Shown piece by piece: positions 1-64,000 of a stretch of 64,000 nt of DNA. Both the position numbers and the translations under genes were made by a program. The notes below the pieces were generated by a model. The model made no database searches. It saw only the letters and a program-made list of their open reading frames with translations, and had not been told where the DNA came from. Position 1 is the stretch's first letter. Every line of letters starts with the position of its first letter. This stretch comes from Albidovulum aestuarii (GTDB lineage: Bacteria > Pseudomonadota > Alphaproteobacteria > Rhodobacterales > Rhodobacteraceae), in contig NZ_JASBQQ010000001.1 in assembly GCF_029961185.1 (NCBI RefSeq), positions 1 through 64,000 on the forward strand. The letters run 5' to 3'.

Positions 1-59
1 TGCTGTCGCCCGTTGATTTCGAGATCAGGCAGCAGAAACTGACCAAGGCGGGTGTCTAG
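1..59 (+). CDS. C-terminal end of an IS3-family transposase (OrfB), cut by the window edge
   Basis: Codons from position 3 read LSPVDFEIRQQKLTKAGV and stop at 57-59. Endings of the type LSPxxFE-x-RQQ are usual for the catalytic subunit of IS3-family transposases, just before the element's terminal repeat. Only about 18 residues are visible, so the identification rests on this tail and on other IS3 debris in the window (880-988 and 12826-13340). The rest of the element lies to the left of the window. Confidence 0.6.
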   Translation, partial: LSPVDFEIRQQKLTKAGV

Positions 60-63
60 AAAA

Positions 64-219
64 CTAGGGGCACCTCATCAAGAGGTCGATACGTAAGTTC
101 AACCTTGCGATAAGGGCTTGATCGATCGATACGCCGGATGCGGCGGGAGACGCGTATGCTGCGTCGATCCAAAGCCTCTCTAGCTCTGCCCTTTGGGCTT
201 GTGTCGCAATCTCCTCCAC
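64..219 (-). CDS. Small 51-residue protein, possibly the end of a ribbon-helix-helix antitoxin
   Basis: A GTG start preceded by a strong GAGGAGG ribosome-binding site gives a 51-residue product. A longer reading from an ATG at 246 is possible but lacks a comparable site. The sequence is a charged helix (AELERLWIDA) followed by SIDQALIARL, which loosely resembles the C-terminal half of ParD-like antitoxins; this is only a visual resemblance. No partner toxin is present, and the gene ends four bases from the end of the IS3 transposase fragment, so it may be a remnant cut by the insertion. Confidence 0.35.
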   Translation of the reverse strand: MEEIATQAQRAELERLWIDAAYASPAASGVSIDQALIARLNLRIDLLMRCP

Positions 220-622
220 AACAATTCCTCCTCGAATGCAATTCATTGTAAGCAGTTCACAAGAGTTTCGACCACACCGCAAGAGGTCTCGACGTCGATG
301 CCACGCGTGCGAGTGCGTGGCTTGGGGCCGCCGGTTCCGGGTACTGTGCATCATCCACAACTTCAGTCGGGTGTGCTTGGGTGCCGTCGTCGACACATCG
401 ATCTCCGGCCATCTTGTTGTGCGAGTCACGGGAACTGGATCGGATCGCCGGACAGCGGGGTTACCCTTGTATGATGGTCTCCGAAAACGGGACGGAGCTT
501 GCTGACCTCAGCGTGAGGAGGTTCCAGGGGAGCAGGTCAGCTGCCCCGAACGCAAACTACACACGCTTCTCACAGGGGCTCGGCAAACGTTGATGTGGCG
601 TTGATGTGGATTGCGCATAAGC

Positions 623-646
623 AAAAAGCCCCGCGGGATGCGGGGC
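623..646 (-). terminator. Intrinsic terminator for leftward transcription
   Basis: On the minus strand GCCCCGC and GCGGGGC form a 7-bp GC stem (640-646 with 628-634) around a 5-base loop, followed by a run of five T. No intact gene lies just upstream of it. It could serve the cyclophilin gene 370 bases away or a gene that has since decayed. Confidence 0.6.
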
Positions 647-879
647 GTAAGGCTTTGGTATTGCGTGGTTTTGTTGGTTGCGGGGGCCTGACACCACCGA
701 GATCTGACTTCTGCCGTAGGATCGTTGGCAATCGTCAAAGTCGGCCCATAGCTGCCGTTGGCTGTAACAGTCCAATGCTGCGCTTGCAGCCCGCTTTCCG
801 GCCATTCGCTGCGAGCGCAAAGCTTGGCCCTGATCGAATTAACGGTTCGCGGACAAATCGGTCGTCCGCTACAGTGCAA

Positions 880-988
880 TATTCTACGTACAGAACCCTT
901 CCGGCTTCTCTCGCTTTCCAGCCATTCTCTGTTCCTCCAAGTGAAGGGACAAATCGATGCCAGTTGGTGGACCACTTCAATGGGAGCA
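880..988 (-). mobile_element. Left-end remnant of an IS3-family element
   Basis: The minus strand from 988 reads an end sequence TGCTCCCATTGAAGTGGTCC, an untranslated stretch, and an ATG at 925 followed by MAGKREKPEG. This matches base for base in large part the start of the better preserved IS3 copy whose end lies at 13340 and whose OrfA begins MAGKREKPEE. After about ten codons the frame is lost. The remnant is therefore only the first hundred bases of an IS3 element. Confidence 0.7.
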
Positions 989-1016
989 GTTCAAGTCTGC
1001 CGCCGAGGGTTCCCCG

Positions 1017-1679
1017 TCACTGTGTCTCGCCGTGGCCCTGCAGTCGAGTGACTACTTCGATGGTAACCGGCTCGGTCAGCATCTGCCCTTTGAGATAGGG
1101 TATATCCACCGATCCATCCGCTGGCTTCCCGTGGATGGTCCGCACCACTTCCATGCCCTCAATCACGCGTCCGAAAGCGGCGAATCCGAGGCCATCATCA
1201 TTTCGGCCCGAGCCGTAATCGAGCCCCGGCTGATCCCCAACGGCTATGAAAAACTCCGACGAGGCAGTTCCCGCCTCGGCGCGCGCCATCGAGAGTGTCC
1301 CGTCCGTGTGGCGTAGCCCCGTGTCGCGCGTTGATTCATGCGCGATCGGCGGAAACGGGGGCTCGCCGCCCGCCATGCCGCCCTGGATGACCTCGATCAC
1401 TGGGGTGCCCGTATCGTTTTCCGAGTTAACGGTCCGGTAGAAGCTGCCACCGTCGAAATACCCGCCCTCCACGTATCGCAGGAAATTGGCCACGGTAACC
1501 GGTGCCTTTTCGGCATACAGTTCCACACGGATATCCCCCTCGGTCGTTCGGAACATCACCTCAACGGTAGATGCATCCTGAGCGTGGCTGTACTGACCGG
1601 GAAGCAGGACGAGCATCAGGAGCGCGTAAAGTATGCAGTGAAACGAGGTTCGCATGCGATTGGTCATGGGTGTCTTCAT
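1017..1679 (-). CDS. Exported cyclophilin-type peptidyl-prolyl isomerase
   Basis: A 220-residue protein. The start at 1679 is chosen because AAGGAGCC lies just upstream and it gives a clean signal peptide (hydrophobic CILYALLMLVLLPG, then a likely cut after SHA). The mature part is a cyclophilin domain: TTEGDIRVELYAEKAPVTV, then NFLRYVEGGYFDG, VIQGG, SMARA and SSEFFIAV, the usual order of core segments. Such enzymes catalyse cis-trans isomerisation of prolyl bonds, here probably in the periplasm. It follows the amidohydrolase gene by 38 bases in the same direction, so the two are probably cotranscribed. A longer in-frame reading upstream runs through the amidohydrolase gene and is not real. 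Confidence 0.88.
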   Translation of the reverse strand: MKTPMTNRMRTSFHCILYALLMLVLLPGQYSHAQDASTVEVMFRTTEGDIRVELYAEKAPVTVANFLRYVEGGYFDGGSFYRTVNSENDTGTPVIEVIQGGMAGGEPPFPPIAHESTRDTGLRHTDGTLSMARAEAGTASSEFFIAVGDQPGLDYGSGRNDDGLGFAAFGRVIEGMEVVRTIHGKPADGSVDIPYLKGQMLTEPVTIEVVTRLQGHGETQ

Positions 1680-1717
1680 GGTCGGCTCCTTCACTATTTG
1701 CAGGGCTCTCGGCCGGC

Positions 1718-3079
1718 TTACTTGACAGTATTCTTGTAGATCACGCCGTCTTTCATGATCAGGTCGATGTTCCTTTCTGCGTCCATCAGGAGCTTGATAT
1801 CCGTGGTCGGGTCGCCGTTGACCAGGATGATATCGGCATAGGCGCCGGATTGGATGACACCGAGCGGAGCGTCGGGATATGGGTTCTTCAGTCCGGACAG
1901 CGCCAAGACTTCGGCGTTGTTGCCGGTGACTTGCTTCATTTGCTCGATGGGTGACCAGAACTCGTCGCGAAAGGCGAATTCTTGGGTGAAGTTCTTGAAA
2001 ATCTCGTCGCCGCCAAACACGTCGGTCCCCCAAAGGATCTTCAGATCGTATTTCCTTGCCAGATCAAACGCATTGCGCGTTCCTTCGGCGACCATCGCCA
2101 ACTTCGCTTGCTGGATCGGAGCTTGGAATTGCGGGTTGCCAGACACGTCCTGAAGCGGAAGGAAGGCCTGCGGCGAATAGAAGACGCCCAGTTCCTTCAT
2201 GCGCTTCACGGTATCTTCTTCCAGAACAAGCCCGTGCTCGATAACCCTGACACCTGAATCGAGGGCGCCGACAACACTGTTATTCAGTTGCGCGTGCACC
2301 GTTACGTAGGTTCCATAGCGGGTCGCCTCTTCCACGGCAGCTTTCAGCTCTTCTTGCGTGTACTGGGCGGCCTGCAGCGGGTCGGTGAAGCTGGTCACAC
2401 CGCCGCCGGCATGGATTTTTATGTGCGACGCGCCGCGAAACAGCATTTCGCGAACACTGCGACGGACATCATCGGCGCCGTCAGCGATAAGCGTATGCTT
2501 GTATCGGTTGGCCGTGCCACCGAACTCGGGTCCGTCAAGAACCGGATGCCCATCGAACGGCATACGGAAATCGCCGTGACCCGAGGTCTGCCCGATGCCT
2601 GCGCCACCGCAATAAATCCGTGGACCGCTGAAGACACCCGCGTCGATTGCTTTCTTGACGCCAAAACAATTGCCACCCAAGTCGCGCACGGTCGTAAACC
2701 CGGACATCAGGTAATCGTTGGCCCGCTTGGCCGCGCGGACACCTTGTTCAAAAGCATCCTGGCTGATCAGCAGTTGAACTGGATCGGTGTGCAGCATGAT
2801 ATGGGCATGCCCCTCGATCATTCCGGGCATCAGCGTGCGACCACCGCCGTCGATCACCCTGCCGCCTGCAACAGCAAGCGGTTCGAGCGACACTTCGGTG
2901 ATCTTGTTGCCCGTCACCACGACATTGGCATTTTCGATCAGGGCTTCGTTTACACCGTCAAAGACGGTGACGTTGGTGAACAGGATCGGCCCGGAGGCCT
3001 CCTGAGCAGCCGCAGGCAGAGCAACGCTGGCGGCGACGGCAAGTGCCGCAGTCAATGTCTTGGGGTTTAGTTTCCGCAT
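1718..3079 (-). CDS. Exported metal-dependent amidohydrolase (imidazolonepropionase-like)
   Basis: A 453-residue protein of the amidohydrolase superfamily, close to the family's usual 420-460 residues. An N-terminal signal peptide (ALAVAASVALPAAAQ) sends it to the periplasm. Metal-site motifs appear in order: the HxH motif in IEGHAHIM, the lysine in ASHIKIHAGGG, histidines in TVHAQ and VIEHG, and the aspartate in LWGTDVFGG. Close relatives include secreted Xaa-Pro dipeptidases and ochratoxin or carbamate hydrolases, so the substrate is probably an amide or peptide; I cannot name it. It is read leftward in a run with the cyclophilin (downstream) and the Ntn amidase (upstream). Confidence 0.88.
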   Translation of the reverse strand: MRKLNPKTLTAALAVAASVALPAAAQEASGPILFTNVTVFDGVNEALIENANVVVTGNKITEVSLEPLAVAGGRVIDGGGRTLMPGMIEGHAHIMLHTDPVQLLISQDAFEQGVRAAKRANDYLMSGFTTVRDLGGNCFGVKKAIDAGVFSGPRIYCGGAGIGQTSGHGDFRMPFDGHPVLDGPEFGGTANRYKHTLIADGADDVRRSVREMLFRGASHIKIHAGGGVTSFTDPLQAAQYTQEELKAAVEEATRYGTYVTVHAQLNNSVVGALDSGVRVIEHGLVLEEDTVKRMKELGVFYSPQAFLPLQDVSGNPQFQAPIQQAKLAMVAEGTRNAFDLARKYDLKILWGTDVFGGDEIFKNFTQEFAFRDEFWSPIEQMKQVTGNNAEVLALSGLKNPYPDAPLGVIQSGAYADIILVNGDPTTDIKLLMDAERNIDLIMKDGVIYKNTVK

Positions 3080-3308
3080 TCGGTTGCTCCTTGTGTCGGA
3101 TGGATTTCGGGAGTGCCCCGGTCGATTTTGAACACGCTTGACAGGCGGCGCCGCGAACTCGTGCGGTTCGAGGCGCTCATCGACTGGAAGTTCTCCGCCG
3201 AGAGAACCTGTGCGATTGTTCCAATCAATTCATCTCAGTAGGAAAGAACTTGGAGGGCTTCTCACCGAAGACATCGATGAGAAACCCTCTCAAGATTACT
3301 GCAAGCTT

Positions 3309-4361
3309 TTACAGGAACCCGAAAGGCTCAGCCTCTTCGAATTGGGAGGAGACTTCTCCTGAAAGCGGGCGGTCTTTTGAGACCTTGAGGGTCATCGTTT
3401 TTGCCCCGGGTTGCAGATCAACCTTATTCAAGTCGACCCAGAACACAGTGGGTGAAACCGCCGAGTCAAAGTAATAGGTCCTGGCACTGTGGTCAGTCAC
3501 GGTGCGCCACAGCGTAATGGCGCTCATCGGATTCTCCGGGCTGTTCATCCCAATGGGTGGGCTGATATTCCGCATCACAGAAAACACGCTGGCCAGCGAC
3601 ATATTCTGGTCTTCAAACTTTTGCAGTCTATTCAGCATCCAGTCCAGTCTTACCAATCGGTCAGTCGGATTAAGCGTTCCTGGAAGGAACTTATCGCCAT
3701 TCACTCCTTTCCAGTACTCAAGCAGCTTGAGTTGTGTCGAGAAGTCCGGGTCATTGGTCATGATCTTGTATTCTCGCCCGTGATGGATCACGAGTTCGCC
3801 GTCAATATACTCGAAAATGGCGGAGTCACCTGACGCGTCGGAGATCGCCATGTGAATTTCCGCAGCGACGCCATTTGCAACCGGCTTGGACACAATCGTG
3901 AACGGCGGATCCTGCATGGCTGCCACCGCCTCTTCAACCGTGGCGAAGTTGTCCAGGAAATACTGCAACCAGGCGCCAATGCTGATCGTCGGCTTCCCGG
4001 TTACAGCCGGATCACCATAATCGCTGTGGGAAAGATACTGCATGCCCCCGGCGAGGCCTTTTTCGTTCATGCCATCCGCCGATGCGGTGCCATAGAATGC
4101 CGTGATGACGGATCCGTATTTCGATGTCCAAGTCAGCTCGTTGTCGCTGCCCCCGCCTTTGCGTTCCACGCCTTGCGGGAAGATCCACAGATCGCTGGCA
4201 AGGTCGGGGTCGATCCAGTCCATGCTCCGTCCAGTAATGTACGACCCGTTCCCAGTTTCTACCAGAATTCGGGAACAAGCGATCGCCGGCTGCAGCGTTG
4301 TAGAAAGAACAAGGCCAGTAGCCAACGCAAGGCACAGGCCATTTCTTAGTTTCTTCATCAT
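3309..4361 (-). CDS. Exported linear-amide C-N hydrolase (choloylglycine hydrolase / penicillin V acylase family)
   Basis: A 350-residue Ntn-hydrolase. The signal peptide ends in QPAIA and cleavage would expose Cys29 (the C of CSRILVETGNG), which in this family becomes the catalytic N-terminal nucleophile. GRSMDW and a TWTSKYGSV segment follow in the expected order. Family members cleave linear amides such as bile-salt conjugates, penicillin V or acyl-homoserine lactones; in Gram-negative relatives the last two are common. The gene lies between the amidohydrolase and an outer-membrane protein, all on the same strand, which suggests a shared pathway for an amide compound. Confidence in the family is high, in the substrate low. 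Confidence 0.87.
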   Translation of the reverse strand: MMKKLRNGLCLALATGLVLSTTLQPAIACSRILVETGNGSYITGRSMDWIDPDLASDLWIFPQGVERKGGGSDNELTWTSKYGSVITAFYGTASADGMNEKGLAGGMQYLSHSDYGDPAVTGKPTISIGAWLQYFLDNFATVEEAVAAMQDPPFTIVSKPVANGVAAEIHMAISDASGDSAIFEYIDGELVIHHGREYKIMTNDPDFSTQLKLLEYWKGVNGDKFLPGTLNPTDRLVRLDWMLNRLQKFEDQNMSLASVFSVMRNISPPIGMNSPENPMSAITLWRTVTDHSARTYYFDSAVSPTVFWVDLNKVDLQPGAKTMTLKVSKDRPLSGEVSSQFEEAEPFGFL

Positions 4362-4470
4362 GTCTTCACTTCCTCCAAGGTTCGTGATGATCTTTTTCCA
4401 AGTGGGTTTCGCTTACGAGCATGGCGCTACCCCTCACACCTGCGGGCGACGTTCATTGCGGTAGAGGCGG

Positions 4471-5259
4471 TCAAAATCCGATCACCTTGTACCCGACCTG
4501 AAGGCTCCAGTCGGCAGGGCGGTTGGCGCCGGCAAGGATCTGCGGTTTGATGAAGATCTGGCTATCGCCGCCAAAGGCCTTGCCCGTCGGAAAGCCGAAG
4601 GTGGTCGTCAGGCTGGCGTACCCTTTGTCCTGTTCCCAGTCATAGATGAGGGCCGGATCAAAGGTGATGAAAATCTTATCCGTCGACAGTTTTGGTACGT
4701 AGTAGAAATCGAAAGTGGTGGTGTTGATCTTGCTGCGCCCCGGATCTTCGTCACCCAGACCGATGGTCTGAACCAGCGCGGGCGCGATGATGCTGCCGTC
4801 CCTGAGAAACTTGGCATAAAATCCGGACAGTTCCAGCACTGTCTGGCCGCTGCCAAGATCGGGGCGGTCAGCGGTATCGAACTTTAGTTTCGCCGTATAG
4901 GCGTACCCGCGGCTGGCATTCACGTCGAGGACATGAGTGAATGTCAAACTCACGTCGCCAAGCCCAAAACTGTCATCGATTAGCCCGGAGGCGTAGGGCA
5001 CAGTGACACTCAGGGACTTATTTTTTCCTTGACCGAACGGCACCCCGAAACTGGCTTCAAAGAGGTCATTGGACAACCCCGATCCGAAATCCGTGTACTT
5101 GTACTGAATGCCGGCGCTGGTCGCCAGCAAGGTCGGGTTGGTGCCGTTGTTCACCTCGGGCTGGGATTGCGCCCAAACGGGTGTGGTCGCAGCCAATACT
5201 GTGGCGGTCATAAGCGCCGTAGACGTGCTTAGCACGGTAGGCATTTTGAAAAACAGCAA
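4471..5259 (-). CDS. Outer-membrane beta-barrel protein, MetA-pathway/phenol-degradation channel-like
   Basis: A 262-residue protein with a signal peptide (ATVLAATTPVWAQ) and alternating amphipathic strands: IQYKYTDFGSG, SLSVTVPYASG, YTAKLKFDTADRPDLGSG, TFGFPTGKAF. It ends in ...GYKVIGF; a C-terminal phenylalanine is the usual signal for outer-membrane barrel insertion. The pattern fits the transporter-like family associated with aromatic-compound degradation. A second ATG 15 bases inside the gene (5244) could also be the start. It is divergent from the AraC regulator and heads the leftward amidase group, so it may be the uptake channel for the same substrate. Confidence 0.72.
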   Translation of the reverse strand: MLFFKMPTVLSTSTALMTATVLAATTPVWAQSQPEVNNGTNPTLLATSAGIQYKYTDFGSGLSNDLFEASFGVPFGQGKNKSLSVTVPYASGLIDDSFGLGDVSLTFTHVLDVNASRGYAYTAKLKFDTADRPDLGSGQTVLELSGFYAKFLRDGSIIAPALVQTIGLGDEDPGRSKINTTTFDFYYVPKLSTDKIFITFDPALIYDWEQDKGYASLTTTFGFPTGKAFGGDSQIFIKPQILAGANRPADWSLQVGYKVIGF

Positions 5260-5333
5260 AATACAGCCCCTCCAAAGACTTACTCATCGCGGTCGACCGT
5301 ACCTCTCCGGAGGCGACTTGAACCCGAAAGTGT

Positions 5334-5403
5334 GGGTCAAATTCTACCATGGTAGTAAGATTATGGTAGTAAGATGGGCCCAGAATCGAGGGTCAAATTC
5401 TAC
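5334..5403. repeat. Two pairs of direct repeats in the porin/AraC intergenic region
   Basis: GGGTCAAATTCTAC occurs at 5334-5347 and again at 5390-5403, a 56-base period. Between them ATGGTAGTAAGAT is repeated back to back at 5349-5361 and 5363-5375. The position between a divergent porin-like gene and an AraC-type activator fits regulator half-sites, but the repeats could also be an insertion scar. Confidence 0.6.
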
Positions 5404-5504
5404 GCTGTCGGCGGATACGAGCTCACTTGGGAGTTGACGGCGTTGTGCTCTTGCGAGTCGGCTCTAAGTACTCCGCCATAGTCAGTCAGATACGGGAAGG
5501 TTTC

Positions 5505-6476
5505 ATGAATATGGGGGAACCGAAGCAGTTTTCGCGCTTTCCTGCAAAGATCGACTTGACGCATCAGGAGTTTTGGCGCGGCTTGCCCACCCTTCAAGCC
5601 GAAACGGCGCAACTCGAGCCGGGACGCGTTGAGTACAAAATGCTGCAAGTCACTGGCCGGGATCTGCTTATCTTTCGTAGCAAGGTCGGGCCAAAAATGG
5701 CCAGTACCATCGTGCCCAGCCCGGACTGGATTGTTTTGATGGCACCGATCAGTTGGCTTGGCGACTATGTCTTCAACGGTCAAGTGGCAAGACCGTTCGA
5801 TGTTTTTGTTTCGGGCGGTCCTGACGGATATTCCACCACCAACGAAAGAAGGCATAATCTCGCACTGGGTCTGCGAAAGTCCAGACTGAGGGATGCATGC
5901 GCCAATTTGAGTGGTCGCTATATCGACGATATCGCCCTCGACGATCAACGGATAGCCCTTGGTCCAGCCTTAGGAACAAGGTTTCAAAGGCTGCTTCTGG
6001 AGACGATAACAACTTCATTGGACAAGCCTCTGGGTCCCGGTAAGTTCGCACTCGATGCTGCCGTCGAGAACGATCTTTTTGCTGAGGTCGCCGGCCTCAT
6101 CATTGCACAGACAATCGAAGAGAATGCTGTTTCAAGCCCCAAACTTGACCCGTTACAAGTTGTCAGGCGAGCAGAAAAACTATTTGAGGACCGCGCGACT
6201 AATCCACCAAGCGTTGCTGACCTTTGCAAGGCAGCCAACGTCGGAGCAACGAAACTGCACGTGTGCTTCAATGAAGTTTTCGGCGCGTCGCCAATTGCGT
6301 ACCTGCAGGCAAAAAGACTTACCCAAGCCCGTAGTCTATTACTTGCAGAGGAAGGGCCCCCACTTTCCGTCAAAGACGTTGCCCTGTCGCTCGGCTTCAC
6401 TCACAGCGGTCGCTTTGCGAAACTATATCAGAGCCTCTTCGGAGAGTTTCCATCAGAGACGCTCAAAAGTAAGTGA
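5505..6476 (+). CDS. AraC-family transcriptional regulator
   Basis: A 323-residue protein when started at 5505, where GGGAAGG precedes the ATG; an upstream ATG at 5427 has no such site. The C-terminal hundred residues hold the two helix-turn-helix units of AraC regulators: SVADLCKAANVGATKLHVCFNEVFGASP, then LSVKDVALSLGFTHSGRFAKLYQSLFGEFPSE. The N-terminal 200 residues resemble the effector-binding part of AraC proteins found beside catabolic genes. It is divergent from the channel-like gene, so it probably activates the amidase/porin group in response to its substrate. Confidence 0.88.
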   Translation: MNMGEPKQFSRFPAKIDLTHQEFWRGLPTLQAETAQLEPGRVEYKMLQVTGRDLLIFRSKVGPKMASTIVPSPDWIVLMAPISWLGDYVFNGQVARPFDVFVSGGPDGYSTTNERRHNLALGLRKSRLRDACANLSGRYIDDIALDDQRIALGPALGTRFQRLLLETITTSLDKPLGPGKFALDAAVENDLFAEVAGLIIAQTIEENAVSSPKLDPLQVVRRAEKLFEDRATNPPSVADLCKAANVGATKLHVCFNEVFGASPIAYLQAKRLTQARSLLLAEEGPPLSVKDVALSLGFTHSGRFAKLYQSLFGEFPSETLKSK

Positions 6477-6824
6477 TTTTTCGGAAGGCCCAGATCGGGC
6501 CATTACGTTGGCTTGACCTAATAACCATAGATGGAGAAATATGGTCGTTAAACGTCTGCTCTGGGCTGATTTTGTTGAGAAACTCGACGCTTCGAAAATC
6601 ACGTACAAAATTTAGAACAAATTTCTTCCAGAGCACTCATCAGAAACCGAGATTTGAGAATTCCGGATTTCGTGTGAAAAAGTACTCTTAGTTTGGTCAT
6701 TCTCAGCGGGATACCGACTTTTAACACAACAGACTCACAACCGCCTTTCGGCGTTGCAGCGATCCAACCGGATTTGAAGCAATCTGAATGGTGCTGGCAG
6801 ACGAATGCGAACTCGTCTCTACAA
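6477..6824. other. Gene-free stretch before the IS6-like element
   Basis: About 350 AT-richer bases. A short GGCCCAGATCGGGCC hairpin lies just after the AraC stop but lacks a T run, so it is a poor terminator. I see no gene, tRNA or repeat here. Confidence 0.5.
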
Positions 6825-7567
6825 GGACAGGATGGCTGTCCCTTATGCGGCGCAGAGAGAGCGCCACTCGGCAAGAGCGACGGCTCGTTTAGCCTTGAAG
6901 TCGGATCTGCTTGAGAGGCTGCGTTCCGTGTTGAAGAGGTTGTAGATCGAGGCGTGGACGGAGGCGAACTTCTGTAACGTTCGCATCCGCCGGAAGCGGA
7001 GCATCGCCCGCTCCCGCCTTCGAAATGGCTGGTGTGAGTTCTCCGCTCGGTTGTTCATCCAACGGCCGGTTTGCTGGCGGTCGCGAATGCCGAGTTCGCC
7101 GAGCGCGGCGCCATAAGTGCGCAGCCGGTCAGTCACGAATTCGCCCGCTCGTCCGTGCCGCTTCAGTGATTTCCTCAAGAATTTCAGGGCGGCTTTCTTG
7201 TCACGCTTCTTGGTCACGAAGCTCTCGAGCACCTCGCCTTCATGATCGACGGCTCGCCACAGGTAACGAAGTTCACCGTTGATCTTCACGAAAACCTCGT
7301 CGAGGTGCCAGCGCCATCGGCTCGAGCGCATGCCCTGGACGCGTCGCTTGCGGATCTCCGACGCAAACATCGGGCCAAACCTGTGCCACCAGAACCGCAC
7401 CGTCTCGTGGCAGATATCGACGCCCCGCTCATGAAGCAGGTCCTCGACGTTCCGGAGCGAAAGAGGGAAGCGGATGTACATCATCACCGCCATGCGGATG
7501 ATTTCGGGTGACGTCTTGAAGTACTTAAAGGGCGAGCGTTTGGGCATCCGGGAAGGCTACTCAGTCC
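6825..7567 (-). mobile_element. IS6-like insertion sequence, about 743 bp
   Basis: The transposase gene is flanked by imperfect 18-bp inverted ends: GGACAGGATGGCTGTCCC at 6825-6842 and GGACTGAGTAGCCTTCCC read inward from 7567; 12 of 18 positions match. The resulting length of 743 bp fits the IS6 family (about 700-900 bp). The bases flanking both ends (CTCTACAA and CCTGCCCC) are not a duplication, which would fit an IS6-mediated deletion or rearrangement. The exact ends are inferred by eye. Confidence 0.6.
6843..7547 (-). CDS. IS6-family transposase
   Basis: A 234-residue DDE transposase of normal length for the IS6/IS26 group. It starts MPKRSPFKYFKTSPEIIRMAV and has the family's LRNVEDLLHERGVDICHETVRFWW helix-turn-helix-like segment. 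The catalytic triad is visible: D in WHLDEVFVKI, D in FVTDRLRTYG and E in NNRAENSHQP. It appears intact and could be active. It has landed in, and removed the end of, the DUF5681 gene to its right. Confidence 0.93.
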   Translation of the reverse strand: MPKRSPFKYFKTSPEIIRMAVMMYIRFPLSLRNVEDLLHERGVDICHETVRFWWHRFGPMFASEIRKRRVQGMRSSRWRWHLDEVFVKINGELRYLWRAVDHEGEVLESFVTKKRDKKAALKFLRKSLKRHGRAGEFVTDRLRTYGAALGELGIRDRQQTGRWMNNRAENSHQPFRRRERAMLRFRRMRTLQKFASVHASIYNLFNTERSLSSRSDFKAKRAVALAEWRSLCAA

Positions 7568-7761
7568 CCTGCCCCGCCGCAAGCCAGGTTCATCTGACAC
7601 CGCCCCTCGGCGGCGAGCTTCTTGAGCTTCGCCTCGATGGACGCGGGCTTCGATGTCTTGCCGCTGGGGTTGCCCGACTGCCCCTTCTTCCACTGGCTGT
7701 GTTGGGGAGGGTTCTTGTAGCCCGAACCTTTGCCGGAGGCAGGTGTGGATTTCTTGGCCAT
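7561..7761 (-). pseudogene. DUF5681-domain protein truncated by the IS6-like element
   Basis: The 66-residue reading frame begins MAKKSTPASGKGSGYKNPP and contains the DUF5681 hallmark WKKGQSGNPSGK. The two intact relatives in this window (22275-22673 and 22666-23049) are 127-132 residues long, so about half is missing. The end of the frame coincides with the inferred IS6 end at 7567. DUF5681 proteins often sit beside phage terminase or methyltransferase genes. The start overlaps the stop of the methyltransferase gene (TGATG), so the two were translationally coupled, as in the second copy of this module. Confidence 0.75.
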
Positions 7762-9242
7762 CAGAAGCCCTCCTGGTCATGGGAGCCAGCGTCGATCTCG
7801 TCGCCCGCAACGCTGTCGAAGCTTGCGCCACTTTCGGCATGGAAGGCCTGGCCACCAGTCATCGCCTGCCAGCGGCGGATCGCCAGATCGACATAAGCCG
7901 GCTCGACCTCGACACCGAAGCAGCGCCGCCGCGTGCGCACGGCGGCGAGGAGCGTGGTGCCGGAACCAAGGAAGGGATCGAGCACCAGGTCGCCCGGTCC
8001 GGTCACATCGAGGAGCGCATCCATGACGAGCCGGATCGGCTTGACGGTCGGATGGACCTGGAAGTCGTCGTCGGCATCCGCCCGCCCACCGGTCGCGCCC
8101 GGATAGGTCCAGACATTCGAGCGGTTGCGGCCGAACTTGCCGAGTTGCACGTTGTTCTGGTGTCCCGCACCGGAGCGCCGCGCCACGAAGCAAAATTCGT
8201 GCTGGCTCCGATACAGGCTGCCCATGCCCGGGTTCGTCTTCACCCAGACACAGATGTTGAGCATCTCCAGTCCCAAGGCGTTCAGCGCCTCCATCACCTC
8301 CCCGACATGGCGCCAGTCCATGCAGGCGAAGAGTATGCCTCCGGGTTTCAGCAGATCGGCGGCATTGCCTAAGGTTTTCACGAGGAAGGCCACGAAGTCG
8401 GGCCGGGACATCTCGCCCGAGGCTTCCGCGAACTCGGCAAAGCCACCACTCGCCGAGCGCACATGGCCATTGATCTTCACATTGTAGGGCGGATCGGTGA
8501 AGACCACGTCGGCAACCTGCCCGTCGAGCAGGGCTGCGATCCCCATTGTATCCCGTGCCGAACCGCAGAGGAGCCTGTGGTCGCCAAGGCACCAGACATC
8601 CCCCGCCCGGGACACGACAGGCGTGTCTGGCATCTCAAGTCCCGAGACATCATCCGCGGGGTCGGGCTCTTCGGCACCGCCCGCGCCGAACCGGATCGCC
8701 TCCAGCTCCGGCAGAACGAATCCCGGGATCTCGATCACTCCACCAATCTCGATAATCTCGTTGATCTCCAGACGGAGCACCTCCGTGTCCCATTCCGCCG
8801 TTTCCTGCAGCTTGTTGAGGGAGAGCCTCAGCCGGCGAAGTTCGACCTCGGGAAGATCGTCGACAAGGATGCAGGGCAGCTTTTCGGCGCCGAGACGCAG
8901 GGCAGCCGCGAGCCGGGTATGCCCGTCGACCACCTCGTAGCGCTCACCGCCCGGCTTGCTGCGCACGAGGATCGGGATCCGGAAGCCGAAGGTCTCGATC
9001 GACCGCATCACCGCTTCGGTCTGGCTCTTCACTGCGCGCCGAACCCGGCGCGGCGCCTGGTCGATCAGTTTGACCAAAAGCCAGACCAGTGTGACCTCCG
9101 CGAACAGGTCGTTCTTGCCATGCGCCGCGGAAATCTCCGGCTGCGCACTTATTGGTGCCGAGGATTGTTTTGCAGACGTTCTGTTCGGCTCCAGACCTTG
9201 GGAACCCGGGATCGCCGGGCTATTCTTGGGATGTTCATCCAT
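7761..9242 (-). CDS. ParB-domain / site-specific DNA methyltransferase fusion protein (copy 1)
   Basis: A 493-residue protein started at 9242, where AAGGAGGCGACT precedes the ATG. Residues about 60-180 are a ParB/sulfiredoxin-like domain with EVVDGHTRLAAALRLG. Residues about 250-450 are an N6-adenine/N4-cytosine methyltransferase: the catalytic DPPYNV comes first (about residue 254) and the SAM-binding FLGSGTTLLAA later (about 422), an order typical of beta-class enzymes. Such ParB-MTase fusions are common in phages and mobile elements and may protect or mark DNA. It is divergent from the DUF3489-DUF2924-recombinase operon. A second version is at 23046-24425, so the module is duplicated. Confidence 0.9.
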   Translation of the reverse strand: MDEHPKNSPAIPGSQGLEPNRTSAKQSSAPISAQPEISAAHGKNDLFAEVTLVWLLVKLIDQAPRRVRRAVKSQTEAVMRSIETFGFRIPILVRSKPGGERYEVVDGHTRLAAALRLGAEKLPCILVDDLPEVELRRLRLSLNKLQETAEWDTEVLRLEINEIIEIGGVIEIPGFVLPELEAIRFGAGGAEEPDPADDVSGLEMPDTPVVSRAGDVWCLGDHRLLCGSARDTMGIAALLDGQVADVVFTDPPYNVKINGHVRSASGGFAEFAEASGEMSRPDFVAFLVKTLGNAADLLKPGGILFACMDWRHVGEVMEALNALGLEMLNICVWVKTNPGMGSLYRSQHEFCFVARRSGAGHQNNVQLGKFGRNRSNVWTYPGATGGRADADDDFQVHPTVKPIRLVMDALLDVTGPGDLVLDPFLGSGTTLLAAVRTRRRCFGVEVEPAYVDLAIRRWQAMTGGQAFHAESGASFDSVAGDEIDAGSHDQEGF

Positions 9243-9612
9243 AGTCGCCTCCTTCGGTTTGAAGGGGAGGCGGAAGTGAGGCTGGGAGCAATCGACACAG
9301 CGGAGACAACCAGCCGATACTCTCCACATCCCCAATGGGTTGCGTGATCGGTGGTCGCTAGCATCCTGCTGCGACGTGTCAGATACCTCTACACCCGTCG
9401 CATTCCATGCGCAACACAATTTTTAATAAACTATTGATTTTCATAAATAAAGTTGACAAACGCACTTCGGGGACATGACTTTTTCAACCGGAACAACGGA
9501 CTGGACTTCGCCGCCGAACAGAGCGTCATTGGTCCCACGCCCGGCTCAGAGCCCGGGCGCGCCTCGGTAGGGCCCGGCAGTCTGCCTTGCCCGCAAACCC
9601 GAGGAGAAGACA
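9243..9612. promoter_or_regulatory. Divergent promoter region between methyltransferase and recombinase operon
   Basis: The 370 bases contain an AT-rich tract around 9418-9460 followed by TTGACA at 9453-9458, a plausible rightward -35 element; no convincing -10 is visible. A GC hairpin GCCCGG...CCGGGC at about 9540-9558 and GTAGGGCCCGGCAG precede the first gene. A similar GC-rich leader (25795-25830) precedes the matching operon of the second module, which suggests a conserved control region. Confidence 0.45.
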
Positions 9613-9855
9613 ATGTCTCAGACCACCAAGACCCCGACCCGCGAGACCAAGTCCGCCCTCGTCCGGAGGCTGCTCGCGCGCAAATCCGGCGCCGATCTCG
9701 CCGCCCTGCAGGACGCCACCGGCTGGCAGCCGCATTCGGTGCGGGCCGCCCTCAGCACGCTGCGCAAGGCCGGCTACATCATCGACCGCCTCCCGCCGAA
9801 GAAGGAGGGTGGTGCGGTCGCCTACCGCATTGCCGCCACGCCGGAGGCCGCATGA
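9613..9855 (+). CDS. DUF3489-domain protein (copy 1)
   Basis: An 80-residue basic protein with a good GAGGAGA ribosome-binding site. It matches the DUF3489 pattern: KSALVRRLLARKSGADLAAL, then TGWQPHSVRAALSTLRKAGY and a short end AYRIAA. The fold looks like a winged helix, so it may bind DNA. Its stop overlaps the start of the DUF2924 gene by four bases (ATGA), making a three-gene operon with the recombinase. A related copy is at 25862-26188. The function is unknown; the tie to a recombinase suggests an accessory or regulatory role in recombination. Confidence 0.88.
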   Translation: MSQTTKTPTRETKSALVRRLLARKSGADLAALQDATGWQPHSVRAALSTLRKAGYIIDRLPPKKEGGAVAYRIAATPEAA

Positions 9856-10256
9856 AGCTCTCCGTCGCCGAGATCGAGACCATGGAACGGGCGGCGCTCG
9901 TCGCCGCCTGGGACCATCTCTTCGGAGTGTCGGTGCCGAAGAGCCTGAGCCAGGCCTTCCTGCGCCGGTTCCTCGCCTTCGAGATCCAGGCGCGGCGCAC
10001 TGGTGGGCTGCCCAAGGGGTTCGTCGCGGATCTGGAGCGCCGGGCGTCTGGCCGCGGACCAGCTTCCTCTCCGGCCCTCAAACCAGGTGGCCGCCTGCTT
10101 CGCGAATGGAACGGCGTGACCCACGAGGTCGAGGTCACCGAGACCGGCTATTTCTGGAACCGGGAGACCTACCCGTCGCTCTCCGCGGTGGCCCGCGCCA
10201 TCACCGGCGCCCACTGGTCCGGGCCCCGGTTCTTCGGTCTGAAGGAGGGAAGCTGA
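9852..10256 (+). CDS. DUF2924-domain protein (copy 1)
   Basis: A 134-residue protein beginning MKLSVAEIETMERAAL at the ATG that overlaps the previous stop. Family features include LRRFLAFEIQARR, the strand RLLREWNGVTHEVEV, and the ending ARAITGAHWSGPRFFGL. In alphaproteobacteria this family sits just before large serine recombinases, as here: the next gene overlaps its stop codon (TGATG). Its role is unknown; a DNA-binding recombination helper is an inference from position only. The copy at 26185-26679 is about 30 residues longer. Confidence 0.9.
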   Translation: MKLSVAEIETMERAALVAAWDHLFGVSVPKSLSQAFLRRFLAFEIQARRTGGLPKGFVADLERRASGRGPASSPALKPGGRLLREWNGVTHEVEVTETGYFWNRETYPSLSAVARAITGAHWSGPRFFGLKEGS

Positions 10257-11911
10257 TGACAGTGCCGAGGATCCGCTGCGCAATCTATACCCGCAAGTCC
10301 TCCGAGGAAGGACTGGACCAGAGCTTCAACTCGCTCGACGCTCAGCACGAGGCCTGCGCGGCTTTTATCGCCAGCCAGAAGCATGAGGGCTGGATCCTCG
10401 CCCGTGACCGTTTCGACGATGGCGGGGTCTCGGGCGGGACGCTCGAGCGTCCGGCCCTTGCCCGCCTCCTTGCCGAGATCGATGCCCGCCGCATCGGCAT
10501 GGTGGTGGTCTACAAGATCGATCGTCTCACCCGGTCGCTGACCGACTTCGCCAAGCTCGTCGAGCGCTTCGACGCCGCCGGCTGCTCCTTCGTCTCCGTC
10601 ACCCAGGCCTTCAACACCGCGACCTCGATGGGCCGTCTCACCCTCAACGTGCTTCTCTCCTTTGCCCAGTTCGAGCGCGAGGTCACCGCCGAGCGGATCC
10701 GCGACAAGATCGCCGCCTCGAAGAAGCAAGGGATGTGGATGGGCGGTGTCCCGCCCCTCGGCTATGATCCCCACCCCGACCCGATGGTGCGGGAACTCGT
10801 CGTCAATGCGCCCGAGGCCGACACCGTTCGCGCCCTCTTCACCCTTTATGACCGGCACGGCAAGATCACCGAAGTCGAACACGCCGCCGCAGAGATGGGG
10901 CTGAGATCCAAGCTGCATCGGTTCCGCTCGGGCCGGGAACAGGGGGGTGGGCATCTCTCAACCGGGCAGATCCACAAGATCCTCACCAATCCGGTCTATC
11001 GCGGCCAGATCCGCCATAGGACCCTTGTCTGGCCCGGGCGTCATGCGGCGATCGTCGATCAAGCGCTCTGGGACAACGTGCAGGAGAAGTTGCAGGCGGC
11101 CGCACGGCGCAGGCGCGGCCGCAGGTCCGATACCGACACCGCGCCGCTCACCGGCAAGCTTCGCGACGAGACCGGCGACCGGCTGACGCCCACCCACAGC
11201 CGCAAGGACGGCAAGCGCCATCCCTACTATGTCTCGAACCGGCTGATTTCCGGCGGACCCGATCCCACCGGATGGCGCCTGCCCGGCCGGAAGCTCGAGG
11301 TCCTCGTCGCCAATGCCATCGCCGATCACATCGTGCAGGCGACGAGCGGGCATCGATTGCTCGCAAAGCCCGATCTCCGGGCGGACCCAGGCTATCTCGA
11401 TGCAGCCCGCGACCTCGTCCAGGTACTCCGCGCACCAAACCCTGACCTGCTGCGTCGACTTCTCGTCGGCGGCACCATCGGGCCGCAGAAGATCGTGCTC
11501 ACGCTCGATCCCGACACCCTGTCCGACGCACTCCATCTCCGGGCCGAGGATCTTTCGCCGGACCTCCTCGATCTCTCGGCACCGGTGCATCTCCGCCGCC
11601 GCGGCGTCGAGGCGAAACTGGTGGCGGGCAAAGCGGAGCCCGATCCCGACCCGGTGCTGCTCCGCACGCTCGCCGACGCGCATTGCTGGATCACCGCCTT
11701 GCGCAGCGGCACCCCGCTCGCCGTGATCGCGCGGAAGGCCGGACACCATGACGCCTTCATCCGGACCCGCGCGCCGTTCGCCTTCCTCTCGCCCAGGATC
11801 CAGCTGGCGATCCGGGACGGCACCGTGCCGCCGGAACTCACATCGCACCGGATCCTGCAACGCCCGATCCCTCTCGACTGGCAGGAGCAGGAGCGCCTCT
11901 ACGGCGTCTGA
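10256..11911 (+). CDS. Large serine recombinase (copy 1)
   Basis: A 551-residue site-specific recombinase. The N-terminal resolvase domain (residues 5-150) holds IYTRKSSEEGLDQ with the catalytic serine near residue 15, VVVYKIDRLTRSLTDF and ERIRDKIAASKKQGMWMGG. A recombinase domain follows (about 160-270), including the segment ILTNPVYRGQIRHRT, and then a C-terminal DNA-binding half. Such enzymes integrate and excise mobile elements at specific sites. It is the last gene of a coupled operon with DUF3489 and DUF2924. An unusual array of TTCCCTG repeats begins about 60 bases after its stop. It is clearly related to the enzyme at 26681-28333. Confidence 0.93.
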   Translation: MTVPRIRCAIYTRKSSEEGLDQSFNSLDAQHEACAAFIASQKHEGWILARDRFDDGGVSGGTLERPALARLLAEIDARRIGMVVVYKIDRLTRSLTDFAKLVERFDAAGCSFVSVTQAFNTATSMGRLTLNVLLSFAQFEREVTAERIRDKIAASKKQGMWMGGVPPLGYDPHPDPMVRELVVNAPEADTVRALFTLYDRHGKITEVEHAAAEMGLRSKLHRFRSGREQGGGHLSTGQIHKILTNPVYRGQIRHRTLVWPGRHAAIVDQALWDNVQEKLQAAARRRRGRRSDTDTAPLTGKLRDETGDRLTPTHSRKDGKRHPYYVSNRLISGGPDPTGWRLPGRKLEVLVANAIADHIVQATSGHRLLAKPDLRADPGYLDAARDLVQVLRAPNPDLLRRLLVGGTIGPQKIVLTLDPDTLSDALHLRAEDLSPDLLDLSAPVHLRRRGVEAKLVAGKAEPDPDPVLLRTLADAHCWITALRSGTPLAVIARKAGHHDAFIRTRAPFAFLSPRIQLAIRDGTVPPELTSHRILQRPIPLDWQEQERLYGV

Positions 11912-12498
11912 GCAGCGGTCCGGGCGGCGGCCTTCTCCAGGCGCCTCGTCCCGGATCGCCCGGTGTCGGAAATTCCCTGCATATTCCCTGCTGCAGCCGG
12001 CAGGGAATTCCTCTGTAAACCACTGAATCCTATCACCGAATCTGGCTCGGCAGCGCGGCTCCGAGGCAAGATCCGGAAAATTCCCTGCAAATTCCCTGCT
12101 GGCAGGGAATTCTTCGCCAAAACCGAACCGGCTGATGGGCCCGTCAGAGACCCATCGCGGCGCTCACGGCGAAACGGTCTCTCAGCCAAGTCTCTGTATG
12201 GGAGATGGTGGCGCAAGGCACGGAAAAATCGGCCAAGAATTCAGTGAATTTACGAGTAATATCAATGACTTATGTCGGTGGCGGAGGGGCCAGTCTGGAG
12301 CTATCCCGTCTCTGCAAAATTCCCTGCAAACAGGGAAAATAACAGGGTATTTCTGCTGTTTTCTGGCAATCAACGCCGGGTTCGGCGAAAATCCCCACGA
12401 TTATTCAATGCCTTATTCGGAATTTCCCTACTGATAGGAACAGGGAACTTTTTCGAGTTGAACAAGGTAATTTTTTCTTCGAGCAGGGAACGTGGATC
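11912..12498. repeat. Array of TTCCCTG / CAGGGAA repeats downstream of recombinase copy 1
   Basis: The heptamer TTCCCTG or its complement occurs ten times between 11973 and 12490: forward at 11973, 11984, 12081, 12092 and 12320; inverted at 12001, 12103, 12331, 12441 and 12484. Near matches are at 12343 and 12424. Two clusters have the same layout of two direct copies 11 bases apart and then one inverted copy (11973-12007 and 12081-12109); a third is a tight inverted pair (12320-12337). No protein-coding gene is seen here. The spacing close to one helical turn suggests a protein-binding site, for example for the recombinase or its accessory proteins. Confidence 0.7.
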
Positions 12499-12735
12499 TC
12501 GGCGGCACGATCCTGCCGATGCAGACCTTCGGTGTCATTTGAGCGACGTCGCGCGAGACGGAATCTGGTATCGTGGCGTTGACTCACGGTATGATGAACG
12601 ACGCTACCCGGGCCTGTGCGGCGCCGGCGCTGGATGCATTGTTCCCGTGGCAGATGGCGGCCGAACCCGGTGGCGGCTTCCGAGTTCCCAGACAAAGCAC
12701 GCAATGGCCCGTCCCAAGTTGGTGGGGCAGAAAAC
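12499..12735. other. Short unassigned stretch before the recombinase fragment
   Basis: I see no supported gene or structure in these bases. Several reading frames are open because of the high GC content, but none has a recognisable product. Confidence 0.5.
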
Positions 12736-12825
12736 GTGCGCATGTCGACCGATCACCAGCGCTACTCGACTGAAAACCAGGCGGCGGCAATCCAGGCCTA
12801 TGCCGCACGGCGTGGCATGGAGATC
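12736..12825 (+). pseudogene. N-terminal fragment of a different serine recombinase
   Basis: About 30 codons read VRMSTDHQRYSTENQAAAIQ followed by AYAARRGMEII, the start of the resolvase domain of a second type of serine recombinase (the S of MSTDHQ is the likely nucleophile). The similarity stops at about 12826, exactly where the truncated IS3 OrfB begins on the other strand. The gene has therefore been cut by the IS3 insertion or a later deletion and its remainder is not in the window. Confidence 0.7.
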
Positions 12826-12966
12826 ATACTGCGTCGCCAACTCGATGATGTCCGCGGTCGGGCGGTCTTCATCCGGACGGCCCTGTGGCACCTTGCGCTG
12901 TGTCGAGCGATGCTGGCCGAGCGTGCGGCAGGTGCGGCGCTCGGAAACGCCAAGCGTCTGCCGCAC
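12826..12966 (-). pseudogene. IS3-family orfB, N-terminal part only
   Basis: The minus strand reads MRQTLGVSERRTCRTLGQHR, STQRKVPQGR and TADIIELATQYD, the standard start of an IS3 OrfB (HTH_21 region before the integrase core). After ATQYD the match to the family ends at the junction with the recombinase fragment, so the DDE catalytic core is missing. It would normally be expressed together with orfA by frameshifting. Confidence 0.75.
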
Positions 12967-12998
12967 GCGGTCGATGCATCTGCGTCGGCGCGAAGGGC

Positions 12999-13292
12999 TC
13001 AGAAGTTTCCCCGTTCAACCTCCGTGAGGATCAGCTTGTCCAGCGTCAGCTCGGACACCGCTCGCCTCAGGCGTTGGTTCTCCTTCTCCAGTTCCTTCAA
13101 CCGCTTCAACTGGTCCCGGCTCATGCCGCCGTATTGCCGACACCAACGGTAATATGTCTGACGCGTCACCCCAATCTGGCAACCGGCCTCCGCAACGCTC
13201 ATGCCTTGACCCTGCAACACCTCAACTCGCTGCACCTTCATGACGATCTCCTCAGGCTTCTCTCGCTTCCCAGCCATCTCCTGGTCCTCCAC
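12999..13292 (-). CDS. IS3-family transposase OrfA (helix-turn-helix subunit)
   Basis: A 97-residue protein with an N-terminal helix-turn-helix (SVAEAGCQIGVTRQTYYRWC) followed by a leucine-zipper-like stretch (LKRLKELEKENQRLRRAVSE), the standard layout of IS3 OrfA. It is full length, but its partner OrfB is truncated, so the element cannot move by itself. An upstream in-frame ATG is not needed: MAGKREKPEE at about codon 5 is the conserved start of the family. Confidence 0.9.
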   Translation of the reverse strand: MEDQEMAGKREKPEEIVMKVQRVEVLQGQGMSVAEAGCQIGVTRQTYYRWCRQYGGMSRDQLKRLKELEKENQRLRRAVSELTLDKLILTEVERGNF

Positions 13293-13362
13293 TTCGTGGG
13301 GAATATCTACCCCGGTTGATGGATCACTTCAGCGGGGGCATTCCAGCGTCATCGCTTGATGG

Positions 13363-16300
13363 CTAAGCGCTGGCCTCTGATAGTATGCTAGCGACTTCGC
13401 TGGCGTGGTCTGAAATGCCTTTTGAATTGGTGAGCGTTTCAATCACTTCTTCGGCGTCTGCAATTGCATATGCAAAAAGTGGATCCTTTTCAAATGGCCC
13501 GCCGCGAAAGATATCGTCAGCTTCCTTAATCAACCTTCTATGCTTGTCCTTTGCTCGCGTCAGAGCTTCTAACCAACTAGCTTGATGTACGTCATCGCTG
13601 GATTGGCATTGCTCGTATTGTCGTTTGATCTCTTCCAGCACATTACTGGCCAACACAGCAGCTTGCTCCGCTTCGCGCCGGAACCCGCGAGCTTTGGCAC
13701 GGCCAAAACATGGTCTCAAATACGTAGCATACGCTCTTATGGGATCGCCAAGTCCAGCAAGAACACGCCCGGCCTCGTTCAAGAAAGACAAGAATGTTCG
13801 CTCAGAACATCCGTAGCGTAGTAGATCGAAATGAACGGCGTCCAAGATTGCCTCCGCCGTATCGAAGCGCTCCATGCGCCTGAAACATCGCGCTAAGGCA
13901 ATACGAAATCCCATTGCTTGATGATGAAGGCCTTCAGACTGGCCGCGCAGCATGGCCTCCATACAACGGTTTAGTGCTACCGAGAATTCGGAAGTTTCCC
14001 ACTCCTTCTCGGCGCATTCCGCCCGCCGATGCAAAGCTGCTATCAGAAGATGCGTCTGCTCAGCTTCAAGTCGTTGAGAGAAGCCAGGGACAAGCACGTC
14101 CCTGCTGTACCTGTCACCGTCCTTGAATTGTTCCCATCTGCTTTCATTCTCAATTCTGTCAATTAGGTCGAGTGCTAGCTCGTGGTCACCTTCGAGGAAA
14201 ACAAGGTGAGCTTCACGCGTCAGTACGCGGCGGTATAGGCTGCGAACGGTATAATACTGACGCGCATCACTCTCTTGCCTTTGGGTGTGAAGCGTCTGGA
14301 GCTTCTTCAGAGCCGTGTCTACCGCTTCGCGGGCTGCAGAGAGCTTGCCTCGTGTTGATTCTACCAATGCTAAATCCAAGTCGATATTGATCTCATCGAC
14401 AGCTCGCTCATCGACAGCTCGCTCATCCCCATACAAGGAGCGTTGAGCATGCAAGAAGCAGTCTCGCGCCTTCTCCAACTCACCGACGTCGAGCAGTGCA
14501 AATCCACATTCACGCATGAACTCGATACGATTCTCAGGATTTAGCGCCCTGTGGGGTACGCCTATTTGATAGTTCTCACTCATGAGTTCCAGGAGCTCGA
14601 CGGCAAGCTGATAGGCGCCATACCTTTTAGCCATCGCGCGTCCGCTGGAACCGTTCGCGTTGCTATTTAGTTCCTTCTGATACAATGTTTCATAACAGTA
14701 ATTTATCACTTGGGCCGGATTGGTGCCGTTCTGATCCCTAGTCGGCGCCTTCGGGAATTTCAGCTTGGGGTCATATTCCTTGCTAGATGTATCGCCCGAA
14801 AATGTCTCCGTAGATCGCACCAAGTGCCGGATCGTTTCTGAAAGGAAAAATATTCGGCTTCGCCCCCAGTGAGGTTCGTAGGGAAACTCCCGATCAAGTA
14901 GCTCTTTATCGTTTTCGTTGCCCTTGAGGCGATCAGCTATCCGGTAGTGGGCAAGTGCTCTAGCGTACGGATCAGTATTGATCCAATCATCCTGGACGAC
15001 GGCCTTTACGGCGATGCTCGCAAAGTAATTTGCCTTGCTTACGCCTGATATGCTCACGTTCTTAGCTGTGATGACCGGAGCAAGGCCCCCGATTCGTTTT
15101 TTCTCTGTCGCCAGATTGAGGTGGTTTTGGCGTTCGCCATCGATGGAATCGATCAACACGTCGAGAGCGTCTTCGGTGAGCCAGTGCTTGGCTGTGCTGA
15201 CGTATTGGAGCAAGTAATAATATTTCCTTTTTCCGCGCGAGCCGCCTTTTGCCGTGCGGTCGAGGTATCGAACAAAGGCTATATAGTCGGAAACGTCCTC
15301 GAGAAAGTTTCTAATATCCTTAAATTCATCAAATCGCGCGCCCGCCAAACGGCGAAAGCCCTGTGTTGGATCAAAATAGGCCGCAGTGCATTCGTTGGAT
15401 GCGAACAGGGCACGAAGCTTAACGCTTACTGGCCAGACATAGTCCGGGTTCTGGATTCGAAAATAAGTCGCAGCGCGACGCATTCGTGATCCAGATTCCT
15501 CCGATAACGACTGTTCGCGCAGGTCGGAGAAACGCTTCCACTGGGCTCTAAATTCGTCAAAGCTCGCCTCTCCGCGCAGACGTAGAATTCGTCGCATTTT
15601 GCGTGAATGAACTTCGGTGTTCTGAATGTTCACCTTCGATAACCATTCTGATTGACCTACGAACAGAATATTGCTCGGTCCACGCCACTGGCCGTGACGT
15701 GCTCGGAATTCCTTTGTGAGGCTCCTTAGGGAATTGTTGTCGGTAGCCACGTCAATAGCAAACGGCGAAAGGACCACCAGTAAAATACGCTCCGCAATAA
15801 TCGAGTCCGCCAATTGACGTTTCGTTTCGACCGGTCGGCCGATCGCGTCTAACTCGTTGCAGAGTTTGCGCAGCTCAGCCTCAAACGGCAAAGTGAAGTC
15901 CGATGGCCTGATAACCACGATCTTTGAATACGGATACTTCTCCTCATACGTCGGCCGGAGGTTTTGAGCGACGGTTGAGGCTCCAGAATTGAATGGAACG
16001 TCGCAGTGGAATATTGGTTGGTCGTTGTTGCAGAGCTCCTCAGCCAAGTAGTTTATGGCGTCTTGCTCGGCTCCTGTTATCCCATAACCTTGGATTGGTG
16101 GCTCTTGGTAGTAGCTCAAGCGTGCCAGTTGTTCCGAGGAACCGTCCGCGCGGGCGATGAGATCCAACACTTCTGCACGATCTGTGCACAAAAAAAGTCC
16201 TTCAAGCCCAAGTGATTGCTCTACTTTTTTTCGAGCTTCAGTTTGTCGCTCGCCCGGCCCCGAGATGAGTCTCAAGATTTTGTTTTCGTCCGCGTGTGGG

Positions 16301-16461
16301 CGGTCTAGCAGCAAATTGCTGATCAAACTGTCGCTCAAATCTATTGGTAACCCCACGACGCCCAATGCTGAACGCAAATCGTAGAAGGTGTAGTCTGGCT
16401 TGCCGCCCCAATAAGGTTTGCGCTCAGACCTAACAAGTTTGAGTATCTCAAGTTCATTCAT
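13363..16461 (-). CDS. Large TPR-rich protein of unknown function, candidate defence or regulatory protein
   Basis: A 1032-residue protein that I cannot assign to a named family. Residues 1-110 form a charged helical head. Around 145-260 there is an alpha/beta region that resembles the nucleotide-binding core of STAND-type proteins (PIFHCDVPFNSGASTVAQNL, later RILLVVLSPFAI), but no Walker A lysine is present. From about 640 to 950 there are tetratricopeptide-like helical pairs: FALLDVGELEKARDCFLHAQ, LVESTRGKLSAAREAVDTAL, LVFLEGDHELALDLIDRI, ARCFRRMERFDTAEAILDAV. A 15-bp tandem duplication (14393-14422) repeats DERAV. The codon usage is AT-richer than the neighbours, which suggests transfer. 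It stands alone between an IS3 scar and the His-rich operon. A large sensor with a TPR end in a mobile region is reminiscent of antiviral STAND proteins, but that is inference. Confidence 0.8.
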   Translation of the reverse strand: MNELEILKLVRSERKPYWGGKPDYTFYDLRSALGVVGLPIDLSDSLISNLLLDRPHADENKILRLISGPGERQTEARKKVEQSLGLEGLFLCTDRAEVLDLIARADGSSEQLARLSYYQEPPIQGYGITGAEQDAINYLAEELCNNDQPIFHCDVPFNSGASTVAQNLRPTYEEKYPYSKIVVIRPSDFTLPFEAELRKLCNELDAIGRPVETKRQLADSIIAERILLVVLSPFAIDVATDNNSLRSLTKEFRARHGQWRGPSNILFVGQSEWLSKVNIQNTEVHSRKMRRILRLRGEASFDEFRAQWKRFSDLREQSLSEESGSRMRRAATYFRIQNPDYVWPVSVKLRALFASNECTAAYFDPTQGFRRLAGARFDEFKDIRNFLEDVSDYIAFVRYLDRTAKGGSRGKRKYYYLLQYVSTAKHWLTEDALDVLIDSIDGERQNHLNLATEKKRIGGLAPVITAKNVSISGVSKANYFASIAVKAVVQDDWINTDPYARALAHYRIADRLKGNENDKELLDREFPYEPHWGRSRIFFLSETIRHLVRSTETFSGDTSSKEYDPKLKFPKAPTRDQNGTNPAQVINYCYETLYQKELNSNANGSSGRAMAKRYGAYQLAVELLELMSENYQIGVPHRALNPENRIEFMRECGFALLDVGELEKARDCFLHAQRSLYGDERAVDERAVDEINIDLDLALVESTRGKLSAAREAVDTALKKLQTLHTQRQESDARQYYTVRSLYRRVLTREAHLVFLEGDHELALDLIDRIENESRWEQFKDGDRYSRDVLVPGFSQRLEAEQTHLLIAALHRRAECAEKEWETSEFSVALNRCMEAMLRGQSEGLHHQAMGFRIALARCFRRMERFDTAEAILDAVHFDLLRYGCSERTFLSFLNEAGRVLAGLGDPIRAYATYLRPCFGRAKARGFRREAEQAAVLASNVLEEIKRQYEQCQSSDDVHQASWLEALTRAKDKHRRLIKEADDIFRGGPFEKDPLFAYAIADAEEVIETLTNSKGISDHASEVASILSEASA

Positions 16462-16778
16462 CTTGAACTACGTTCGACCGCCCCCCAGAAATCGCACTTC
16501 GCCCGCCCACGCAAGAAGGAGAGGATCAGGTCTCGCCAAAAAATGCCAGCATTTTTTTTGATCGGCAAAAATTTTGAAGTGATTTTTGGGTTGAGGCAGC
16601 TTGGTCAGTGTTGGCTGGTCTAGCGCCGATGATGTGACCAAAAAAACGACTGCATTTCTAGACCCCTACCAAGCGTGTCTCTCGCGCGCTGAGATCGTCA
16701 AAGTCGATCGGCCACAACGGCCGGGCGGCAGAAGCGGGGCAAACCCTGCCTCGCATTCTCGATCGGAAGGAGAAAGAA
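16462..16778. promoter_or_regulatory. Divergent upstream region between the TPR protein and the His-rich operon
   Basis: These 317 bases separate two divergent genes, so both promoters should lie here. A low-GC stretch is centred on 16545-16590. The only certain element is the ribosome-binding site GGAAGGAGA, eight bases before the ATG at 16779. I cannot pick promoter hexamers with confidence. Confidence 0.4.
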
Positions 16779-17384
16779 ATGCCCCCCCATGAACACGACA
16801 AGGGCCGAGATGAGCGGCCTAATGACGAACATCTTCAGCAGACATGGTATGGTCCCGCCGGTGCGCGCCACTCCCACGGACCCGCCTCTGGTCCCGCGCG
16901 TGGCCATCACGGTGCTCATGTTCATCGGTATCATCCCGGACTGCCGCCGGACCGTGCTGGCGGCGGTCATTTCCCGCCGCGGTCAGGAATGGGCGGTTCG
17001 GGCGGCGACGGCTTCTCCGGGCGTGCGGCCGAGATCCTGGGAACCATCCTGCCGCCGGAGGTCACCAACTGGCTGCTGCGTTCAGTGTCGTTTGGGCCTC
17101 CGGAAATCGTCGCAATCTTCAAGGTGGATGTCGCAGCTATCGATGCCAATCTTGCGCGCCGCCAAGCTGCAGGAATTGAGGCGCCGTGGTTTAGCCCGGA
17201 AGACATTCAGGCCGGTGACAACACTCTGCACGCGATGTCAGCGACTATGACCGACAACGAGACCGCCGCGTGCCTCCACAATCTCTTCTGGGGGCCAGAC
17301 GAGGTCCAGGCGATCGCGTTCGTCTCTCTCGTCCTCCTCAGACTGAATGCCGTCGATCCTGCCGCCCAGCTGGATGAGGCATGA
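16779..17384 (+). CDS. Protein with histidine-rich N-terminus, unknown family
   Basis: A 201-residue protein with a strong ribosome-binding site (GGAAGGAGAAAGAA). The first 70 residues are low-complexity and contain eleven histidines (4, 6, 18, 31, 33, 43, 44, 47, 49, 52, 64), including HSH, GHHGAHVH and PRSGMGGSGGDG. The remaining 120 residues look folded (AAEILGTILPPEVTNWLL, IVAIFKVDVAAIDANLARR, NLFWGPDEVQAIAFVSLVLL). I do not recognise the fold. No signal peptide is visible. It is the first gene of a tight four-gene operon ending in a permease and an ABC exporter, so it could bind metal, or be a substrate or precursor handled by the exporter; both are guesses. Confidence 0.7.
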   Translation: MPPHEHDKGRDERPNDEHLQQTWYGPAGARHSHGPASGPARGHHGAHVHRYHPGLPPDRAGGGHFPPRSGMGGSGGDGFSGRAAEILGTILPPEVTNWLLRSVSFGPPEIVAIFKVDVAAIDANLARRQAAGIEAPWFSPEDIQAGDNTLHAMSATMTDNETAACLHNLFWGPDEVQAIAFVSLVLLRLNAVDPAAQLDEA

Positions 17385-17385
17385 T

Positions 17386-18024
17386 ATGGACGCTTACAGG
17401 GACACTCTCGACGTCACCGGCATCGGCGGCCTCTTGGCCGGAATCGATCGCTGCGCTGGCAATGACAGAAGCGTGGCGATCCGGGAAACATCCCGGGTCG
17501 TCCCCGATACCGTCTCGGAAATGTCCGCGCGGGCTTGGCGTGTCGCGGCGTTCAAATCCGCCATTACGATTTCGGCGGAACGGGGTCACGTCGATCTCGT
17601 ATTGCCGGGCTGCGACCTGTCTCTGCTCGAGGCCCTCGCCGCCGTTGATCATCGCGGATCCATTCAGATCCTGACGCCGGGCCACATTTCCGACAAGCAG
17701 ATTGACGAGGTCCGTAACAACGTGCCCGCCGGTCTCGTCGTGTCCGTGCTAGCGCCGGGTACTGTGCCCATTATCTCGCGCAACGTGGCTGTGCTTGTCA
17801 CCGCCTTCGAGGCGGGCGGCGGCTACCTGCTTGTCGAAAGGGAAGCCGCCCGCGCCCTCGGGGCGATCCGTGGCCAGCAGTTTACCGGCGACATCATCGC
17901 TCTTTTGCCGCTTGGAGATCAGGCGGTCCATGGGCGTCCGGCGAACTGGCAAATGGTCCGCCGAGACCAGTTCAGCGGCCTCTGCCAGCCGGCTGGCTTG
18001 GAAACTGTCACCCCCAACATCTAG
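17386..18024 (+). CDS. Unrecognised 212-residue cytosolic protein of the His-rich operon
   Basis: The start at 17386 lies one base after the previous stop, with GAGG seven bases upstream; an in-frame ATG at 17374 is also possible. The protein has alternating strands and helices: WRVAAFKSAITISAERGHVDLVLPG, then RGSIQILTPGH, VVSVLAPGTVPIISRNVAVLV and YLLVEREAARAL. This layout faintly recalls the C-terminal sensor part of TrmB-type or phospholipase-D-like proteins, but no HxK motif is present. It has no membrane segment. The coupling to the genes on either side says it works with them. Confidence 0.65.
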   Translation: MDAYRDTLDVTGIGGLLAGIDRCAGNDRSVAIRETSRVVPDTVSEMSARAWRVAAFKSAITISAERGHVDLVLPGCDLSLLEALAAVDHRGSIQILTPGHISDKQIDEVRNNVPAGLVVSVLAPGTVPIISRNVAVLVTAFEAGGGYLLVEREAARALGAIRGQQFTGDIIALLPLGDQAVHGRPANWQMVRRDQFSGLCQPAGLETVTPNI

Positions 18025-18038
18025 GAAGGAATCAGACC

Positions 18039-19610
18039 ATGACAGAGATCGTGACCTATCCGGATGGACGCCCGGTCGTCCCCGTGGTGTCGGCGACACC
18101 CGAGATCGCCATCCCGCGTCCGCCCAGTGATCCAAACCAGCCGACGAATGCGTCCTGGTTCATCGTCGCCGCGCTCGCCCTCGCTGGCTTTGTCGGCTTG
18201 ATCGCGAGTGGCTACGTCCCCTTTGGCGCGCTGGCTCGCAGCTTTCCCATGGACGTGCTGGCCATCCTGATCACGCTGGACTTGTTCAGCCTCTATGTGG
18301 TGCAGACCGGCGCCCTTGACGCGCTGGGCCTAAAGCTCGCCCTCGCAACCAAAGGACGGGCGGACATCGCCGCCATATTCATGGGCCTTTTGATGTTCGC
18401 GTCGTCGGCCTTGCTCAACAATCTTGCCGCCATCTTCATCATCGCGCCGGTCTTCCTGACGCTTCTCCGCGCCATGCGCGCCCGCGCCGAAGTGACCGCC
18501 GCGTTCCTGTCGCTGATGCTGGTGCTGTGCAACCTGGGTGGTATGGCAACGCCGATGGGCGATTTCCCAGCCATTCTCTTGATGTCGAGCGGGCTCGTCG
18601 GGTTCACGCCCTATCTAATCGGCGCGTTTCCCCTTGCGGCAAGTTTGGCGCTCATCGCGATCCTCGGCTATTCGGCGGCGATCCGCGGGCAGCAGGCGAC
18701 CTTGAGCAACCCGGAGGACGCCAGCCACACTCGCATCTCCCTCGAGTTCATGCGTGTCCGCAACCGCCATGTTCGCCCCGACGTGACCCGAGCGATTCTG
18801 CTCGGCGTCGTTTTCGCCGGCATGGTGCTGGCTTGGGCGCTGGTACCTCCGTCGAACTGGCCCTTCTTCATGACCGCCTTGGTCGGAGCAGCGGCCGCAA
18901 CGGTGATCGCGGGACCACGTTTGGGCGCGGCAGCGATCGGCAAGTACGACCTGCGCACCACCGTGTTCATGGCGATCATCTTGACCATTGCCGCGATCGT
19001 GTCCGTGACGGGTATCGTCGGGGCCGTCGCCAACGTGCTCGTCGCCGCGACGTCCGATGAGACCTTGCTCCTCGTCGCGCTTATGACCCTTGTGGCGATT
19101 GCGGCCGGCCTGTTCTCGGCCGGTCCGGCAACGGCTGCTGTGCTGCCCATCTTCATCACGTTGAGCCACGGCCCGCTGGTCTCCTATGGCGACCTGGTCG
19201 GCATCGCCTTTGCCGCCTCCATCTGCGCCGGCTCGAGCATGCTGATGCATTCCGCGACGGCCGGTCCGACCCTGCGGGGGGAGACCGTCAAGGCCGGCTT
19301 CGCCGACGAAAACGGCCATGCCATCTGGGGCGCCTGGGCCTATTTGAAATACGGCCTGCTCACCGCTCTTGCGCAGCTGTTGCTGTCGATCGCCTGGATC
19401 CTTCTGGCGGCCAACATGCAGGCTCCATGGCTCATCAACCTCGTTCCGCTGGGACTTTTGTTAGTCGTCGGCGGCACGGTCTTCGTGACTGCCGGCGGAA
19501 CGAATTCCGCCGCCTCGAATGCCATCGGCAACGGGCTGCGGCTTTTCGGGTTCGGCATCGCCGTCGGCGCTATCGCTTACGGCGCCGCTACCGCCTTCAA
19601 CTTCATCTGA
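18039..19610 (+). CDS. ArsB/NhaD-superfamily (SLC13-like) permease
   Basis: A 523-residue membrane protein with about a dozen hydrophobic segments after a 40-residue soluble N-terminus. Two family landmarks appear: ALLNNLAAIFIIAPVFLTLL and NLGGMATPMGDFPAILLMS, the counterpart of the NLGG...PIGDPP segment in ArsB and NhaD transporters. A second half with FSAGPATAAVLPIFI completes the duplicated architecture. Members move arsenite, Na+/H+ or carboxylates; the substrate cannot be told. There is no arsenic gene nearby. It sits 14 bases after the unknown gene and 23 bases before the ABC exporter. Confidence 0.82.
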   Translation: MTEIVTYPDGRPVVPVVSATPEIAIPRPPSDPNQPTNASWFIVAALALAGFVGLIASGYVPFGALARSFPMDVLAILITLDLFSLYVVQTGALDALGLKLALATKGRADIAAIFMGLLMFASSALLNNLAAIFIIAPVFLTLLRAMRARAEVTAAFLSLMLVLCNLGGMATPMGDFPAILLMSSGLVGFTPYLIGAFPLAASLALIAILGYSAAIRGQQATLSNPEDASHTRISLEFMRVRNRHVRPDVTRAILLGVVFAGMVLAWALVPPSNWPFFMTALVGAAAATVIAGPRLGAAAIGKYDLRTTVFMAIILTIAAIVSVTGIVGAVANVLVAATSDETLLLVALMTLVAIAAGLFSAGPATAAVLPIFITLSHGPLVSYGDLVGIAFAASICAGSSMLMHSATAGPTLRGETVKAGFADENGHAIWGAWAYLKYGLLTALAQLLLSIAWILLAANMQAPWLINLVPLGLLLVVGGTVFVTAGGTNSAASNAIGNGLRLFGFGIAVGAIAYGAATAFNFI

Positions 19611-19633
19611 AAAACGAGAAGGGAGCCAAATCC

Positions 19634-21406
19634 ATGAAAACGCAATCGCCAACAAAATCGGGGGTCGTTGCCAGTCTGGCAACGCAGCTAGGTCATGCTG
19701 GCATCTTCTCCATGATCGTCGCAACCTTGGCTGTAATCGGCGCCGGGTCGCTTGCCAACGTCCCGTCGGTCCTGCTCGGCGACATCGTAGACAAGATCGT
19801 CATCGACCAAGCGCTGGGCGCGGTCTGGTCGGTCTTTGCCCTGATCGTCGCGTGCCTGGTCGGCCGCGTGGTTCTAGTTGTGATCCAGAAATATCTGATC
19901 GAGCGCACTGTCGTTGGCGTCCAGAAGCGTGTGTTTCTCGGAAACGTTACCAAGGTGCTGGGCGTTCGTGTCGATGCGCTTCAGCACATGCGTGTCGGAG
20001 AGGTGAACTCGAGGCTCGAAAAGCGGACCCTCGGCACGATCCGGTTCCTCAAGCTCGTCTTCCTAGAGGCGATTCCGCAACTCGCTGTCGCGATTCCGGC
20101 GCTCGTCCTTGCCTTCATGCAAAGCCGCATTGCCGGCGCGGTCATGCTGATCGTTCTGGCGCTCAGTATTGCTATAACCACCGGACAGATCCTAAGCCAG
20201 AAGGGTATTCGCATCGCGCTGATCAACAAGACGACAGGCCTTGCCGGGCAAGTCGCTGAGTTCTTGAGCCATCTCGACTACGTGCGCGCCTCCGGCATGG
20301 CCGGGCGTGTCGAGGCGCGATTCGAAAGTGAAGCCGAGGAAATGCGCGCCGTCGAGTTTCTCCATCACAAATGGATGATGGGTTTTGATGCCGTTAAGGG
20401 GCTGATCGAGGATGGCGGTCTGGCCATGATTGTCGGCCTCGGCATCTATCAGGTGACGACCGGTGACATGACGCCCGGCACCATTCTCGCGCTCGCCATG
20501 CTTTTCAAGTCGGCCGCGATTCCACTTCAGAACCTGCATCGCATTGTCGACCAACTCCACGAATCCATCCTGCAAATCGACGCCGCCCATAGCGTACTCG
20601 AGGCTGGCGACGATGCCTCGCTTGCCGGAAACACCATGCCGGCCTGGGAACCGGCAGCGCCTATCGTTGCCGCGAAGGGGCTGCGCCTTTCTCGGACTTC
20701 CCCTGACGGCGAGCGGAAGACGGTTCTAGATGGCGTCGATTTCGACATCCACGCTGGCGAAGTGATTGGCATCGCCGGCCCGTCCGGGGGCGGCAAGACC
20801 ACACTGTTGCGCGCCATGCTCGGGCTCTTCCCCGACTATCAGGGTGAACTTCGCCTGTTCGGCGCCGAAGTCCGCGATTTGTCCAAGGATGACTTCGCCG
20901 ACTGGATCAGCTACGGGCCGCAGAAGCCCTATGTCCGCCAGGGAAGTCTCAAAGCCAACATCGTGGAGGGCGTTGTCCGCCAGGGCGATGTTGCCAATGA
21001 CGTCGTTGTCGATGCGCTCAAGCAGGCGCGGCTCCAGCTTGATCCGGCGAAGACCTTGACCGAACGGGGTGACAATATTTCTCCCGGCCAGACCCAACGC
21101 CTGTCCTTGGCCCGTGTGTTCGCCAAGAATGGGGCGAAACTCGTGATCCTGGATGAAGCAACCTCGATGCTTGACGGTAGCACTCAGGCCGAGATCATGC
21201 AGGAATTGCGCCGGCACGCAAAGGGTCGTGCCATGGTTATGGTCGCCCACCGTCTGGACACGCTGCGCTGGGCCGATCGGATCTTGGTTCTTGATCGAGG
21301 TAGGATCGCGCAGTTTGGCACCTATGACGAACTGGAAGCACAGCCGGGCGTTTTCGCGACTCTCCTCGGCGAGCGGACCTCGAACCATCTCGCGGCAGCC
21401 GAATAG
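19634..21406 (+). CDS. ABC exporter, fused permease and ATPase
   Basis: A 590-residue half-transporter (start 19634 after GGGAG). Residues about 25-310 are a six-helix type IV exporter domain. Residues about 345-575 are the ATPase: Walker A GPSGGGKTTLL (about 384), signature ISPGQTQRLSLARVF (about 481), Walker B LVILDEATSMLD and the switch histidine in AHRLDTL. The signature reads SPGQ instead of SGGQ, a mild deviation; the Q-loop lies at YGPQKP. Homodimers of this type export lipids, peptides or drugs. As last gene of the His-rich operon it is the probable export arm. Confidence 0.87.
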   Translation: MKTQSPTKSGVVASLATQLGHAGIFSMIVATLAVIGAGSLANVPSVLLGDIVDKIVIDQALGAVWSVFALIVACLVGRVVLVVIQKYLIERTVVGVQKRVFLGNVTKVLGVRVDALQHMRVGEVNSRLEKRTLGTIRFLKLVFLEAIPQLAVAIPALVLAFMQSRIAGAVMLIVLALSIAITTGQILSQKGIRIALINKTTGLAGQVAEFLSHLDYVRASGMAGRVEARFESEAEEMRAVEFLHHKWMMGFDAVKGLIEDGGLAMIVGLGIYQVTTGDMTPGTILALAMLFKSAAIPLQNLHRIVDQLHESILQIDAAHSVLEAGDDASLAGNTMPAWEPAAPIVAAKGLRLSRTSPDGERKTVLDGVDFDIHAGEVIGIAGPSGGGKTTLLRAMLGLFPDYQGELRLFGAEVRDLSKDDFADWISYGPQKPYVRQGSLKANIVEGVVRQGDVANDVVVDALKQARLQLDPAKTLTERGDNISPGQTQRLSLARVFAKNGAKLVILDEATSMLDGSTQAEIMQELRRHAKGRAMVMVAHRLDTLRWADRILVLDRGRIAQFGTYDELEAQPGVFATLLGERTSNHLAAAE

Positions 21407-21714
21407 TTTTCCGTCCTCGCTCGGCTATTCATGGCGCTCGCCCGCCCAGGGGCGGGTGCTGGGTGGCTGCCAAGTCGGCGGCTACGCCACCAGCACCGAG
21501 ATGCTGTTCGTCTGGATCGAAGACCATCTGTGAACCCGTGTCGCTTCCGGACAAAACCGGCCTCTTGCGTGGGTCAAGAGACCGCCGAATTCCGGCGTCT
21601 GAGACCAGTGTCGTGCGGCGAGCGAGTGAGGCGCGTATCGGTCCAGACGAGAAGAAATGCATTCGATCAGGATTGCAGCGGCAGCAATTGATTGTTCGTC
21701 TTCAACTCTCGATT
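21407..21714. other. Gene-free stretch after the ABC exporter
   Basis: No supported gene. A rightward frame ends ...STEMLFVWIEDHL at 21533 and might be the tail of a decayed gene, but it has no credible start. Confidence 0.45.
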
Positions 21715-22124
21715 TCAATAATCCGTCTCGACATACACCCCTGAGCAGTCATATGCCACCGCGGCCGCCGTCGCCCCGTTGTTCATGAAGTTGCGCGGGC
21801 TCAGAAGTTGGGTCGCCGCCGGTAAGTCGGTGTCGCGCACGGTCTCTACCGCCGCCCCGCTCACTTCGTCGGCCACTCGGTCGCCGATCTCGCTGCCGTT
21901 CGGGGCGGCGAGGAGCGTGAGGGTCAGGACGTTGGTCGTGATCGCGACCGGGAAACTCGCCCCAAGATCGGTGAGCGTCGGTGCGCCCGCGTATCGTTCT
22001 GCACCAGCTGCCAGTTCGTGTGGGTGCCGCGCTGGAAGCCGATGCCGATGCAGTTGACCACGGCCGAAAGGGTCAGGGTGCTGGCCAGCGCCGAGGTCGA
22101 GCCGTAGAGGCCAAAGGAGCCCAT
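21715..22124 (-). pseudogene. Frameshifted phage-type structural protein remnant
   Basis: Reading leftward from 22124, MGSFGLYGSTSALASTLTLS is followed by NCIGIGFQRGTHTNWQLVQND. Near 21991-21994 the frame shifts, after which AGAPTLTDLGASFPVAITTN continues and the sequence ends in AVAYDCSGVYVETDY and a stop at 21715. The joined sequence looks like the end of a prophage tail or fibre-associated protein; the GTHTNWQLV segment is my main cue. The shift amounts to two extra (or one missing) bases. It lies downstream of the DUF5681/methyltransferase genes, where phage structural genes would be expected. Confidence 0.5.
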
Positions 22125-22274
22125 ACCGGTCGCCTGTGACTGCCGCCCGAAAGACAGCCCTAGTAGTGCCCGCGGTGGACAGCAGGTGCGGCGCTTGAGG
22201 ATTGAAAGGCCACGAACGCGTCGCGGCCTCTCTCAGCCTAAGCCCCCTTCAGGCTGCCAAGACGCCGCGCCGAC

Positions 22275-22673
22275 TCAGTCGTCCTCCAGCGGCCGGTTGC
22301 GCAGGGCCTCCGTCGGCAGGCCGAGACGCTCGAGCCGGGCGATCATCTCTTCCCGCTTCCGGCGCTTGTCATCGGCCTTGGCTTCGACGGCCGGCTGGAC
22401 CTCCAGCATGATAGTGATGGCGCGGAGGAGCGCTGGCACATCGCCCTTCAGCCCCTTGCGGCAAAGCGCCAGATAGGCCGCCTCCAGCCCGGCGAGGGAC
22501 ACGGGGCGCCCGTCGGGGGTCCGGGCCGTTACCGGCTCCGACAGGATCGCTGCGGCATCCCTGAGATGGTCCGTGCGAGTCTTGGGCCGACCCTTCGGAT
22601 TGCCCGACTGGCCCTTCTGCCAGCGGCTGGTTTCGGGCGGTTTGCCATAGCCGATATCATAGTCGTCAGGCAT
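22275..22673 (-). CDS. DUF5681-domain protein (copy 2a)
   Basis: A 132-residue protein with the DUF5681 signature WQKGQSGNPKGRPK near its start and a charged helical C-terminus (KADDKRRKREEMIARLERLG). Its start overlaps the end of the next DUF5681 gene upstream by eight bases, so the two are read together after the methyltransferase. The KGQSGNPKGRP motif is often seen in phage-associated proteins near terminases. The molecular role is unknown; the basic N-terminus suggests DNA binding. Confidence 0.88.
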   Translation of the reverse strand: MPDDYDIGYGKPPETSRWQKGQSGNPKGRPKTRTDHLRDAAAILSEPVTARTPDGRPVSLAGLEAAYLALCRKGLKGDVPALLRAITIMLEVQPAVEAKADDKRRKREEMIARLERLGLPTEALRNRPLEDD

Positions 22674-23049
22674 CGCCGCCTCCGTCTTTCTTCATCGCCG
22701 CGGCGATGCGGTTGAGAACGTCCACCACCTTCCGCTTTTCCTCTTCCGGATCGAAACGGTCGACATCAGCGGCACCGGCCTCGGCCAGGATCCGGCGCTG
22801 CAGCTCCAGCGCACGGCGGTCACCGGCCAGGGCCAGTTCCCGCAGGCGGCGGATCAGAGCCTCGCGGATCGGAATCTGATCGTCACTTCCCTGGAGCTTG
22901 ACCTTGCGGCTCAGCACCCGGTTCATGTGGCACCAGAGGTCATCCTGCTTGCGCGGCCGACCGCAGGGATTACCGGACTTACCCTTCTTGAAGCGGTGCT
23001 GTGCCGGCGGGTTGGCATACCCCGCCGGCCGATTGCTCTGACCGCTCAT
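22666..23049 (-). CDS. DUF5681-domain protein (copy 2b)
   Basis: A 127-residue protein with the same family signature in a slightly different form, FKKGKSGNPCGRPRK, and a helical C-terminus with a regular charged pattern (LAGDRRALELQRRILAEAG). It overlaps the methyltransferase stop by four bases (ATGA) and the following DUF5681 gene by eight. Two paralogues side by side in one operon are unusual and suggest a two-component DNA-binding complex, which is inference. Confidence 0.88.
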   Translation of the reverse strand: MSGQSNRPAGYANPPAQHRFKKGKSGNPCGRPRKQDDLWCHMNRVLSRKVKLQGSDDQIPIREALIRRLRELALAGDRRALELQRRILAEAGAADVDRFDPEEEKRKVVDVLNRIAAAMKKDGGGDA

Positions 23050-24425
23050 TCTGCAGCCTCCGGTTCAGGCGCATGGGCGTCCATGGCACGCGCCGCGGCC
23101 GCCGCTGCGAAGGTTTCGCCGGTGGCCTCCAGCACCGGCTCGACGCCCGTGAGCGCTGCGTAGCGCCGGCAGATCACGTCACAGTAGATCGGGTCGAGCT
23201 CCACCAGCCGCGCGACACGGCCGGTGCGCTCGGCCGCGATCAGCGTGGTGCCCGAACCGCCGAAGCCGTCGAGCACGATCTCGCCGCGGCGGGTGACGTC
23301 CTTGATCGCATCGGCCACAAGCGCCACCGGCTTCACCGTCGGATGCAGCGCCAGATCCTTCTGGTTGCCGCCGAAGCTGTTCACCCCAGGATAGTCCCAG
23401 ACATTGGTGCGGTAGCGCCCGTGTTCGCCGAGACCGAAGGTGTTGGTGTGCGGTGCGGTGCCGACCTTCCAGACATAGATCAGCTCATGCCGAGAGCGGT
23501 AGAAGGTGCCCATGCCGCCATTGGTCTTGGCCCAGACGACGAGGTTCTTCAGCTCACTATAGACCTTGTCACCAGCCGCCTGCAGTTCGGCCATGTGGCG
23601 CCAGTCCATGCAGGTGAAGTGGATCGCGCCATCGAGGCTGACCGCGGCCATGGCGCCGAGAGAGGCCTCGAGGAAGGCGGTAAAGGTAACCGCATCCATT
23701 TCGCCCGAGGCCATGGCGAATTCGCGGTGCTTGACGGCGCCGGAGCCGCAGACATGGCCGTCGATCTTCACATTGTAGGGCGGATCGGTGAATACCGCGC
23801 GGGCGCGATCGGCACCCATGAGCGCAGCATAGGTCGCCGGGTCGCGCGCGTCGCCGCAGATGAGCCTGTGCTTTCCCAGGACCCAGACGTCGCCCGGCTG
23901 GGTCAACGCCGGCCCGGGCTCGGGTTCGGGCATCTCATCAGCCGGGTCCGCGGCATCTTCGCCCGCGCTGTCGTCGAGCAGCAGATCGAGCTCGGCGGTC
24001 TCGAAGCCGGTGATCTCCAGGTCGAAGTCGAGATCCAGTTCGGCCAGCGCCTGGAATTCGATCTTCAGGATCTCGCGATCCCAGCCCGCGAGCTCGGCCA
24101 GGCGGTTGTCGGCGATGACATAGGCGCGCCGCTCGGCCGACGTGAGATGGCCCAGGACGATCGTCGGCACATCGGCGATGCCAAGCTGCTTTGCCGCCGC
24201 CACGCGGCCGTGGCCGGCGACGATGCCGCCCTCTTCGTCGATCAGCACCGGGTTGGTGAAGCCGAACTTGCGGATCGATGCCCCGATCTGCGCGATCTGT
24301 TTGTCGCTATGGGTGCGGGCATTGCCCGAGTAAGGAACAAGATCACCGGTCTTGCGATAGGTGATCTTCAGCCGGGTGCTTTCCGGCAGGGTCTGGGGCA
24401 GCGCCCCGGTCTTGATGTTCGCCAT
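23046..24425 (-). CDS. ParB-domain / site-specific DNA methyltransferase fusion protein (copy 2)
   Basis: A 459-residue protein. The N-terminal ParB-like domain (about residues 20-140) includes FGFTNPVLIDEEGGIVAGHG followed by RVAAAKQLG. The methyltransferase part carries DPPYNVKIDGHV (about residue 213), MDWRHM and, near the end, FGGSGTTLIAAERTGR (about 387), the beta-class order. The first copy (7761-9242) has the same two domains with clear sequence similarity. It leads a coupled operon with two DUF5681 genes. It probably methylates DNA in a sequence-specific way; the target is unknown. Confidence 0.92.
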   Translation of the reverse strand: MANIKTGALPQTLPESTRLKITYRKTGDLVPYSGNARTHSDKQIAQIGASIRKFGFTNPVLIDEEGGIVAGHGRVAAAKQLGIADVPTIVLGHLTSAERRAYVIADNRLAELAGWDREILKIEFQALAELDLDFDLEITGFETAELDLLLDDSAGEDAADPADEMPEPEPGPALTQPGDVWVLGKHRLICGDARDPATYAALMGADRARAVFTDPPYNVKIDGHVCGSGAVKHREFAMASGEMDAVTFTAFLEASLGAMAAVSLDGAIHFTCMDWRHMAELQAAGDKVYSELKNLVVWAKTNGGMGTFYRSRHELIYVWKVGTAPHTNTFGLGEHGRYRTNVWDYPGVNSFGGNQKDLALHPTVKPVALVADAIKDVTRRGEIVLDGFGGSGTTLIAAERTGRVARLVELDPIYCDVICRRYAALTGVEPVLEATGETFAAAAAARAMDAHAPEPEAAE

Positions 24426-24531
24426 TCTGGGGCCTTTCGGGTTCGCGCTGCCGGCTCGCCGTGACAGGGACCAGAGCCCAAAAGGGCGAGCCGGTCAGCG
24501 CTGTTTCAGGGAGAGGCCGGACCGTCAGGTC

Positions 24532-24559
24532 CTTGCGAAGGGCCGGTCTCCCGGCACAA
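24532..24559. repeat. Leader repeat upstream of methyltransferase copy 2
   Basis: The segment TTGCGAAGGGCCGGTCTCCC plus GGCA contains a CCGG...CCGG dyad. A very similar segment, TTGCGAAGGGCCGGGCATCC plus GGCA, lies at about 25199-25222 upstream of the ParB-like gene. Both are in the 5' region of leftward genes of the same module and both are preceded by GGTCCT or GGTCCTG. An inverted repeat CCGGCTCGCC/GGCGAGCCGG at 24452-24493 lies next to this copy. Confidence 0.55.
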
Positions 24560-24633
24560 GATCGGCAGGCCCCCCACCGATCACTTCGCGTCGTTTGGTC
24601 TGGGCCGCGACTGTGGCGCAGCTCAGCTGTTCA

Positions 24634-25083
24634 CTACGCCGCGACTGCCGATTTCGCAGCAAAGAGTTCGAGCGCGAGGCGACCACTCGCGGTGAAGGAC
24701 AGAATATGCTGCGCCTCGACGCGGAAGACTTCCGGATCGAGGCCTGCAATCTTGTAGAAATGGTGCGTCATGTGGAAGTAGACGCGGCGTTCGAACTCAT
24801 CGAGATCTTCCAGCCGCAGTGCCGGAATGTCCTCGAGGCCAATCCGTGCCGCGGCTTCGACAAGACCCTGTCCGGCGACAATGACATTTACTTCGTCAAC
24901 CAAAACCGGGTTCAGGAAGCCCATCGTGCAGATGGCCTCGACAATTTCGCTGATATCTTCTGCATCAAGCTCACCCTTAGGCTGATAGTCACGGGTGAGC
25001 GCCTCAGGGTTCACGCGATACAGACGATCACGCAGGACCGGGTCAACCATGTAGGTCTCCAGATCCAATTTCTCTTTCGCCAT
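24634..25083 (-). CDS. Stand-alone ParB-like domain protein
   Basis: A 149-residue protein that consists of a ParB/sulfiredoxin-like domain: ISEIVEAICTMGFLNPVLVD, EVNVIVAGQGLVEAAARIGL and EDIPALRLEDLDEFERRVYF. It aligns with the N-terminal domain of the methyltransferase fusion, but the usual GHGR/GHTR motif reads GQGL, so the catalytic or CTP-contacting arginine is missing. There is no methyltransferase part. It lies upstream of the methyltransferase gene on the same strand behind its own leader repeat. It could be a regulatory subunit or a decayed duplicate. Confidence 0.75.
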   Translation of the reverse strand: MAKEKLDLETYMVDPVLRDRLYRVNPEALTRDYQPKGELDAEDISEIVEAICTMGFLNPVLVDEVNVIVAGQGLVEAAARIGLEDIPALRLEDLDEFERRVYFHMTHHFYKIAGLDPEVFRVEAQHILSFTASGRLALELFAAKSAVAA

Positions 25084-25467
25084 TGGGAATCCTTTCCATC
25101 AACTGGCAGTCACGCAAGGCGCGACAAGACAAGCTGCGAAGCACAAGCCTCTCAGCGGTTCAATCGATGTATGGAAGGCCGAACCAACATTGGGTCCTGT
25201 TGCGAAGGGCCGGGCATCCGGCAACGAGAGGAAGACCTACGATCCGTCCCACTCCGCGTTTTCGTGTGGAGGATTATTTGGTAAATCAGTGGAGTCGCGC
25301 AAGAGGCAGTCTGGCACTTTCTTACTGTATTCAATGACTTAGTGCGTTTAAACGCTCTGCCTTTCGTCCGGCAGAAAAACATTTCGCATAGATTCAAGGC
25401 CTTACGCTGTGTTGCAGAAATACGTCTGTTCGGGGTAAGAACGCGGGCCTGCAAGACCGACGGAACA
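25084..25467. other. Intergenic stretch with a second leader repeat
   Basis: About 380 bases without a supported gene. The left part holds the second copy of the TTGCGAAGGGCCGG leader element (about 25199-25222), oriented as upstream region of the ParB-like gene. The right part is AT-richer and holds nothing I recognise. Confidence 0.5.
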
Positions 25468-25659
25468 TCATTCCAGCAGTTTGCCGACCGTCAAGCCCGG
25501 CGCCGCCGCGAGCTTGTTGACCACCGTGATCGTCAAATTTCGCGCGCCGCGCTCAAGATCGCTCACGTAGGTCCAGTGTAGTCCCGCCTCATGCGCGAAC
25601 TCCTCTTGCGACCGGCATTTCGGCTGGCGCAGGCGGCAAATACCCGAACCCGACGCCAA
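25468..25659 (-). CDS. Small XRE-type helix-turn-helix protein, possibly decayed
   Basis: The 63-residue frame opens with TTG at 25659, directly after an in-frame stop. It contains CRSQEEFAHEAGLHWTYVSD and LERGARNLTITVVNKLAA, the helix-turn-helix of small XRE repressors. Compared with the usual 70-75 residue relatives it is short by a few residues at the front and has an unusual SGSGICRLRQPKCR in place of a regular first helix. It stands at the divergent promoter of the second recombinase operon and may regulate it. Confidence 0.6.
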   Translation of the reverse strand: MASGSGICRLRQPKCRSQEEFAHEAGLHWTYVSDLERGARNLTITVVNKLAAAPGLTVGKLLE

Positions 25660-25861
25660 GCCGGATTATCGAATTTCGCAACCAAGTTTCGATGACTGTC
25701 TTCCGACACCAACTGGAAGTTCCCGCTGGACTTCCTTGGCCCCGCAAGGGGTAGTCGGATGACGCCGAAACAGCGTTGTCGCTCGGCATCGCCGCCCGGA
25801 ATTCCGGGCTCTGCCTGGTAGAAGGGCCGGAATGGATCCTGCCCGAACCAGGAGACCGACA
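25660..25861. promoter_or_regulatory. Control region of recombinase operon 2 with a perfect palindrome
   Basis: CCCGGAATTCCGGG at 25795-25808 is a perfect 14-bp palindrome about 55 bases before the DUF3489 start. It is followed by GAAGGGCCGG, also found in the leader repeats at 24536 and 25203, and then by the AGGAG ribosome-binding site. It is a reasonable operator or hairpin candidate for the neighbouring XRE protein. Confidence 0.45.
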
Positions 25862-26188
25862 ATGGCGAAGAAGCCCAACACCAATCCCGAAACTACCAAG
25901 GCGACGAAGCTGCCGGCCAAGACCACACCTTCGGCCCGCGCCGAGAGTAAGAAGACCCGACTGATAGAAATGTTGCACAAGGACGACGGCAGCACGATCA
26001 CCACGATCAGCGCGGCACTCGGCTGGCAGCCCCATACGACGCGCGCGGCCATCACCGGGTTGCGCAAGACGGGCCACAAGGTCGAAACGGCGAAGCCGGC
26101 TGACGGCAGCTCCGGGCTGATCTACCGGATCCCGCTCAAGCCCGATGCCCGAGCGAAAACCGGGAACGACGCGGAGGCGCGCCAATGA
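25862..26188 (+). CDS. DUF3489-domain protein (copy 2)
   Basis: A 108-residue protein started at 25862 (AGGAG upstream). The first 35 residues are a basic, Lys/Thr/Pro-rich tail (KKPNTNPETTKATKLPAK), followed by the DUF3489 domain: KKTRLIEMLHKDDGSTITTI, ALGWQPHTTRAAITGLRKTG and LIYRI. The winged-helix-like layout matches copy 1 at 9613-9855, which lacks the long tail. The stop overlaps the DUF2924 start by four bases. The likely role is DNA binding in support of the recombinase; there is no direct evidence. Confidence 0.88.
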   Translation: MAKKPNTNPETTKATKLPAKTTPSARAESKKTRLIEMLHKDDGSTITTISAALGWQPHTTRAAITGLRKTGHKVETAKPADGSSGLIYRIPLKPDARAKTGNDAEARQ

Positions 26189-26679
26189 ATTCGGCCGACC
26201 AGCGAGTTGCGCCAAGAGACCTGCCTGAGGCTCTTGCTGCAGTCGAAACCGCAGATCGCGCCGGCCTGCTCGATCTCTGGCGCGAGGTGATCGGGGCACC
26301 TCCCCCAAAGAACCTCTCGCTGCCCTTCCTGCGTCGGGCGCTCGCCTTCGAATTGCAATGTCAGATGCTTGGCGGTCCCAAGGCCCGAACGATCGAGGAC
26401 CTAGGCCGCATCGCCACGGGTTCCGCATCTCGGGCGTCCGTTGGCACCAAGCTGCGCCCCGGCGCGAAGTTGGTCCGAGAATGGCAGGGCCGCACTTGGA
26501 CCGTCGAGGTGATCGACGGCGGGTTCTTGATGGGCGGGAAGCGGTATGTGTCGCTCTCCGCCATTGCCAGGAAGATCACCGGGGCCCGCTGGTCGGGCCC
26601 CCGGTTTTTCGGGCTGACGGGCGACGCCGGACGGGATGCACCGCCCACCAAGCCGTCTCAGCGCGGAAAGGCAGCTTGA
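26185..26679 (+). CDS. DUF2924-domain protein (copy 2)
   Basis: A 164-residue protein with the same landmarks as copy 1: SLPFLRRALAFELQCQ, LRPGAKLVREWQGRTWTVEV and ARKITGARWSGPRFFGL. An extra C-terminal tail (GDAGRDAPPTKPSQ) is not present in copy 1. The recombinase begins one base after its stop. The tight coupling in both copies supports joint function of the three proteins. Confidence 0.9.
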   Translation: MNSADQRVAPRDLPEALAAVETADRAGLLDLWREVIGAPPPKNLSLPFLRRALAFELQCQMLGGPKARTIEDLGRIATGSASRASVGTKLRPGAKLVREWQGRTWTVEVIDGGFLMGGKRYVSLSAIARKITGARWSGPRFFGLTGDAGRDAPPTKPSQRGKAA

Positions 26680-26680
26680 G

Positions 26681-28333
26681 ATGGCGCGCCGGATCCGTTG
26701 TGCAATCTACACCCGGAAATCTTCCGAGGAAGGACTGGATCAGGACTTCAACTCGCTTGATGCCCAGCACGAGGCCTGTGCCGCCTATGTGACGAGCCAG
26801 AAGGCGGAAGGTTGGGTTCTAGTCCCGACCCGGTACGATGACGGCGGGCTGTCCGGGGGGACCATGGAGCGGCCTGCGCTGAAGCGCCTGCTCGCGGATA
26901 TCGAGGCGGGGCTCGTTGATCAGATTGTCGTCTACAAGATAGACCGACTGACCCGGTCGCTCTCCGACTTCGCGAAGATCGTCGACCGGCTCGATGCCGC
27001 CAGCGCCTCCTTCGTCTCTGTCACGCAGTCCTTCAACACCGCCACAAGCATGGGACGGCTGACGCTGAATATGCTCCTCAGCTTCGCGCAGTTCGAGCGC
27101 GAGGTGACGGCGGAACGGATCCGCGACAAGATCGCCGCCTCGAAGAAGAAGGGGCTCTGGATGGGCGGCACAGTGCCCTTCGGCTACCGGCCCGCCGGCC
27201 GCAGCCTGGAGATCGACGAGACTGAATCAATAATTATCCGCCATATCCATGACCTCTATCGCGATCTCGGCTCGGTCCGCGCAGCTGCCGAACGTGCGGA
27301 CGAACTTGGCTACAGAACGCGGTTGCGGTCGTTTGCTACAGGCGCCTCGAGCGGCGGAACCCCCTTCAGCCGTGGCCACATCTATCAGATCCTCACCAAT
27401 CCGCTCTATGCCGGCCGCATTCGCCACCGCGACAAGGTCTATGACGGTCAGCATCCTGCGATCATCCATCCAGCCGCATGGGACGCTTTGCAGAAACGTC
27501 TTGCCGCCGAAGCCGCCCGCAGCCGCGGACGGCCGAACGCGGCGGAACGCTCGCCGCTGGTCGGCAAGCTCTTCGATGAGACCGGAGATCGGTTGACCCC
27601 GAGTCATTCTCGGAAAAACGGCAAGCGTCTGCGCTACTACATCTCGCGCAGGCTAGTCACCGACCGGCGCGAGAAACATGCTGATGCTTGGCGGTTGCCG
27701 GCACGGCATCTCGAGACCGGCATTGCGCGAGTCCTCGGCGATCACCTGCGCAAACCCACCGTGGTGACCGATCTGGTCAAGGACATCACGGCCTCCGAGG
27801 TTCCCGGTCTACAGGCGACTCTTCGACAGGTCGCAAATGATTGTGACCCCGACGGTGCCGCCGACGTCTGGGCACCGCTGCTGCGCCGCGCCGATCTCGC
27901 GCAGGGTAGCATCCTCTTGCGGCTCGACCGGAAAGTCATGGCGGACCGGCTCGGCATCGCGCCGGATCGGATCGACAGTGCGGCCCGTCGGATTCCCGCA
28001 TCCTTCCAGATGCAGCGCCGAGGTGTCGAAGCCCGCATCATCCTAGGTGCCGCCGTGCCGCAGGTTGATCCGGTGCTGGCGAAGAACATCCTGACGGCGC
28101 AGAAATGGTATGCGGCCATCAAGGCCGGTGCCTCCTTCGGCGAACTTGCTACTCGAGAGAAAACCACCTCGAGCCGCATCCAGCAGATGATCGGTCTCGC
28201 CTTCCTCGCCCCAGATATTCTGGATCAGGTGGCAGCGGGTAGCCAGCCCGTTGCCTTCACATCGGAATGGTTCAAGCGAAGGCAGCTGCCCCTGGAATGG
28301 GATATGCAGCAGCGAGTTTTTGGCAGTCTCTGA
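26681..28333 (+). CDS. Large serine recombinase (copy 2)
   Basis: A 550-residue enzyme related along its whole length to the recombinase at 10256-11911. The resolvase domain shows IRCAIYTRKSSEEGLDQDFN with the catalytic serine near residue 12, VVYKIDRLTRSLSDFAKI and FAQFEREVTAERIRDK. The recombinase domain contains IYQILTNPLYAGRIRHR. It should carry out integration or excision of a mobile element. The TTCCCTG array found after copy 1 is absent after this copy, so the array is not a fixed part of the module. Confidence 0.93.
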   Translation: MARRIRCAIYTRKSSEEGLDQDFNSLDAQHEACAAYVTSQKAEGWVLVPTRYDDGGLSGGTMERPALKRLLADIEAGLVDQIVVYKIDRLTRSLSDFAKIVDRLDAASASFVSVTQSFNTATSMGRLTLNMLLSFAQFEREVTAERIRDKIAASKKKGLWMGGTVPFGYRPAGRSLEIDETESIIIRHIHDLYRDLGSVRAAAERADELGYRTRLRSFATGASSGGTPFSRGHIYQILTNPLYAGRIRHRDKVYDGQHPAIIHPAAWDALQKRLAAEAARSRGRPNAAERSPLVGKLFDETGDRLTPSHSRKNGKRLRYYISRRLVTDRREKHADAWRLPARHLETGIARVLGDHLRKPTVVTDLVKDITASEVPGLQATLRQVANDCDPDGAADVWAPLLRRADLAQGSILLRLDRKVMADRLGIAPDRIDSAARRIPASFQMQRRGVEARIILGAAVPQVDPVLAKNILTAQKWYAAIKAGASFGELATREKTTSSRIQQMIGLAFLAPDILDQVAAGSQPVAFTSEWFKRRQLPLEWDMQQRVFGSL

Positions 28334-28736
28334 CTTTTCATTTGGCAAGCAGACTTCGATAGAGCGAGATTTGTGTGGGAACCAGTTCTTCTACCGATTG
28401 GTCTCTCCTGAATGTTGCGCATCCTGCTTCAGGGCCAATCACAACTGACACCGACGATGCAAAGGGCCGTAGCTGCCGTCTCGGGAACCTCCTAGTGGAC
28501 TTCTCCACGCCTGCGCTTGATTTGCGCGAGTTGAGGGTGACTGAGGGCATCATCGGCCCGTTCTACACGCCTGCAGGTTAAGCCCGGCTCGAAGTTAGGT
28601 CAGTGTTTGAGACACTCCAGTTGCATTTTCCTATCGAACAAGCTCCGGTTGCGAAGCGCACACTCGCGACCCGTTTCCCCCTATCAAGCCATCCCAATGG
28701 TGGCTACAATAGCTCCAACTCAACAGGAGGCGGGCT
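28334..28736. other. Gene-free upstream region of the DISARM locus
   Basis: About 400 bases without a supported gene. The promoter of the DISARM operon should lie here. I see a strong AGGAGG ribosome-binding site just before 28737 but no clear promoter hexamers, operator or terminator. Confidence 0.45.
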
Positions 28737-28931
28737 ATGCAGCGTATGGCGGCGCGGGACGCAAAGAACAGCTTCGGCAGATTGATCGACACCGCTCGAG
28801 CTGAACCGGTGGCAATCGACAAGTACGGCCGGACAGTCGTAGTTGTTATCGCAATCGAGGAATACAATCGCCTTACGGCTCTCCAGGCACACGCCAAACC
28901 CGACGGTATGATTGGAGATGGCGGAAAATGA
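28737..28931 (+). CDS. Phd/YefM-like antitoxin protein without an adjacent toxin
   Basis: A 64-residue protein with AGGAGG at good spacing. It fits the Phd/YefM antitoxin family: AARDAKNSFGRLIDTARAEP, then the strand-turn VAIDKYGRTVVVVIAIEEYN. Such proteins bind DNA as dimers through this N-terminal part and neutralise a toxin through the C-terminus. Here no RelE or Doc toxin follows. Its stop codon overlaps the drmD start (ATGA at 28928-28931), which couples its translation to the DISARM helicase. A role as autoregulator of the DISARM operon is a reasonable inference. Confidence 0.82.
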   Translation: MQRMAARDAKNSFGRLIDTARAEPVAIDKYGRTVVVVIAIEEYNRLTALQAHAKPDGMIGDGGK

Positions 28932-31900
28932 AGAACGATTCCCCCAGTAATGGCATTGCGCAAGGCGATTTCGTTGAAGTTCGAGGCAAACAGTGGCTTG
29001 TCGAATCCTTGTTCGGCGAGGCGAGCGACCTTTCGACATTGGGTCTCTCATGCATCGCTGATGACGCACAAGGCGAACAGCTTGAGGTTATTTGGGATGC
29101 CGAGATCAATGCGAAGCTTCTTGACGATGATCGCTGGAGTGGCGTCGGGCATGGGCAGCCTGACAGTCCGGAAGTCTTGGCCGCACATATTCGGGCGATC
29201 CGCTGGAAGTCGGCGACTGCAGCAGACCGAGACCTTCTTCAGTCGCCTTTCCGGGCTGGGATCAGGCTTGATGCATACCAATTGCTACCACTCAGAAAGG
29301 CTCTTCGCCTGCCACGCGTCAATCTCCTCATTGCAGATGACGTTGGTCTCGGGAAAACGATCGAAGCCGGGCTGATTGCCAGAGAACTCTTGCTGCGTCG
29401 GCGGATAGATTTCATCGTTATCGCCGCGCCTCCTGCAATGACCATTCAATGGAAGGACGAACTGGAGGCAAAGTTCGGCTTGTCGTTCGAAATAATTGAC
29501 CGTGAACGAGTCGGTGACCTCAGGCGCACCAGAGGGTTTTCGGTCAACCCATGGACAACAGGTTCCCGGTTCATCATTTCGCATCGATTGATGACCGATG
29601 AAACCTACGCAGCTGGTTTGCGGGACGTCCTTGGTGAGTTTCGTGCGCGGGCGCTTCTAATCCTGGATGAAGCACACCATGCGGCCCCATCCGCTGGAAC
29701 CCGCTATGCTGTGTCGAGCCAGCTCACAAAGGCGGTCAGGGAACTCGGGGAACGCTTTGAGCACCGGCTGTTCCTAACGGCCACTCCGCACAACGGTCAC
29801 TCCAACAGCTTTTCATCTTTGCTCGAAATGCTGGATCCTCAGCGCTTCACGCGGGGTGTTGAAGTTCGTCCTAAAGATCTGGAACCAGTAATGGTTCGCC
29901 GCTTGAAATCCGATCTGCGCCGTCTCGGTGAAGCCTTCCCTGAGAGGGTCGTCGAGCCGATCATTCTCGACGGCTTGCCGGAAAGCACACCTGAACTTGA
30001 ACTGGCCCGTCAGCTTGGCGCTTATGGTGAGCTTCGAATGGCGCGGATTGCCAAATTGCCGAGTGGCAAGGCCGCGATCGCAAAACTGACATTCGTTGGG
30101 CTTCAGCAGCGCCTTCTATCTTCGGTGGCCGCGTTCCATCGCACTCTAAAAGCTCATCGGATGACCCTCCAAAAGATATCGGACGGCACTGAAGTTGCTC
30201 GGATTGAAAACTCAGCCGCCAGTTTTGTTCACTCCCCCTCTGCGGAAGAGAGCGCTGAACTGGGTCTCGAAGACCAGAGCGCTGAGCAGGCATTCGATGA
30301 AGATACGGAAGCAAGCGCGAGCGCGGCGTCGTCCGCAGGAGTGGTCGACGCGTCTCGTCAGGAGCTGATATCTGAGCTCGCCGCCGTGGATGAGATGCTG
30401 ACACTAACAGAGAGGCATTTGTCGCGACCTGACGCTCGTGTGGAGTGGCTGGTACGTTGGATCCGCGCAAACATGTTGGACGGCGAGACTTGGAACCGGC
30501 GACGTCTGATTATCTTCACAGAGTGGGAGGATACCAGACGTTGGCTGGAGCGACGTTTGCGAGAAGCCCTTTCCGGCACCGACCTGGCCGATGAACGGAT
30601 CGGTGTGTTCACAGGTGCGACGAGTTCTGATCGCCGGGAAGACGTAAAACGAGCTTTCAATGCAGATCCGGGCGCTGAGCCGTTGCGAATTCTCATTTGC
30701 ACGGACGCAGCGCGAGAAGGCATCAATCTTCAATCCCATTGCTCTGATCTGCTGCATTTTGACTTGCCCTGGAATCCGTCCAGACTTGAGCAGAGAAACG
30801 GCCGGATTGACCGGAAATTGCAGCCAGCCAAAACAGTCCTTTGCCGTTACTTTCGATACGCTCAACGCGAGACCGACATAGTTCTTGATGCGCTGGTCTG
30901 GAAAACTGAGACCATACGCGAAGAACTGGGTTCGGTTGGAAAGGTGATCGAAGACAAAATTGCGAAGCGATTGGCAGAAGGCGGCATCGGGAAAGGTCAG
31001 GGAGCCGCGCTCGCGCATGCAATAACTGAGGAAAATGATGCTGAAAGGCTTCAACGGGCGCGTTCAGAAATGGATGACGAGGAGCGAGCTCGGCATGATC
31101 GCCTTCTGAAAGAACAAGACGATCTGAGGAAAGTGCTAGAGCGTTCCCGAGAGCGAGTCGGCGTCAATGCAGACGACCTCAAGCGGGTCGCCTCGGCCGC
31201 ACTGTCGCGCGCAGGTCTGTCGCTTGACCAATCTCGCGGAGCGACTGTCGGCAAGACAGAGACATACCATCTCGACCCCAGCGATCCGGCGTTCTCGCGA
31301 GACGCCGGTTGGGACGATGCATTCGACGATCTACGCGTCAGACCTCGAAAACGGGGAGAGAGATTGGGAGATTGGCGACGGAACGCGCCTATACGCTCGA
31401 TCGCTTTCGAGCCACCAATTCTAGCTGATGGCAGAGACGCCGATAATGTTGTCCAGGTCCATCTTGAACACCGACTTGTACGTCGACTTCTATCGAGGTT
31501 CCTCAGCCAGGGATTCCAGTCAAATTTGTCCCGGCTATCGGTTATCGAAGGTCCCGGGGCCCAGCCAAGAGTTGTCCTAATGGGGCGTTTGGCCGTGTAC
31601 GGTTCCGGAGCGGCAAGACTCCATGAGGAGATCATTCCCGTTACAGCGATCTGGAGTGAGTCGGATCGAGAACGCCGACAACTGAGGGCTCTGGGAGAAA
31701 GCGGGGAAGAGAGGACGCTAAATCAACTTGAGGATGCGCTGCGCGATGCGCGCGCCGCACCCGCGTCCGCAGTCTCGAGGGTCAAAGAGCTCTACGCCAA
31801 AGACATTGCAGACTTGACGCCTGCATTCGAAAAAATCGCCGCTGAACGCCTGTCCGCGGTGAAGGCGCAGCTGGTCAAGCGCGGAGAAGACGAAGCCCGG

Positions 31901-32161
31901 TCACTCGAAAGCTTGCTAGATCAACAGCGTAAGAGGATCGCAAGAGCCGCAACAGATTTCAATCCGAACCAGCTCACTCTTGATCTTGTTCCGGACGAGC
32001 GACGCGAACGCGAAGCGGATCGACGGCACTGGGAAAGCCGTCTTTCGCGGCTCGAGCAAGAACTTCAGGATGAACCGCAACGCCTGCGGGAATCCTACGC
32101 GGTCCGAGCCCATCGCTTGGAGCCGGTCGGTCTCGTGTACCTTTGGCCAGTTTCGGGGTGA
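28928..32161 (+). CDS. drmD: DISARM class 1 helicase DrmD (SNF2-like)
   Basis: A 1077-residue SNF2-family helicase. The Walker A motif is in IADDVGLGKTIEAGLIAREL (about residue 138), the DEAH box in LILDEAHHA (about 245), then LTATPHNGH, and the second RecA domain with ICTDAAREGINLQ and PSRLEQRNGRIDR (about 590-630). The C-terminal third is rich in charged coiled-coil helices. Size, motif set and position before a large adenine methyltransferase match DrmD, the gene that defines class 1 DISARM. DISARM restricts incoming phage DNA and methylates host DNA. Confidence 0.9.
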   Translation: MKNDSPSNGIAQGDFVEVRGKQWLVESLFGEASDLSTLGLSCIADDAQGEQLEVIWDAEINAKLLDDDRWSGVGHGQPDSPEVLAAHIRAIRWKSATAADRDLLQSPFRAGIRLDAYQLLPLRKALRLPRVNLLIADDVGLGKTIEAGLIARELLLRRRIDFIVIAAPPAMTIQWKDELEAKFGLSFEIIDRERVGDLRRTRGFSVNPWTTGSRFIISHRLMTDETYAAGLRDVLGEFRARALLILDEAHHAAPSAGTRYAVSSQLTKAVRELGERFEHRLFLTATPHNGHSNSFSSLLEMLDPQRFTRGVEVRPKDLEPVMVRRLKSDLRRLGEAFPERVVEPIILDGLPESTPELELARQLGAYGELRMARIAKLPSGKAAIAKLTFVGLQQRLLSSVAAFHRTLKAHRMTLQKISDGTEVARIENSAASFVHSPSAEESAELGLEDQSAEQAFDEDTEASASAASSAGVVDASRQELISELAAVDEMLTLTERHLSRPDARVEWLVRWIRANMLDGETWNRRRLIIFTEWEDTRRWLERRLREALSGTDLADERIGVFTGATSSDRREDVKRAFNADPGAEPLRILICTDAAREGINLQSHCSDLLHFDLPWNPSRLEQRNGRIDRKLQPAKTVLCRYFRYAQRETDIVLDALVWKTETIREELGSVGKVIEDKIAKRLAEGGIGKGQGAALAHAITEENDAERLQRARSEMDDEERARHDRLLKEQDDLRKVLERSRERVGVNADDLKRVASAALSRAGLSLDQSRGATVGKTETYHLDPSDPAFSRDAGWDDAFDDLRVRPRKRGERLGDWRRNAPIRSIAFEPPILADGRDADNVVQVHLEHRLVRRLLSRFLSQGFQSNLSRLSVIEGPGAQPRVVLMGRLAVYGSGAARLHEEIIPVTAIWSESDRERRQLRALGESGEERTLNQLEDALRDARAAPASAVSRVKELYAKDIADLTPAFEKIAAERLSAVKAQLVKRGEDEARSLESLLDQQRKRIARAATDFNPNQLTLDLVPDERREREADRRHWESRLSRLEQELQDEPQRLRESYAVRAHRLEPVGLVYLWPVSG

Positions 32162-32166
32162 TTTAG

Positions 32167-35100
32167 ATGGTTTCCGAGATTAATCGCGACCCGGACCTCG
32201 AGTGGCTAGATCATATTCAGCCGGTTGGACTTGTCATTGCGCCCAGCGTTCTGAAAGAGTTGGGGTTAACTCCGCTGCATCAAAGCCCGATAGCCACAGG
32301 CGCTATCGCCGAGCTTTTGAACTCTGATAGCGACGGCCCGGCGATCCTCGACCCTTGGGCCTTCGCGGAACAAGTCCTGGGCTGGGAAGCTCGCCACACC
32401 GCCGGTACGGCAGATGGCCCGGAGATCCCGGATCAGCTGATCGTCAGGTTGCCGGAGCATTCGACCACGCTGTCTCCGCATTGGGCAGTGGCGGAACTAG
32501 GCGAAGCCGACCAACCTTGGCAGCTGCTCGTCCGCATCGAGGACGCCGGAATTGATCCTGACACGCGGTCTCAACTCGATGGGTGGGAGGCGACGCCTCA
32601 CCAGCGCTTTGAGCGCCTTCTACGTGACACCGGCGTCTTTGCCGGTGTCATGATCACCGACAAGGTAATCCGGCTTGTCTATGCCCCTCGTGGCGAGACT
32701 TCTGGTCATCTTTCCTTCCCGATCCGCCCTCTCGCGACAGTGGCCGGGCGTCCAATGCTCGCGGGCCTGAAGCTCGTCCTTGACCGCTTCCGTCTGTTCT
32801 CCGATGCCGATGAACGGCGACTTCCCGCGCTCTTGAAGAAAAGCCGCGACGCTCAAGCCTCGGTTTCCACAGAACTCGCAGGCCAGGTTCTCGGCGCTTT
32901 GCATGACCTCCTGCGTGGTCTGCACGCGGCGGACCCGGATCTGACGCGGGAACTAGCCCGCTCCCGTCCCGAGCACCTTTATGAGGGGCTTCTGACAGTC
33001 CTCATGCGGCTGGTGTTCATCCTCTATGCCGAGGACCGTGACCTGCTACCCTCCCGCTCGGATGGCCGCGCCAGATCGATCTACGAAACCAGCTATTCGG
33101 TCCGCGGACTCTTTGCCCGCCTCGCCGAGGAAGCTGCACTGAATCCAGACACGATGGATGAACGACGCGGCGGCTGGGGTCAGCTGCTGGCGCTGTTCCG
33201 GCTGATCCACGGGGGGCATCCGACCCACTTCGTCCAGGCGCGCGGCGGCAAGCTGTTCGATCCGGATGAGTTTCCGTTCCTCGAAGGTCGTAGCGATGTG
33301 GACGAGGATTCTCGCGTCCTTCAGGTCTCGGACGGTTGCATCCTGCGCATCCTCGAGGGGCTTATGACCCTGAAACTACGCGGCCAAGAGCGTGAACGCC
33401 TCTCCTACCGCACGCTCGATGTCGAACAGATCGGCTCCGTCTACGAGACCGTCATGGGCTTCACCGTCGAGGAAGCGCCATGTCGGGTGCTGGCGATCAA
33501 GGCAGGCAAGAACAACAAGACGCCCGTCTTCGTTGGCCTCGACGATCTTCTGAGCAAAAAGGGCAAGGATCGGATCAAGGACCTGAAAGAGAATGTCGGC
33601 CGATCCCTGACCGCCGCGCAAGCAAAGCCGATTGAAGCTGCCATAACGGTCGAGGATCTCGCCGCCGCGCTCGACAACATCGTCGATGAACGCGGTTCGC
33701 CCCGTCACGTGGTCGCGGCGGCCGGAACGCCAATTCTCCAGCCGACAGACGAACGCCGTCGCACCGGCAGTCACTACACACCGCGCAGCCTGACAGCGCC
33801 GATCGTAGCCCATGCGTTGGAGCCAGCGTTCGAACGACTGGGGCCGGACGCGACGCCCGAACAGGTTCTCGACCTCAAGGTCTGCGATCCGGCGATGGGG
33901 TCCGGCGCGTTCCTCGTCGAAGCCTGCCGTGCCATCGCCTCGCGTCTGGTCGATGCCTGGGCGCGCTGGCCGGATGCGAGGCCAAAGATTCCGGCTGATG
34001 AAGATGAGGAACTCCATGCGCGCCGCCTTGTCGCGCAGCGGTGTCTCTATGGCGTGGACCGAAACGCACGCGCGGTCGACCTGGCGCGGTTGTCGCTCTG
34101 GCTGGCCACGCTGGCAAAGGATCAAGAATTCACCTTCCTCGACCATGCGCTGAAATGCGGCGACAGCCTTGTGGGTCTGACGCCCGAACAGATCGCGGCT
34201 GCGAATTGGGATGCTTCGAAGCCGGGCCTGCCCCTGCTGAGACCGCTCGTGGCTGAAAGGGTGGCAGAGGCGGATCGCGCTCGTGCCGAAATCCGGTCTG
34301 CTCCTGACGACACGATGCGCGCAATCCAGGAAAAGCGTCACAAGCACGTGGAGACGCGTCTGTCGCCCGTCCGGCTGCTGGGCGATGCGGTGATCGCGGC
34401 CTTCTTCTCGGCCGATAAGGCCAAGGCGCGGGAGAAGGCACGGGCAGATGCGGAAAGCTGGTTTTCGGGCCGCCCGGCAAGGTGGGACATGCTGGGGGAT
34501 TCTGCGAATGCGCTGCGCAAAGGGGAGCGCGGTATTCCGCCGTTCCACTGGGCCATTGAGTTCCCTGAGGTGTTCAAGCGTGAGAATGGCGGGTTTGATG
34601 CGATTGTTGGCAACCCGCCGTTTATGGGCGGGCGCAATATCTCCGGAAGCCTTGGGAAAAACTATCTTGCTTGGCTCTTCGAAAACAACGCAGAAGCTGG
34701 AGGCCAGACAGACCTAGTCGCTTATTTCTTCAGAGCTGCCTTTAGGTTGCTTCGAGATGGTGGATCTCTTGGCCTAATTTCTACCAACACGATCTCTCAA
34801 GGCGACACTAGAAGGTCGGGTTTGACTTGGATCTGCAAGCATGGCGGGAACATATATAATGTGGTGAAAAGGTACACTTGGCCTGGAGAGGCAGCAGTTG
34901 TTGTAAGTATCGTTCATTTGGCAAAAAATAACGTGCCAAGAACCCGAAATTTAGACGGGCGTTCGGTAGAGAACATAACGTCTTACTTGGTCCACACAGG
35001 AACAAGTGATGAGCCTCAAAAGCTAGCCGAAAGCGTTGGAATTGCCTTCAAAGGTCAAGAACCATACGGGAAAGGTTTTCAGTTTGCGGATGGTGAGCCT

Positions 35101-36054
35101 GATGCTTCCTCAATTTCTGAGATGCACTCACTAATTGAGCGCGACCCAAAAAATGGAGAGAGGATTTTTCCATATATTGGTGGTGCTGAGGTCTTGGGAA
35201 GCCCAACTCATGCTTATTCGAGATATATCATTAGTTTCGACGAGATGACTGAGGTTGAAGCGAAGCGTTGGCCCGATCTATTCAAAATCTGCGAAGAAAA
35301 AGTTGCTTCCGAGCGTTCTAATAAGGCGAAGGAAGTTGCCGCTTGGCCATTTTGGACATTCTGGAGAACGCGCGCAGAAATGCGGTCGGCGAAGCGTGGA
35401 ATGGAACGAGTTTTGTTTCATCCCTTTACATCGGCACACCTCGCCTTCTCCTTTCTGCCCAGCGACTACATTGTTGCGTCACCGCACATTGTAATTGCAC
35501 TTGAAGGCTTCGGTTCGTTCGCGGTGCTCCAAGCGCGAATCCACGAAGTCTGGGCTAGATTTTTCTCGTCATCAATGAAGGATGACCTGCGTTACGCTCC
35601 TTCAGATTGTTTCCGTACATTTGCATTTCCGGAGGGCTTCAAGCTTTCAAGTACCCTCGAGAACTCAGGCCAAGCCTACTATGCCTTTCGAGCTGAACTG
35701 ATGATAAAGCGCGATGAAGGCCTCACGAAAACCTACAACCGTTTCCATGATCGAGGACAGAACGCCCCTGACATTGCCCGCCTGCGTGACCTCCGCGCTG
35801 AGATGGATGCCGCCGTTCTGCGCGCCTACGGGTGGGACGATCTCGCTGACCGGGCACAGCCGGAGTTCATCGAACAAGACGCCGACGAGGGCAAGCAGGC
35901 CAAGACCCGCTTCGACTGGCCGTCCGAGTTCAAGGACGAAGTCCTAGCCCGCCTCCTCGCCCTCAACGCCGAACGCGCCGCAGCCGAACGCGCCGCAGGC
36001 CTGACCGCGTCCGACGAAGATGATGACGAAGACGACGAAGGAGAAGCGGCATGA
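32167..36054 (+). CDS. drmMI: DISARM class 1 adenine methyltransferase DrmMI
   Basis: A 1295-residue Eco57I-like methyltransferase. SAM-binding motif I is in VCDPAMGSGAFLVEACRAIA (about residue 573) and the catalytic motif IV in FDAIVGNPPFMGG (about 814), the gamma-class order for N6-adenine methylation. The N-terminal 400 residues resemble the helical part of such large enzymes. The C-terminus ends in a strongly acidic tail with ASDEDDDEDDEGEAA. It starts six bases after drmD. In class 1 DISARM this enzyme marks host DNA. Codon usage becomes AT-richer in the target-recognition part (about 34700-35700), as is common for these variable domains. Confidence 0.92.
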   Translation: MVSEINRDPDLEWLDHIQPVGLVIAPSVLKELGLTPLHQSPIATGAIAELLNSDSDGPAILDPWAFAEQVLGWEARHTAGTADGPEIPDQLIVRLPEHSTTLSPHWAVAELGEADQPWQLLVRIEDAGIDPDTRSQLDGWEATPHQRFERLLRDTGVFAGVMITDKVIRLVYAPRGETSGHLSFPIRPLATVAGRPMLAGLKLVLDRFRLFSDADERRLPALLKKSRDAQASVSTELAGQVLGALHDLLRGLHAADPDLTRELARSRPEHLYEGLLTVLMRLVFILYAEDRDLLPSRSDGRARSIYETSYSVRGLFARLAEEAALNPDTMDERRGGWGQLLALFRLIHGGHPTHFVQARGGKLFDPDEFPFLEGRSDVDEDSRVLQVSDGCILRILEGLMTLKLRGQERERLSYRTLDVEQIGSVYETVMGFTVEEAPCRVLAIKAGKNNKTPVFVGLDDLLSKKGKDRIKDLKENVGRSLTAAQAKPIEAAITVEDLAAALDNIVDERGSPRHVVAAAGTPILQPTDERRRTGSHYTPRSLTAPIVAHALEPAFERLGPDATPEQVLDLKVCDPAMGSGAFLVEACRAIASRLVDAWARWPDARPKIPADEDEELHARRLVAQRCLYGVDRNARAVDLARLSLWLATLAKDQEFTFLDHALKCGDSLVGLTPEQIAAANWDASKPGLPLLRPLVAERVAEADRARAEIRSAPDDTMRAIQEKRHKHVETRLSPVRLLGDAVIAAFFSADKAKAREKARADAESWFSGRPARWDMLGDSANALRKGERGIPPFHWAIEFPEVFKRENGGFDAIVGNPPFMGGRNISGSLGKNYLAWLFENNAEAGGQTDLVAYFFRAAFRLLRDGGSLGLISTNTISQGDTRRSGLTWICKHGGNIYNVVKRYTWPGEAAVVVSIVHLAKNNVPRTRNLDGRSVENITSYLVHTGTSDEPQKLAESVGIAFKGQEPYGKGFQFADGEPDASSISEMHSLIERDPKNGERIFPYIGGAEVLGSPTHAYSRYIISFDEMTEVEAKRWPDLFKICEEKVASERSNKAKEVAAWPFWTFWRTRAEMRSAKRGMERVLFHPFTSAHLAFSFLPSDYIVASPHIVIALEGFGSFAVLQARIHEVWARFFSSSMKDDLRYAPSDCFRTFAFPEGFKLSSTLENSGQAYYAFRAELMIKRDEGLTKTYNRFHDRGQNAPDIARLRDLRAEMDAAVLRAYGWDDLADRAQPEFIEQDADEGKQAKTRFDWPSEFKDEVLARLLALNAERAAAERAAGLTASDEDDDEDDEGEAA

Positions 36055-36057
36055 TGG

Positions 36058-36723
36058 ATGGAGCACATGGGCGGTATCGCTGACGAGCACGTCGAATGGG
36101 CCATCGTAAACCGCTTGAAGGCGATGCTCGACGAACCGCCGCAGACGACGTTCAACGTAACCCAGACCTTTGCCCTGTTCAGCAGTGTTTTGCTCTGGAC
36201 CAAGAACCGTGCATGGGTGGCTGGCAACCATGGGCAGCGAGGCGAATGGGAGGACCCTGCGGACCATCGCGCCCACAATGTGCGGGAAGCCATGCGGGAC
36301 ACCCTGATAACGGACGATCCGTGGCGGCTCTCCCTCGCCGCTCCTCAGATAGTGCTGGTCGACCGAGCGGATGGAGGTGAAATCGATGACCGCAGGATCA
36401 ACGCCGACTTCGAGGCCATGACCGCCGAGAACTTCTTCAAGTGGCTGCGTGACGCGCTGGCGCATGGAGACGGACGGACGATCAGATCGATCCACAAGCA
36501 GTCTGCGCGAACCGGGAGAACGCTGCTTGCAGGATTCCGGGTGGAGTTCAACGCCGAGCGAGGCGCAGAACATAAGCTGACGCTGGACCTCTTCCATGAC
36601 GACATGCGCCGGATCGGCAGCGTCCTAGCCGACCTCTTCTGTTCATCTCTCAGCGGCGGCGATTGCTACTTCGAGGCGGAAGCAGGCACTGCGCGGATCG
36701 AAGAGGCGGATCGGGTCGCCTGA
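36058..36723 (+). CDS. HEPN-domain protein embedded in the DISARM locus, possible RNase
   Basis: A 221-residue protein starting four bases after drmMI. The segment FFKWLRDALAHGDGRTI contains R131 and H136 in an Rx4H spacing, the catalytic motif of HEPN ribonucleases, and the surrounding LRDALAHG fits the HEPN helix. The rest is mixed: LSLAAPQIVLVDRADGG before the motif and a strand-rich end (RVEFNAERGAEHKLTLDL). HEPN proteins often act as toxins or abortive-infection effectors. The neighbours downstream are an XRE-ImmA/IrrE protein and a PIN protein. It is not a standard DISARM component; assignment rests on the motif and helix pattern. Confidence 0.62.
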   Translation: MEHMGGIADEHVEWAIVNRLKAMLDEPPQTTFNVTQTFALFSSVLLWTKNRAWVAGNHGQRGEWEDPADHRAHNVREAMRDTLITDDPWRLSLAAPQIVLVDRADGGEIDDRRINADFEAMTAENFFKWLRDALAHGDGRTIRSIHKQSARTGRTLLAGFRVEFNAERGAEHKLTLDLFHDDMRRIGSVLADLFCSSLSGGDCYFEAEAGTARIEEADRVA

Positions 36724-36732
36724 TGGTTTGAT

Positions 36733-36766
36733 TGCAAGAAAATCTTGCATTTGTTGATTTGCAAGA
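36733..36766. promoter_or_regulatory. Operator candidate: three TGCAAGA half-sites before the XRE-ImmA gene
   Basis: TGCAAGA and its complement TCTTGCA form a palindrome at 36733-36739 and 36743-36749 with three bases between, and a third half-site lies at 36760-36766, overlapping an AT-rich possible -10 region. The next gene, starting at 36793, encodes an XRE regulator, so this is a natural autoregulation site. It would give the XRE-PIN-drmA-drmB part of the locus its own promoter. Confidence 0.65.
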
Positions 36767-36792
36767 TTATGTAGCGTCACGGAGGCACACCC

Positions 36793-37899
36793 ATGGCGAC
36801 ACAACTCATAGGCGCTCGGATCAAGGCCCTGCGCGAGGAGCGAAAGCTCTCGCAGGACGACCTGGCGCAACTATTCGGCTTCAAGGACCGGCAGACGGTG
36901 TCTGCCATCGAGACCGGTGAGCGCCGCGTCACGGCGGACGAGCTGATGCTGGCCGTCGAGAAGCTTGGAGCGACGCTCGAGTACTTCACCGACCCGTTCA
37001 TGCTGGTTGGTGAAGGCCGGTTTTCGTGGCGGCAAACCAATGTCAGTGCGGGTGTGCTGAATGGCTACGAGCGAAACGCCGGTCGCTGGATTGCCGCGTT
37101 CCGCGCCATCGCCCCACAGGTTGGTCGTGCCGCCCCACTGCTTCGCAGGTCACTGGGCCTGACCAAGCGTTCCAGCTTCGAGGATGCCATGGAAGCTGGA
37201 GAGCGGTTTGTCGCAGAGTTCGAGCTGGGCGCCGTCCCAGCCGCGCCGCTGGCTGAAGTGATGGAGCGCGAGCTTGGCACTCTAGTGCTGATGGTCGACG
37301 CGTTTGACGGAATCTCCGGCGCGGCCTGTCGGCTGCCAGAGCTCGACGTCGTGCTGATAAACCGCAAGGAGGTCGTCGGCCGTAGGCACTTCGACCTCGC
37401 TCATGAGCTGTTTCACATCCTCACATGGGATGCGATGCCCCCGGAACATTCCGAGGAGGCAAAGGAAACCGGCGGGAACCGCGTCGAGCAATTGGCGAAC
37501 AACTTTGCGTCTGCTGTTCTCATGCCGCAGGCCGTTCTCGACAGGTTTGGCGATTGGGCGAGCCTCGGGGACGGCGAACTGATCTCACAACTGAACGCCG
37601 CTGCAGAAGAGCTTCAGGTGACCGCATCTGCTCTTAAATGGCGCTTGGTGGCGCTCGGCGAACTCAAGCCTGCCCGTGCCAAAGCGCTGAATGATGCGGC
37701 GCTTCGAAACAATGGCCGCGATGTGGGCGATGCTGAGGTACCAGTTCTTTTTTCCAAGCCGTTTATGGAAGTGATCGGTCTTGCTGTTGACGAGGGGCGG
37801 GTTTCGACGCGCCGCGCTGCAGGGCTGCTCGATCAAACGGTTGAAGACCTCACCGATCTGTTTGTCGCTCACGGGGTCGAACCCCCTGCAGAGCTGTGA
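36793..37899 (+). CDS. XRE regulator fused to an ImmA/IrrE metallopeptidase
   Basis: A 368-residue protein. The N-terminal helix-turn-helix (residues about 5-60) reads IKALREERKLSQDDLAQLFG and QTVSAIETGERRVTADEL. Residues about 130-260 are an ImmA/IrrE zinc-peptidase domain with HELFH at residues 204-208 in FDLAHELFHILTW and the third-ligand region NRVEQLANNFASAVLMP. Such fusions sense stress or phage signals and relieve repression by proteolysis. The gene has palindromic TGCAAGA sites upstream and is followed after seven bases by a PIN-domain gene. This pairing of XRE-ImmA with a PIN toxin is a known toxin-antitoxin-like arrangement; here it sits inside DISARM. Confidence 0.88.
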   Translation: MATQLIGARIKALREERKLSQDDLAQLFGFKDRQTVSAIETGERRVTADELMLAVEKLGATLEYFTDPFMLVGEGRFSWRQTNVSAGVLNGYERNAGRWIAAFRAIAPQVGRAAPLLRRSLGLTKRSSFEDAMEAGERFVAEFELGAVPAAPLAEVMERELGTLVLMVDAFDGISGAACRLPELDVVLINRKEVVGRRHFDLAHELFHILTWDAMPPEHSEEAKETGGNRVEQLANNFASAVLMPQAVLDRFGDWASLGDGELISQLNAAAEELQVTASALKWRLVALGELKPARAKALNDAALRNNGRDVGDAEVPVLFSKPFMEVIGLAVDEGRVSTRRAAGLLDQTVEDLTDLFVAHGVEPPAEL

Positions 37900-37906
37900 G
37901 GCTGCC

Positions 37907-38413
37907 ATGGCGAAGCACCCGGGTCCTGTCCTTGTTGATACGAACGTCATTCTCGAGTCCTACCGGATCGGGGCGTGGCGTGCATTATCTGGCGGCTACT
38001 CGATTGAAACCGTCGAAGATTGTGTGACGGAAACTCAAACAGGCTTTCAGCGTCGGCGAACCGAAGAGCTGATCGATTCAGCAGCACTTCGGAATTCGTT
38101 GGCTGCCGTGCACGATGTGAGTGATCGCGAACGTGCGGAGGTTTTGCTCAGGGCATCTGGCATCAATCTGGACATCGGTGAGCACTCGCTTTGGGCGCAT
38201 GCTCTCATAAGAACTGACGGATGGGTTCTTTGTGGGCCGGACAAGGCGAGTCTCCGCTTTGGCGTTCGGTCGGGGTTTCGAGACCAGCTTTGCGCTTTGG
38301 AGCAGCTTCTCGATGCCGTTGGCTATCGCCCGAAGCAACCCCTGAAGACAGCGCATACGAGCAAATGGTTGGCCAAGACCCTGAGCGAACTCGTTATTTC
38401 AGAAGGGATTTAG
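37907..38413 (+). CDS. PIN-domain protein, probable toxin-type nuclease
   Basis: A 168-residue protein started at 37907, seven bases after the XRE-ImmA stop. PVLVDTNVILESYR supplies the first acidic residue of a PIN active site, SIETVEDCVTET the second region and VLCGPDKASLRFG the later aspartate. PIN proteins are metal-dependent ribonucleases, often VapC-like toxins. It is longer than a typical VapC (130-140) and fits the PIN partners of XRE-ImmA proteins. Its stop is followed within five bases by the drmA start, so it is expressed with DISARM. Confidence 0.75.
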   Translation: MAKHPGPVLVDTNVILESYRIGAWRALSGGYSIETVEDCVTETQTGFQRRRTEELIDSAALRNSLAAVHDVSDRERAEVLLRASGINLDIGEHSLWAHALIRTDGWVLCGPDKASLRFGVRSGFRDQLCALEQLLDAVGYRPKQPLKTAHTSKWLAKTLSELVISEGI

Positions 38414-38418
38414 TGGTC

Positions 38419-41400
38419 ATGACCGCCTCGGCAGATATCCGCTCAAGGATTGTTGAAATGTTTCGTCGCGACCTGATCGGTCCGGGGGACCAAGACACTG
38501 ATCTGGCGTTGGAACGGCTAAACGAAAGCCCCTCGCGCTGGTATCTGACTGGCTTTCTGGCGCCCGCTGAGGATCCGCTTGGGCTGGATGGCGAAGGCGG
38601 CGACAATGATCCATCCGCGCAGGAAGAGATGGAAATCGACGTCGAAGAAACTGACTCCGAGGGTGCCGGTGGCGCGGCCGGTGACAACGAGGAGCCTGAG
38701 GCCCCCAACGCTCGACGACGCTTCTTGCCGTCTTCGATTGGCCTGACAGTTTTGTTGCCGCCGGATGTAAAGGAAATCGAGGCAAAGATTTCGTGGGGCG
38801 ACTACAGGACTGAACCAGCTCTTCCTGAAAATGTACTTCTCCCGGAACCCCTTCCTGAGGAGTTTGATGAGGATGGTAAGCCCAAGCGCAACTCCAGGCC
38901 GATGGTGGACTGGGTTCGTACTCCAAAGGACCGGGTCGTTCAAATAACCGTGCGTGACGGTAGAGGCGAACCGATCTTGATCCCGGAAAGCGCTGCCGAG
39001 CAACGCAGAGGCGGTGGTTTGACGCTGGAGACCCACTCTAGAACCTTCAAGTACGATACCCCGGATGGAGGGCAGGAAGAGGTTCGGGCACTCACAGTCT
39101 TCCTCGTAAACCGACGAGCGACTGTCCACCGCTTCTATTCGGATGTGAGTTTCGTTTTTCAGGCGCGCCTCGAGCTCGCCCTCGACATGGGATTTCATCC
39201 CCGCCGAGACTTGTCTGGCACTCGTGCGGACGACTGGGATCTCAGGGTCGCCGACTTGCACTACCGAGATGTGAGTGAATGGGCAGTAGGGCGAAACGCT
39301 GCAGCAGGCTGGGACCAGGACGAAGATGCTCTTGGCACTGTGAAGCGCGTATGGACGAATCCGCTACCCACAGCGGAAGTTGAGCGCGTCGCCCCGAACG
39401 AAGATGACGAGATCAAGTCGCTCGTTTCGTTCGAAATGGAAGCTTTGGCCGAAGCGGCAAGTAAGGATGGAGACACCCTAAATGCCCTGATCGCCAAACT
39501 TCCTGAATTATATGGTGTTTGGATTGACGCAGAGCGTCAGAAACTAACGCCGCTCCCGAGTCAGCGAACGGAGACTGGCGAGCGTTTGGTATCGGAAATG
39601 GAGCAGGCGCGAGACCGGATTGCTGCTGGAATCGATCTGCTTCTGACGGATCCGACAGCTCGTTCCGCCTTTCGTTTCATGAACCTTGCTGTCGCCTCAG
39701 CTGCGCGACGCCGGAATGCCGGGCCCAGCGGCGATCCAAGTATGATGCAACCCCCGACATGGAGACCCTTCCAGCTTGCCTTTATCCTGCTCAATATCTC
39801 GGGCTTGGTACAGAAGACGCACCCAGACCGTGAGACAGCTGATCTCCTGTTCTTCCCGACGGGCGGTGGCAAAACCGAAGCGTACCTTGGTCTCGCCGCT
39901 CTCATTATTGCTCATCGACGCCTGACCGCTTCTGGCGTATTGGGTGCCGGCGTTTCAGTAATCATGCGCTATACTCTACGGCTGTTGACCTTGGACCAGT
40001 TGGCTCGAGCGGCGGGCGTCGTGTGCGCGCTTGAGCTGATGCGAAATGATCCCAAAAACGTAGACGAACGCGGACGACGTCTGCTTGGCGATTGGCCCAT
40101 CGAGATTGGACTGTGGGTGGGTTCTGATGCGTCGCCAAACAAACTTGGCGGCAAGGGAAAATCCGACGAAAAGACAGCAGTTGGACGAGTGAGGCGATAC
40201 CGAAATGGTCGTGACAAACGAGCTCCCGCGCCGCTGAAAGCCTGCCCTTGGTGTGGTACCGAATTCTCACCATCTTCATTTGCTTGTACGCCGAATGAGC
40301 ATGCCCCGACCAATCTTGAAATAAGATGCGCCAACACCAATTGCGAATTCAGCCGGGGGAGACCGCTTCCTGTTCTGACTGTCGACGAACCAATTTACCG
40401 ACGTCTCCCAGCGTTTTTGATTGCGACCGTCGACAAGTTCGCAGCGTTGCCTTGGGTCGGTGAGACTGGTGCTTTCTTCGGTCATGTTGACCGTTTTCGC
40501 GATGATCTTGGCTTCTTTGGTGCAGCTGAGCCTGGCGAGGGAAGCCCGCTGGGAAACGGATGGTCGCTAGCGCCACCGGATCTGATTATTCAGGACGAGT
40601 TGCACCTCATCTCAGGCCCATTGGGAACGGTGGCCGGATTGTACGAAGCAGCTATTGATCAACTCGCTAGCCGCAAGGTTGGCGACCATGTCATCCGGCC
40701 AAAGATTGTGGCGTCTACCGCAACGGTCCGCCGGGCCTCTGACCAAATCGAAGCACTCTTCGACAGAAGCACAACGAGCATCTTCCCGCCGCCAGGTCTT
40801 GATCGAACAGACAGTTTTTTCGCAAGGACGGTGCCCACAACCAAAGATCCGGCTCGTCTTTACATGGGCATAGCAGCCCAGGGAAGAGGACCGAAGCTGG
40901 TCTTCCTTCGTTCCTTGACGACCCTTCTGGCGGCGGCACAAGCGTTTCATGATGCAGAGGCTGGTTCTGGCGGCACTTTGAATCCCGCCGATCCCTATAT
41001 GACAGCCCTTTGCTACTTTAATGCTCTTCGCGAACTGGGCGGTGCACGCCGTATCGTTGAAGACGAGGTCCGGGATAGAGCTGGCCGCTATGGCACCCAG
41101 AGGTGTCGGATCGATCCTCCAGACTTGCCGTTCGCGGATCGCCAGATCAGGGAACCGATGGAACTGACGTCCCGCGAGTCAACTGACAAAGTAGCTTTGG
41201 CAAAGCAAAGGCTCGAAGCCATCTTTGGGCCGGGAACCGAAAGTGTAGATGTCGCTCTAGCCACGAACATGATCTCAGTCGGACTCGACATCACTCGTCT
41301 TGGGTTGATGATGGTCCAAGGTCAACCCAAAACGGCAGCCGAGTATATCCAGGCCACCAGTCGTGTTGGCCGCGATCCTGCCCGTCCCGGCTTGGTCGTT

Positions 41401-41961
41401 GCCGTCTTAAACCTCCACAAACCCAGAGACCGAATGCATTTCGAGCAATTCGGCCACTTCCATCGTACGTTCTATCGCTCCGTGGAGGCGACCAGCGTCA
41501 CGCCATGGGCCGCACGCGCCTTGGATCGGGCGTTGGCAGCAGTTGTGGTTGCAGCGGCACGCCACGTCGATCCCCTGCTGACTCCAGAAAATGCGGTTAC
41601 TGAACTGAAGAACTCGCCCCAGGTTCGCCAAGATGTGCGCGAAGCAATTGTAGCTAGGGCTCCAGCTCAAATGATCGCAGGTGGTCACGCCGCTCTCAGG
41701 GCCGCAATTGATGACATAATCGATGCGTGGATTTTAACTGGGGACGACCAAGCTGCTGGAGGCAATCAGTTCGCCTACGCCAAGAAGAAGAGCCCCCATC
41801 GACTTCTACATATGCCCTTGGAGCCGGATTGGGCCAATCTCGATGAACCCCATCGCAAGTTCGTCGCTGGCCGGTCGATGAGAGACGTCGAGTCGAGTGT
41901 CGCTCTAAAGGTCAGAGATCCGCACGGAAATACAATCGCAAACGCGGACGACCTGACATGA
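38419..41961 (+). CDS. drmA: DISARM helicase DrmA
   Basis: A 1180-residue helicase (ATG at 38419; a GTG at 38413 is also possible). After an acidic N-terminal region (EEMEIDVEETDSEGAG) the helicase core begins with LLFFPTGGGKTEAYLGLAAL (Walker A, about residue 478), IIQDELHLI as the DEAH-like box (about 725), KIVASTATVRRA, and ATNMISVGLDITRLGLMMVQ with YIQATSRVGRDPARPG. A Cys cluster near CPWCGTEF...CANTNCEF could bind zinc. Motifs, size and the overlapping drmB partner identify it as DrmA, which with DrmB forms the core DISARM complex that engages phage DNA ends. Confidence 0.92.
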   Translation: MTASADIRSRIVEMFRRDLIGPGDQDTDLALERLNESPSRWYLTGFLAPAEDPLGLDGEGGDNDPSAQEEMEIDVEETDSEGAGGAAGDNEEPEAPNARRRFLPSSIGLTVLLPPDVKEIEAKISWGDYRTEPALPENVLLPEPLPEEFDEDGKPKRNSRPMVDWVRTPKDRVVQITVRDGRGEPILIPESAAEQRRGGGLTLETHSRTFKYDTPDGGQEEVRALTVFLVNRRATVHRFYSDVSFVFQARLELALDMGFHPRRDLSGTRADDWDLRVADLHYRDVSEWAVGRNAAAGWDQDEDALGTVKRVWTNPLPTAEVERVAPNEDDEIKSLVSFEMEALAEAASKDGDTLNALIAKLPELYGVWIDAERQKLTPLPSQRTETGERLVSEMEQARDRIAAGIDLLLTDPTARSAFRFMNLAVASAARRRNAGPSGDPSMMQPPTWRPFQLAFILLNISGLVQKTHPDRETADLLFFPTGGGKTEAYLGLAALIIAHRRLTASGVLGAGVSVIMRYTLRLLTLDQLARAAGVVCALELMRNDPKNVDERGRRLLGDWPIEIGLWVGSDASPNKLGGKGKSDEKTAVGRVRRYRNGRDKRAPAPLKACPWCGTEFSPSSFACTPNEHAPTNLEIRCANTNCEFSRGRPLPVLTVDEPIYRRLPAFLIATVDKFAALPWVGETGAFFGHVDRFRDDLGFFGAAEPGEGSPLGNGWSLAPPDLIIQDELHLISGPLGTVAGLYEAAIDQLASRKVGDHVIRPKIVASTATVRRASDQIEALFDRSTTSIFPPPGLDRTDSFFARTVPTTKDPARLYMGIAAQGRGPKLVFLRSLTTLLAAAQAFHDAEAGSGGTLNPADPYMTALCYFNALRELGGARRIVEDEVRDRAGRYGTQRCRIDPPDLPFADRQIREPMELTSRESTDKVALAKQRLEAIFGPGTESVDVALATNMISVGLDITRLGLMMVQGQPKTAAEYIQATSRVGRDPARPGLVVAVLNLHKPRDRMHFEQFGHFHRTFYRSVEATSVTPWAARALDRALAAVVVAAARHVDPLLTPENAVTELKNSPQVRQDVREAIVARAPAQMIAGGHAALRAAIDDIIDAWILTGDDQAAGGNQFAYAKKKSPHRLLHMPLEPDWANLDEPHRKFVAGRSMRDVESSVALKVRDPHGNTIANADDLT

Positions 41962-43823
41962 CAAAGAATTCTCAGAGGCTTAGCCAACTCATCTCGACCT
42001 TTGGCCCCGGCTCGATGATCGATCTTCCAACACGCTCGGTGATCGTTGCAGGTCTCGAATGGTGGGATATGCGGGGCAATTCGTTTACGACAATTCCTGA
42101 GCCACGGCTTGCGATGCGCCTCGAGCAATTGTTAAAGGATCAGGGTCGGCTTGATCCGGAAGTCCAACTTTCGCTGCGGACGCCGCCTGTGTCGAACGAG
42201 CTCGGACACGGAGCTCCTCAAGGTGTGGCGGCACCAGTGTTTCCGACATGGTTTGTTTGTGAGCAGGGAGAGACGGGCAGTGGCCCGAACTCGAGCCTAC
42301 GAAGACGCCGCCTGGTTCGCTGGCAGGACCTCGACACCAAGGGTCGTCGAAAGTTCGTGTTCGATGATGGGCGCAAATCAGAGGTTACTCCTATTCGCTT
42401 CGTCTGTGCCTGCGAGAAAGGACACATGCAGGATATCGATTGGCGGTGGGTCGTACACGGCGCAGTACAGTGCCATGAGCCGATGTGGATCGAAGAGAAA
42501 GGAACAAGTGCTGATCCCGCTGACACCAGTGTGGTGTGCGGATGCGAGCGTAGACTATCTTTGCAAGATGCTTTCCAACCAGGAAGGCTCGGAAAATGTC
42601 GTGGTGAGCGACCTTGGCTGATGGATCGAGACCCTGAGGGCTGCGGGGACAATCTTAAGCTTCTTACCCGTACTGCAACCAACACATACTTTCCGCAAGT
42701 CTACACGGTGATTTCTCTTCCTGCAGAAGAAGACGAACTTTCAAGACTGGTTGATGAGCTTTCAGGAGACCTTGCCGGAGTTCAGACTATCGACGATGTG
42801 GCGCAGGCAAAGAAGTTCAACCCGAGGGTGTCAGCTTCCTTGGGAGCCTATTCTAACTCGGATATTTTTGATCGCCTCAAGCGACTGCGCGATCGCGCGA
42901 GAGTTGATGCTTCGAAATCGCCAAAGCTTTCTGAGTTTGATGTTTTTGCAAGTGGAACAGCAGAAATCGGGTCCAACAGTGCTTCGGCAAAGCTTTACGC
43001 CCAGACTTTGCCGCGTTCTGAATGGGAGGATACTTCGGTAGGAATAGACCTATCATCCATCAAGGGCTTGGTCGCGGTGCACCGCCTCCGTGAAGTATCG
43101 TGCCTATACGGATTCACCCGATTTGAAGCAGCGCCTACGAGCGCGGACGGTGATATCGAAGATATCCAGCTCGCGGTGCGTGGCGCACCAATATCTCGTC
43201 ACGCCGATTGGCTTCCTGCAATTGAGCAGTTTGGCGAGGGGCTGTTTATTCACTTCGACGAGAAAGCAGTGGCAGCGTGGTTGCAGGAACCAAAAGTGGC
43301 AGCGCGGCAGGAAGATCTCATCCACGGCTACGAACACTGGCAGAGGCGATTCTCCGGTGGAGCGCCAAGCTACCCGGGAACGGCCTACACCCTCCTTCAC
43401 AGCCTCTCACATGCACTGATGGCAGAAATCGCCTTGGACTGCGGATACCCCGCAAGTTCATTGAAAGAGAGGATTTACGCGCTTTCCGACTCGCGCACCG
43501 GCAATATCCCTGAAAGGTGCGGAGTGCTGATCTATACAGCGACCCCGGGCGCACAGGGGACTTTGGGTGGACTTGTTGGCGCCGGGTCGAGGTTCGCGCG
43601 TATTGTGGCGGGTGCGCTCGATCGACTAAAAGTCTGCTCGAATGACCCTGTTTGCGCTGACCACGAGCCTGATGGACATAGCGGCGACCGCGCCACCCAC
43701 GGCGCGGCGTGTCATGGTTGCCTCCTTATCGCGGAAACCAGTTGCGAAATGCGGAATCTCTTTCTGGACCGCAGTCTCCTGGTCCCAACAATGGGTGCAC
43801 ATGGATCGAGTTTCTTTGACTGA
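41958..43823 (+). CDS. drmB: DISARM protein DrmB (DUF1998)
   Basis: A 621-residue protein whose ATG overlaps the drmA stop (ATGA). It begins LSQLISTFGPGSMIDLPTRS, typical of DrmB, has an early zinc-knuckle region (VCACEKGHMQDIDW, VVCGCERRL), and the C-terminal DUF1998 domain: LHSLSHALMAEIALDCGYPA, ERCGVLIYTATPGAQGTLGG, and a cysteine cluster KVCSNDPVC...CHGCLLIAETSCE. DrmB partners DrmA in all DISARM types. No drmC phospholipase-D-type gene follows; after the stop there are about 400 gene-free bases and then a tRNA gene. Confidence 0.93.
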   Translation: MTKNSQRLSQLISTFGPGSMIDLPTRSVIVAGLEWWDMRGNSFTTIPEPRLAMRLEQLLKDQGRLDPEVQLSLRTPPVSNELGHGAPQGVAAPVFPTWFVCEQGETGSGPNSSLRRRRLVRWQDLDTKGRRKFVFDDGRKSEVTPIRFVCACEKGHMQDIDWRWVVHGAVQCHEPMWIEEKGTSADPADTSVVCGCERRLSLQDAFQPGRLGKCRGERPWLMDRDPEGCGDNLKLLTRTATNTYFPQVYTVISLPAEEDELSRLVDELSGDLAGVQTIDDVAQAKKFNPRVSASLGAYSNSDIFDRLKRLRDRARVDASKSPKLSEFDVFASGTAEIGSNSASAKLYAQTLPRSEWEDTSVGIDLSSIKGLVAVHRLREVSCLYGFTRFEAAPTSADGDIEDIQLAVRGAPISRHADWLPAIEQFGEGLFIHFDEKAVAAWLQEPKVAARQEDLIHGYEHWQRRFSGGAPSYPGTAYTLLHSLSHALMAEIALDCGYPASSLKERIYALSDSRTGNIPERCGVLIYTATPGAQGTLGGLVGAGSRFARIVAGALDRLKVCSNDPVCADHEPDGHSGDRATHGAACHGCLLIAETSCEMRNLFLDRSLLVPTMGAHGSSFFD

Positions 43824-44219
43824 AGTGATTGCCAAAATTCGAAAAAGACGAGATCTTTCTGATTGTCCCGTCTCGTCATGACTGGCATTCGCTCGCCTGA
43901 TCTCGCATGACAATGCACTCGCCATCATTTCGATGATGGCAGATCCGTCCTGCGGCAGTGCCAACCCTCTGGCTGGCCGACTGTATCCCGCCGGGCCGAG
44001 GTGCGCGTCAGCTTCAAAATCGACAGATGTCAAGTCCAGCGCCGGAACACGCGGCCGAAAACCGTATCGCGCCAAATGCCAAACAGAGACTCGCGCCATT
44101 TCTGGCGGCTATTTCGCCTGCAATTTCAAGTCTCTAGGGGGCATCGCGCCTCGTATGTCGCGGAAACCACGCCACAATAGGTTGGGCGAAAAATAGTTTA
44201 ATATCAATGTATTATGCGG
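43824..44219. other. Gene-free junction between the DISARM island and the chromosome
   Basis: About 400 bases without a supported gene. Frames on both strands are open, but none has a recognised product or good start. The stretch ends at the 3' end of a tRNA-Ser gene, so it probably contains the boundary of the integrated island. drmC, expected here in a complete DISARM locus, is not present. Confidence 0.55.
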
Positions 44220-44309
44220 TGGCGGAGAGAGAGGGATTCGAACCCTCGAGACGGTTCCCCGCCTACACACTTTCCAGGCGTGCGCCTTCGACCACTCGGC
44301 CACCTCTCC
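44220..44309 (-). tRNA. tRNA-Ser (anticodon GGA)
   Basis: The minus strand starts GGAGAGGTGGCCGAGTGGTC and ends with the T arm GGGTTCGAATCCC, the acceptor strand TCTCTCC, G and an encoded CCA. The anticodon loop CTGGAAA gives GGA, reading UCC/UCU serine codons. The long variable arm expected for tRNA-Ser is present. The total length is 90 bases including CCA. The 3' end faces the accessory island, the usual geometry for integration into a tRNA gene. Confidence 0.96.
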
Positions 44310-44366
44310 GTGCGGGGCTGTTTATACGGGCACTGCCCCATTGCGCAAGGGGGCATCGGGCGAATT

Positions 44367-46313
44367 TCACACAGCCATTCTGGCACCAAGCTCCACCACA
44401 CGGTCGCGTGGCAGGTGATAGAAGTCGGACGGGTCAGCCGCGACGCGGCTGAGCGCCACATAGATCCGGTCAAGCATCAGGGACAGCCCGGCCCGGGCAC
44501 CGGGCACGAGGCGGCGGCGGCCAAGGAAGAAGGTCGTCGTCATCACGTCGAATTTCAGCCCCTCTCGCCGCGCAAGTGACAGCGCCTTCGACACGTTCGG
44601 TGTTTCCATAAAGCCGAAGCGCAGGCTGAGACGCGCGAAGCTGTCGTTGATCGGCTCATAGACCGCCCGTTCCTCTCCTGCCACATGCGGGACGCGCAGG
44701 GTTTCGACCGTCACGATGACATTACGTTCGTGCAGCACACGGTTGTGTTTCAGATTGTGCAGTAGCGCTGGCGGCACGGCGGCGGGTGTCGAGGTCAGAA
44801 ACATCGCGACCCCCGGCACACGGTGGGCCGAACTGCGCTGCATCCTTTCGGCGAAGTCATTCAGCCCGACCACGTCCCGGCCACTCCTCGCCATGGAAAG
44901 TTGTGTGCCGCGCCACCAACTTGCCATCAAAAGCGCGATCCCGGCGGCGATGGCGACGGGTACGTAGCCACCATCGGGCAGCTTGATCAGGTTCGAACTG
45001 AAAAAGGCGGTCTCGAGCCCCAGGAATGGCAGCGCGGCGAGGAGCGCAAGCCAGAGCGGCAACCTCCATCCGCGGTAAGCGAACGTGACGGCAAGTGCGG
45101 TGTCGACAAGCATCGCCCCCGTAACCGCAATGCCATAGGCCGAGGCCAACCCCTCGGAAGAACCGAAGGAGAGAACCAGCCAAAGCACGGCGATCATCAG
45201 GATCCAGTTGACCGCCGGCAGGTAGATCTGGCCGCTTTGGCGTTCCGATGTGTGGCGGATCGCAAGGCGTGGCAGAAGCCCCAGCAGAATTGCCGCCCGC
45301 GCCATCGAAAACGCCCCTGTGATCACGGCCTGCGCTGCGATCACCGTGGCCATGGTGGCCAGCGCCACAAGCGCTGGAAGGAAGGCGGCGGGCACCATGT
45401 GAAAGAAGGGGTTGGAGAGCGTCTCGGGGTTGCGCATGACCAGCGCGCCCTGCCCGAGATAGTTCAGCACAAGGGCCGGGAAAACCAGCGCGAACCATGC
45501 CAGCATGATCGGCTTTCGTCCGAAATGGCCAAGATCGGCGTAAAGCGCCTCTGCCCCGGTGACGGCCAGAAAGACCGCGCCAAGAACGACAAAGGCCAGA
45601 AGCCGGTGTTCGATCAAAAAACCCACCGCAAGGCGCGGATCGAAGGCCACCAGAACACCGGGATCGGTGGCCAGTTGCATCGCCCCAGTGACGCCCATCG
45701 TCAGGAACCAGATCACCGTGATCGGCCCGAAGGCGGCGGCGATCGCGCCGGTCCCGTAACCCTGAACGAGGAAGAGCGCGAACAGTATGCCCACCGTCAC
45801 CGGCAGGACGAAAGCCTCGAAATGCGGTGCGACCAGACTGATCCCCTCGACCGCCGACAGGACCGATATCGCCGGGGTGATCGCCGCATCGCCAAAGAAG
45901 AGCGCGGCCCCGGCAATGCCGAGCGCCAGAACCGGCAGTGTCCGCCGTCCAATCGCCAGCCGCACCAGCGTGTAAAGGGCGAGGATGCCGCCTTCGCCCC
46001 GGTTGTCGGCCCGCAGAAGGATCAGTACGTATTTCACGGTGACGATGAGGAAGAGCGCCCAGATGAGAAGCGAGATGACCCCGATTACTTCGGATCGCAC
46101 CAGCCCGTCGCGCGCCACCGGTCTCAGCGCCTCTCGCAGAGCATAGAGCGGCGAGGTGCCTATATCGCCGTAGACGACGCCAATTGCGCCGAGCGTCAAT
46201 GTGGCGAGACCATTGCGGGAATGGCCCGTGTCATGATCCGGGCTACCAGTGTCATCAGACATGGTCGCGGCAGCGAACACCCCGTCGAACGGGGCAGGAA
46301 CGGCATGGGTCAT
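44367..46313 (-). CDS. kup: Kup-family potassium uptake transporter
   Basis: A 648-residue membrane protein. After a 35-residue tail it shows the KUP signature [20 protein letters not shown] followed by LREAL, then about twelve hydrophobic segments and a soluble C-terminal 150 residues ([33 protein letters not shown]). It imports K+ with protons. GGAG lies ten bases before the ATG at 46313; a later ATG at 46262 would also give an intact domain. It is the first chromosomal protein gene beyond the tRNA. Confidence 0.95.
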
Positions 46314-46531
46314 CTTGATGTTGCTCCGCCCGCGTCCACCTTATCTGGTGGTTCGGGCAGCTTGGTCGCAGGTCAGGTGCTGGCGCACCGTCACACTCCG
46401 AATGAACGCGTCCGGCAGGAGACGCCCTGTGGCGCTATCGTCCATCGTCGGGCAGATCGACTCAGAGGCTTGCACCGGTCGCGGATTATGCCGCGCCGCA
46501 GCGCGGCGTCAAGCGGGTATGAATGGCCGCT

Positions 46532-47248
46532 TCACGCTGACAATAGAAGGCTGACCCGGCGGTTTTGACGACCCTTTTTCTCGATCTTTCCAAGGCTTAC
46601 CGAGCCGATTTCACCGGTCCGGGCGACATGGGTGCCGCCACAGGGTTGCAGGTCGATCTGGTCGGCGCCCTCCCCGATCCGCACCAGCCGCACCCTGCCC
46701 TGTCCCATCGGTGGTTTGACCGACATGGTCTTCACCAGACCCGGATTGGCCTCCAGCGCGGCATCGGTGATCCAGTCATCGGTGACCGGCAGGTCACGGG
46801 CGATGAGGGCGTTGAGCCTCGCTTCCAGCGCAGCGATGTCCTCAGGCGGTTCGGGCATGTCGAAATCGAGCCTGCCCTTTTCGGTGCCGATCTGACCGCC
46901 AGTGACGGGTAGCGGGATCACCACTGACAGCAGATGCAATGCGGTGTGGACCCGCATGTGCCGGTAGCGACGATCCCAGTCGAGATGCTGTGTCACATCC
47001 GCCCCGACCGGCGGCAGCACCTGCTCCGCCTCAGGCACCAGCACCACCGCACCGCCTTCGCCTTTCACCGCCGTTGCGATGGCCAGCCGCCCGCCGGACC
47101 AGTCGAGGAACCCGCCATCGCCGGGTTGGCCGCCGCCTGTCGGATAGAAAAGGCTCGCATCCACGATCAATCCACCCTGATCGGTATGGCCAATCACCCG
47201 CGCCGGGGCCTCGCGCAGATAAGCGTCGCGGAAGAGAGGATCGGTCAT
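46532..47248 (-). CDS. Alanyl-tRNA editing protein (AlaX-like)
   Basis: A 238-residue free-standing relative of the editing domain of alanyl-tRNA synthetase. The zinc-site motifs are HTALHLLS (HxxxH, mid-protein) and QPCGGTHVA near the end; the N-terminal part has FYPTGGGQPGD, typical of the AlaX-M type. It removes serine or glycine wrongly attached to tRNA-Ala. Its ATG overlaps the stop of the mechanosensitive channel gene by four bases, which makes it the last gene of the cfa-trg-cysK operon. Confidence 0.93.
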   Translation of the reverse strand: MTDPLFRDAYLREAPARVIGHTDQGGLIVDASLFYPTGGGQPGDGGFLDWSGGRLAIATAVKGEGGAVVLVPEAEQVLPPVGADVTQHLDWDRRYRHMRVHTALHLLSVVIPLPVTGGQIGTEKGRLDFDMPEPPEDIAALEARLNALIARDLPVTDDWITDAALEANPGLVKTMSVKPPMGQGRVRLVRIGEGADQIDLQPCGGTHVARTGEIGSVSLGKIEKKGRQNRRVSLLLSA

Positions 47249-49668
47249 GCATCGTCCCCTTCGGCATCGGGATCGTTGTGGACCCCGCTCAGGTCGCTGC
47301 CATCATGGTCACGCGACGGTTCCGGTGCAGCGGGTGGCTTGGGTCGCGCTCTTTTGCGGCCGGTCAGATCCTCAGGGTTCCGGATCCACAGGTCGCGCTG
47401 CGCGAAGGGTATTTCAATCCCTTCTGCGATGAAGCGTTCGTTGATCTGGTGCAGAATTTCCGTCTGCACATCGAGCTTGAAGTTCACATCCGACAGGATG
47501 GCTCTGATCTCGAAGTTCAGACTGTCGGCGCCAAATGCCACGAACTGGACCGACGGCGCCGGATCGACCATCACCAGCGGCTGCGCCTCGGCAATCTCCA
47601 TCAGGATCGCCTGTACCTTGCGGGTGTCCGTGCCGTAAGCCACGCCGACAGGAATGATCAGCCGTCCGGTCAGGTTGGTCCGCGTAAGGTTCGTCACCAC
47701 GCCCGAGACGAGATCGGCATTGGGCACGATCACATCGGTGCGGTCGAACGTCTCAATCCAGGTGGATCGGACGGAGATGCCACGCACGGTGCCGAACTGG
47801 CCGTTGACCTCGATCATGTCGCCTTCCGAGATCGGCCGTTCAATCAGGAGGATGATGCCCGAGACGAAATTTGACACGATGTTCTGAAGACCGAAACCGA
47901 TACCGACCGACAGCGCGCCTGCCACGATGGCCAGCGACGACATGTCGATCCCGGCGCCTGTGATCGCGACAATTGCGGCCAGAAAGATCCCGACATACCC
48001 AACGCCCGAGACAATCGCGTTCTGTACACCCTTCTCCAGATCGGTGCGGGGCAGGATGGTGGATCGCAGCGCACTTTGGGCCAGCCGCGTGACCGCATAG
48101 CCAAGGATGAAGATCACGATCAATGCGAGGATCGCGGCAGGCGAAATGCGCGTTTCGCCGATAGACACGCCCTCGCTGAACCGGGTCCATGTTTCAGAAA
48201 GGTCGGCGGTCCGCGCGCCCCAGATTAAAGCGAACAGCGGAACCGCCAGCAGCGTCAGCAGGAACCCAATCAGAACCGGTGCCAGCGCTTCTCGCCCGTC
48301 CTCTCCCTTCCGGAACGCCAGGGCGTAGATATCGGTCGAGAACCGTTGCAGCAGCAGGATCAACCCGATCAGGCCAAGTGACCCCACTGTCGGCCAGATC
48401 AGTGCATTGGCCGCCGCCACGTAACCGACGACGGCGAGAAGCGGCGCGACAACGGACACAACAACTGTGGCGGTGCCGATCAAACGCATGATCGTATTGC
48501 GGAATTCCTTCGCGCCGCCCGCACCCTCCGATGGGCGAGGGCGTAGCAACATTCCAAGTCGGAACAGAAGGACTGCAACGATACAGACCAAGGGCGCCGC
48601 CCAGACCGCCTGCGCAGCCATCGACAATGGCGGGCGCACTTCGGTGATGAAAGCGGTGCGGAAAATCTCCGCCGCCATCACCAGACCGATCAGGTTGGAA
48701 TGAAACCGCGCCTCTGACGCGCGTTCAGTCAGCGGCGCATAGCTGCCTTCAATCCGGAAAAGCCAGCTGGCTATCCAGCGGGCGAAGAAAAAGACGAATG
48801 CGGCACCGGGCAGTGCGTTCACAAGCGCGCCCGAGCGGATGCCAGTCATGCCGCTCGCCTTGATGGCGAGAACGAGGAAAACCGTGCCAAGGACCGGAAC
48901 GACAAACTGGCCCAGCGAAACAAGTGCGGCGGCGATGTTGCGTGCCCGCATCGACACGCCGGTCAGCAGCCGCGTCGTCATCCGCTCCATGAAGCCGGGA
49001 CCACGCAGGACGAGAACGGCAGCTACCAGCAAGTAAAAAACGATGGCAGGTAAGTTGTTTTTTAGTTCTGACCGCCGCGTAGGGTTCGACCATGCCTCGG
49101 TCGTCTCGGCGCTGAGGGTCTTCATCCCCTGTTGCAGCACCGCCCAGCCAGCGGGCCAGTTCGCCGGATTGGCTGGCGACGGTGACAAACGTAGAAGCTC
49201 GGTCGCCTGTCGGGCGCGGATGCGCGCATCGATCTGCCGGATCAGACCCTCGGCCCGACTATGTGCTTCGACCGCCGTCAGACCCGGGGCCTGAAGCTTC
49301 GCCAATTGATCGTTCAACTCCGCGCGCCTTTTGGCGATTTCCGGCGCGTCGGGGGATTCCTCGGTCGGCGCGGGCCCAAGCGCCGCGATCTGATTTTTCA
49401 GCGTCTCGATCTGAGCGGCATTAATGCTTTGAGCCGCAGTAAGCATCGTTCGCCATTCGACAATGTCGGCCCGAAGCTGCTCAAGCGCGGTATTCGACGC
49501 ACGGTCGTCGGCCAGCGTTTGCTCGGCCGTCTTCGCTTGCTTCTCCCACTCGTTGTAGTCGGGGGCCTGCACTTCCTGTGCGGCGGCCGGTGTCACGTAG
49601 TGGGTCACCAATGCCGGGGTGGCAACAAAAAGGCCAATCGCCAGGAGAAGGAGTCGAAGCACCTGCAT
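47245..49668 (-). CDS. Large mechanosensitive channel of the MscS family (DUF3772 type)
   Basis: An 807-residue inner-membrane protein. A signal peptide (LLLLAIGLFVATPALVTHY) leads into a periplasmic coiled-coil domain (DUF3772, about residues 30-190), several membrane segments, and the MscS core near residues 520-720: AGALSVGIGFGLQNIVSNFV as pore helix, then EGDMIEVNGQFGTVRGISVR and the beta domain. Such channels release solutes on osmotic downshock. A charged tail (KRARPKPPAAPEP) follows. The gene overlaps cysK by one base and alaX by four. Confidence 0.93.
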   Translation of the reverse strand: MQVLRLLLLAIGLFVATPALVTHYVTPAAAQEVQAPDYNEWEKQAKTAEQTLADDRASNTALEQLRADIVEWRTMLTAAQSINAAQIETLKNQIAALGPAPTEESPDAPEIAKRRAELNDQLAKLQAPGLTAVEAHSRAEGLIRQIDARIRARQATELLRLSPSPANPANWPAGWAVLQQGMKTLSAETTEAWSNPTRRSELKNNLPAIVFYLLVAAVLVLRGPGFMERMTTRLLTGVSMRARNIAAALVSLGQFVVPVLGTVFLVLAIKASGMTGIRSGALVNALPGAAFVFFFARWIASWLFRIEGSYAPLTERASEARFHSNLIGLVMAAEIFRTAFITEVRPPLSMAAQAVWAAPLVCIVAVLLFRLGMLLRPRPSEGAGGAKEFRNTIMRLIGTATVVVSVVAPLLAVVGYVAAANALIWPTVGSLGLIGLILLLQRFSTDIYALAFRKGEDGREALAPVLIGFLLTLLAVPLFALIWGARTADLSETWTRFSEGVSIGETRISPAAILALIVIFILGYAVTRLAQSALRSTILPRTDLEKGVQNAIVSGVGYVGIFLAAIVAITGAGIDMSSLAIVAGALSVGIGFGLQNIVSNFVSGIILLIERPISEGDMIEVNGQFGTVRGISVRSTWIETFDRTDVIVPNADLVSGVVTNLTRTNLTGRLIIPVGVAYGTDTRKVQAILMEIAEAQPLVMVDPAPSVQFVAFGADSLNFEIRAILSDVNFKLDVQTEILHQINERFIAEGIEIPFAQRDLWIRNPEDLTGRKRARPKPPAAPEPSRDHDGSDLSGVHNDPDAEGDDA

Positions 49669-50699
49669 CAGTCTTCAAACACGCTGGGCAGTGCCCGCGG
49701 GCCGCGGTCGAGCCACGCCGGTACCGGCAGGGATTTGGCACGCAGGAAGTCGGGATTGAAGAGCTTTGACTGATAGCGGTTGCCGTAGTCGCAGAGCATG
49801 GTGACGATCGTGTGGCCCGGACCCATCTCTTTCGCCATGCGGATCGCACCGGCAATGTTGATCCCGGTGGAGCCGCCCATGCAAAGCCCCTCCTCAGCCA
49901 GCAGATCGAAGATCACCGGCAGCGCCTCGGCATCCGGAATACGGAACGACATGTCTGGGGACAGGCCTTCAAGGTTGGCCGTGATCCGCCCCTGCCCGAT
50001 CCCCTCGGTAATAGAGGACCCTTCGGCTTTCAGCTCACCCTCGGCGTAGTGACCATAGAGCGCCGAGCCTTCCGGATCGGCAAGCGCCACCTTCACGCCT
50101 TTTGGCTGCAGCGCCATGGCTACACCGGCCAGCGTACCGCCCGAGCCTACGGCACAGACAAAACCATTCACCTTGCCGTCGGTTTGTTCCCAGATTTCAG
50201 GGCCCGTCGTCTCCACATGCGCCTGCCGGTTAGCCGTATTGTCGAACTGGTTGGCCCAGATCGCGCCATTCGGTTCAGTCTTGGCAAGTTCGGCCGCCAA
50301 ACGACCAGAATACTTCACATAATTGTTCGGGTTCTTGTAAGGCGCGGCGGGCACCTGCACCAGTTCCGCACCCGCGAGCCGGATCATGTCCTTCTTTTCC
50401 TGGCTCTGGGTTTCCGGGATGACGATCACCGTCCGGAACCCCATCGACGCGCCCACCAGCGCCAGACCGATGCCGGTATTCCCGGCCGTGCCTTCCACGA
50501 TCGTTCCACCCGGTTTCAACAGGCCCTTGGCCACCGCGTCTCGGATGATGAACAAGGCGGCCCGGTCCTTGACGGACTGGCCGGGATTGAGGAATTCGGC
50601 CTTGCCGAGAATCTCGCAGCCCGTCAGCTCGCTGGCCTTTCTGAGGCGGATCAGAGGAGTTTGACCGACGGCATCGGCGAGGTCGCTGGATATACGCAT
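49668..50699 (-). CDS. cysK: Cysteine synthase A
   Basis: A 343-residue PLP enzyme that makes cysteine from O-acetylserine and sulfide. The PLP lysine is in GQSVKDRAAL (near residue 43), the substrate loop is EGTAGNTGIGLAL, and the phosphate-binding loop is GSGGTLAGVAM. A C-terminal extension (about 30 residues, RAKSLPVPAWLDRGPRALPS) is longer than in enteric CysK but usual in Rhodobacterales. It follows trgB by 51 bases. A cysK downstream of trgAB matches the tellurite-resistance locus described in Rhodobacter sphaeroides. Confidence 0.93.
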   Translation of the reverse strand: MRISSDLADAVGQTPLIRLRKASELTGCEILGKAEFLNPGQSVKDRAALFIIRDAVAKGLLKPGGTIVEGTAGNTGIGLALVGASMGFRTVIVIPETQSQEKKDMIRLAGAELVQVPAAPYKNPNNYVKYSGRLAAELAKTEPNGAIWANQFDNTANRQAHVETTGPEIWEQTDGKVNGFVCAVGSGGTLAGVAMALQPKGVKVALADPEGSALYGHYAEGELKAEGSSITEGIGQGRITANLEGLSPDMSFRIPDAEALPVIFDLLAEEGLCMGGSTGINIAGAIRMAKEMGPGHTIVTMLCDYGNRYQSKLFNPDFLRAKSLPVPAWLDRGPRALPSVFED

Positions 50700-50750
50700 G
50701 GTCGGTCCCTCCTGTCACTGGCCCATACCTAGGCCGGGCCGGGGCGGACC

Positions 50751-51878
50751 TCAAGCCCCGGCGGCGGCGCGAATGCGGTCGCGGTTGCGGTCCAGCCAAT
50801 AGGCCAGTAGCGCGAGAGGCGCGGTATTGGCCTCGCCGCTCTCAACCAGTTCCATCAGCTTGGCGAAGGGAACGACATGCGCACGGATATCCTCGGCCTC
50901 GCCTTCCAGCCCGCCAATCCCGGCGACACCGTCCGGCAGGTCGGCGATACCAATAAAGGTGTAGAGGTATTCCGACATCGCAGCAGGCGACGGGTAGTAG
51001 TTCAATGCCGGGATCAGTTCGCGGATATCGAGCCCCGCCTCCTCCCGCGCCTCGCGCAACGCAGCCTCTTCCGGGCTTTCGCCACCATCGACCCGGCCCG
51101 CGACTGTCTCGATTAGCCAGGATTGCGGATCGCCGCGCCCGTGGGGACCCATGCGGAACTGTTCAACAAGAAGGACACGGTCGCGGATCGGGTCATAGGG
51201 CAGAACGACCGTCGCATCGCCCGAGATGAAGACGGCGCGATTAACCTGCGCGCTCATCGTGCCGTCGAACCGGCGAAACCGAAGGTCGCTTTCTTCAACT
51301 GCGAAATAGTTGGCATAGACCTGCCGTTTGCGAGTGACGGCTATGTCACCGGCGTCGGCCTTCCGGCGCAGCCCCGGTTGGCTCGCCTCCGCTTCCGCCC
51401 TGACACGTGACCCGCCCCGCATCAGCATCTGCGGATAGCGGGCGTGGATTGTCGCCGGATCGCCATGTCCGTAAAGCGCCATCGCATCGCGGGCGGTTGT
51501 CACGACTGTCTCACCCCAACGCTCGGCCCAATCCGCCAGCCGCCAGGGCGCGCCGGGTGTCCATTTCCCGGGATCTGGAAAATAGACGTGCGCTGAAACC
51601 GCTCCTGCCCCCTCCGCCTCGACCAGCACATCCCGGGTCTGATAGGCAAACCCGCCTTCGTAGAAATTCAGCCGGGCAACGTCCTCGGCGCTCATGTCAG
51701 CAACCACTACGCCCTCGGCGCCCTTGCCACCGGTTTCAATCATCGGAAAAGCGCGACCCGCGACCCAGAAGACCGAATGACCGGGCAGTCTGGCAGGTAG
51801 TGCCTGCACGTCACGCCCAAGAACGACACGCAAAAGCGGGCCATGGCACAAAGTGCCGTAGAAAAAGAATGTCGTCAC
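50751..51878 (-). CDS. trgB: TrgB-like protein: gamma-glutamylcyclotransferase-like plus NUDIX hydrolase
   Basis: A 375-residue two-domain protein. Residues 1-130 are an AIG2/gamma-glutamylcyclotransferase-like fold (TTFFFYGTLCHGPLLRVVLG). Residues about 190-360 are a NUDIX hydrolase with the box GRVDGGESPEEAALREAREE followed by AGL and an ADP-ribose-pyrophosphatase-like context. The arrangement and the adjacent trgA identify it as TrgB, linked to tellurite resistance in Rhodobacter. The chemical step in resistance is not known. It lies four bases after trgA. Confidence 0.9.
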   Translation of the reverse strand: MTTFFFYGTLCHGPLLRVVLGRDVQALPARLPGHSVFWVAGRAFPMIETGGKGAEGVVVADMSAEDVARLNFYEGGFAYQTRDVLVEAEGAGAVSAHVYFPDPGKWTPGAPWRLADWAERWGETVVTTARDAMALYGHGDPATIHARYPQMLMRGGSRVRAEAEASQPGLRRKADAGDIAVTRKRQVYANYFAVEESDLRFRRFDGTMSAQVNRAVFISGDATVVLPYDPIRDRVLLVEQFRMGPHGRGDPQSWLIETVAGRVDGGESPEEAALREAREEAGLDIRELIPALNYYPSPAAMSEYLYTFIGIADLPDGVAGIGGLEGEAEDIRAHVVPFAKLMELVESGEANTAPLALLAYWLDRNRDRIRAAAGA

Positions 51879-51882
51879 GAAG

Positions 51883-52323
51883 TTATCTCCAGCGCCGCGC
51901 CGCCCATTCCGACAACGATCCGGCCAATGCGCCGCCGACGAAAAGCACGATCAGCACGTCCCAGGCGAGGAAGGTCACGAAATACTCGACCGCAAAGTCG
52001 AAAATCGCGATCACTGCCTCCATCGGCCCGGAATAGGACGGGCGGAATGCCTCGCGCAGCATTTCGTAGGTCGAGAACACAAAGAGTGCGGCGAGCGCCA
52101 TGAAAAGCGCAGTCTTCATCCCCGAGCTTACGGCCATCCAGTTGCCGCGTCCGGCCTCCGGGCCCATCACCTTCCAGCCGGAAAGGGCCCCGATCAGCGC
52201 CGAAACGAGCGAGAAATATCCGAACTGCGTGCCCTCCGGCATATGCGGTTTGAACACTTCAGCGGTGAAAAACGCCACGATCGCGAAGGCGAGCGCGGCA
52301 AATAGTTTGGCTGCGGTGGGCAT
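51883..52323 (-). CDS. trgA: TrgA family membrane protein
   Basis: A 146-residue protein with four hydrophobic segments (AALAFAIVAFFTAEV, LVSALIGALSGW, ALFMALAALFVF, FLAWDVLIVLFVGGALAG). Sequence and position before trgB match TrgA of the Rhodobacter tellurite-resistance locus. Its function in resistance is not established; a membrane component of redox or metal-oxyanion handling is assumed. It begins one base before the cfa stop, so it is coupled to the upstream gene. Confidence 0.88.
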   Translation of the reverse strand: MPTAAKLFAALAFAIVAFFTAEVFKPHMPEGTQFGYFSLVSALIGALSGWKVMGPEAGRGNWMAVSSGMKTALFMALAALFVFSTYEMLREAFRPSYSGPMEAVIAIFDFAVEYFVTFLAWDVLIVLFVGGALAGSLSEWAARRWR

Positions 52324-53538
52324 CTATACTGCTGGCCTCGTAACCGTGATCTGCGTTACGTCACAGTTTCCGCCGCGAAACGCGCCCGCGCAAGAGGTCA
52401 GGTAGAAATTCCACATACGTTGAAAGCGCTGATCGAATCCCATCGGCGCGATTTCGTCCCAGCGATCGTTGAAAACTTCGTACCAGCGGCGCAGTGTCTG
52501 GCTGTAACTTTCGCCAAATTCGATGGATCCGACCAGACCCAACCCGGCGCGTCTGATCTCCTCCTGTAGGGCGCTGCGCGATGGAAGCATCCCGCCCGGA
52601 AATATATATTTCTGAATAAAATCAACACCTTTACGGTATATCTCAAAGCGCTTTTCCTGCAGGGTAATGATCTGCAGTGTCGCGTTGGCGCCGGGTTTCA
52701 GTCTCTCGTGCAGAGTGTGAAAATAGACCGGCCAATACTTTTCGCCGACGGCCTCGAACATTTCGATGGAGGCGATCCCGTCATAGATCCCGGTCTCGTC
52801 CCTGTAATCCTGAAGCCTCAGGTCAACCCTGTCGTTCAACCCGGCTTTGGCAATCCGGGCCCGGGCGAAATCAAGCTGCGCCTGCGAAATTGTCAGTCCG
52901 GTGACCCGCAGACCCCGCTCCTTTGCCGCATATTCGGCAAATCCGCCCCAGCCGCAGCCGATCTCCAGCACATGGTCGCCGGGCTTCGCGCCCATCTGGT
53001 CAATGAGCGAGGCGTATTTGGCCTGCTGCGCGGCTTCAAGGCTTTCCTGACCCGTGCGGAACAGTGCCGAGGAATAGGTCATCGTCCCGTCCAGCCATTT
53101 GGCGTAGAAGTCATTCCCCAGATCGTAGTGATAGGCGATGTTCTTCTTGGCCTGACGCCGCGAATTGGCCCGCAAAAGATGCCGCATCCGTTCATACGCG
53201 CGGACCAACCCCATGCCGGGGAAGCCGTCATAAATCTCGTTATTGTCGTTGTGGACGAGGTCCATGAAAGCCTGCAGGTCGGGAGAGGACCATCCGCCCT
53301 CCAGATAGGCATCGCAAAAGCCCAGATCACCTTCGCGGATCAGTCGGGCAAAGATATCGTCGTCGTGAACCTGGATTTCTCCGACGGGTCCCCTCCCCTT
53401 GCCCTCCGCGCGGAAGCGGCGACCGTCGGCCAGAACGAAATCCAGCCGGCCGTTTTTGAGTTCACAGGCAATACGAAAGACTTGCGCGAAATAGCGCGGC
53501 AGGCCGGATTGGCCGTCGGTGGTTGTCAATACCTCCAT
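52324..53538 (-). CDS. cfa: Cyclopropane-fatty-acyl-phospholipid synthase family protein
   Basis: A 404-residue SAM-dependent enzyme (start 53538, preceded by GGGAGGA; a further ATG upstream lacks such a site). The SAM motif is VLEIGCGWGGFAEYAA (about residue 195), preceded by YHYDLGNDFYAKWLDGTMTY, a Cfa landmark, and followed by YDGIASIEMFEAVGEKYWPV. Cfa enzymes transfer a methylene group to unsaturated acyl chains in membrane phospholipids. It is the first gene of the leftward cfa-trgA-trgB-cysK-mscS-alaX operon, which suggests a joint envelope or oxyanion stress response. Confidence 0.93.
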   Translation of the reverse strand: MEVLTTTDGQSGLPRYFAQVFRIACELKNGRLDFVLADGRRFRAEGKGRGPVGEIQVHDDDIFARLIREGDLGFCDAYLEGGWSSPDLQAFMDLVHNDNNEIYDGFPGMGLVRAYERMRHLLRANSRRQAKKNIAYHYDLGNDFYAKWLDGTMTYSSALFRTGQESLEAAQQAKYASLIDQMGAKPGDHVLEIGCGWGGFAEYAAKERGLRVTGLTISQAQLDFARARIAKAGLNDRVDLRLQDYRDETGIYDGIASIEMFEAVGEKYWPVYFHTLHERLKPGANATLQIITLQEKRFEIYRKGVDFIQKYIFPGGMLPSRSALQEEIRRAGLGLVGSIEFGESYSQTLRRWYEVFNDRWDEIAPMGFDQRFQRMWNFYLTSCAGAFRGGNCDVTQITVTRPAV

Positions 53539-53609
53539 CGGGTCCTCCCGCGCCAACTATATCCCCGTCACGACACGCGACAAGACGGTCATCTTGCAGA
53601 TGCAGAATT

Positions 53610-55010
53610 CTACCGGCGGTAGGCGGCAAGCGCCCGTTCACGCGCTGCTTTCAGATCGACAATCGGGCCCGGATACGGGGCATCCGCCAACAGCTGCCAT
53701 GACCTCGGCACTGCGTCGAAATAGGCTCGTGCTGTAGCAGGCGGGTTCGACTGCCCTTCGGCGATGTATGCAGCACGATACGCGCCATCAGCATCGAATT
53801 TCGAAGCCTGTGTCGCGGGGTTGAAAATGCGGAAGAACGGCGCCGCATCGGGCCCTGATCCCGCCACCCATTGCCAGCCCATTGCATTCGACGCCGGATC
53901 CCAGTCAATCAGGCAGTCGGCAAACCATTTCAGGCCCACACGCCAATCCGTCAAAAGATGCTTGGTCAGATATGAGGCCGCGATCATCCGCGCGCGGTTG
54001 CGCATCCGTCCGGTGACATACATCTCGCGCATCGCGGCATCGACGAAGGGTTCGCCTGTCCGACCGCGCCGCCAGCGTTCGGCATCCGCATTGTCGTCGC
54101 GCCACGGGAACCCGTCCCAATCTGAGCGCCAGTTGGCTCGATCCATATCGGGAAAATGGTACATCAGGTGCCACGCGAAATCGCGCCAGGCGAGTTCGGA
54201 GAGGAACTTCTCGGCACCCGGCACGCCATTTTCATGCGCGGCGAAACCGGCCTGCCAGACGGACCGCGCCGAAATCTCGCCCCAGGCGAGGTTCTCCGAT
54301 AGGCCAGAGGTCGCATCCAAGGCGGGATAGTCGCGGTCCTCAGCGTATCTGCAAAGCCGCTCCGCAATGAACCGGTCGAGCCGTCGTCGTGCCGCCGCCT
54401 CGCCGATCACCGCATGCGGCGCGACAATCGTCGCCCCCCGGTTCATGGCGGCCCCCATGGCCCAGTCGTCCAACCTTTCGCTGCGCGGCCATTCGGCAGG
54501 CACGACAAGCCGTGCCGGGACAGAAACTGGCGGAGCCACCTCCCTACCCCTGATCGCGCGCCAGAACGGCGTGAAAACCTTGTAGGGTCCGCCCGTCGCC
54601 GTCGCCACGTCCCAGGGTTCGAAAAGAACCGCGCCGGAAAAGCTTCGAACCTCCAGCCCTGCATCCTTCAGTACCGCCTTGACCTCCCGGTCGCGGGCGA
54701 TGCCGTCACGGTCATAGACCCGCTGCCAGTAGACCGCTGTCGCTTTCGTCTCACCGACAAGGTCCTTCAGCACATCCAGCGCCTTCCCCCGCCGCAGGAT
54801 CAGGCGTGACCCGGCATCCTTCAATGCCCCTGCAAAAACACTAAGCCCTTCGCCCAGACGCCATCTGGGCGCTGCGCCCATCGCTTCGACGGTCTCGTCA
54901 TGGATGAAGAGCGGAATGACGGGGCCCCGCGCGGAGGCGGCGCTCAGCGCCACGTGATCGGCCAATCGAAGATCACGGCGAAACCAGACGATTACGGGCG
55001 CTTTCGTCAT
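53610..55010 (-). CDS. phr: Deoxyribodipyrimidine photolyase
   Basis: A 466-residue photolyase started at 55010 after AAGGG. The N-terminal antenna domain begins VIVWFRRDLRLADHVALSAA. The FAD-binding C-terminal half has LSENLAWGEISARSVW, FLSELAWRDFAWHLMYHFPD, VDAAMREMYVTGRMRNRARM, and the end segment WQWVAGSGPDAAPFFRIFNP. These are the standard landmarks of class I CPD photolyases, which use blue light to split pyrimidine dimers. It lies 71 bases before cfa on the same strand. Confidence 0.95.
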   Translation of the reverse strand: MTKAPVIVWFRRDLRLADHVALSAASARGPVIPLFIHDETVEAMGAAPRWRLGEGLSVFAGALKDAGSRLILRRGKALDVLKDLVGETKATAVYWQRVYDRDGIARDREVKAVLKDAGLEVRSFSGAVLFEPWDVATATGGPYKVFTPFWRAIRGREVAPPVSVPARLVVPAEWPRSERLDDWAMGAAMNRGATIVAPHAVIGEAAARRRLDRFIAERLCRYAEDRDYPALDATSGLSENLAWGEISARSVWQAGFAAHENGVPGAEKFLSELAWRDFAWHLMYHFPDMDRANWRSDWDGFPWRDDNADAERWRRGRTGEPFVDAAMREMYVTGRMRNRARMIAASYLTKHLLTDWRVGLKWFADCLIDWDPASNAMGWQWVAGSGPDAAPFFRIFNPATQASKFDADGAYRAAYIAEGQSNPPATARAYFDAVPRSWQLLADAPYPGPIVDLKAARERALAAYRR

Positions 55011-55071
55011 ATTACCCTTCTTCTGTTCCCAAATACTTCGGGGGTCCGGAGGCAGCGCCCCGGCTTCTGCC

Positions 55072-56298
55072 TCAAAGCACCTTGTCCAGCGCCGCAATCA
55101 GCCGGGTGACATCCTCCGCGCTCGTATAGTGCACCATCGACAGCCGCAGGACCCCGCGGTCCAGATCAATCCCCATCGCTGTCAACGGGCGCACGGCATA
55201 GAAGTCACCGGCCCAGCAGTTGATACCGTGATCGGCAAGTGCTGCCGAAACCGGTTCGGCCTCGCGGTCCAGTGCAACCGCGACCGTTGGCGCCCGTCGC
55301 GCGGCATCACGCGGCCCGATCAGGCAGAGATCATTGCGGGCGCCGAGATAGTCCAGAAGCGGCTGGCAGACCGCCACCTCCTGCGCGCGCATCACATCAT
55401 GCACCTGTGCTGCGCGCTTTGCGGCATCCGGTTCCGGTGCAAAGTGATGGGCGTGCAGCGCGTCGAAATAATCCGCAATCCCGGCCGAAGCTGCGACCTG
55501 CGCGTGATCGGGACCTGCCGGAGTGAAACGCTTGTACAGCGTGTCGCCGTTGAAATAGTGCCCCTGATTGGGCAGGCGCATGCCCAGATCCTCGCGGATC
55601 ACCATGATCCCCTGATGCGGCCCGTAAACCTTGTAAGCCGAGAAGAGATAAATGTCCGTCCCGAGCTCGGCCACGTTGGGCAGGCCGTGGGGCGCATAGC
55701 TGACACCGTCCACGCAGGTCACCGCGCCGGCCGCATGCACCATTGCGACGACATCCGCGACCGGGTTGATCTCGGCCACGACGTTCGAGCAATGCGGGAA
55801 GCACACGAGCCGCACCCTGCCGTCGGCCAGAAGGGGCGCGAGTCGTGCCGGGTCAAGATGACCGGTGACCGGGTCGATTTTCCATTCGCGGATGTCGACG
55901 CCCTCATCCCCCAGACGCCGCCAGGGACCGGAATTGGCTTCGTGATCCTGATCCGTGACGACAATCGCCTCGCCCGGCTTCAGATAGCGTCGGAAGGCCT
56001 GGGCCAGAACATAGGTGTTCTGCGTTGTCGAGGGGCCGAAGCTGACCTCATCCGTCTTAACCCCCATCATTGCTGCCAGCCGCGCCCGTGCCTCGTCCAT
56101 CTCAGCCCCGCCCGCCGATGAGGCGGCGTATGGCCCATAGGGTTGCACCTTGCGCTCTCGGTAGAACCGCGTCAGGCGGTCGATCACCGGCTGGCAGGCG
56201 TAGGACCCACCAGCATTTTCAAAAAACGCACGGTCGGCCAGATCGGGCACCGAAAAGGCCGGAAAACGGGCGCGTACAAAACCAAGATCAAGCTGCAT
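55072..56298 (-). CDS. Cysteine desulfurase-like aminotransferase class V protein
   Basis: A 408-residue PLP enzyme started at 56298 behind GGAGGAG. It carries FENAGGSYACQPVIDRL at the start, FGPSTTQNTYVLAQAFRRYL, the PLP pocket histidine/aspartate segment, and the PLP lysine in SAYKVYGPHQG. This matches the cysteine-desulfurase-like subgroup that is distinct from IscS and SufS and does not carry their conserved catalytic cysteine loop as far as I can see. Its substrate is uncertain. It is followed after 61 bases by the photolyase gene. Confidence 0.85.
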   Translation of the reverse strand: MQLDLGFVRARFPAFSVPDLADRAFFENAGGSYACQPVIDRLTRFYRERKVQPYGPYAASSAGGAEMDEARARLAAMMGVKTDEVSFGPSTTQNTYVLAQAFRRYLKPGEAIVVTDQDHEANSGPWRRLGDEGVDIREWKIDPVTGHLDPARLAPLLADGRVRLVCFPHCSNVVAEINPVADVVAMVHAAGAVTCVDGVSYAPHGLPNVAELGTDIYLFSAYKVYGPHQGIMVIREDLGMRLPNQGHYFNGDTLYKRFTPAGPDHAQVAASAGIADYFDALHAHHFAPEPDAAKRAAQVHDVMRAQEVAVCQPLLDYLGARNDLCLIGPRDAARRAPTVAVALDREAEPVSAALADHGINCWAGDFYAVRPLTAMGIDLDRGVLRLSMVHYTSAEDVTRLIAALDKVL

Positions 56299-56597
56299 CA
56301 GTCTCCTCCGGAAGGCATGACCGGACCCTGACGGCAGGTCACGATTTTCGCAATGCCAATCCTCGACGCCAGAGTCAGAATGTCGACACATCTTGTGGTT
56401 GCCGGCGCGCTCGACGTCGGTACAATCGTCGTTTTCGTCGCTTTGGCCAACGCCGAGTGTCGTTTTTCGCCCATCCCGGACCGCCGTTTTGGTCCAACTG
56501 GACCTGTCAGGGGGGAAAGGACAGCCGCGACCGGATTACAGCCGGGGTGGCCGACCTGAACGTTCCTGTCGGGAAAACGACATGAACAGGACACAGC
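56299..56597. other. Divergent intergenic region upstream of the BCCT transporter
   Basis: About 300 bases between the leftward desulfurase-like gene and the rightward transporter. Promoters for both should lie here. I see no clear operator or riboswitch. Confidence 0.4.
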
Positions 56598-58430
56598 ATG
56601 CATATCAAACCACCGTTTACCGAGATCGAGATCAAGAGGGCGACTTCCGGCTTTTATGAAGGCCACAGCATGGAAATCGCGCTGGTCTCGAAGATCTCGA
56701 TGGCGCTCCTCGTCATCTGGGCACTGGTCTGGCCGGCGAACGCAAATGGCGTTCTGGGCAGCCTGAACTGGCGTCTTCTTGAAGACTTCAACGCCTTCTA
56801 CATCGTCATTGTAGGCTTCTTCGCCTTCTTCCTCTTTGTCGTCGCGGCACTGCCGCAGACCGGCAGAAGGATCATGGGCACACCCGGTGAAGCGCCTGAG
56901 TTTTCCAATTTTTCATGGTTTTCCATGATGTTCGGCGCCGGTCTTGGTGTTGGCCTCATGGTCTTCGCCACGGCTGAACCGCTCGGCCTCTGGGGCTCAA
57001 ACCCGGAGATCCTGAAGGGCGGCATCGCGGGCAACAGCGCTGACTCGCTGCAGTCTGGCTATCGCTATACCTTCCTACACTACGGGTTCCACGCCTGGGC
57101 AATCTACGTCGTCACGGGCCTCAGCCTTGCCTATTATGCCTACACACGGAACATGCCGCTTACGATCCGGTCGGCTCTGACGCCGCTCTTTGGTAAATAT
57201 GTCAACGGCGTTTTCGGTCATGTGGTCGACATTCTCGGCGTTGTCGCCACCATCCTCGGCGTTTCGGTCACAATCGGCTTCGGCGTCAGCCAGTTCATCG
57301 ATGGTCTTTACGCTATCACCGGTGCGGAATGGATGATGGACATGACCGGCGAAGCGCCTGCTCCGGGCACGGTCGGCCTGATCGCGGGTCTGGTCGCAAT
57401 CATGGGCATGTCAATCATCTCGGCGGTCTCGGGTGTCGGACGTGGGGTCAAATACCTCTCGAACCTCAACCTCGTCCTGTCGATCATCCTGCTCATGGTC
57501 TTCGTGATCTTCGGGTCGTTCCTCTTTGCGATGACGACCTATGGGACGGCGCTGGTTGACTACATCCTGCACTTCACCCAACTCAGCTTCGGCCCGCATC
57601 TGCCGATGTCAGAGGCCGAGTTTGCGGCCGCGCTTCCGGCGGAGGCGGCCCCGCTGGCCGACAGCCTCTATTCCGGCGCGACCAATGCCTGGGGTTCGTT
57701 CGAGGCGTTCCAGGGTGGACTTGAAGGCGACGCCGCTGCACTGTCTCCGGAAGTCCAGCAAGCGGCTTATGCCGCAGGCACCGAAGGCCGTCTATTTGGC
57801 TGGCAGGCTGGCTGGACGACCTTCTACTGGGCCTGGTGGATCGCGTTCTCGCCCTTCGTGGGTCTCTTCCTTGCCCGCATCTCCAAGGGCCGCACGGTAC
57901 GCGAATTCATCGTCGGCTGCGTCTTTGCTCCGGCCATGGTCTGCTTTGCCTGGATGACCATCCTCGGCGGCACAGCGATCGACCTTGAACTGTCCGGCGC
58001 GGCCGAAGGCTCGATCATCGCGGCCTCCAACACGGCGAAACTGTTCGTCACGCTGGGCGAAATGATCTCGGGCGGGTTCCTGTCGGCGATCACCATCATG
58101 TGCGTCGTCCTGATCATGACCTTCCTCGTCACCTCGGCGGACAGTGGCATCCTCGTGATGAACACGATCATGTCGGGCGGCGATCAGGAGACTGACAACA
58201 AGCACAAGATCATCTGGGGCGTCATCCTCACGCTGGTGATCGGCACGTTGCTGATTGCGGGCAAGACCAATGGCGGGGCTGACCCGATGGAGGCGCTGAA
58301 AAGCGCGATGATCATCGGCGCCCTTCCCTTTACCATGGTCATGGGCCTGATGTGCGTCTCGCTTGCCAAGGCGCTCTACCGCGACGGGCTGCGCGACAAG
58401 CACCGGACGGCGACGTCGGCGGCCGAATAA
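56598..58430 (+). CDS. BCCT-family transporter (betaine/choline/carnitine type)
   Basis: A 610-residue membrane protein with about twelve hydrophobic segments. Family landmarks are FSWFSMMFGAGLGVGLMVFA, AEPLGLWGSN, HYGFHAWAIYVVTGLSLAYY, the substrate-site segment WTTFYWAWWIAFSPFVGLFL and ARISKGRTVREFIVG. BCCT proteins import quaternary ammonium compounds such as glycine betaine, often driven by sodium and for osmoprotection. An unusual insert rich in Ala and Glu (about residues 335-390, between two membrane segments) makes it longer than typical members. The substrate is not identifiable by reading. A strong terminator follows at 58455. Confidence 0.93.
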   Translation: MHIKPPFTEIEIKRATSGFYEGHSMEIALVSKISMALLVIWALVWPANANGVLGSLNWRLLEDFNAFYIVIVGFFAFFLFVVAALPQTGRRIMGTPGEAPEFSNFSWFSMMFGAGLGVGLMVFATAEPLGLWGSNPEILKGGIAGNSADSLQSGYRYTFLHYGFHAWAIYVVTGLSLAYYAYTRNMPLTIRSALTPLFGKYVNGVFGHVVDILGVVATILGVSVTIGFGVSQFIDGLYAITGAEWMMDMTGEAPAPGTVGLIAGLVAIMGMSIISAVSGVGRGVKYLSNLNLVLSIILLMVFVIFGSFLFAMTTYGTALVDYILHFTQLSFGPHLPMSEAEFAAALPAEAAPLADSLYSGATNAWGSFEAFQGGLEGDAAALSPEVQQAAYAAGTEGRLFGWQAGWTTFYWAWWIAFSPFVGLFLARISKGRTVREFIVGCVFAPAMVCFAWMTILGGTAIDLELSGAAEGSIIAASNTAKLFVTLGEMISGGFLSAITIMCVVLIMTFLVTSADSGILVMNTIMSGGDQETDNKHKIIWGVILTLVIGTLLIAGKTNGGADPMEALKSAMIIGALPFTMVMGLMCVSLAKALYRDGLRDKHRTATSAAE

Positions 58431-58454
58431 GCCCGGCCAACTTCGAACCACGAC

Positions 58455-58484
58455 AACGGCGCCGTTCGCGGCGCCGTTTTTTTT
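58455..58484 (+). terminator. Intrinsic terminator after the BCCT transporter
   Basis: AACGGCGCC (58455-58463) and GGCGCCGTT (58470-58478) form a perfect 9-bp stem with a 6-base loop, followed by eight T from 58477. Confidence 0.93.
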
Positions 58485-58617
58485 CAATATGCCGGTTTCC
58501 CCGAGTACGGCGCCTTACAAGGTCACTGCCGCGCCAAACATGACAGCGAGGGCAAGCCGTGCTACATTACCTGAGATTGAAGATTTCATTGCTAAGTTCT
58601 GTATTTGGAGCAAATAG

Positions 58618-59124
58618 ATGCCACATCTGTCGCAACAGACTTTGGCCGCTATGGCTGCCGCATTCCTGGCCATGGCCCAGCCACTTGCCGCGCAGGACCT
58701 TACCGGCAAGCTGATCGAACCGAGCCAGACGGCGCCGATCCGGGACACGCCGCCCTCCGGCTTCTGGCGCACTCTCGGCACGCAGATCGGCGAAACCTCG
58801 GTCGGCACGGAGTACTACATCCTGGACCAGTTCGACATGCAAAGCAGTGTCGGCGCCTCCCAGACCTGGATTCAGGTCGCGCCTGTTGATCCGTCAACAG
58901 ATGAGGTCGATCCGGGCAAGGCGGGCTGGGTTTATTTCGGTGAAAATGCCAGCAGCCAAAGCGGAAACTTCGAACAGAGCGGTTCTGACGCAAACCGCAG
59001 CATGAATTTCGAGCCCGGCGAAGCTGTCACGACACGCAGCCTGTCGGTCACGCCCGAGGACGATACAGGTGCCGCGCCCGACGGCACGCGCTCCATCATT
59101 ATTCTCAGCCCCGAGGAGAACTGA
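58618..59124 (+). CDS. Exported small protein with an SH3-like domain, unknown function
   Basis: A 168-residue protein with a signal peptide (MAAAFLAMAQPLAAQ). Residues about 45-110 have the look of a bacterial SH3-like domain: GTEYYILDQFDMQS, TWIQVAP and KAGWVYFGE, the W-x-x-V and GWV pattern. The remainder is acidic and low-complexity (SVTPEDDTGAAPDG). It is not a known enzyme. The gene is followed after two bases by a small membrane protein gene, so the two probably act together in the cell envelope. Confidence 0.7.
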   Translation: MPHLSQQTLAAMAAAFLAMAQPLAAQDLTGKLIEPSQTAPIRDTPPSGFWRTLGTQIGETSVGTEYYILDQFDMQSSVGASQTWIQVAPVDPSTDEVDPGKAGWVYFGENASSQSGNFEQSGSDANRSMNFEPGEAVTTRSLSVTPEDDTGAAPDGTRSIIILSPEEN

Positions 59125-59126
59125 CC

Positions 59127-59498
59127 ATGGAACCGGCCTTTTTCGACATGACGGTCAAGCTTCTGGCGCTGGCCTATCTCGTCCCGTTCATCGCCTTCCT
59201 GTTCGGAGTGGTGATCTGCGATCAGCTCAAGCTGCATTCGATGCACAAGCGTAAGCATCTGTGGCTCGTTTCCGCACCGGTGGCGATGTTCACGGTGGGA
59301 ATGATGGTCTCCTCCACCAAGATCAAGAGCGCCCATGACGACGTGATCACCTATCAATACGCCCATGTGACCGAGTTCGACCAGTATCTGATGTTTTTGG
59401 CGATCACGATCTTCCTGGGCACAATGGCGCCGACAACCTTTGACCGGCTGCGCGACAAATTGGCCAAGACCGGGCCGGGCGGGATGGCGGCAGAGTAA
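59127..59498 (+). CDS. Small membrane protein, unknown function
   Basis: A 123-residue protein with three hydrophobic segments (LLALAYLVPFIAFLFGVVI, WLVSAPVAMFTVGMMV, YLMFLAITIFLGTMA) and a basic loop (LHSMHKRKHL). I do not recognise a family. It lies two bases after the SH3-like protein gene and is likely cotranslated with it. Confidence 0.7.
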   Translation: MEPAFFDMTVKLLALAYLVPFIAFLFGVVICDQLKLHSMHKRKHLWLVSAPVAMFTVGMMVSSTKIKSAHDDVITYQYAHVTEFDQYLMFLAITIFLGTMAPTTFDRLRDKLAKTGPGGMAAE

Positions 59499-59519
59499 CG
59501 GCGGCGGACGGAGGCCGGA

Positions 59520-59600
59520 ACCTGTACTAGCGGGTGCAGCCTGAAATCAACTTGCACCATCATCGGCTGGAACCGGTGAACTGAATTCGCTAGTACAGGT
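59520..59600. repeat. 81-bp inverted-repeat element (MITE- or REP-like)
   Basis: ACCTGTACTAGCG at 59520-59532 is repeated as the exact complement CGCTAGTACAGGT at 59588-59600. Inside lie shorter dyads (GGTGCAGCC...GGTTCCAGCC region and GTGCA/TGCAC). The element fills the gap between two membrane protein genes and contains no gene. The perfect 13-bp ends look like those of a small non-autonomous element or interspersed palindrome. Confidence 0.7.
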
Positions 59601-59629
59601 GCTGAAGGCCGCCATCCGGAGACAGGTAA

Positions 59630-60010
59630 GTGATTTCATTCATCCTGACGTTGTTTCGCTTGGTCAAGGCGCTCGTTCGCGGCTTGCGCGATCCCGAGTT
59701 TCGGGCGGTCGTGATACTTGCCCTGCTGCTCATTCTGTCGGGTGGCCTGTTTTACAAGTGGGCAGAAGGCTGGACATTTCTGGACGCGATCTATTTCTCG
59801 GTGATCACGCTATCCACGGTCGGTTACGGCGACCTGTATCCGGTCACGCCGATCGGCAAGGTGTTCACAATCATATATATCCTCGTCGGTATCGGCGTCT
59901 TCGTGACCCTCGTAACGCTCATGGCAAAAACGCTATTGTCGGATCCAAAAATCGACAGCAAAGGCGATAGCAGAGACGTGGGCAAGTCACCTGATGACAA
60001 GACCGGGTAA
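59630..60010 (+). CDS. Small two-helix potassium channel
   Basis: A 126-residue protein with GTG start (GGAGA upstream). Two membrane helices, AVVILALLLILSGGLFY and VFTIIYILVGIGVFVTL, flank the pore segment containing the selectivity filter TVGYGDLYP. This is the minimal potassium-channel pore of the Ion_trans_2 family. The cytosolic tail (DPKIDSKGDSRDVGKSPDD) is short and charged and has no RCK domain, so gating must be simple or come from a partner. Confidence 0.9.
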   Translation: MISFILTLFRLVKALVRGLRDPEFRAVVILALLLILSGGLFYKWAEGWTFLDAIYFSVITLSTVGYGDLYPVTPIGKVFTIIYILVGIGVFVTLVTLMAKTLLSDPKIDSKGDSRDVGKSPDDKTG

Positions 60011-60017
60011 TCGCGCC

Positions 60018-60115
60018 TTGCATCCTATCTGCATTCGACTATAAGGCCGCATCCTTCCGCATTCACGGGAACCGGCGTAGCCTCTCGTGGCGGGCAGCGG
60101 AAGGGGTCGCCCGCC
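60018..60115 (+). promoter_or_regulatory. Promoter and leader hairpin of the ribosomal rpsF operon
   Basis: TTGCAT at 60018-60023 and TATAAG at 60040-60045, 16 bases apart, make a good sigma-70 promoter. The leader carries a hairpin of GGCGGGC (60089-60095) with GCCCGCC (60109-60115) and a purine-rich loop. rpsF operons in many bacteria are autoregulated by the S6:S18 complex binding such a leader; whether this hairpin is that site is only a suggestion. Confidence 0.45.
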
Positions 60116-60147
60116 TATGAAGCCGCCTGAGACTGATAGGAGTATGC

Positions 60148-60510
60148 ATGCCGCTGTATGAGCATGTCCTAATCGCGCGTCAGGACCTTTCCAACGCGCA
60201 GGCCGAAGGCCTCATCGAACATTTCTCCACCGTCCTCGCTGACAACGGCGGCAAAGTCGTTGATCACGAGTACTGGGGCGTCAAGACGATGGCCTACAAG
60301 ATCAACAAGAACCGCAAGGGCCACTATGCCTATATCCGCACCGACGCGCCCTCGGCCGCCGTGCTGGAGATGGAGCGTCTTGCCCGTCTGCACGACGACG
60401 TAATGCGCGTGATGTCGATCAAGGTCGACGCGCACGAGGAAGGCCCCTCGGTCCAGATGCAGAAGCGTGACGACCGCGGCGATCGCGGCGACCGTCGCGA
60501 GCGTCGTTGA
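60148..60510 (+). CDS. rpsF: 30S ribosomal protein S6
   Basis: A 120-residue protein with the S6 pattern: [40 protein letters not shown] and [20 protein letters not shown]. An arginine/aspartate-rich tail ([15 protein letters not shown]) is typical of alphaproteobacterial S6. It binds the central domain of 16S rRNA with S18. First gene of rpsF-rpsR-rplI. Confidence 0.98.
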
Positions 60511-60538
60511 TCAGAGCCTGAGGAAAGGAACCCAAACC

Positions 60539-60766
60539 ATGGCGAACAAACCGTTTTTCCGCCGCCGCAAGGTCTGCCCCTTCTCGGGCGAGAACGCGCC
60601 GAAGATCGACTACAAGGATGTCCGTCTTCTCCAGCGTTACATCTCCGAGCGTGGCAAGATCGTGCCCGCCCGCATCACCGCCGTTTCGGCGAAGAAGCAG
60701 CGTGAACTGGCCCGCGCCATCAAGCGCGCCCGCTTCCTCGCCCTGCTGCCCTATGCCGTGAAGTAA
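60539..60766 (+). CDS. rpsR: 30S ribosomal protein S18
   Basis: A 75-residue protein, started at 60539 behind AGGAAAGGAA. It reads [20 protein letters not shown], then [20 protein letters not shown] and [20 protein letters not shown], the S18 core. It pairs with S6 in the small subunit. A longer in-frame reading upstream overlaps rpsF and is not used. Confidence 0.98.
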
Positions 60767-60778
60767 GGAGACACGAAC

Positions 60779-61363
60779 ATGCAAGTGATCCTTCTGGAAC
60801 GCGTGGCCAAGCTTGGCCAGATGGGCGAAGTCGTCAAAGTCAAGGACGGCTACGCACGCAACTTCCTTCTGCCGCAGGGCAAGGCGCTCCGCGCCTCGGA
60901 AGACAACATCAAGAGCTTCGAAGGCCGCAAGGCGCAGCTCGAAGCACAGAACCTCGAGACCAAGAAAGAGGCCGACAAGGTCGCTGCGAAGCTCGACGGC
61001 CAGACCTTCATCGTGATTCGTTCGGCCTCCGACGCCGGCGCGCTCTACGGCTCCGTCACCACCCGTGACGCCGCCGATGCCGCGACCGACGCCGGCTTCT
61101 CCGTCGATCGCAAGCAGGTCGTGCTGACCCGCCCAATCAAGGAGCTTGGCCTTCATGACGTGGAGGTCGTTCTGCACCCCGAGGTTTCCGCGACCATCGT
61201 GCTGAACGTCGCCCGCTCGACCGAGGAAGCCGAGCTTCAGGCCTCCGGCAAGTCGATCCAGGAACTGGCCGCCGAGGAAGAAGCCGCCGCCGATTTCGAA
61301 ATCGCCGAACTGTTCGACGATATCGGGTCTGCCGGTCAGGATGCCGAGGAAACCGCGGAGTAA
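60779..61363 (+). CDS. rplI: 50S ribosomal protein L9
   Basis: A 194-residue protein. The N-terminal RNA-binding domain is [20 protein letters not shown] with [18 protein letters not shown], followed by the long central helix and C-terminal domain ([20 protein letters not shown]). About 40 extra acidic C-terminal residues ([18 protein letters not shown]) are usual in Rhodobacterales. A strong terminator lies 22 bases after the stop. Confidence 0.98.
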
Positions 61364-61384
61364 TTTCCGCCGGTTACGAAATCA

Positions 61385-61418
61385 AAACCGCGCCGGTCCG
61401 TCCGGCGCGGTTTTTTTT
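61385..61418 (+). terminator. Intrinsic terminator after rplI
   Basis: AAACCGCGCCGG (61385-61396) pairs with CCGGCGCGGTTT (61402-61413) around a 5-base loop, with an eight-T run at 61411-61418. It may also serve the converging gene from the right. Confidence 0.95.
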
Positions 61419-61441
61419 AATGGCCAACGGTTTTTCAGCCG

Positions 61442-63172
61442 TCACAGCCCCAGATCACGAAAGACCGCGGGAAGCAGTTCCGGCAGGTCCTCGGCGATCA
61501 GGCCGGGGCCGAACTTCAGCGCGCATTCGACATGCAGCCATGCGGCGGTTTCGGCCGCCTGAATCGTCGCGAAGCCCCGCGCCAACAGCCCCGTTATGAA
61601 GCCTGCCAACACATCCCCCGAACCCGCCGTCGCCAGCCAGGGGGCCGCGCGGTCGTAATGGGCAGAGTTGATGCTGCACCGGCCCGACGGATCGGCGATC
61701 ACCGTGTCCGGTCCCTTGTAGAGCACCACGCAGCCCGCCCGTTTCGCCGCCTCGCGCGTGGCATCGACTTTGGAATAGGCGGGGCCTTTGGTGGCGGGGG
61801 CGGCCAGTTTTTCGGCGATATCCGGGAAGAGCCGGGCAAATTCCCCCGCATGGGGGGTGAGAACGCAGTTTTCGTGGAGAGCCGCGAAAATGTCGGGTTC
61901 GCGGGCGAGGATCGTCAGCGCGTCGGCGTCGAGGACGATGGCGCAGGATGCCCCCCTCCCTTCTTCCCTCCCCACAAGGGGGAGGGAAACCGCCCCGACC
62001 TTGTGCGCATCGCCCGGTGCCTCGCGGCTCCCCTCCCCTTCGTGGGGAGGGGATGGGGGTGGGGGGGCGGCGCCGGAAACCCCGAGCGCCGCCGCGACCA
62101 GCGCCACCTTCCGATCACCGGTCCCGAGTCCCGGCCCGAGGCAGAGCGCGTTGATGCGGCTGTCCTCCAGCACACGCCTGAACGCATCGGCATCGGCGAC
62201 AGGCTTCAGCATCACCGCATCGAGCCGCGCGGCGTTCTCCACCAGTGCCTCGGGCGGGCAGCCGACGGTGACAAGCCCCGCCCCGATCCGCAGCGCCCCC
62301 CGCGCGGCGAGGCGTGCAGCTCCGCCTTTGCCCGCGCCGCCGGAGAGGATCAGGGCGTGGCCCTCAGTGTACTTGTGTCCATTCGGGAACTTTCCTAGAG
62401 GCGCACCGATTTGTTCGTACGAAGAAGCGTGAAACCTCTCCAAATCTAAACGCATAACTACAGCGGCAGGGTCGCGTCTGCGCCGTCGCTTAACGTCATG
62501 CAGCGCTCCCAACCGGATCATAGCTGATTGAGCGTCTAGCCCGATGTCCGCGACTTGCACTCGACCAAATGCGAGTGGCGCGTCTCCTAAGAAATGTCCG
62601 ATCTTTGGAAACTGAAACGTGACTGTAAGATTCGCTGCCACCGCGAGGCTATCGCCTTCAAAGAGCGCCCTGCCGCTTTCAAGACAATGACCGGACGGGC
62701 AGTCAACGGCAACGACCCTCTCCGCGCCAAGTTCACTTACTAAACGATACGCTTCGGCGTCGAGTTGTCTCGTTAGCCCCGTGCCAAACAAAGCGTCAAT
62801 GTAGACGTCGCGATGTTCCCAAGGATCAAAGGCCTCCGAGGCGGCAATCTCCCCCAACCCCAACCACCGCTCACAATTCACCCGCGCATCCGGCGGCAGC
62901 TTCTCGGGGTCACCGTAAAGGAACACCTCCACCCCCCAGCCCCACTCCTTCAAGAGCCGCGCGACGACGAAGCCGTCGCCGCCGTTGTTGCCCGGACCGC
63001 AGAGAACGACCGCCCGGTGGGACGTCTTCGCCAGCTCCGGCCATTCCTCGAAGATCGCCTCCACGACGCCGCGCCCGGCACGTTCCATGAGTTCGAGGCC
63101 GGTGACCGCGCCCGAGGCAATCGCAGCCTCTTCGATGGCGCGCATCTGGGCGGCGGTGAGGAGTTCGGTCAT
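61442..63172 (-). CDS. nnrDE: Bifunctional NAD(P)H-hydrate epimerase / ADP-dependent dehydratase
   Basis: A 576-residue repair enzyme. The N-terminal epimerase domain (about 1-215) starts ELLTAAQMRAIEEAAIASGA and has LCGPGNNGGDGFVVARLL. The C-terminal dehydratase domain (about 250-576) has ILSGGAGKGGAARLAARGAL, ALCLGPGLGTGDRK, LTPHAGEFARLFPD and WLATAGSGDVLAGFITG. Together they repair damaged hydrated NAD(P)H. Two oddities: a 41-residue Pro/Gly/Glu-rich insert (about residues 365-410) encoded by a palindromic repeat, and a middle stretch (62385-62825) with clearly lower GC and different codon choice. Both are listed as findings. The start at 63172 was chosen because the conserved domain begins there. 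Confidence 0.93.
   Translation of the reverse strand: MTELLTAAQMRAIEEAAIASGAVTGLELMERAGRGVVEAIFEEWPELAKTSHRAVVLCGPGNNGGDGFVVARLLKEWGWGVEVFLYGDPEKLPPDARVNCERWLGLGEIAASEAFDPWEHRDVYIDALFGTGLTRQLDAEAYRLVSELGAERVVAVDCPSGHCLESGRALFEGDSLAVAANLTVTFQFPKIGHFLGDAPLAFGRVQVADIGLDAQSAMIRLGALHDVKRRRRRDPAAVVMRLDLERFHASSYEQIGAPLGKFPNGHKYTEGHALILSGGAGKGGAARLAARGALRIGAGLVTVGCPPEALVENAARLDAVMLKPVADADAFRRVLEDSRINALCLGPGLGTGDRKVALVAAALGVSGAAPPPPSPPHEGEGSREAPGDAHKVGAVSLPLVGREEGRGASCAIVLDADALTILAREPDIFAALHENCVLTPHAGEFARLFPDIAEKLAAPATKGPAYSKVDATREAAKRAGCVVLYKGPDTVIADPSGRCSINSAHYDRAAPWLATAGSGDVLAGFITGLLARGFATIQAAETAAWLHVECALKFGPGLIAEDLPELLPAVFRDLGL
61943..62078. repeat. Palindromic repeat inserted in frame in nnrDE
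   Basis: Two strong hairpins lie here: TTCCCTCCCC...GGGGAGGGAA near 61963-61987 and CCCTCCCCTTCGTGGGGAGGG near 62031-62051. Short complementary G/C runs (CCCCCCTCCC, GGGGGTGGGGGGG) flank them. The reading frame stays open and the encoded peptide is rich in P, S, G and E (PPPPSPPHEGEG, PLVGREEGRG). This is the typical look of an interspersed palindromic element that has landed in a surface loop of a protein. Confidence 0.75.
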
Positions 63173-63333
63173 GGTTTTGGCCCCGTCTTTCACAAACTGC
63201 CCGGCCTTCGGGCGAAGTGCACAAATTTTAGGCAAACACTCCGGAATCCCGGATGCAGCCGCCCTGACGGGAGCCTAGCCAATTGTGCCGGTGCAGCGAA
63301 AGTGGTGACAGGGGCGCGACCGCAGGAAATTGA

Positions 63334-63690
<357 letters not shown>

Positions 63691-63742
63691 CACCCGGGCC
63701 ACCCGCCCGAAACCGAAATCTCAAGTCAGAAGGACAGACCAG

Positions 63743-64000
63743 ATGAGCGCCAAGGACGTTCTGAAACTGATCAAGGACGAGGAGGTCGAATATGTCGACG
63801 TCCGCTTCACCGACCCCAAGGGCAAGCTGCAGCACGTCACGCTGATCGTCGATATCATCGACGAGGACTTCTTTGAAGAAGGCTTCATGTTCGACGGTTC
63901 CTCCATCGCCGGTTGGAAGTCGATCGATCAGTCCGACATGAAACTGATCCCGGACACGTCCTCGGTCTATATCGACCCGTTCTATGCCGAAAAGACGCTC
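63743..64000 (+). CDS. glnA: Glutamine synthetase type I, N-terminal part (cut by window edge)
   Basis: The first 86 codons are visible: SAKDVLKLIKDEEVEYVDVR, FTDPKGKLQHVT, and FMFDGSSIAGWKSIDQSDMK, the conserved start of bacterial glutamine synthetase I. It assimilates ammonium into glutamine. AAGGA precedes the ATG at 63743. The gene runs past the end of the window. Confidence 0.97.
   Translation, partial: MSAKDVLKLIKDEEVEYVDVRFTDPKGKLQHVTLIVDIIDEDFFEEGFMFDGSSIAGWKSIDQSDMKLIPDTSSVYIDPFYAEKTL

Follow-up and report, generated by a model that had tools for sequence, protein, structure and literature searches.

The window, a stretch of 64,000 nucleotides from Albidovulum aestuarii, carries a class 1 DISARM locus in which genes for a HEPN-like protein, an XRE-ImmA protein and a PIN-like nuclease are placed between drmMI and drmA. 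The following features were assigned, all on the plus strand.

28928..32161, plus strand: drmD, SNF2-like helicase of class 1 DISARM (NCBIfam NF038317, 1012 bits, cut-off 610)
32167..36054, plus strand: drmMI, adenine methyltransferase of MmeI/Eco57I type (PADLOC DrmMI PDLC02643, 1234 bits; Pfam Eco57I, MmeI_Mtase)
36067..36723, plus strand: HEPN-like protein, 218 aa, R128-x4-H133 (start from homologues, invariant residues)
36732..36776, plus strand: putative operator/promoter of the XRE-ImmA unit (repeats; motif shared with the upstream regions of relatives)
36793..37899, plus strand: XRE-ImmA (HTH_3 + Peptidase_M78, HELFH), RmrA-like repressor/antitoxin-protease (Pfam; PADLOC)
37907..38413, plus strand: putative PIN-like nuclease, 168 aa, D11/E42/E92/D112 (63-row alignment)
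38419..41961, plus strand: drmA helicase (NF038325, 1108 bits, cut-off 950; start from homologues)
41958..43823, plus strand: drmB, DUF1998/MZB (NF038324, 529 bits, cut-off 240; 4-nt overlap with drmA)

The flanking genes for DrmD, DrmMI, DrmA and DrmB were all found, in this order, with PADLOC and NCBIfam profiles. The window shares these four genes with class 1 DISARM, but differs in the filled drmMI-drmA junction. The PLD gene drmC belongs to the DISARM core. The five reverse-strand ORFs tested behind drmB matched no PLD family. The start of drmA was placed at ATG 38419, within a listed ORF spanning 38221-41961, and three plus-strand ORFs separate drmMI from drmA, in agreement with the three consecutive genes described in an earlier note on this DNA. 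Values of dN/dS for HEPN, XRE, PIN and DrmB were 0.05-0.12 (18 of 21 pairs with computable dS). The data show the order and pairing of the genes, their overlaps, purifying selection and the conservation of both operator and residues. The three intervening genes are real but probably do not make up a single module.

The XRE-ImmA protein comprises HTH_3 and Peptidase_M78 domains in a single ORF of 368 aa (Pfam), the latter with HELFH, which bears out the earlier description of a repressor fused to a metallopeptidase. The HE-x-x-H signature was kept in the best matches of 111 of 115 relatives, and two of the four misses were 55-residue fragments. In PADLOC the protein matched RmrA (2e-17, a model for which no curated cut-off is given), capP (9.8e-15) and capH (3.8e-6), and no XRE-ImmA match was detected in phage records at 1e-20. 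A stress-type repressor is supported as its predicted role.

The start of the PIN gene was assigned to ATG 37907 (168 aa), not to TTG 37781. The PIN alignment comprised 63 rows after five relatives with in-frame stops (L024, L035, L053, L064, L080) had been left out, and within it the conserved acidic active-site residues that characterize the PIN superfamily were evident: D11 in 62 rows (one gap), E42 in 63, E92 in 62 and D112 in 63. The Pfam PIN profile (PF01850) matched two of the 63 members at E 0.01 (best 0.0012), the protein of the window not being among them, and the latter had no Pfam match. The ORF at 37781-38410 matched no PADLOC family at E 0.01 and is therefore recognized by no RmrT model. 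The retained acidic residues are consistent with the prediction that PIN is the likely RNase partner of XRE-ImmA. Loss of these residues and of the Rx4H pair in homologues, which the earlier note had named as refuting its reading, was not borne out: the acidic residues are kept in the 63 PIN rows apart from the single exceptions at D11 and E92, and the Rx4H pair in 10 aligned HEPN-like proteins.

XRE-ImmA was present in 115 of 119 PIN loci, which included DISARM, non-DISARM and viral-collection loci. In the four without it (L048, L115-L117), PIN lay no more than 300 nt from the start of the locus. The two genes form a conserved pair. Downstream, drmA of the window starts 5 nt past the PIN stop. 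Across 29 DISARM loci, a count that left out five decayed and mutually similar Mesorhizobium loci (L080-L084), the PIN stop and drmA start overlapped by 4 nt in 18, were 2-5 nt apart in six and were 23-56 nt apart in five. In the class 1 loci L131, L133 and L136, which are free of the module, drmMI itself overlaps drmA by 4 nt. The recurrent 4-nt overlap of PIN with drmA indicates that XRE-ImmA-PIN-drmA-drmB reads as a unit apart from drmD-drmMI. A transcript started at drmD could extend into drmAB, which is a point against separate units.

The region upstream of XRE-ImmA contains the palindrome TGCAAGA-AAA-TCTTGCA at 36733-36749 and an additional half-site, TTGCAAGA, at 36759-36766, so that half-sites of the TTGCAAGA type lie within 36732-36776. 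By eye, a promoter was discerned with a -35 element TTGCAT (36745-36750), a 17 nt spacer and a -10 element TATGTA (36768-36773). A consensus promoter scan listed no promoter there and called the palindrome terminator-like. The operator motif, in a pattern written after these sequences had been seen, was located ahead of the XRE-ImmA gene in 69 of 86 non-redundant loci (DISARM, 25/27; other bacterial, 34/46; viral, 10/13), compared to a mean of 0.29 and a maximum of 2 in shuffles and to 20 of 3000 random 130-mers from the same loci. Seventeen of the 86 upstream regions were without it. In the 4.24-Mb genome of the host, an exact form is present at a single site, and in the five module-free loci tested the motif was absent from the 300 nt that precede drmA. 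As judged from sequence, the XRE-ImmA-PIN pair has its own conserved switch, with the candidate operator at 36732-36776.

The HEPN-like protein starts at Met 36067 (MGGI...) and is 218 aa in length, its homologues sharing an MG(G/Q)I start. Accordingly, the Rx4H motif reported previously as R131-H136 stands, but its residues are renumbered R128 and H133. A lone R-x4-H was dropped as evidence for HEPN because one also turned up in 2724 of 5000 shuffled versions of the protein. Conservation of this pair is the informative property. Both residues were invariant across all 10 aligned proteins, one of which comes from a type I restriction-modification locus, down to 33% identity, and lie inside an invariant HGDGR block. 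They form the sole R-x4-H pair common to all 10, so that the Rx4-6H conservation that characterizes the HEPN superfamily was observed throughout. Profile searches gave no family match in Pfam, PADLOC, NCBIfam or PHROGs. Nine family members produced one weak TPR_2 match (E 1.5) against Pfam, and the PDB sequences yielded a designed protein only (E 0.42). Comparison with a DUF4145 set by hhalign gave a non-significant probability of 0.2% (two controls, 0.15% and 0.47%), the motif H being aligned on H and the R being out of register. PF18736 was matched in none of 61 genomes of relatives, a negative that is uninformative because the controls gave no match either. Should the HEPN fold be confirmed, this Rx4H family, which none of the profile libraries searched recognizes, would count as an additional HEPN clade.

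The HEPN-like gene is separated from drmMI by 12 nt and stands on the drmMI side of the XRE-ImmA switch, and the same placement after drmMI and before the switch was found in eight of 27 DISARM loci with XRE-ImmA and drmMI. Among 101 genomes of relatives the HEPN-like gene was found once, in the window itself. In 385 genomes of the class at E 0.01, three matches were obtained of which only that of the window was real, since L129 was ATP synthase-like by eye and L130 was a stop-ridden fragment. In 398 genomes of the phylum there were four matches, the real ones being that of the window and L186, whose HEPN is the same as that of L037; L187 and L129 were dropped. One of 72,556 plasmid records carried the gene. 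From its sequence context, the gene is probably separate, optional cargo behind drmD-drmMI that may encode a second likely RNase.

The earlier note had joined HEPN, XRE-ImmA and PIN in one back-up suicide layer that the ImmA protease triggers when DISARM fails. The three genes are adjacent, and HEPN distances track those of XRE-ImmA (0.80, eight loci). PIN is likewise present in all eight DISARM loci that combine HEPN, XRE-ImmA and drmMI, a biased count because seven had been retrieved with PIN and the window itself makes up the eighth. Two loci found via HEPN continue with XRE-ImmA: in L186 the gene follows HEPN, and in L127 HEPN is followed by the operator together with the first XRE-ImmA codons. 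A precedent is PrrC, an RNase held by a restriction-modification complex (PMC3710099). Against this, the HEPN-like gene is upstream of the operator, beyond the switch, and not found in 19 of the 27 loci with XRE-ImmA and drmMI, which speaks against ImmA as the trigger of both RNases. Its sole relative outside DISARM is in a type I restriction-modification locus (L010) without an adjoining XRE-ImmA-PIN pair. Firing only upon failure of DISARM is likewise not supported: the PIN gene adjoins and often overlaps drmA, an arrangement that suggests joint induction over fallback. Thus, a single three-gene module is disfavored by gene distribution and operator position, and we regard the suicide layer as unlikely. 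The combination of two RNase types had been termed unusual. This was overstated: the back-up effectors listed for BREX loci include both HEPN and PIN RNases, in a listing that does not imply co-occurrence per locus (PMC12839542), and HEPN genes have been listed in restriction-modification loci since 2013 (PMC3710099). Like PrrC, pEK499_p136 and the auxiliary HEPN/PIN proteins of BREX, the protein described here has Rx4H and resides within a restriction-type locus, but it is a stand-alone ORF without ATPase fusion and matches no HEPN model of the libraries used.

A similarly low probability attaches to the proposal that XRE-ImmA is purely a CapH+CapP-like DNA-damage transcriptional switch for drmAB, with PIN a non-toxic passenger or helper. 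The matches of XRE-ImmA to both capP and capH favor this proposal, as do activation of PprI by ssDNA (PMC10904395), the mention of CapH+CapP in the regulation of immune operons, that of DISARM among them (PMC13373217), and the in-frame stops in PIN of the five relatives listed above. However, PIN accompanies XRE-ImmA in DISARM and other loci with its acidic residues kept and dN/dS of ~0.1, and where the pair occurs outside DISARM there is no drmAB for it to regulate. In both the window and CapH+CapP, an HTH repressor and an ImmA-type peptidase precede immune genes. The latter system employs two proteins, whereas one fused protein of 368 aa is present here, which sits in mid-system rather than before the system and is separated from drmAB by the PIN gene.

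The pair also exists without DISARM, on plasmids and viral-collection contigs, and its relatives adjoin type I restriction-modification, Druantia and MADS-like genes. Conversely, of the 10 plasmid DISARM loci inspected, three contained the pair, and it was missing from all eight other genome-sample regions fetched, three of which have DrmD and DrmMI; therefore DISARM exists without the pair. Spearman correlations of distances with those of DrmB were 0.81 for XRE-ImmA, 0.78 for PIN and 0.80 for HEPN, with tighter tracking by DrmA (0.97), DrmD (0.96) and DrmMI (0.91). A selfish addiction cassette that sits in DISARM but is functionally unconnected to it would suit the occurrences outside DISARM and a 32-row clade without Drm hits nested in the DISARM-embedded XRE-ImmA lineage. 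This reading is improbable: across 28-29 loci the distances keep in step with DrmB, the order of the genes does not vary and the overlap of PIN with drmA recurs.

We favor, with some confidence, a captured RosmerTA/CapHP-like XRE-ImmA-PIN cassette that places the drmAB half of class 1 DISARM under inducible control, the HEPN-like gene being optional cargo. Here we infer repression, an ssDNA signal, proteolysis, RNase activity, toxicity and constitutive expression of the upstream unit. A RosmerTA-like pair would have been captured in the drmMI-drmA junction and, as the cassette brought its own operator-promoter, the locus would possess two transcription units. The first, drmD-drmMI(-HEPN), is expected to be always on, keeping self DNA methylated, and the second, XRE-ImmA-PIN-drmA-drmB, would be held down by XRE-ImmA. 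In response to infection or to damaged DNA (the signal being ssDNA, as with CapP and PprI), the ImmA domain may inactivate the repressor half, whereupon PIN and DrmAB would rise together and PIN would be freed to cut RNA. The HEPN-like cargo would probably be a second RNase effector under the upstream unit or DISARM proteins. More tentatively, the drmMI-drmA junction may be a cargo slot in which XRE-ImmA-PIN splits DISARM into constitutive modification and inducible attack, with PIN, co-produced with DrmA, as a working RNase arm of this DISARM subtype and the HEPN-like protein, of a new HEPN family, as a second optional arm.

To our knowledge, the silencing and switching-on of DISARM have been little studied. 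The subtype offers a concrete switch, one operator and one repressor-protease, between the methylase and helicase halves, and suggests that entire defense systems can come under the control of rewired toxin-antitoxin pairs. The relatives of the pair beside type I restriction-modification, Druantia and MADS-like genes suggest a portable controller.

The pair resembles RosmerTA (RmrT/RmrA), in which an XRE-ImmA antitoxin-protease is beside a variable toxin, and PIN-like partners of ImmA antitoxins have been reported (PMC10440598). It differs in that the adjacent toxin matches no PADLOC model, a weak test as RosmerTA toxins are described as diverse (PMC10440598), and in its position inside a DISARM operon, directly ahead of drmA, with a conserved operator. 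The same domain pair is known from COG2856-Xre/PIN pairs, predicted as part of toxin-antitoxin systems (Makarova 2009, PMC2701414), for which the excerpted account gives neither DISARM context nor operator. In VapKSC, a DNA-damage controller and a PIN RNase likewise confer anti-phage defense, there under kinase/STAS control in stand-alone operons (PMC13373217) and here under XRE-ImmA.

The window carries a class 1 DISARM locus in which three genes are positioned between drmMI and drmA: one for an Rx4H (HEPN-like) protein of 218 residues, one for an XRE-ImmA protein (HTH_3 fused to Peptidase_M78) and one for a PIN-like protein. Two starts assigned in the earlier note were revised, as homologues of the Rx4H protein begin MG(G/Q)I and those of the PIN-like protein begin MA[KR], which sets the starts at 36067 and 37907, respectively.

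Genes of the class 1 DISARM locus (coordinates on the + strand of the window)
28928-32161, drmD
32167-36054, drmMI
36067-36723, Rx4H (HEPN-like) protein gene, between drmMI and drmA
36793-37899, XRE-ImmA gene, between drmMI and drmA
37907-38413, PIN-like protein gene, between drmMI and drmA
38419-41961, drmA
41958-43823, drmB

A large serine recombinase gene (26636-28333; Pfam Resolvase and Recombinase) just upstream of DISARM is accompanied by a DUF2924 gene (26185-26679), and the two perhaps constitute the integration module of an island. The recombinase scored 115 bits against the CcrB model, far below the cut-off of 900. In the compared locus L005 a recombinase-family gene also is located behind DISARM.

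Relatives of the PIN-like protein were collected with a profile built from seven of them and run on genome and viral contigs. It yielded 33 loci in viral contigs and, in genome contigs, 127 confirmed loci of which 80 were retained. Plasmids contributed five further loci and a class genome one (L004, at the same site as L021). An XRE-ImmA match accompanied PIN in 115 of 119 loci, on the opposite strand in L107, and the other four have PIN no more than 300 nt from the beginning of the locus. The XRE stop is separated from the PIN match by 6-18 nt in the 34 loci that possess PIN, XRE-ImmA and DrmA. When the Salipiger plasmid locus L010 and the viral-collection contig L127 were included, at least 36 of 121 loci encoded a Drm protein, a lower bound as some contigs stop shortly past PIN (for example, L024, L053, and L086). 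Elsewhere the pair neighbors mad8/HerA-like, RecD-like and Dsr2 genes (L021), mad3-like genes (L057), a type I restriction subunit (L078) or DruG (L085), with no family assigned to 8 of the 19 neighbor proteins scanned at limits of 1e-5 and 1e-20. PIN relatives beside XRE-ImmA contain in-frame stops in L024, L035, L053, L064, and L080-L084; loss of PIN with retention of the regulator would fit PIN as the costly part.

The drmMI-drmA junction also was assessed in DISARM loci chosen independently of PIN. Ten of 52 plasmid records with DrmB were inspected, a non-random set that was mostly the best ranked, and three of these (L005, L006, and L007, also found through PIN) possess the pair. In L131, L133, and L136 drmMI overlaps drmA by 4 nt, and in L132, L134, L135, and L137 other genes occupy the junction. 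Among 385 class genomes, DrmA was matched in nine and PIN in two, the window's own genome being the only one with both. The pair was absent from all eight regions fetched from seven of the other eight DrmA genomes, three of which regions have DrmD and DrmMI matches. As DISARM loci gathered without PIN often lack the pair, it is a subtype trait of DISARM. By eye, a slot protein of ~270-320 residues is shared by L022, L040, and L062, which carry the module and have a 'GFDGARNRFL..FPNGF'-like stretch, and by the module-free DISARM locus L132, which has a similar start; it appears to be another recurrent cargo of this junction.

Spacing of PIN and drmA was compared across 29 DISARM loci in which PIN and the beginning of drmA are both intact, five decayed Mesorhizobium loci having been excluded. 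The PIN stop and the drmA start share 4 nt in 18 of them, and are separated by 2-5 nt in six and 23-56 nt in five; the gap in the window is 5 nt. These overlaps and short gaps suggest that the pair is positioned for translation in step with drmA. Distances of XRE-ImmA (28 loci), PIN (29 loci) and HEPN-like (eight loci) proteins followed those of DrmB with Spearman coefficients of 0.81, 0.78, and 0.80, but less tightly than did DrmA (0.97), DrmD (0.96), and DrmMI (0.91), and thus the pair probably has cohabited for long with this DISARM lineage with some exchange. An XRE-ImmA tree was built from 86 rows; short or stop-containing rows were omitted, as were L004, L023, L081-L084 and, apart from L103, L112, and L113, the whole of L098-L123. 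It placed the DISARM-embedded rows in one 64-row set (support 100/99). The set also contains 34 rows without Drm hits, a label that includes short contigs, of which 32 form one nested clade (100/98). This nested clade suggests a single capture by DISARM and later escape under the midpoint root, with other roots possible.

The XRE-ImmA gene is preceded by the palindrome TGCAAGA-AAA-TCTTGCA, after which comes a third half-site. A pattern of the middle and right half-sites occurred in 69 of 86 XRE-ImmA upstream regions (112 before near-copy removal), compared to a mean of 0.29 and maximum of 2 in shuffles and 20 of 3000 random 130-mers; as the pattern was composed after inspection of the sequences, the count measures conservation and not discovery. 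The motif is retained in viral relatives whose XRE-ImmA proteins are 40-43% identical (L091, 52%), and its exact form is found in the host genome solely upstream of the window's XRE-ImmA gene. By eye, the half-sites overlap a putative promoter (TTGCAT, 17 nt, TATGTA); a consensus promoter scan of the region listed no promoter and classed the palindrome as terminator-like. A small divergent DUF2188 gene directly precedes the XRE gene in L005, L006, and L010 (annotated in all three) and in L014 (by eye), an arrangement that would fit a bidirectional promoter in the operator region.

Window XRE-ImmA matches the RmrA, capP, and capH models. Beyond the conserved operator and adjacent genes, we infer that XRE-ImmA would repress its own unit (XRE-ImmA-PIN-drmA-drmB) until single-stranded DNA from infection or damage activated its peptidase, whereupon PIN and DrmAB would rise jointly and methylation by the upstream unit would stay constant. 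Single-stranded DNA activation has been reported for PprI (PMC10904395) and CapP (PMC13373217). Firing of a fallback suicide layer upon DISARM failure, as envisaged in the earlier note, is possible but is not the favored reading. The kinds of component are known: a 2009 study (PMC2701414) predicted the XRE-ImmA/PIN domain pair to act as a toxin-antitoxin system, ImmA antitoxins were reported in RosmerTA (PMC10440598), CapH+CapP, and likewise CapW, control operons that include DISARM according to the introduction of PMC13373217, and HEPN and PIN back-up effectors were described in BREX loci (PMC12839542). No published description of the pair between drmMI and drmA was found in literature searches that covered few subscription journals, and term searches of a 2025 YprA helicase preprint (PMC12458937) and the 2022 DrmAB structure paper (PMC9142583) returned no such module.

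The HEPN-like gene starts 12 nt after drmMI, ahead of the putative switch, and was present in eight of the 27 loci where both drmMI and XRE-ImmA were matched (the window, L011, L012, L013, L015, L016, L037, and L058). Apart from the window, these loci had been collected by way of PIN, which biases the link between HEPN and the pair. Elsewhere its place is taken by genes for a PLD protein or DUF2188, or by unrelated ones. Searches with the HEPN-like protein itself retrieved L127, L186 (whose HEPN is also that of L037) and one plasmid. L127 has drmMI and HEPN and is a decayed copy of the locus in which, in the region L127:6600-6900, a deletion has fused the opening codons of XRE-ImmA to mid-drmA sequence. 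No profile match confirmed the HEPN fold. R128, H133, and HGDGR are kept in 10 of 10 aligned proteins, dN/dS is ~0.1, and the Salipiger relative in L010, which has RNAVAH in place of RDALAH, is flanked by an annotated restriction endonuclease and, on the other side, one small gene further on, by a type I restriction endonuclease. This conservation and these neighbors are compatible with the restriction-modification-associated RNase effectors proposed among HEPN proteins in 2013 (PMC3710099). The XRE protein of L010 did not match that of the window at 1e-5; its gene, of the XRE family, is ~7 kb from the HEPN gene and beside a hypothetical ORF that is PIN-like by eye (L010:13766-15348).
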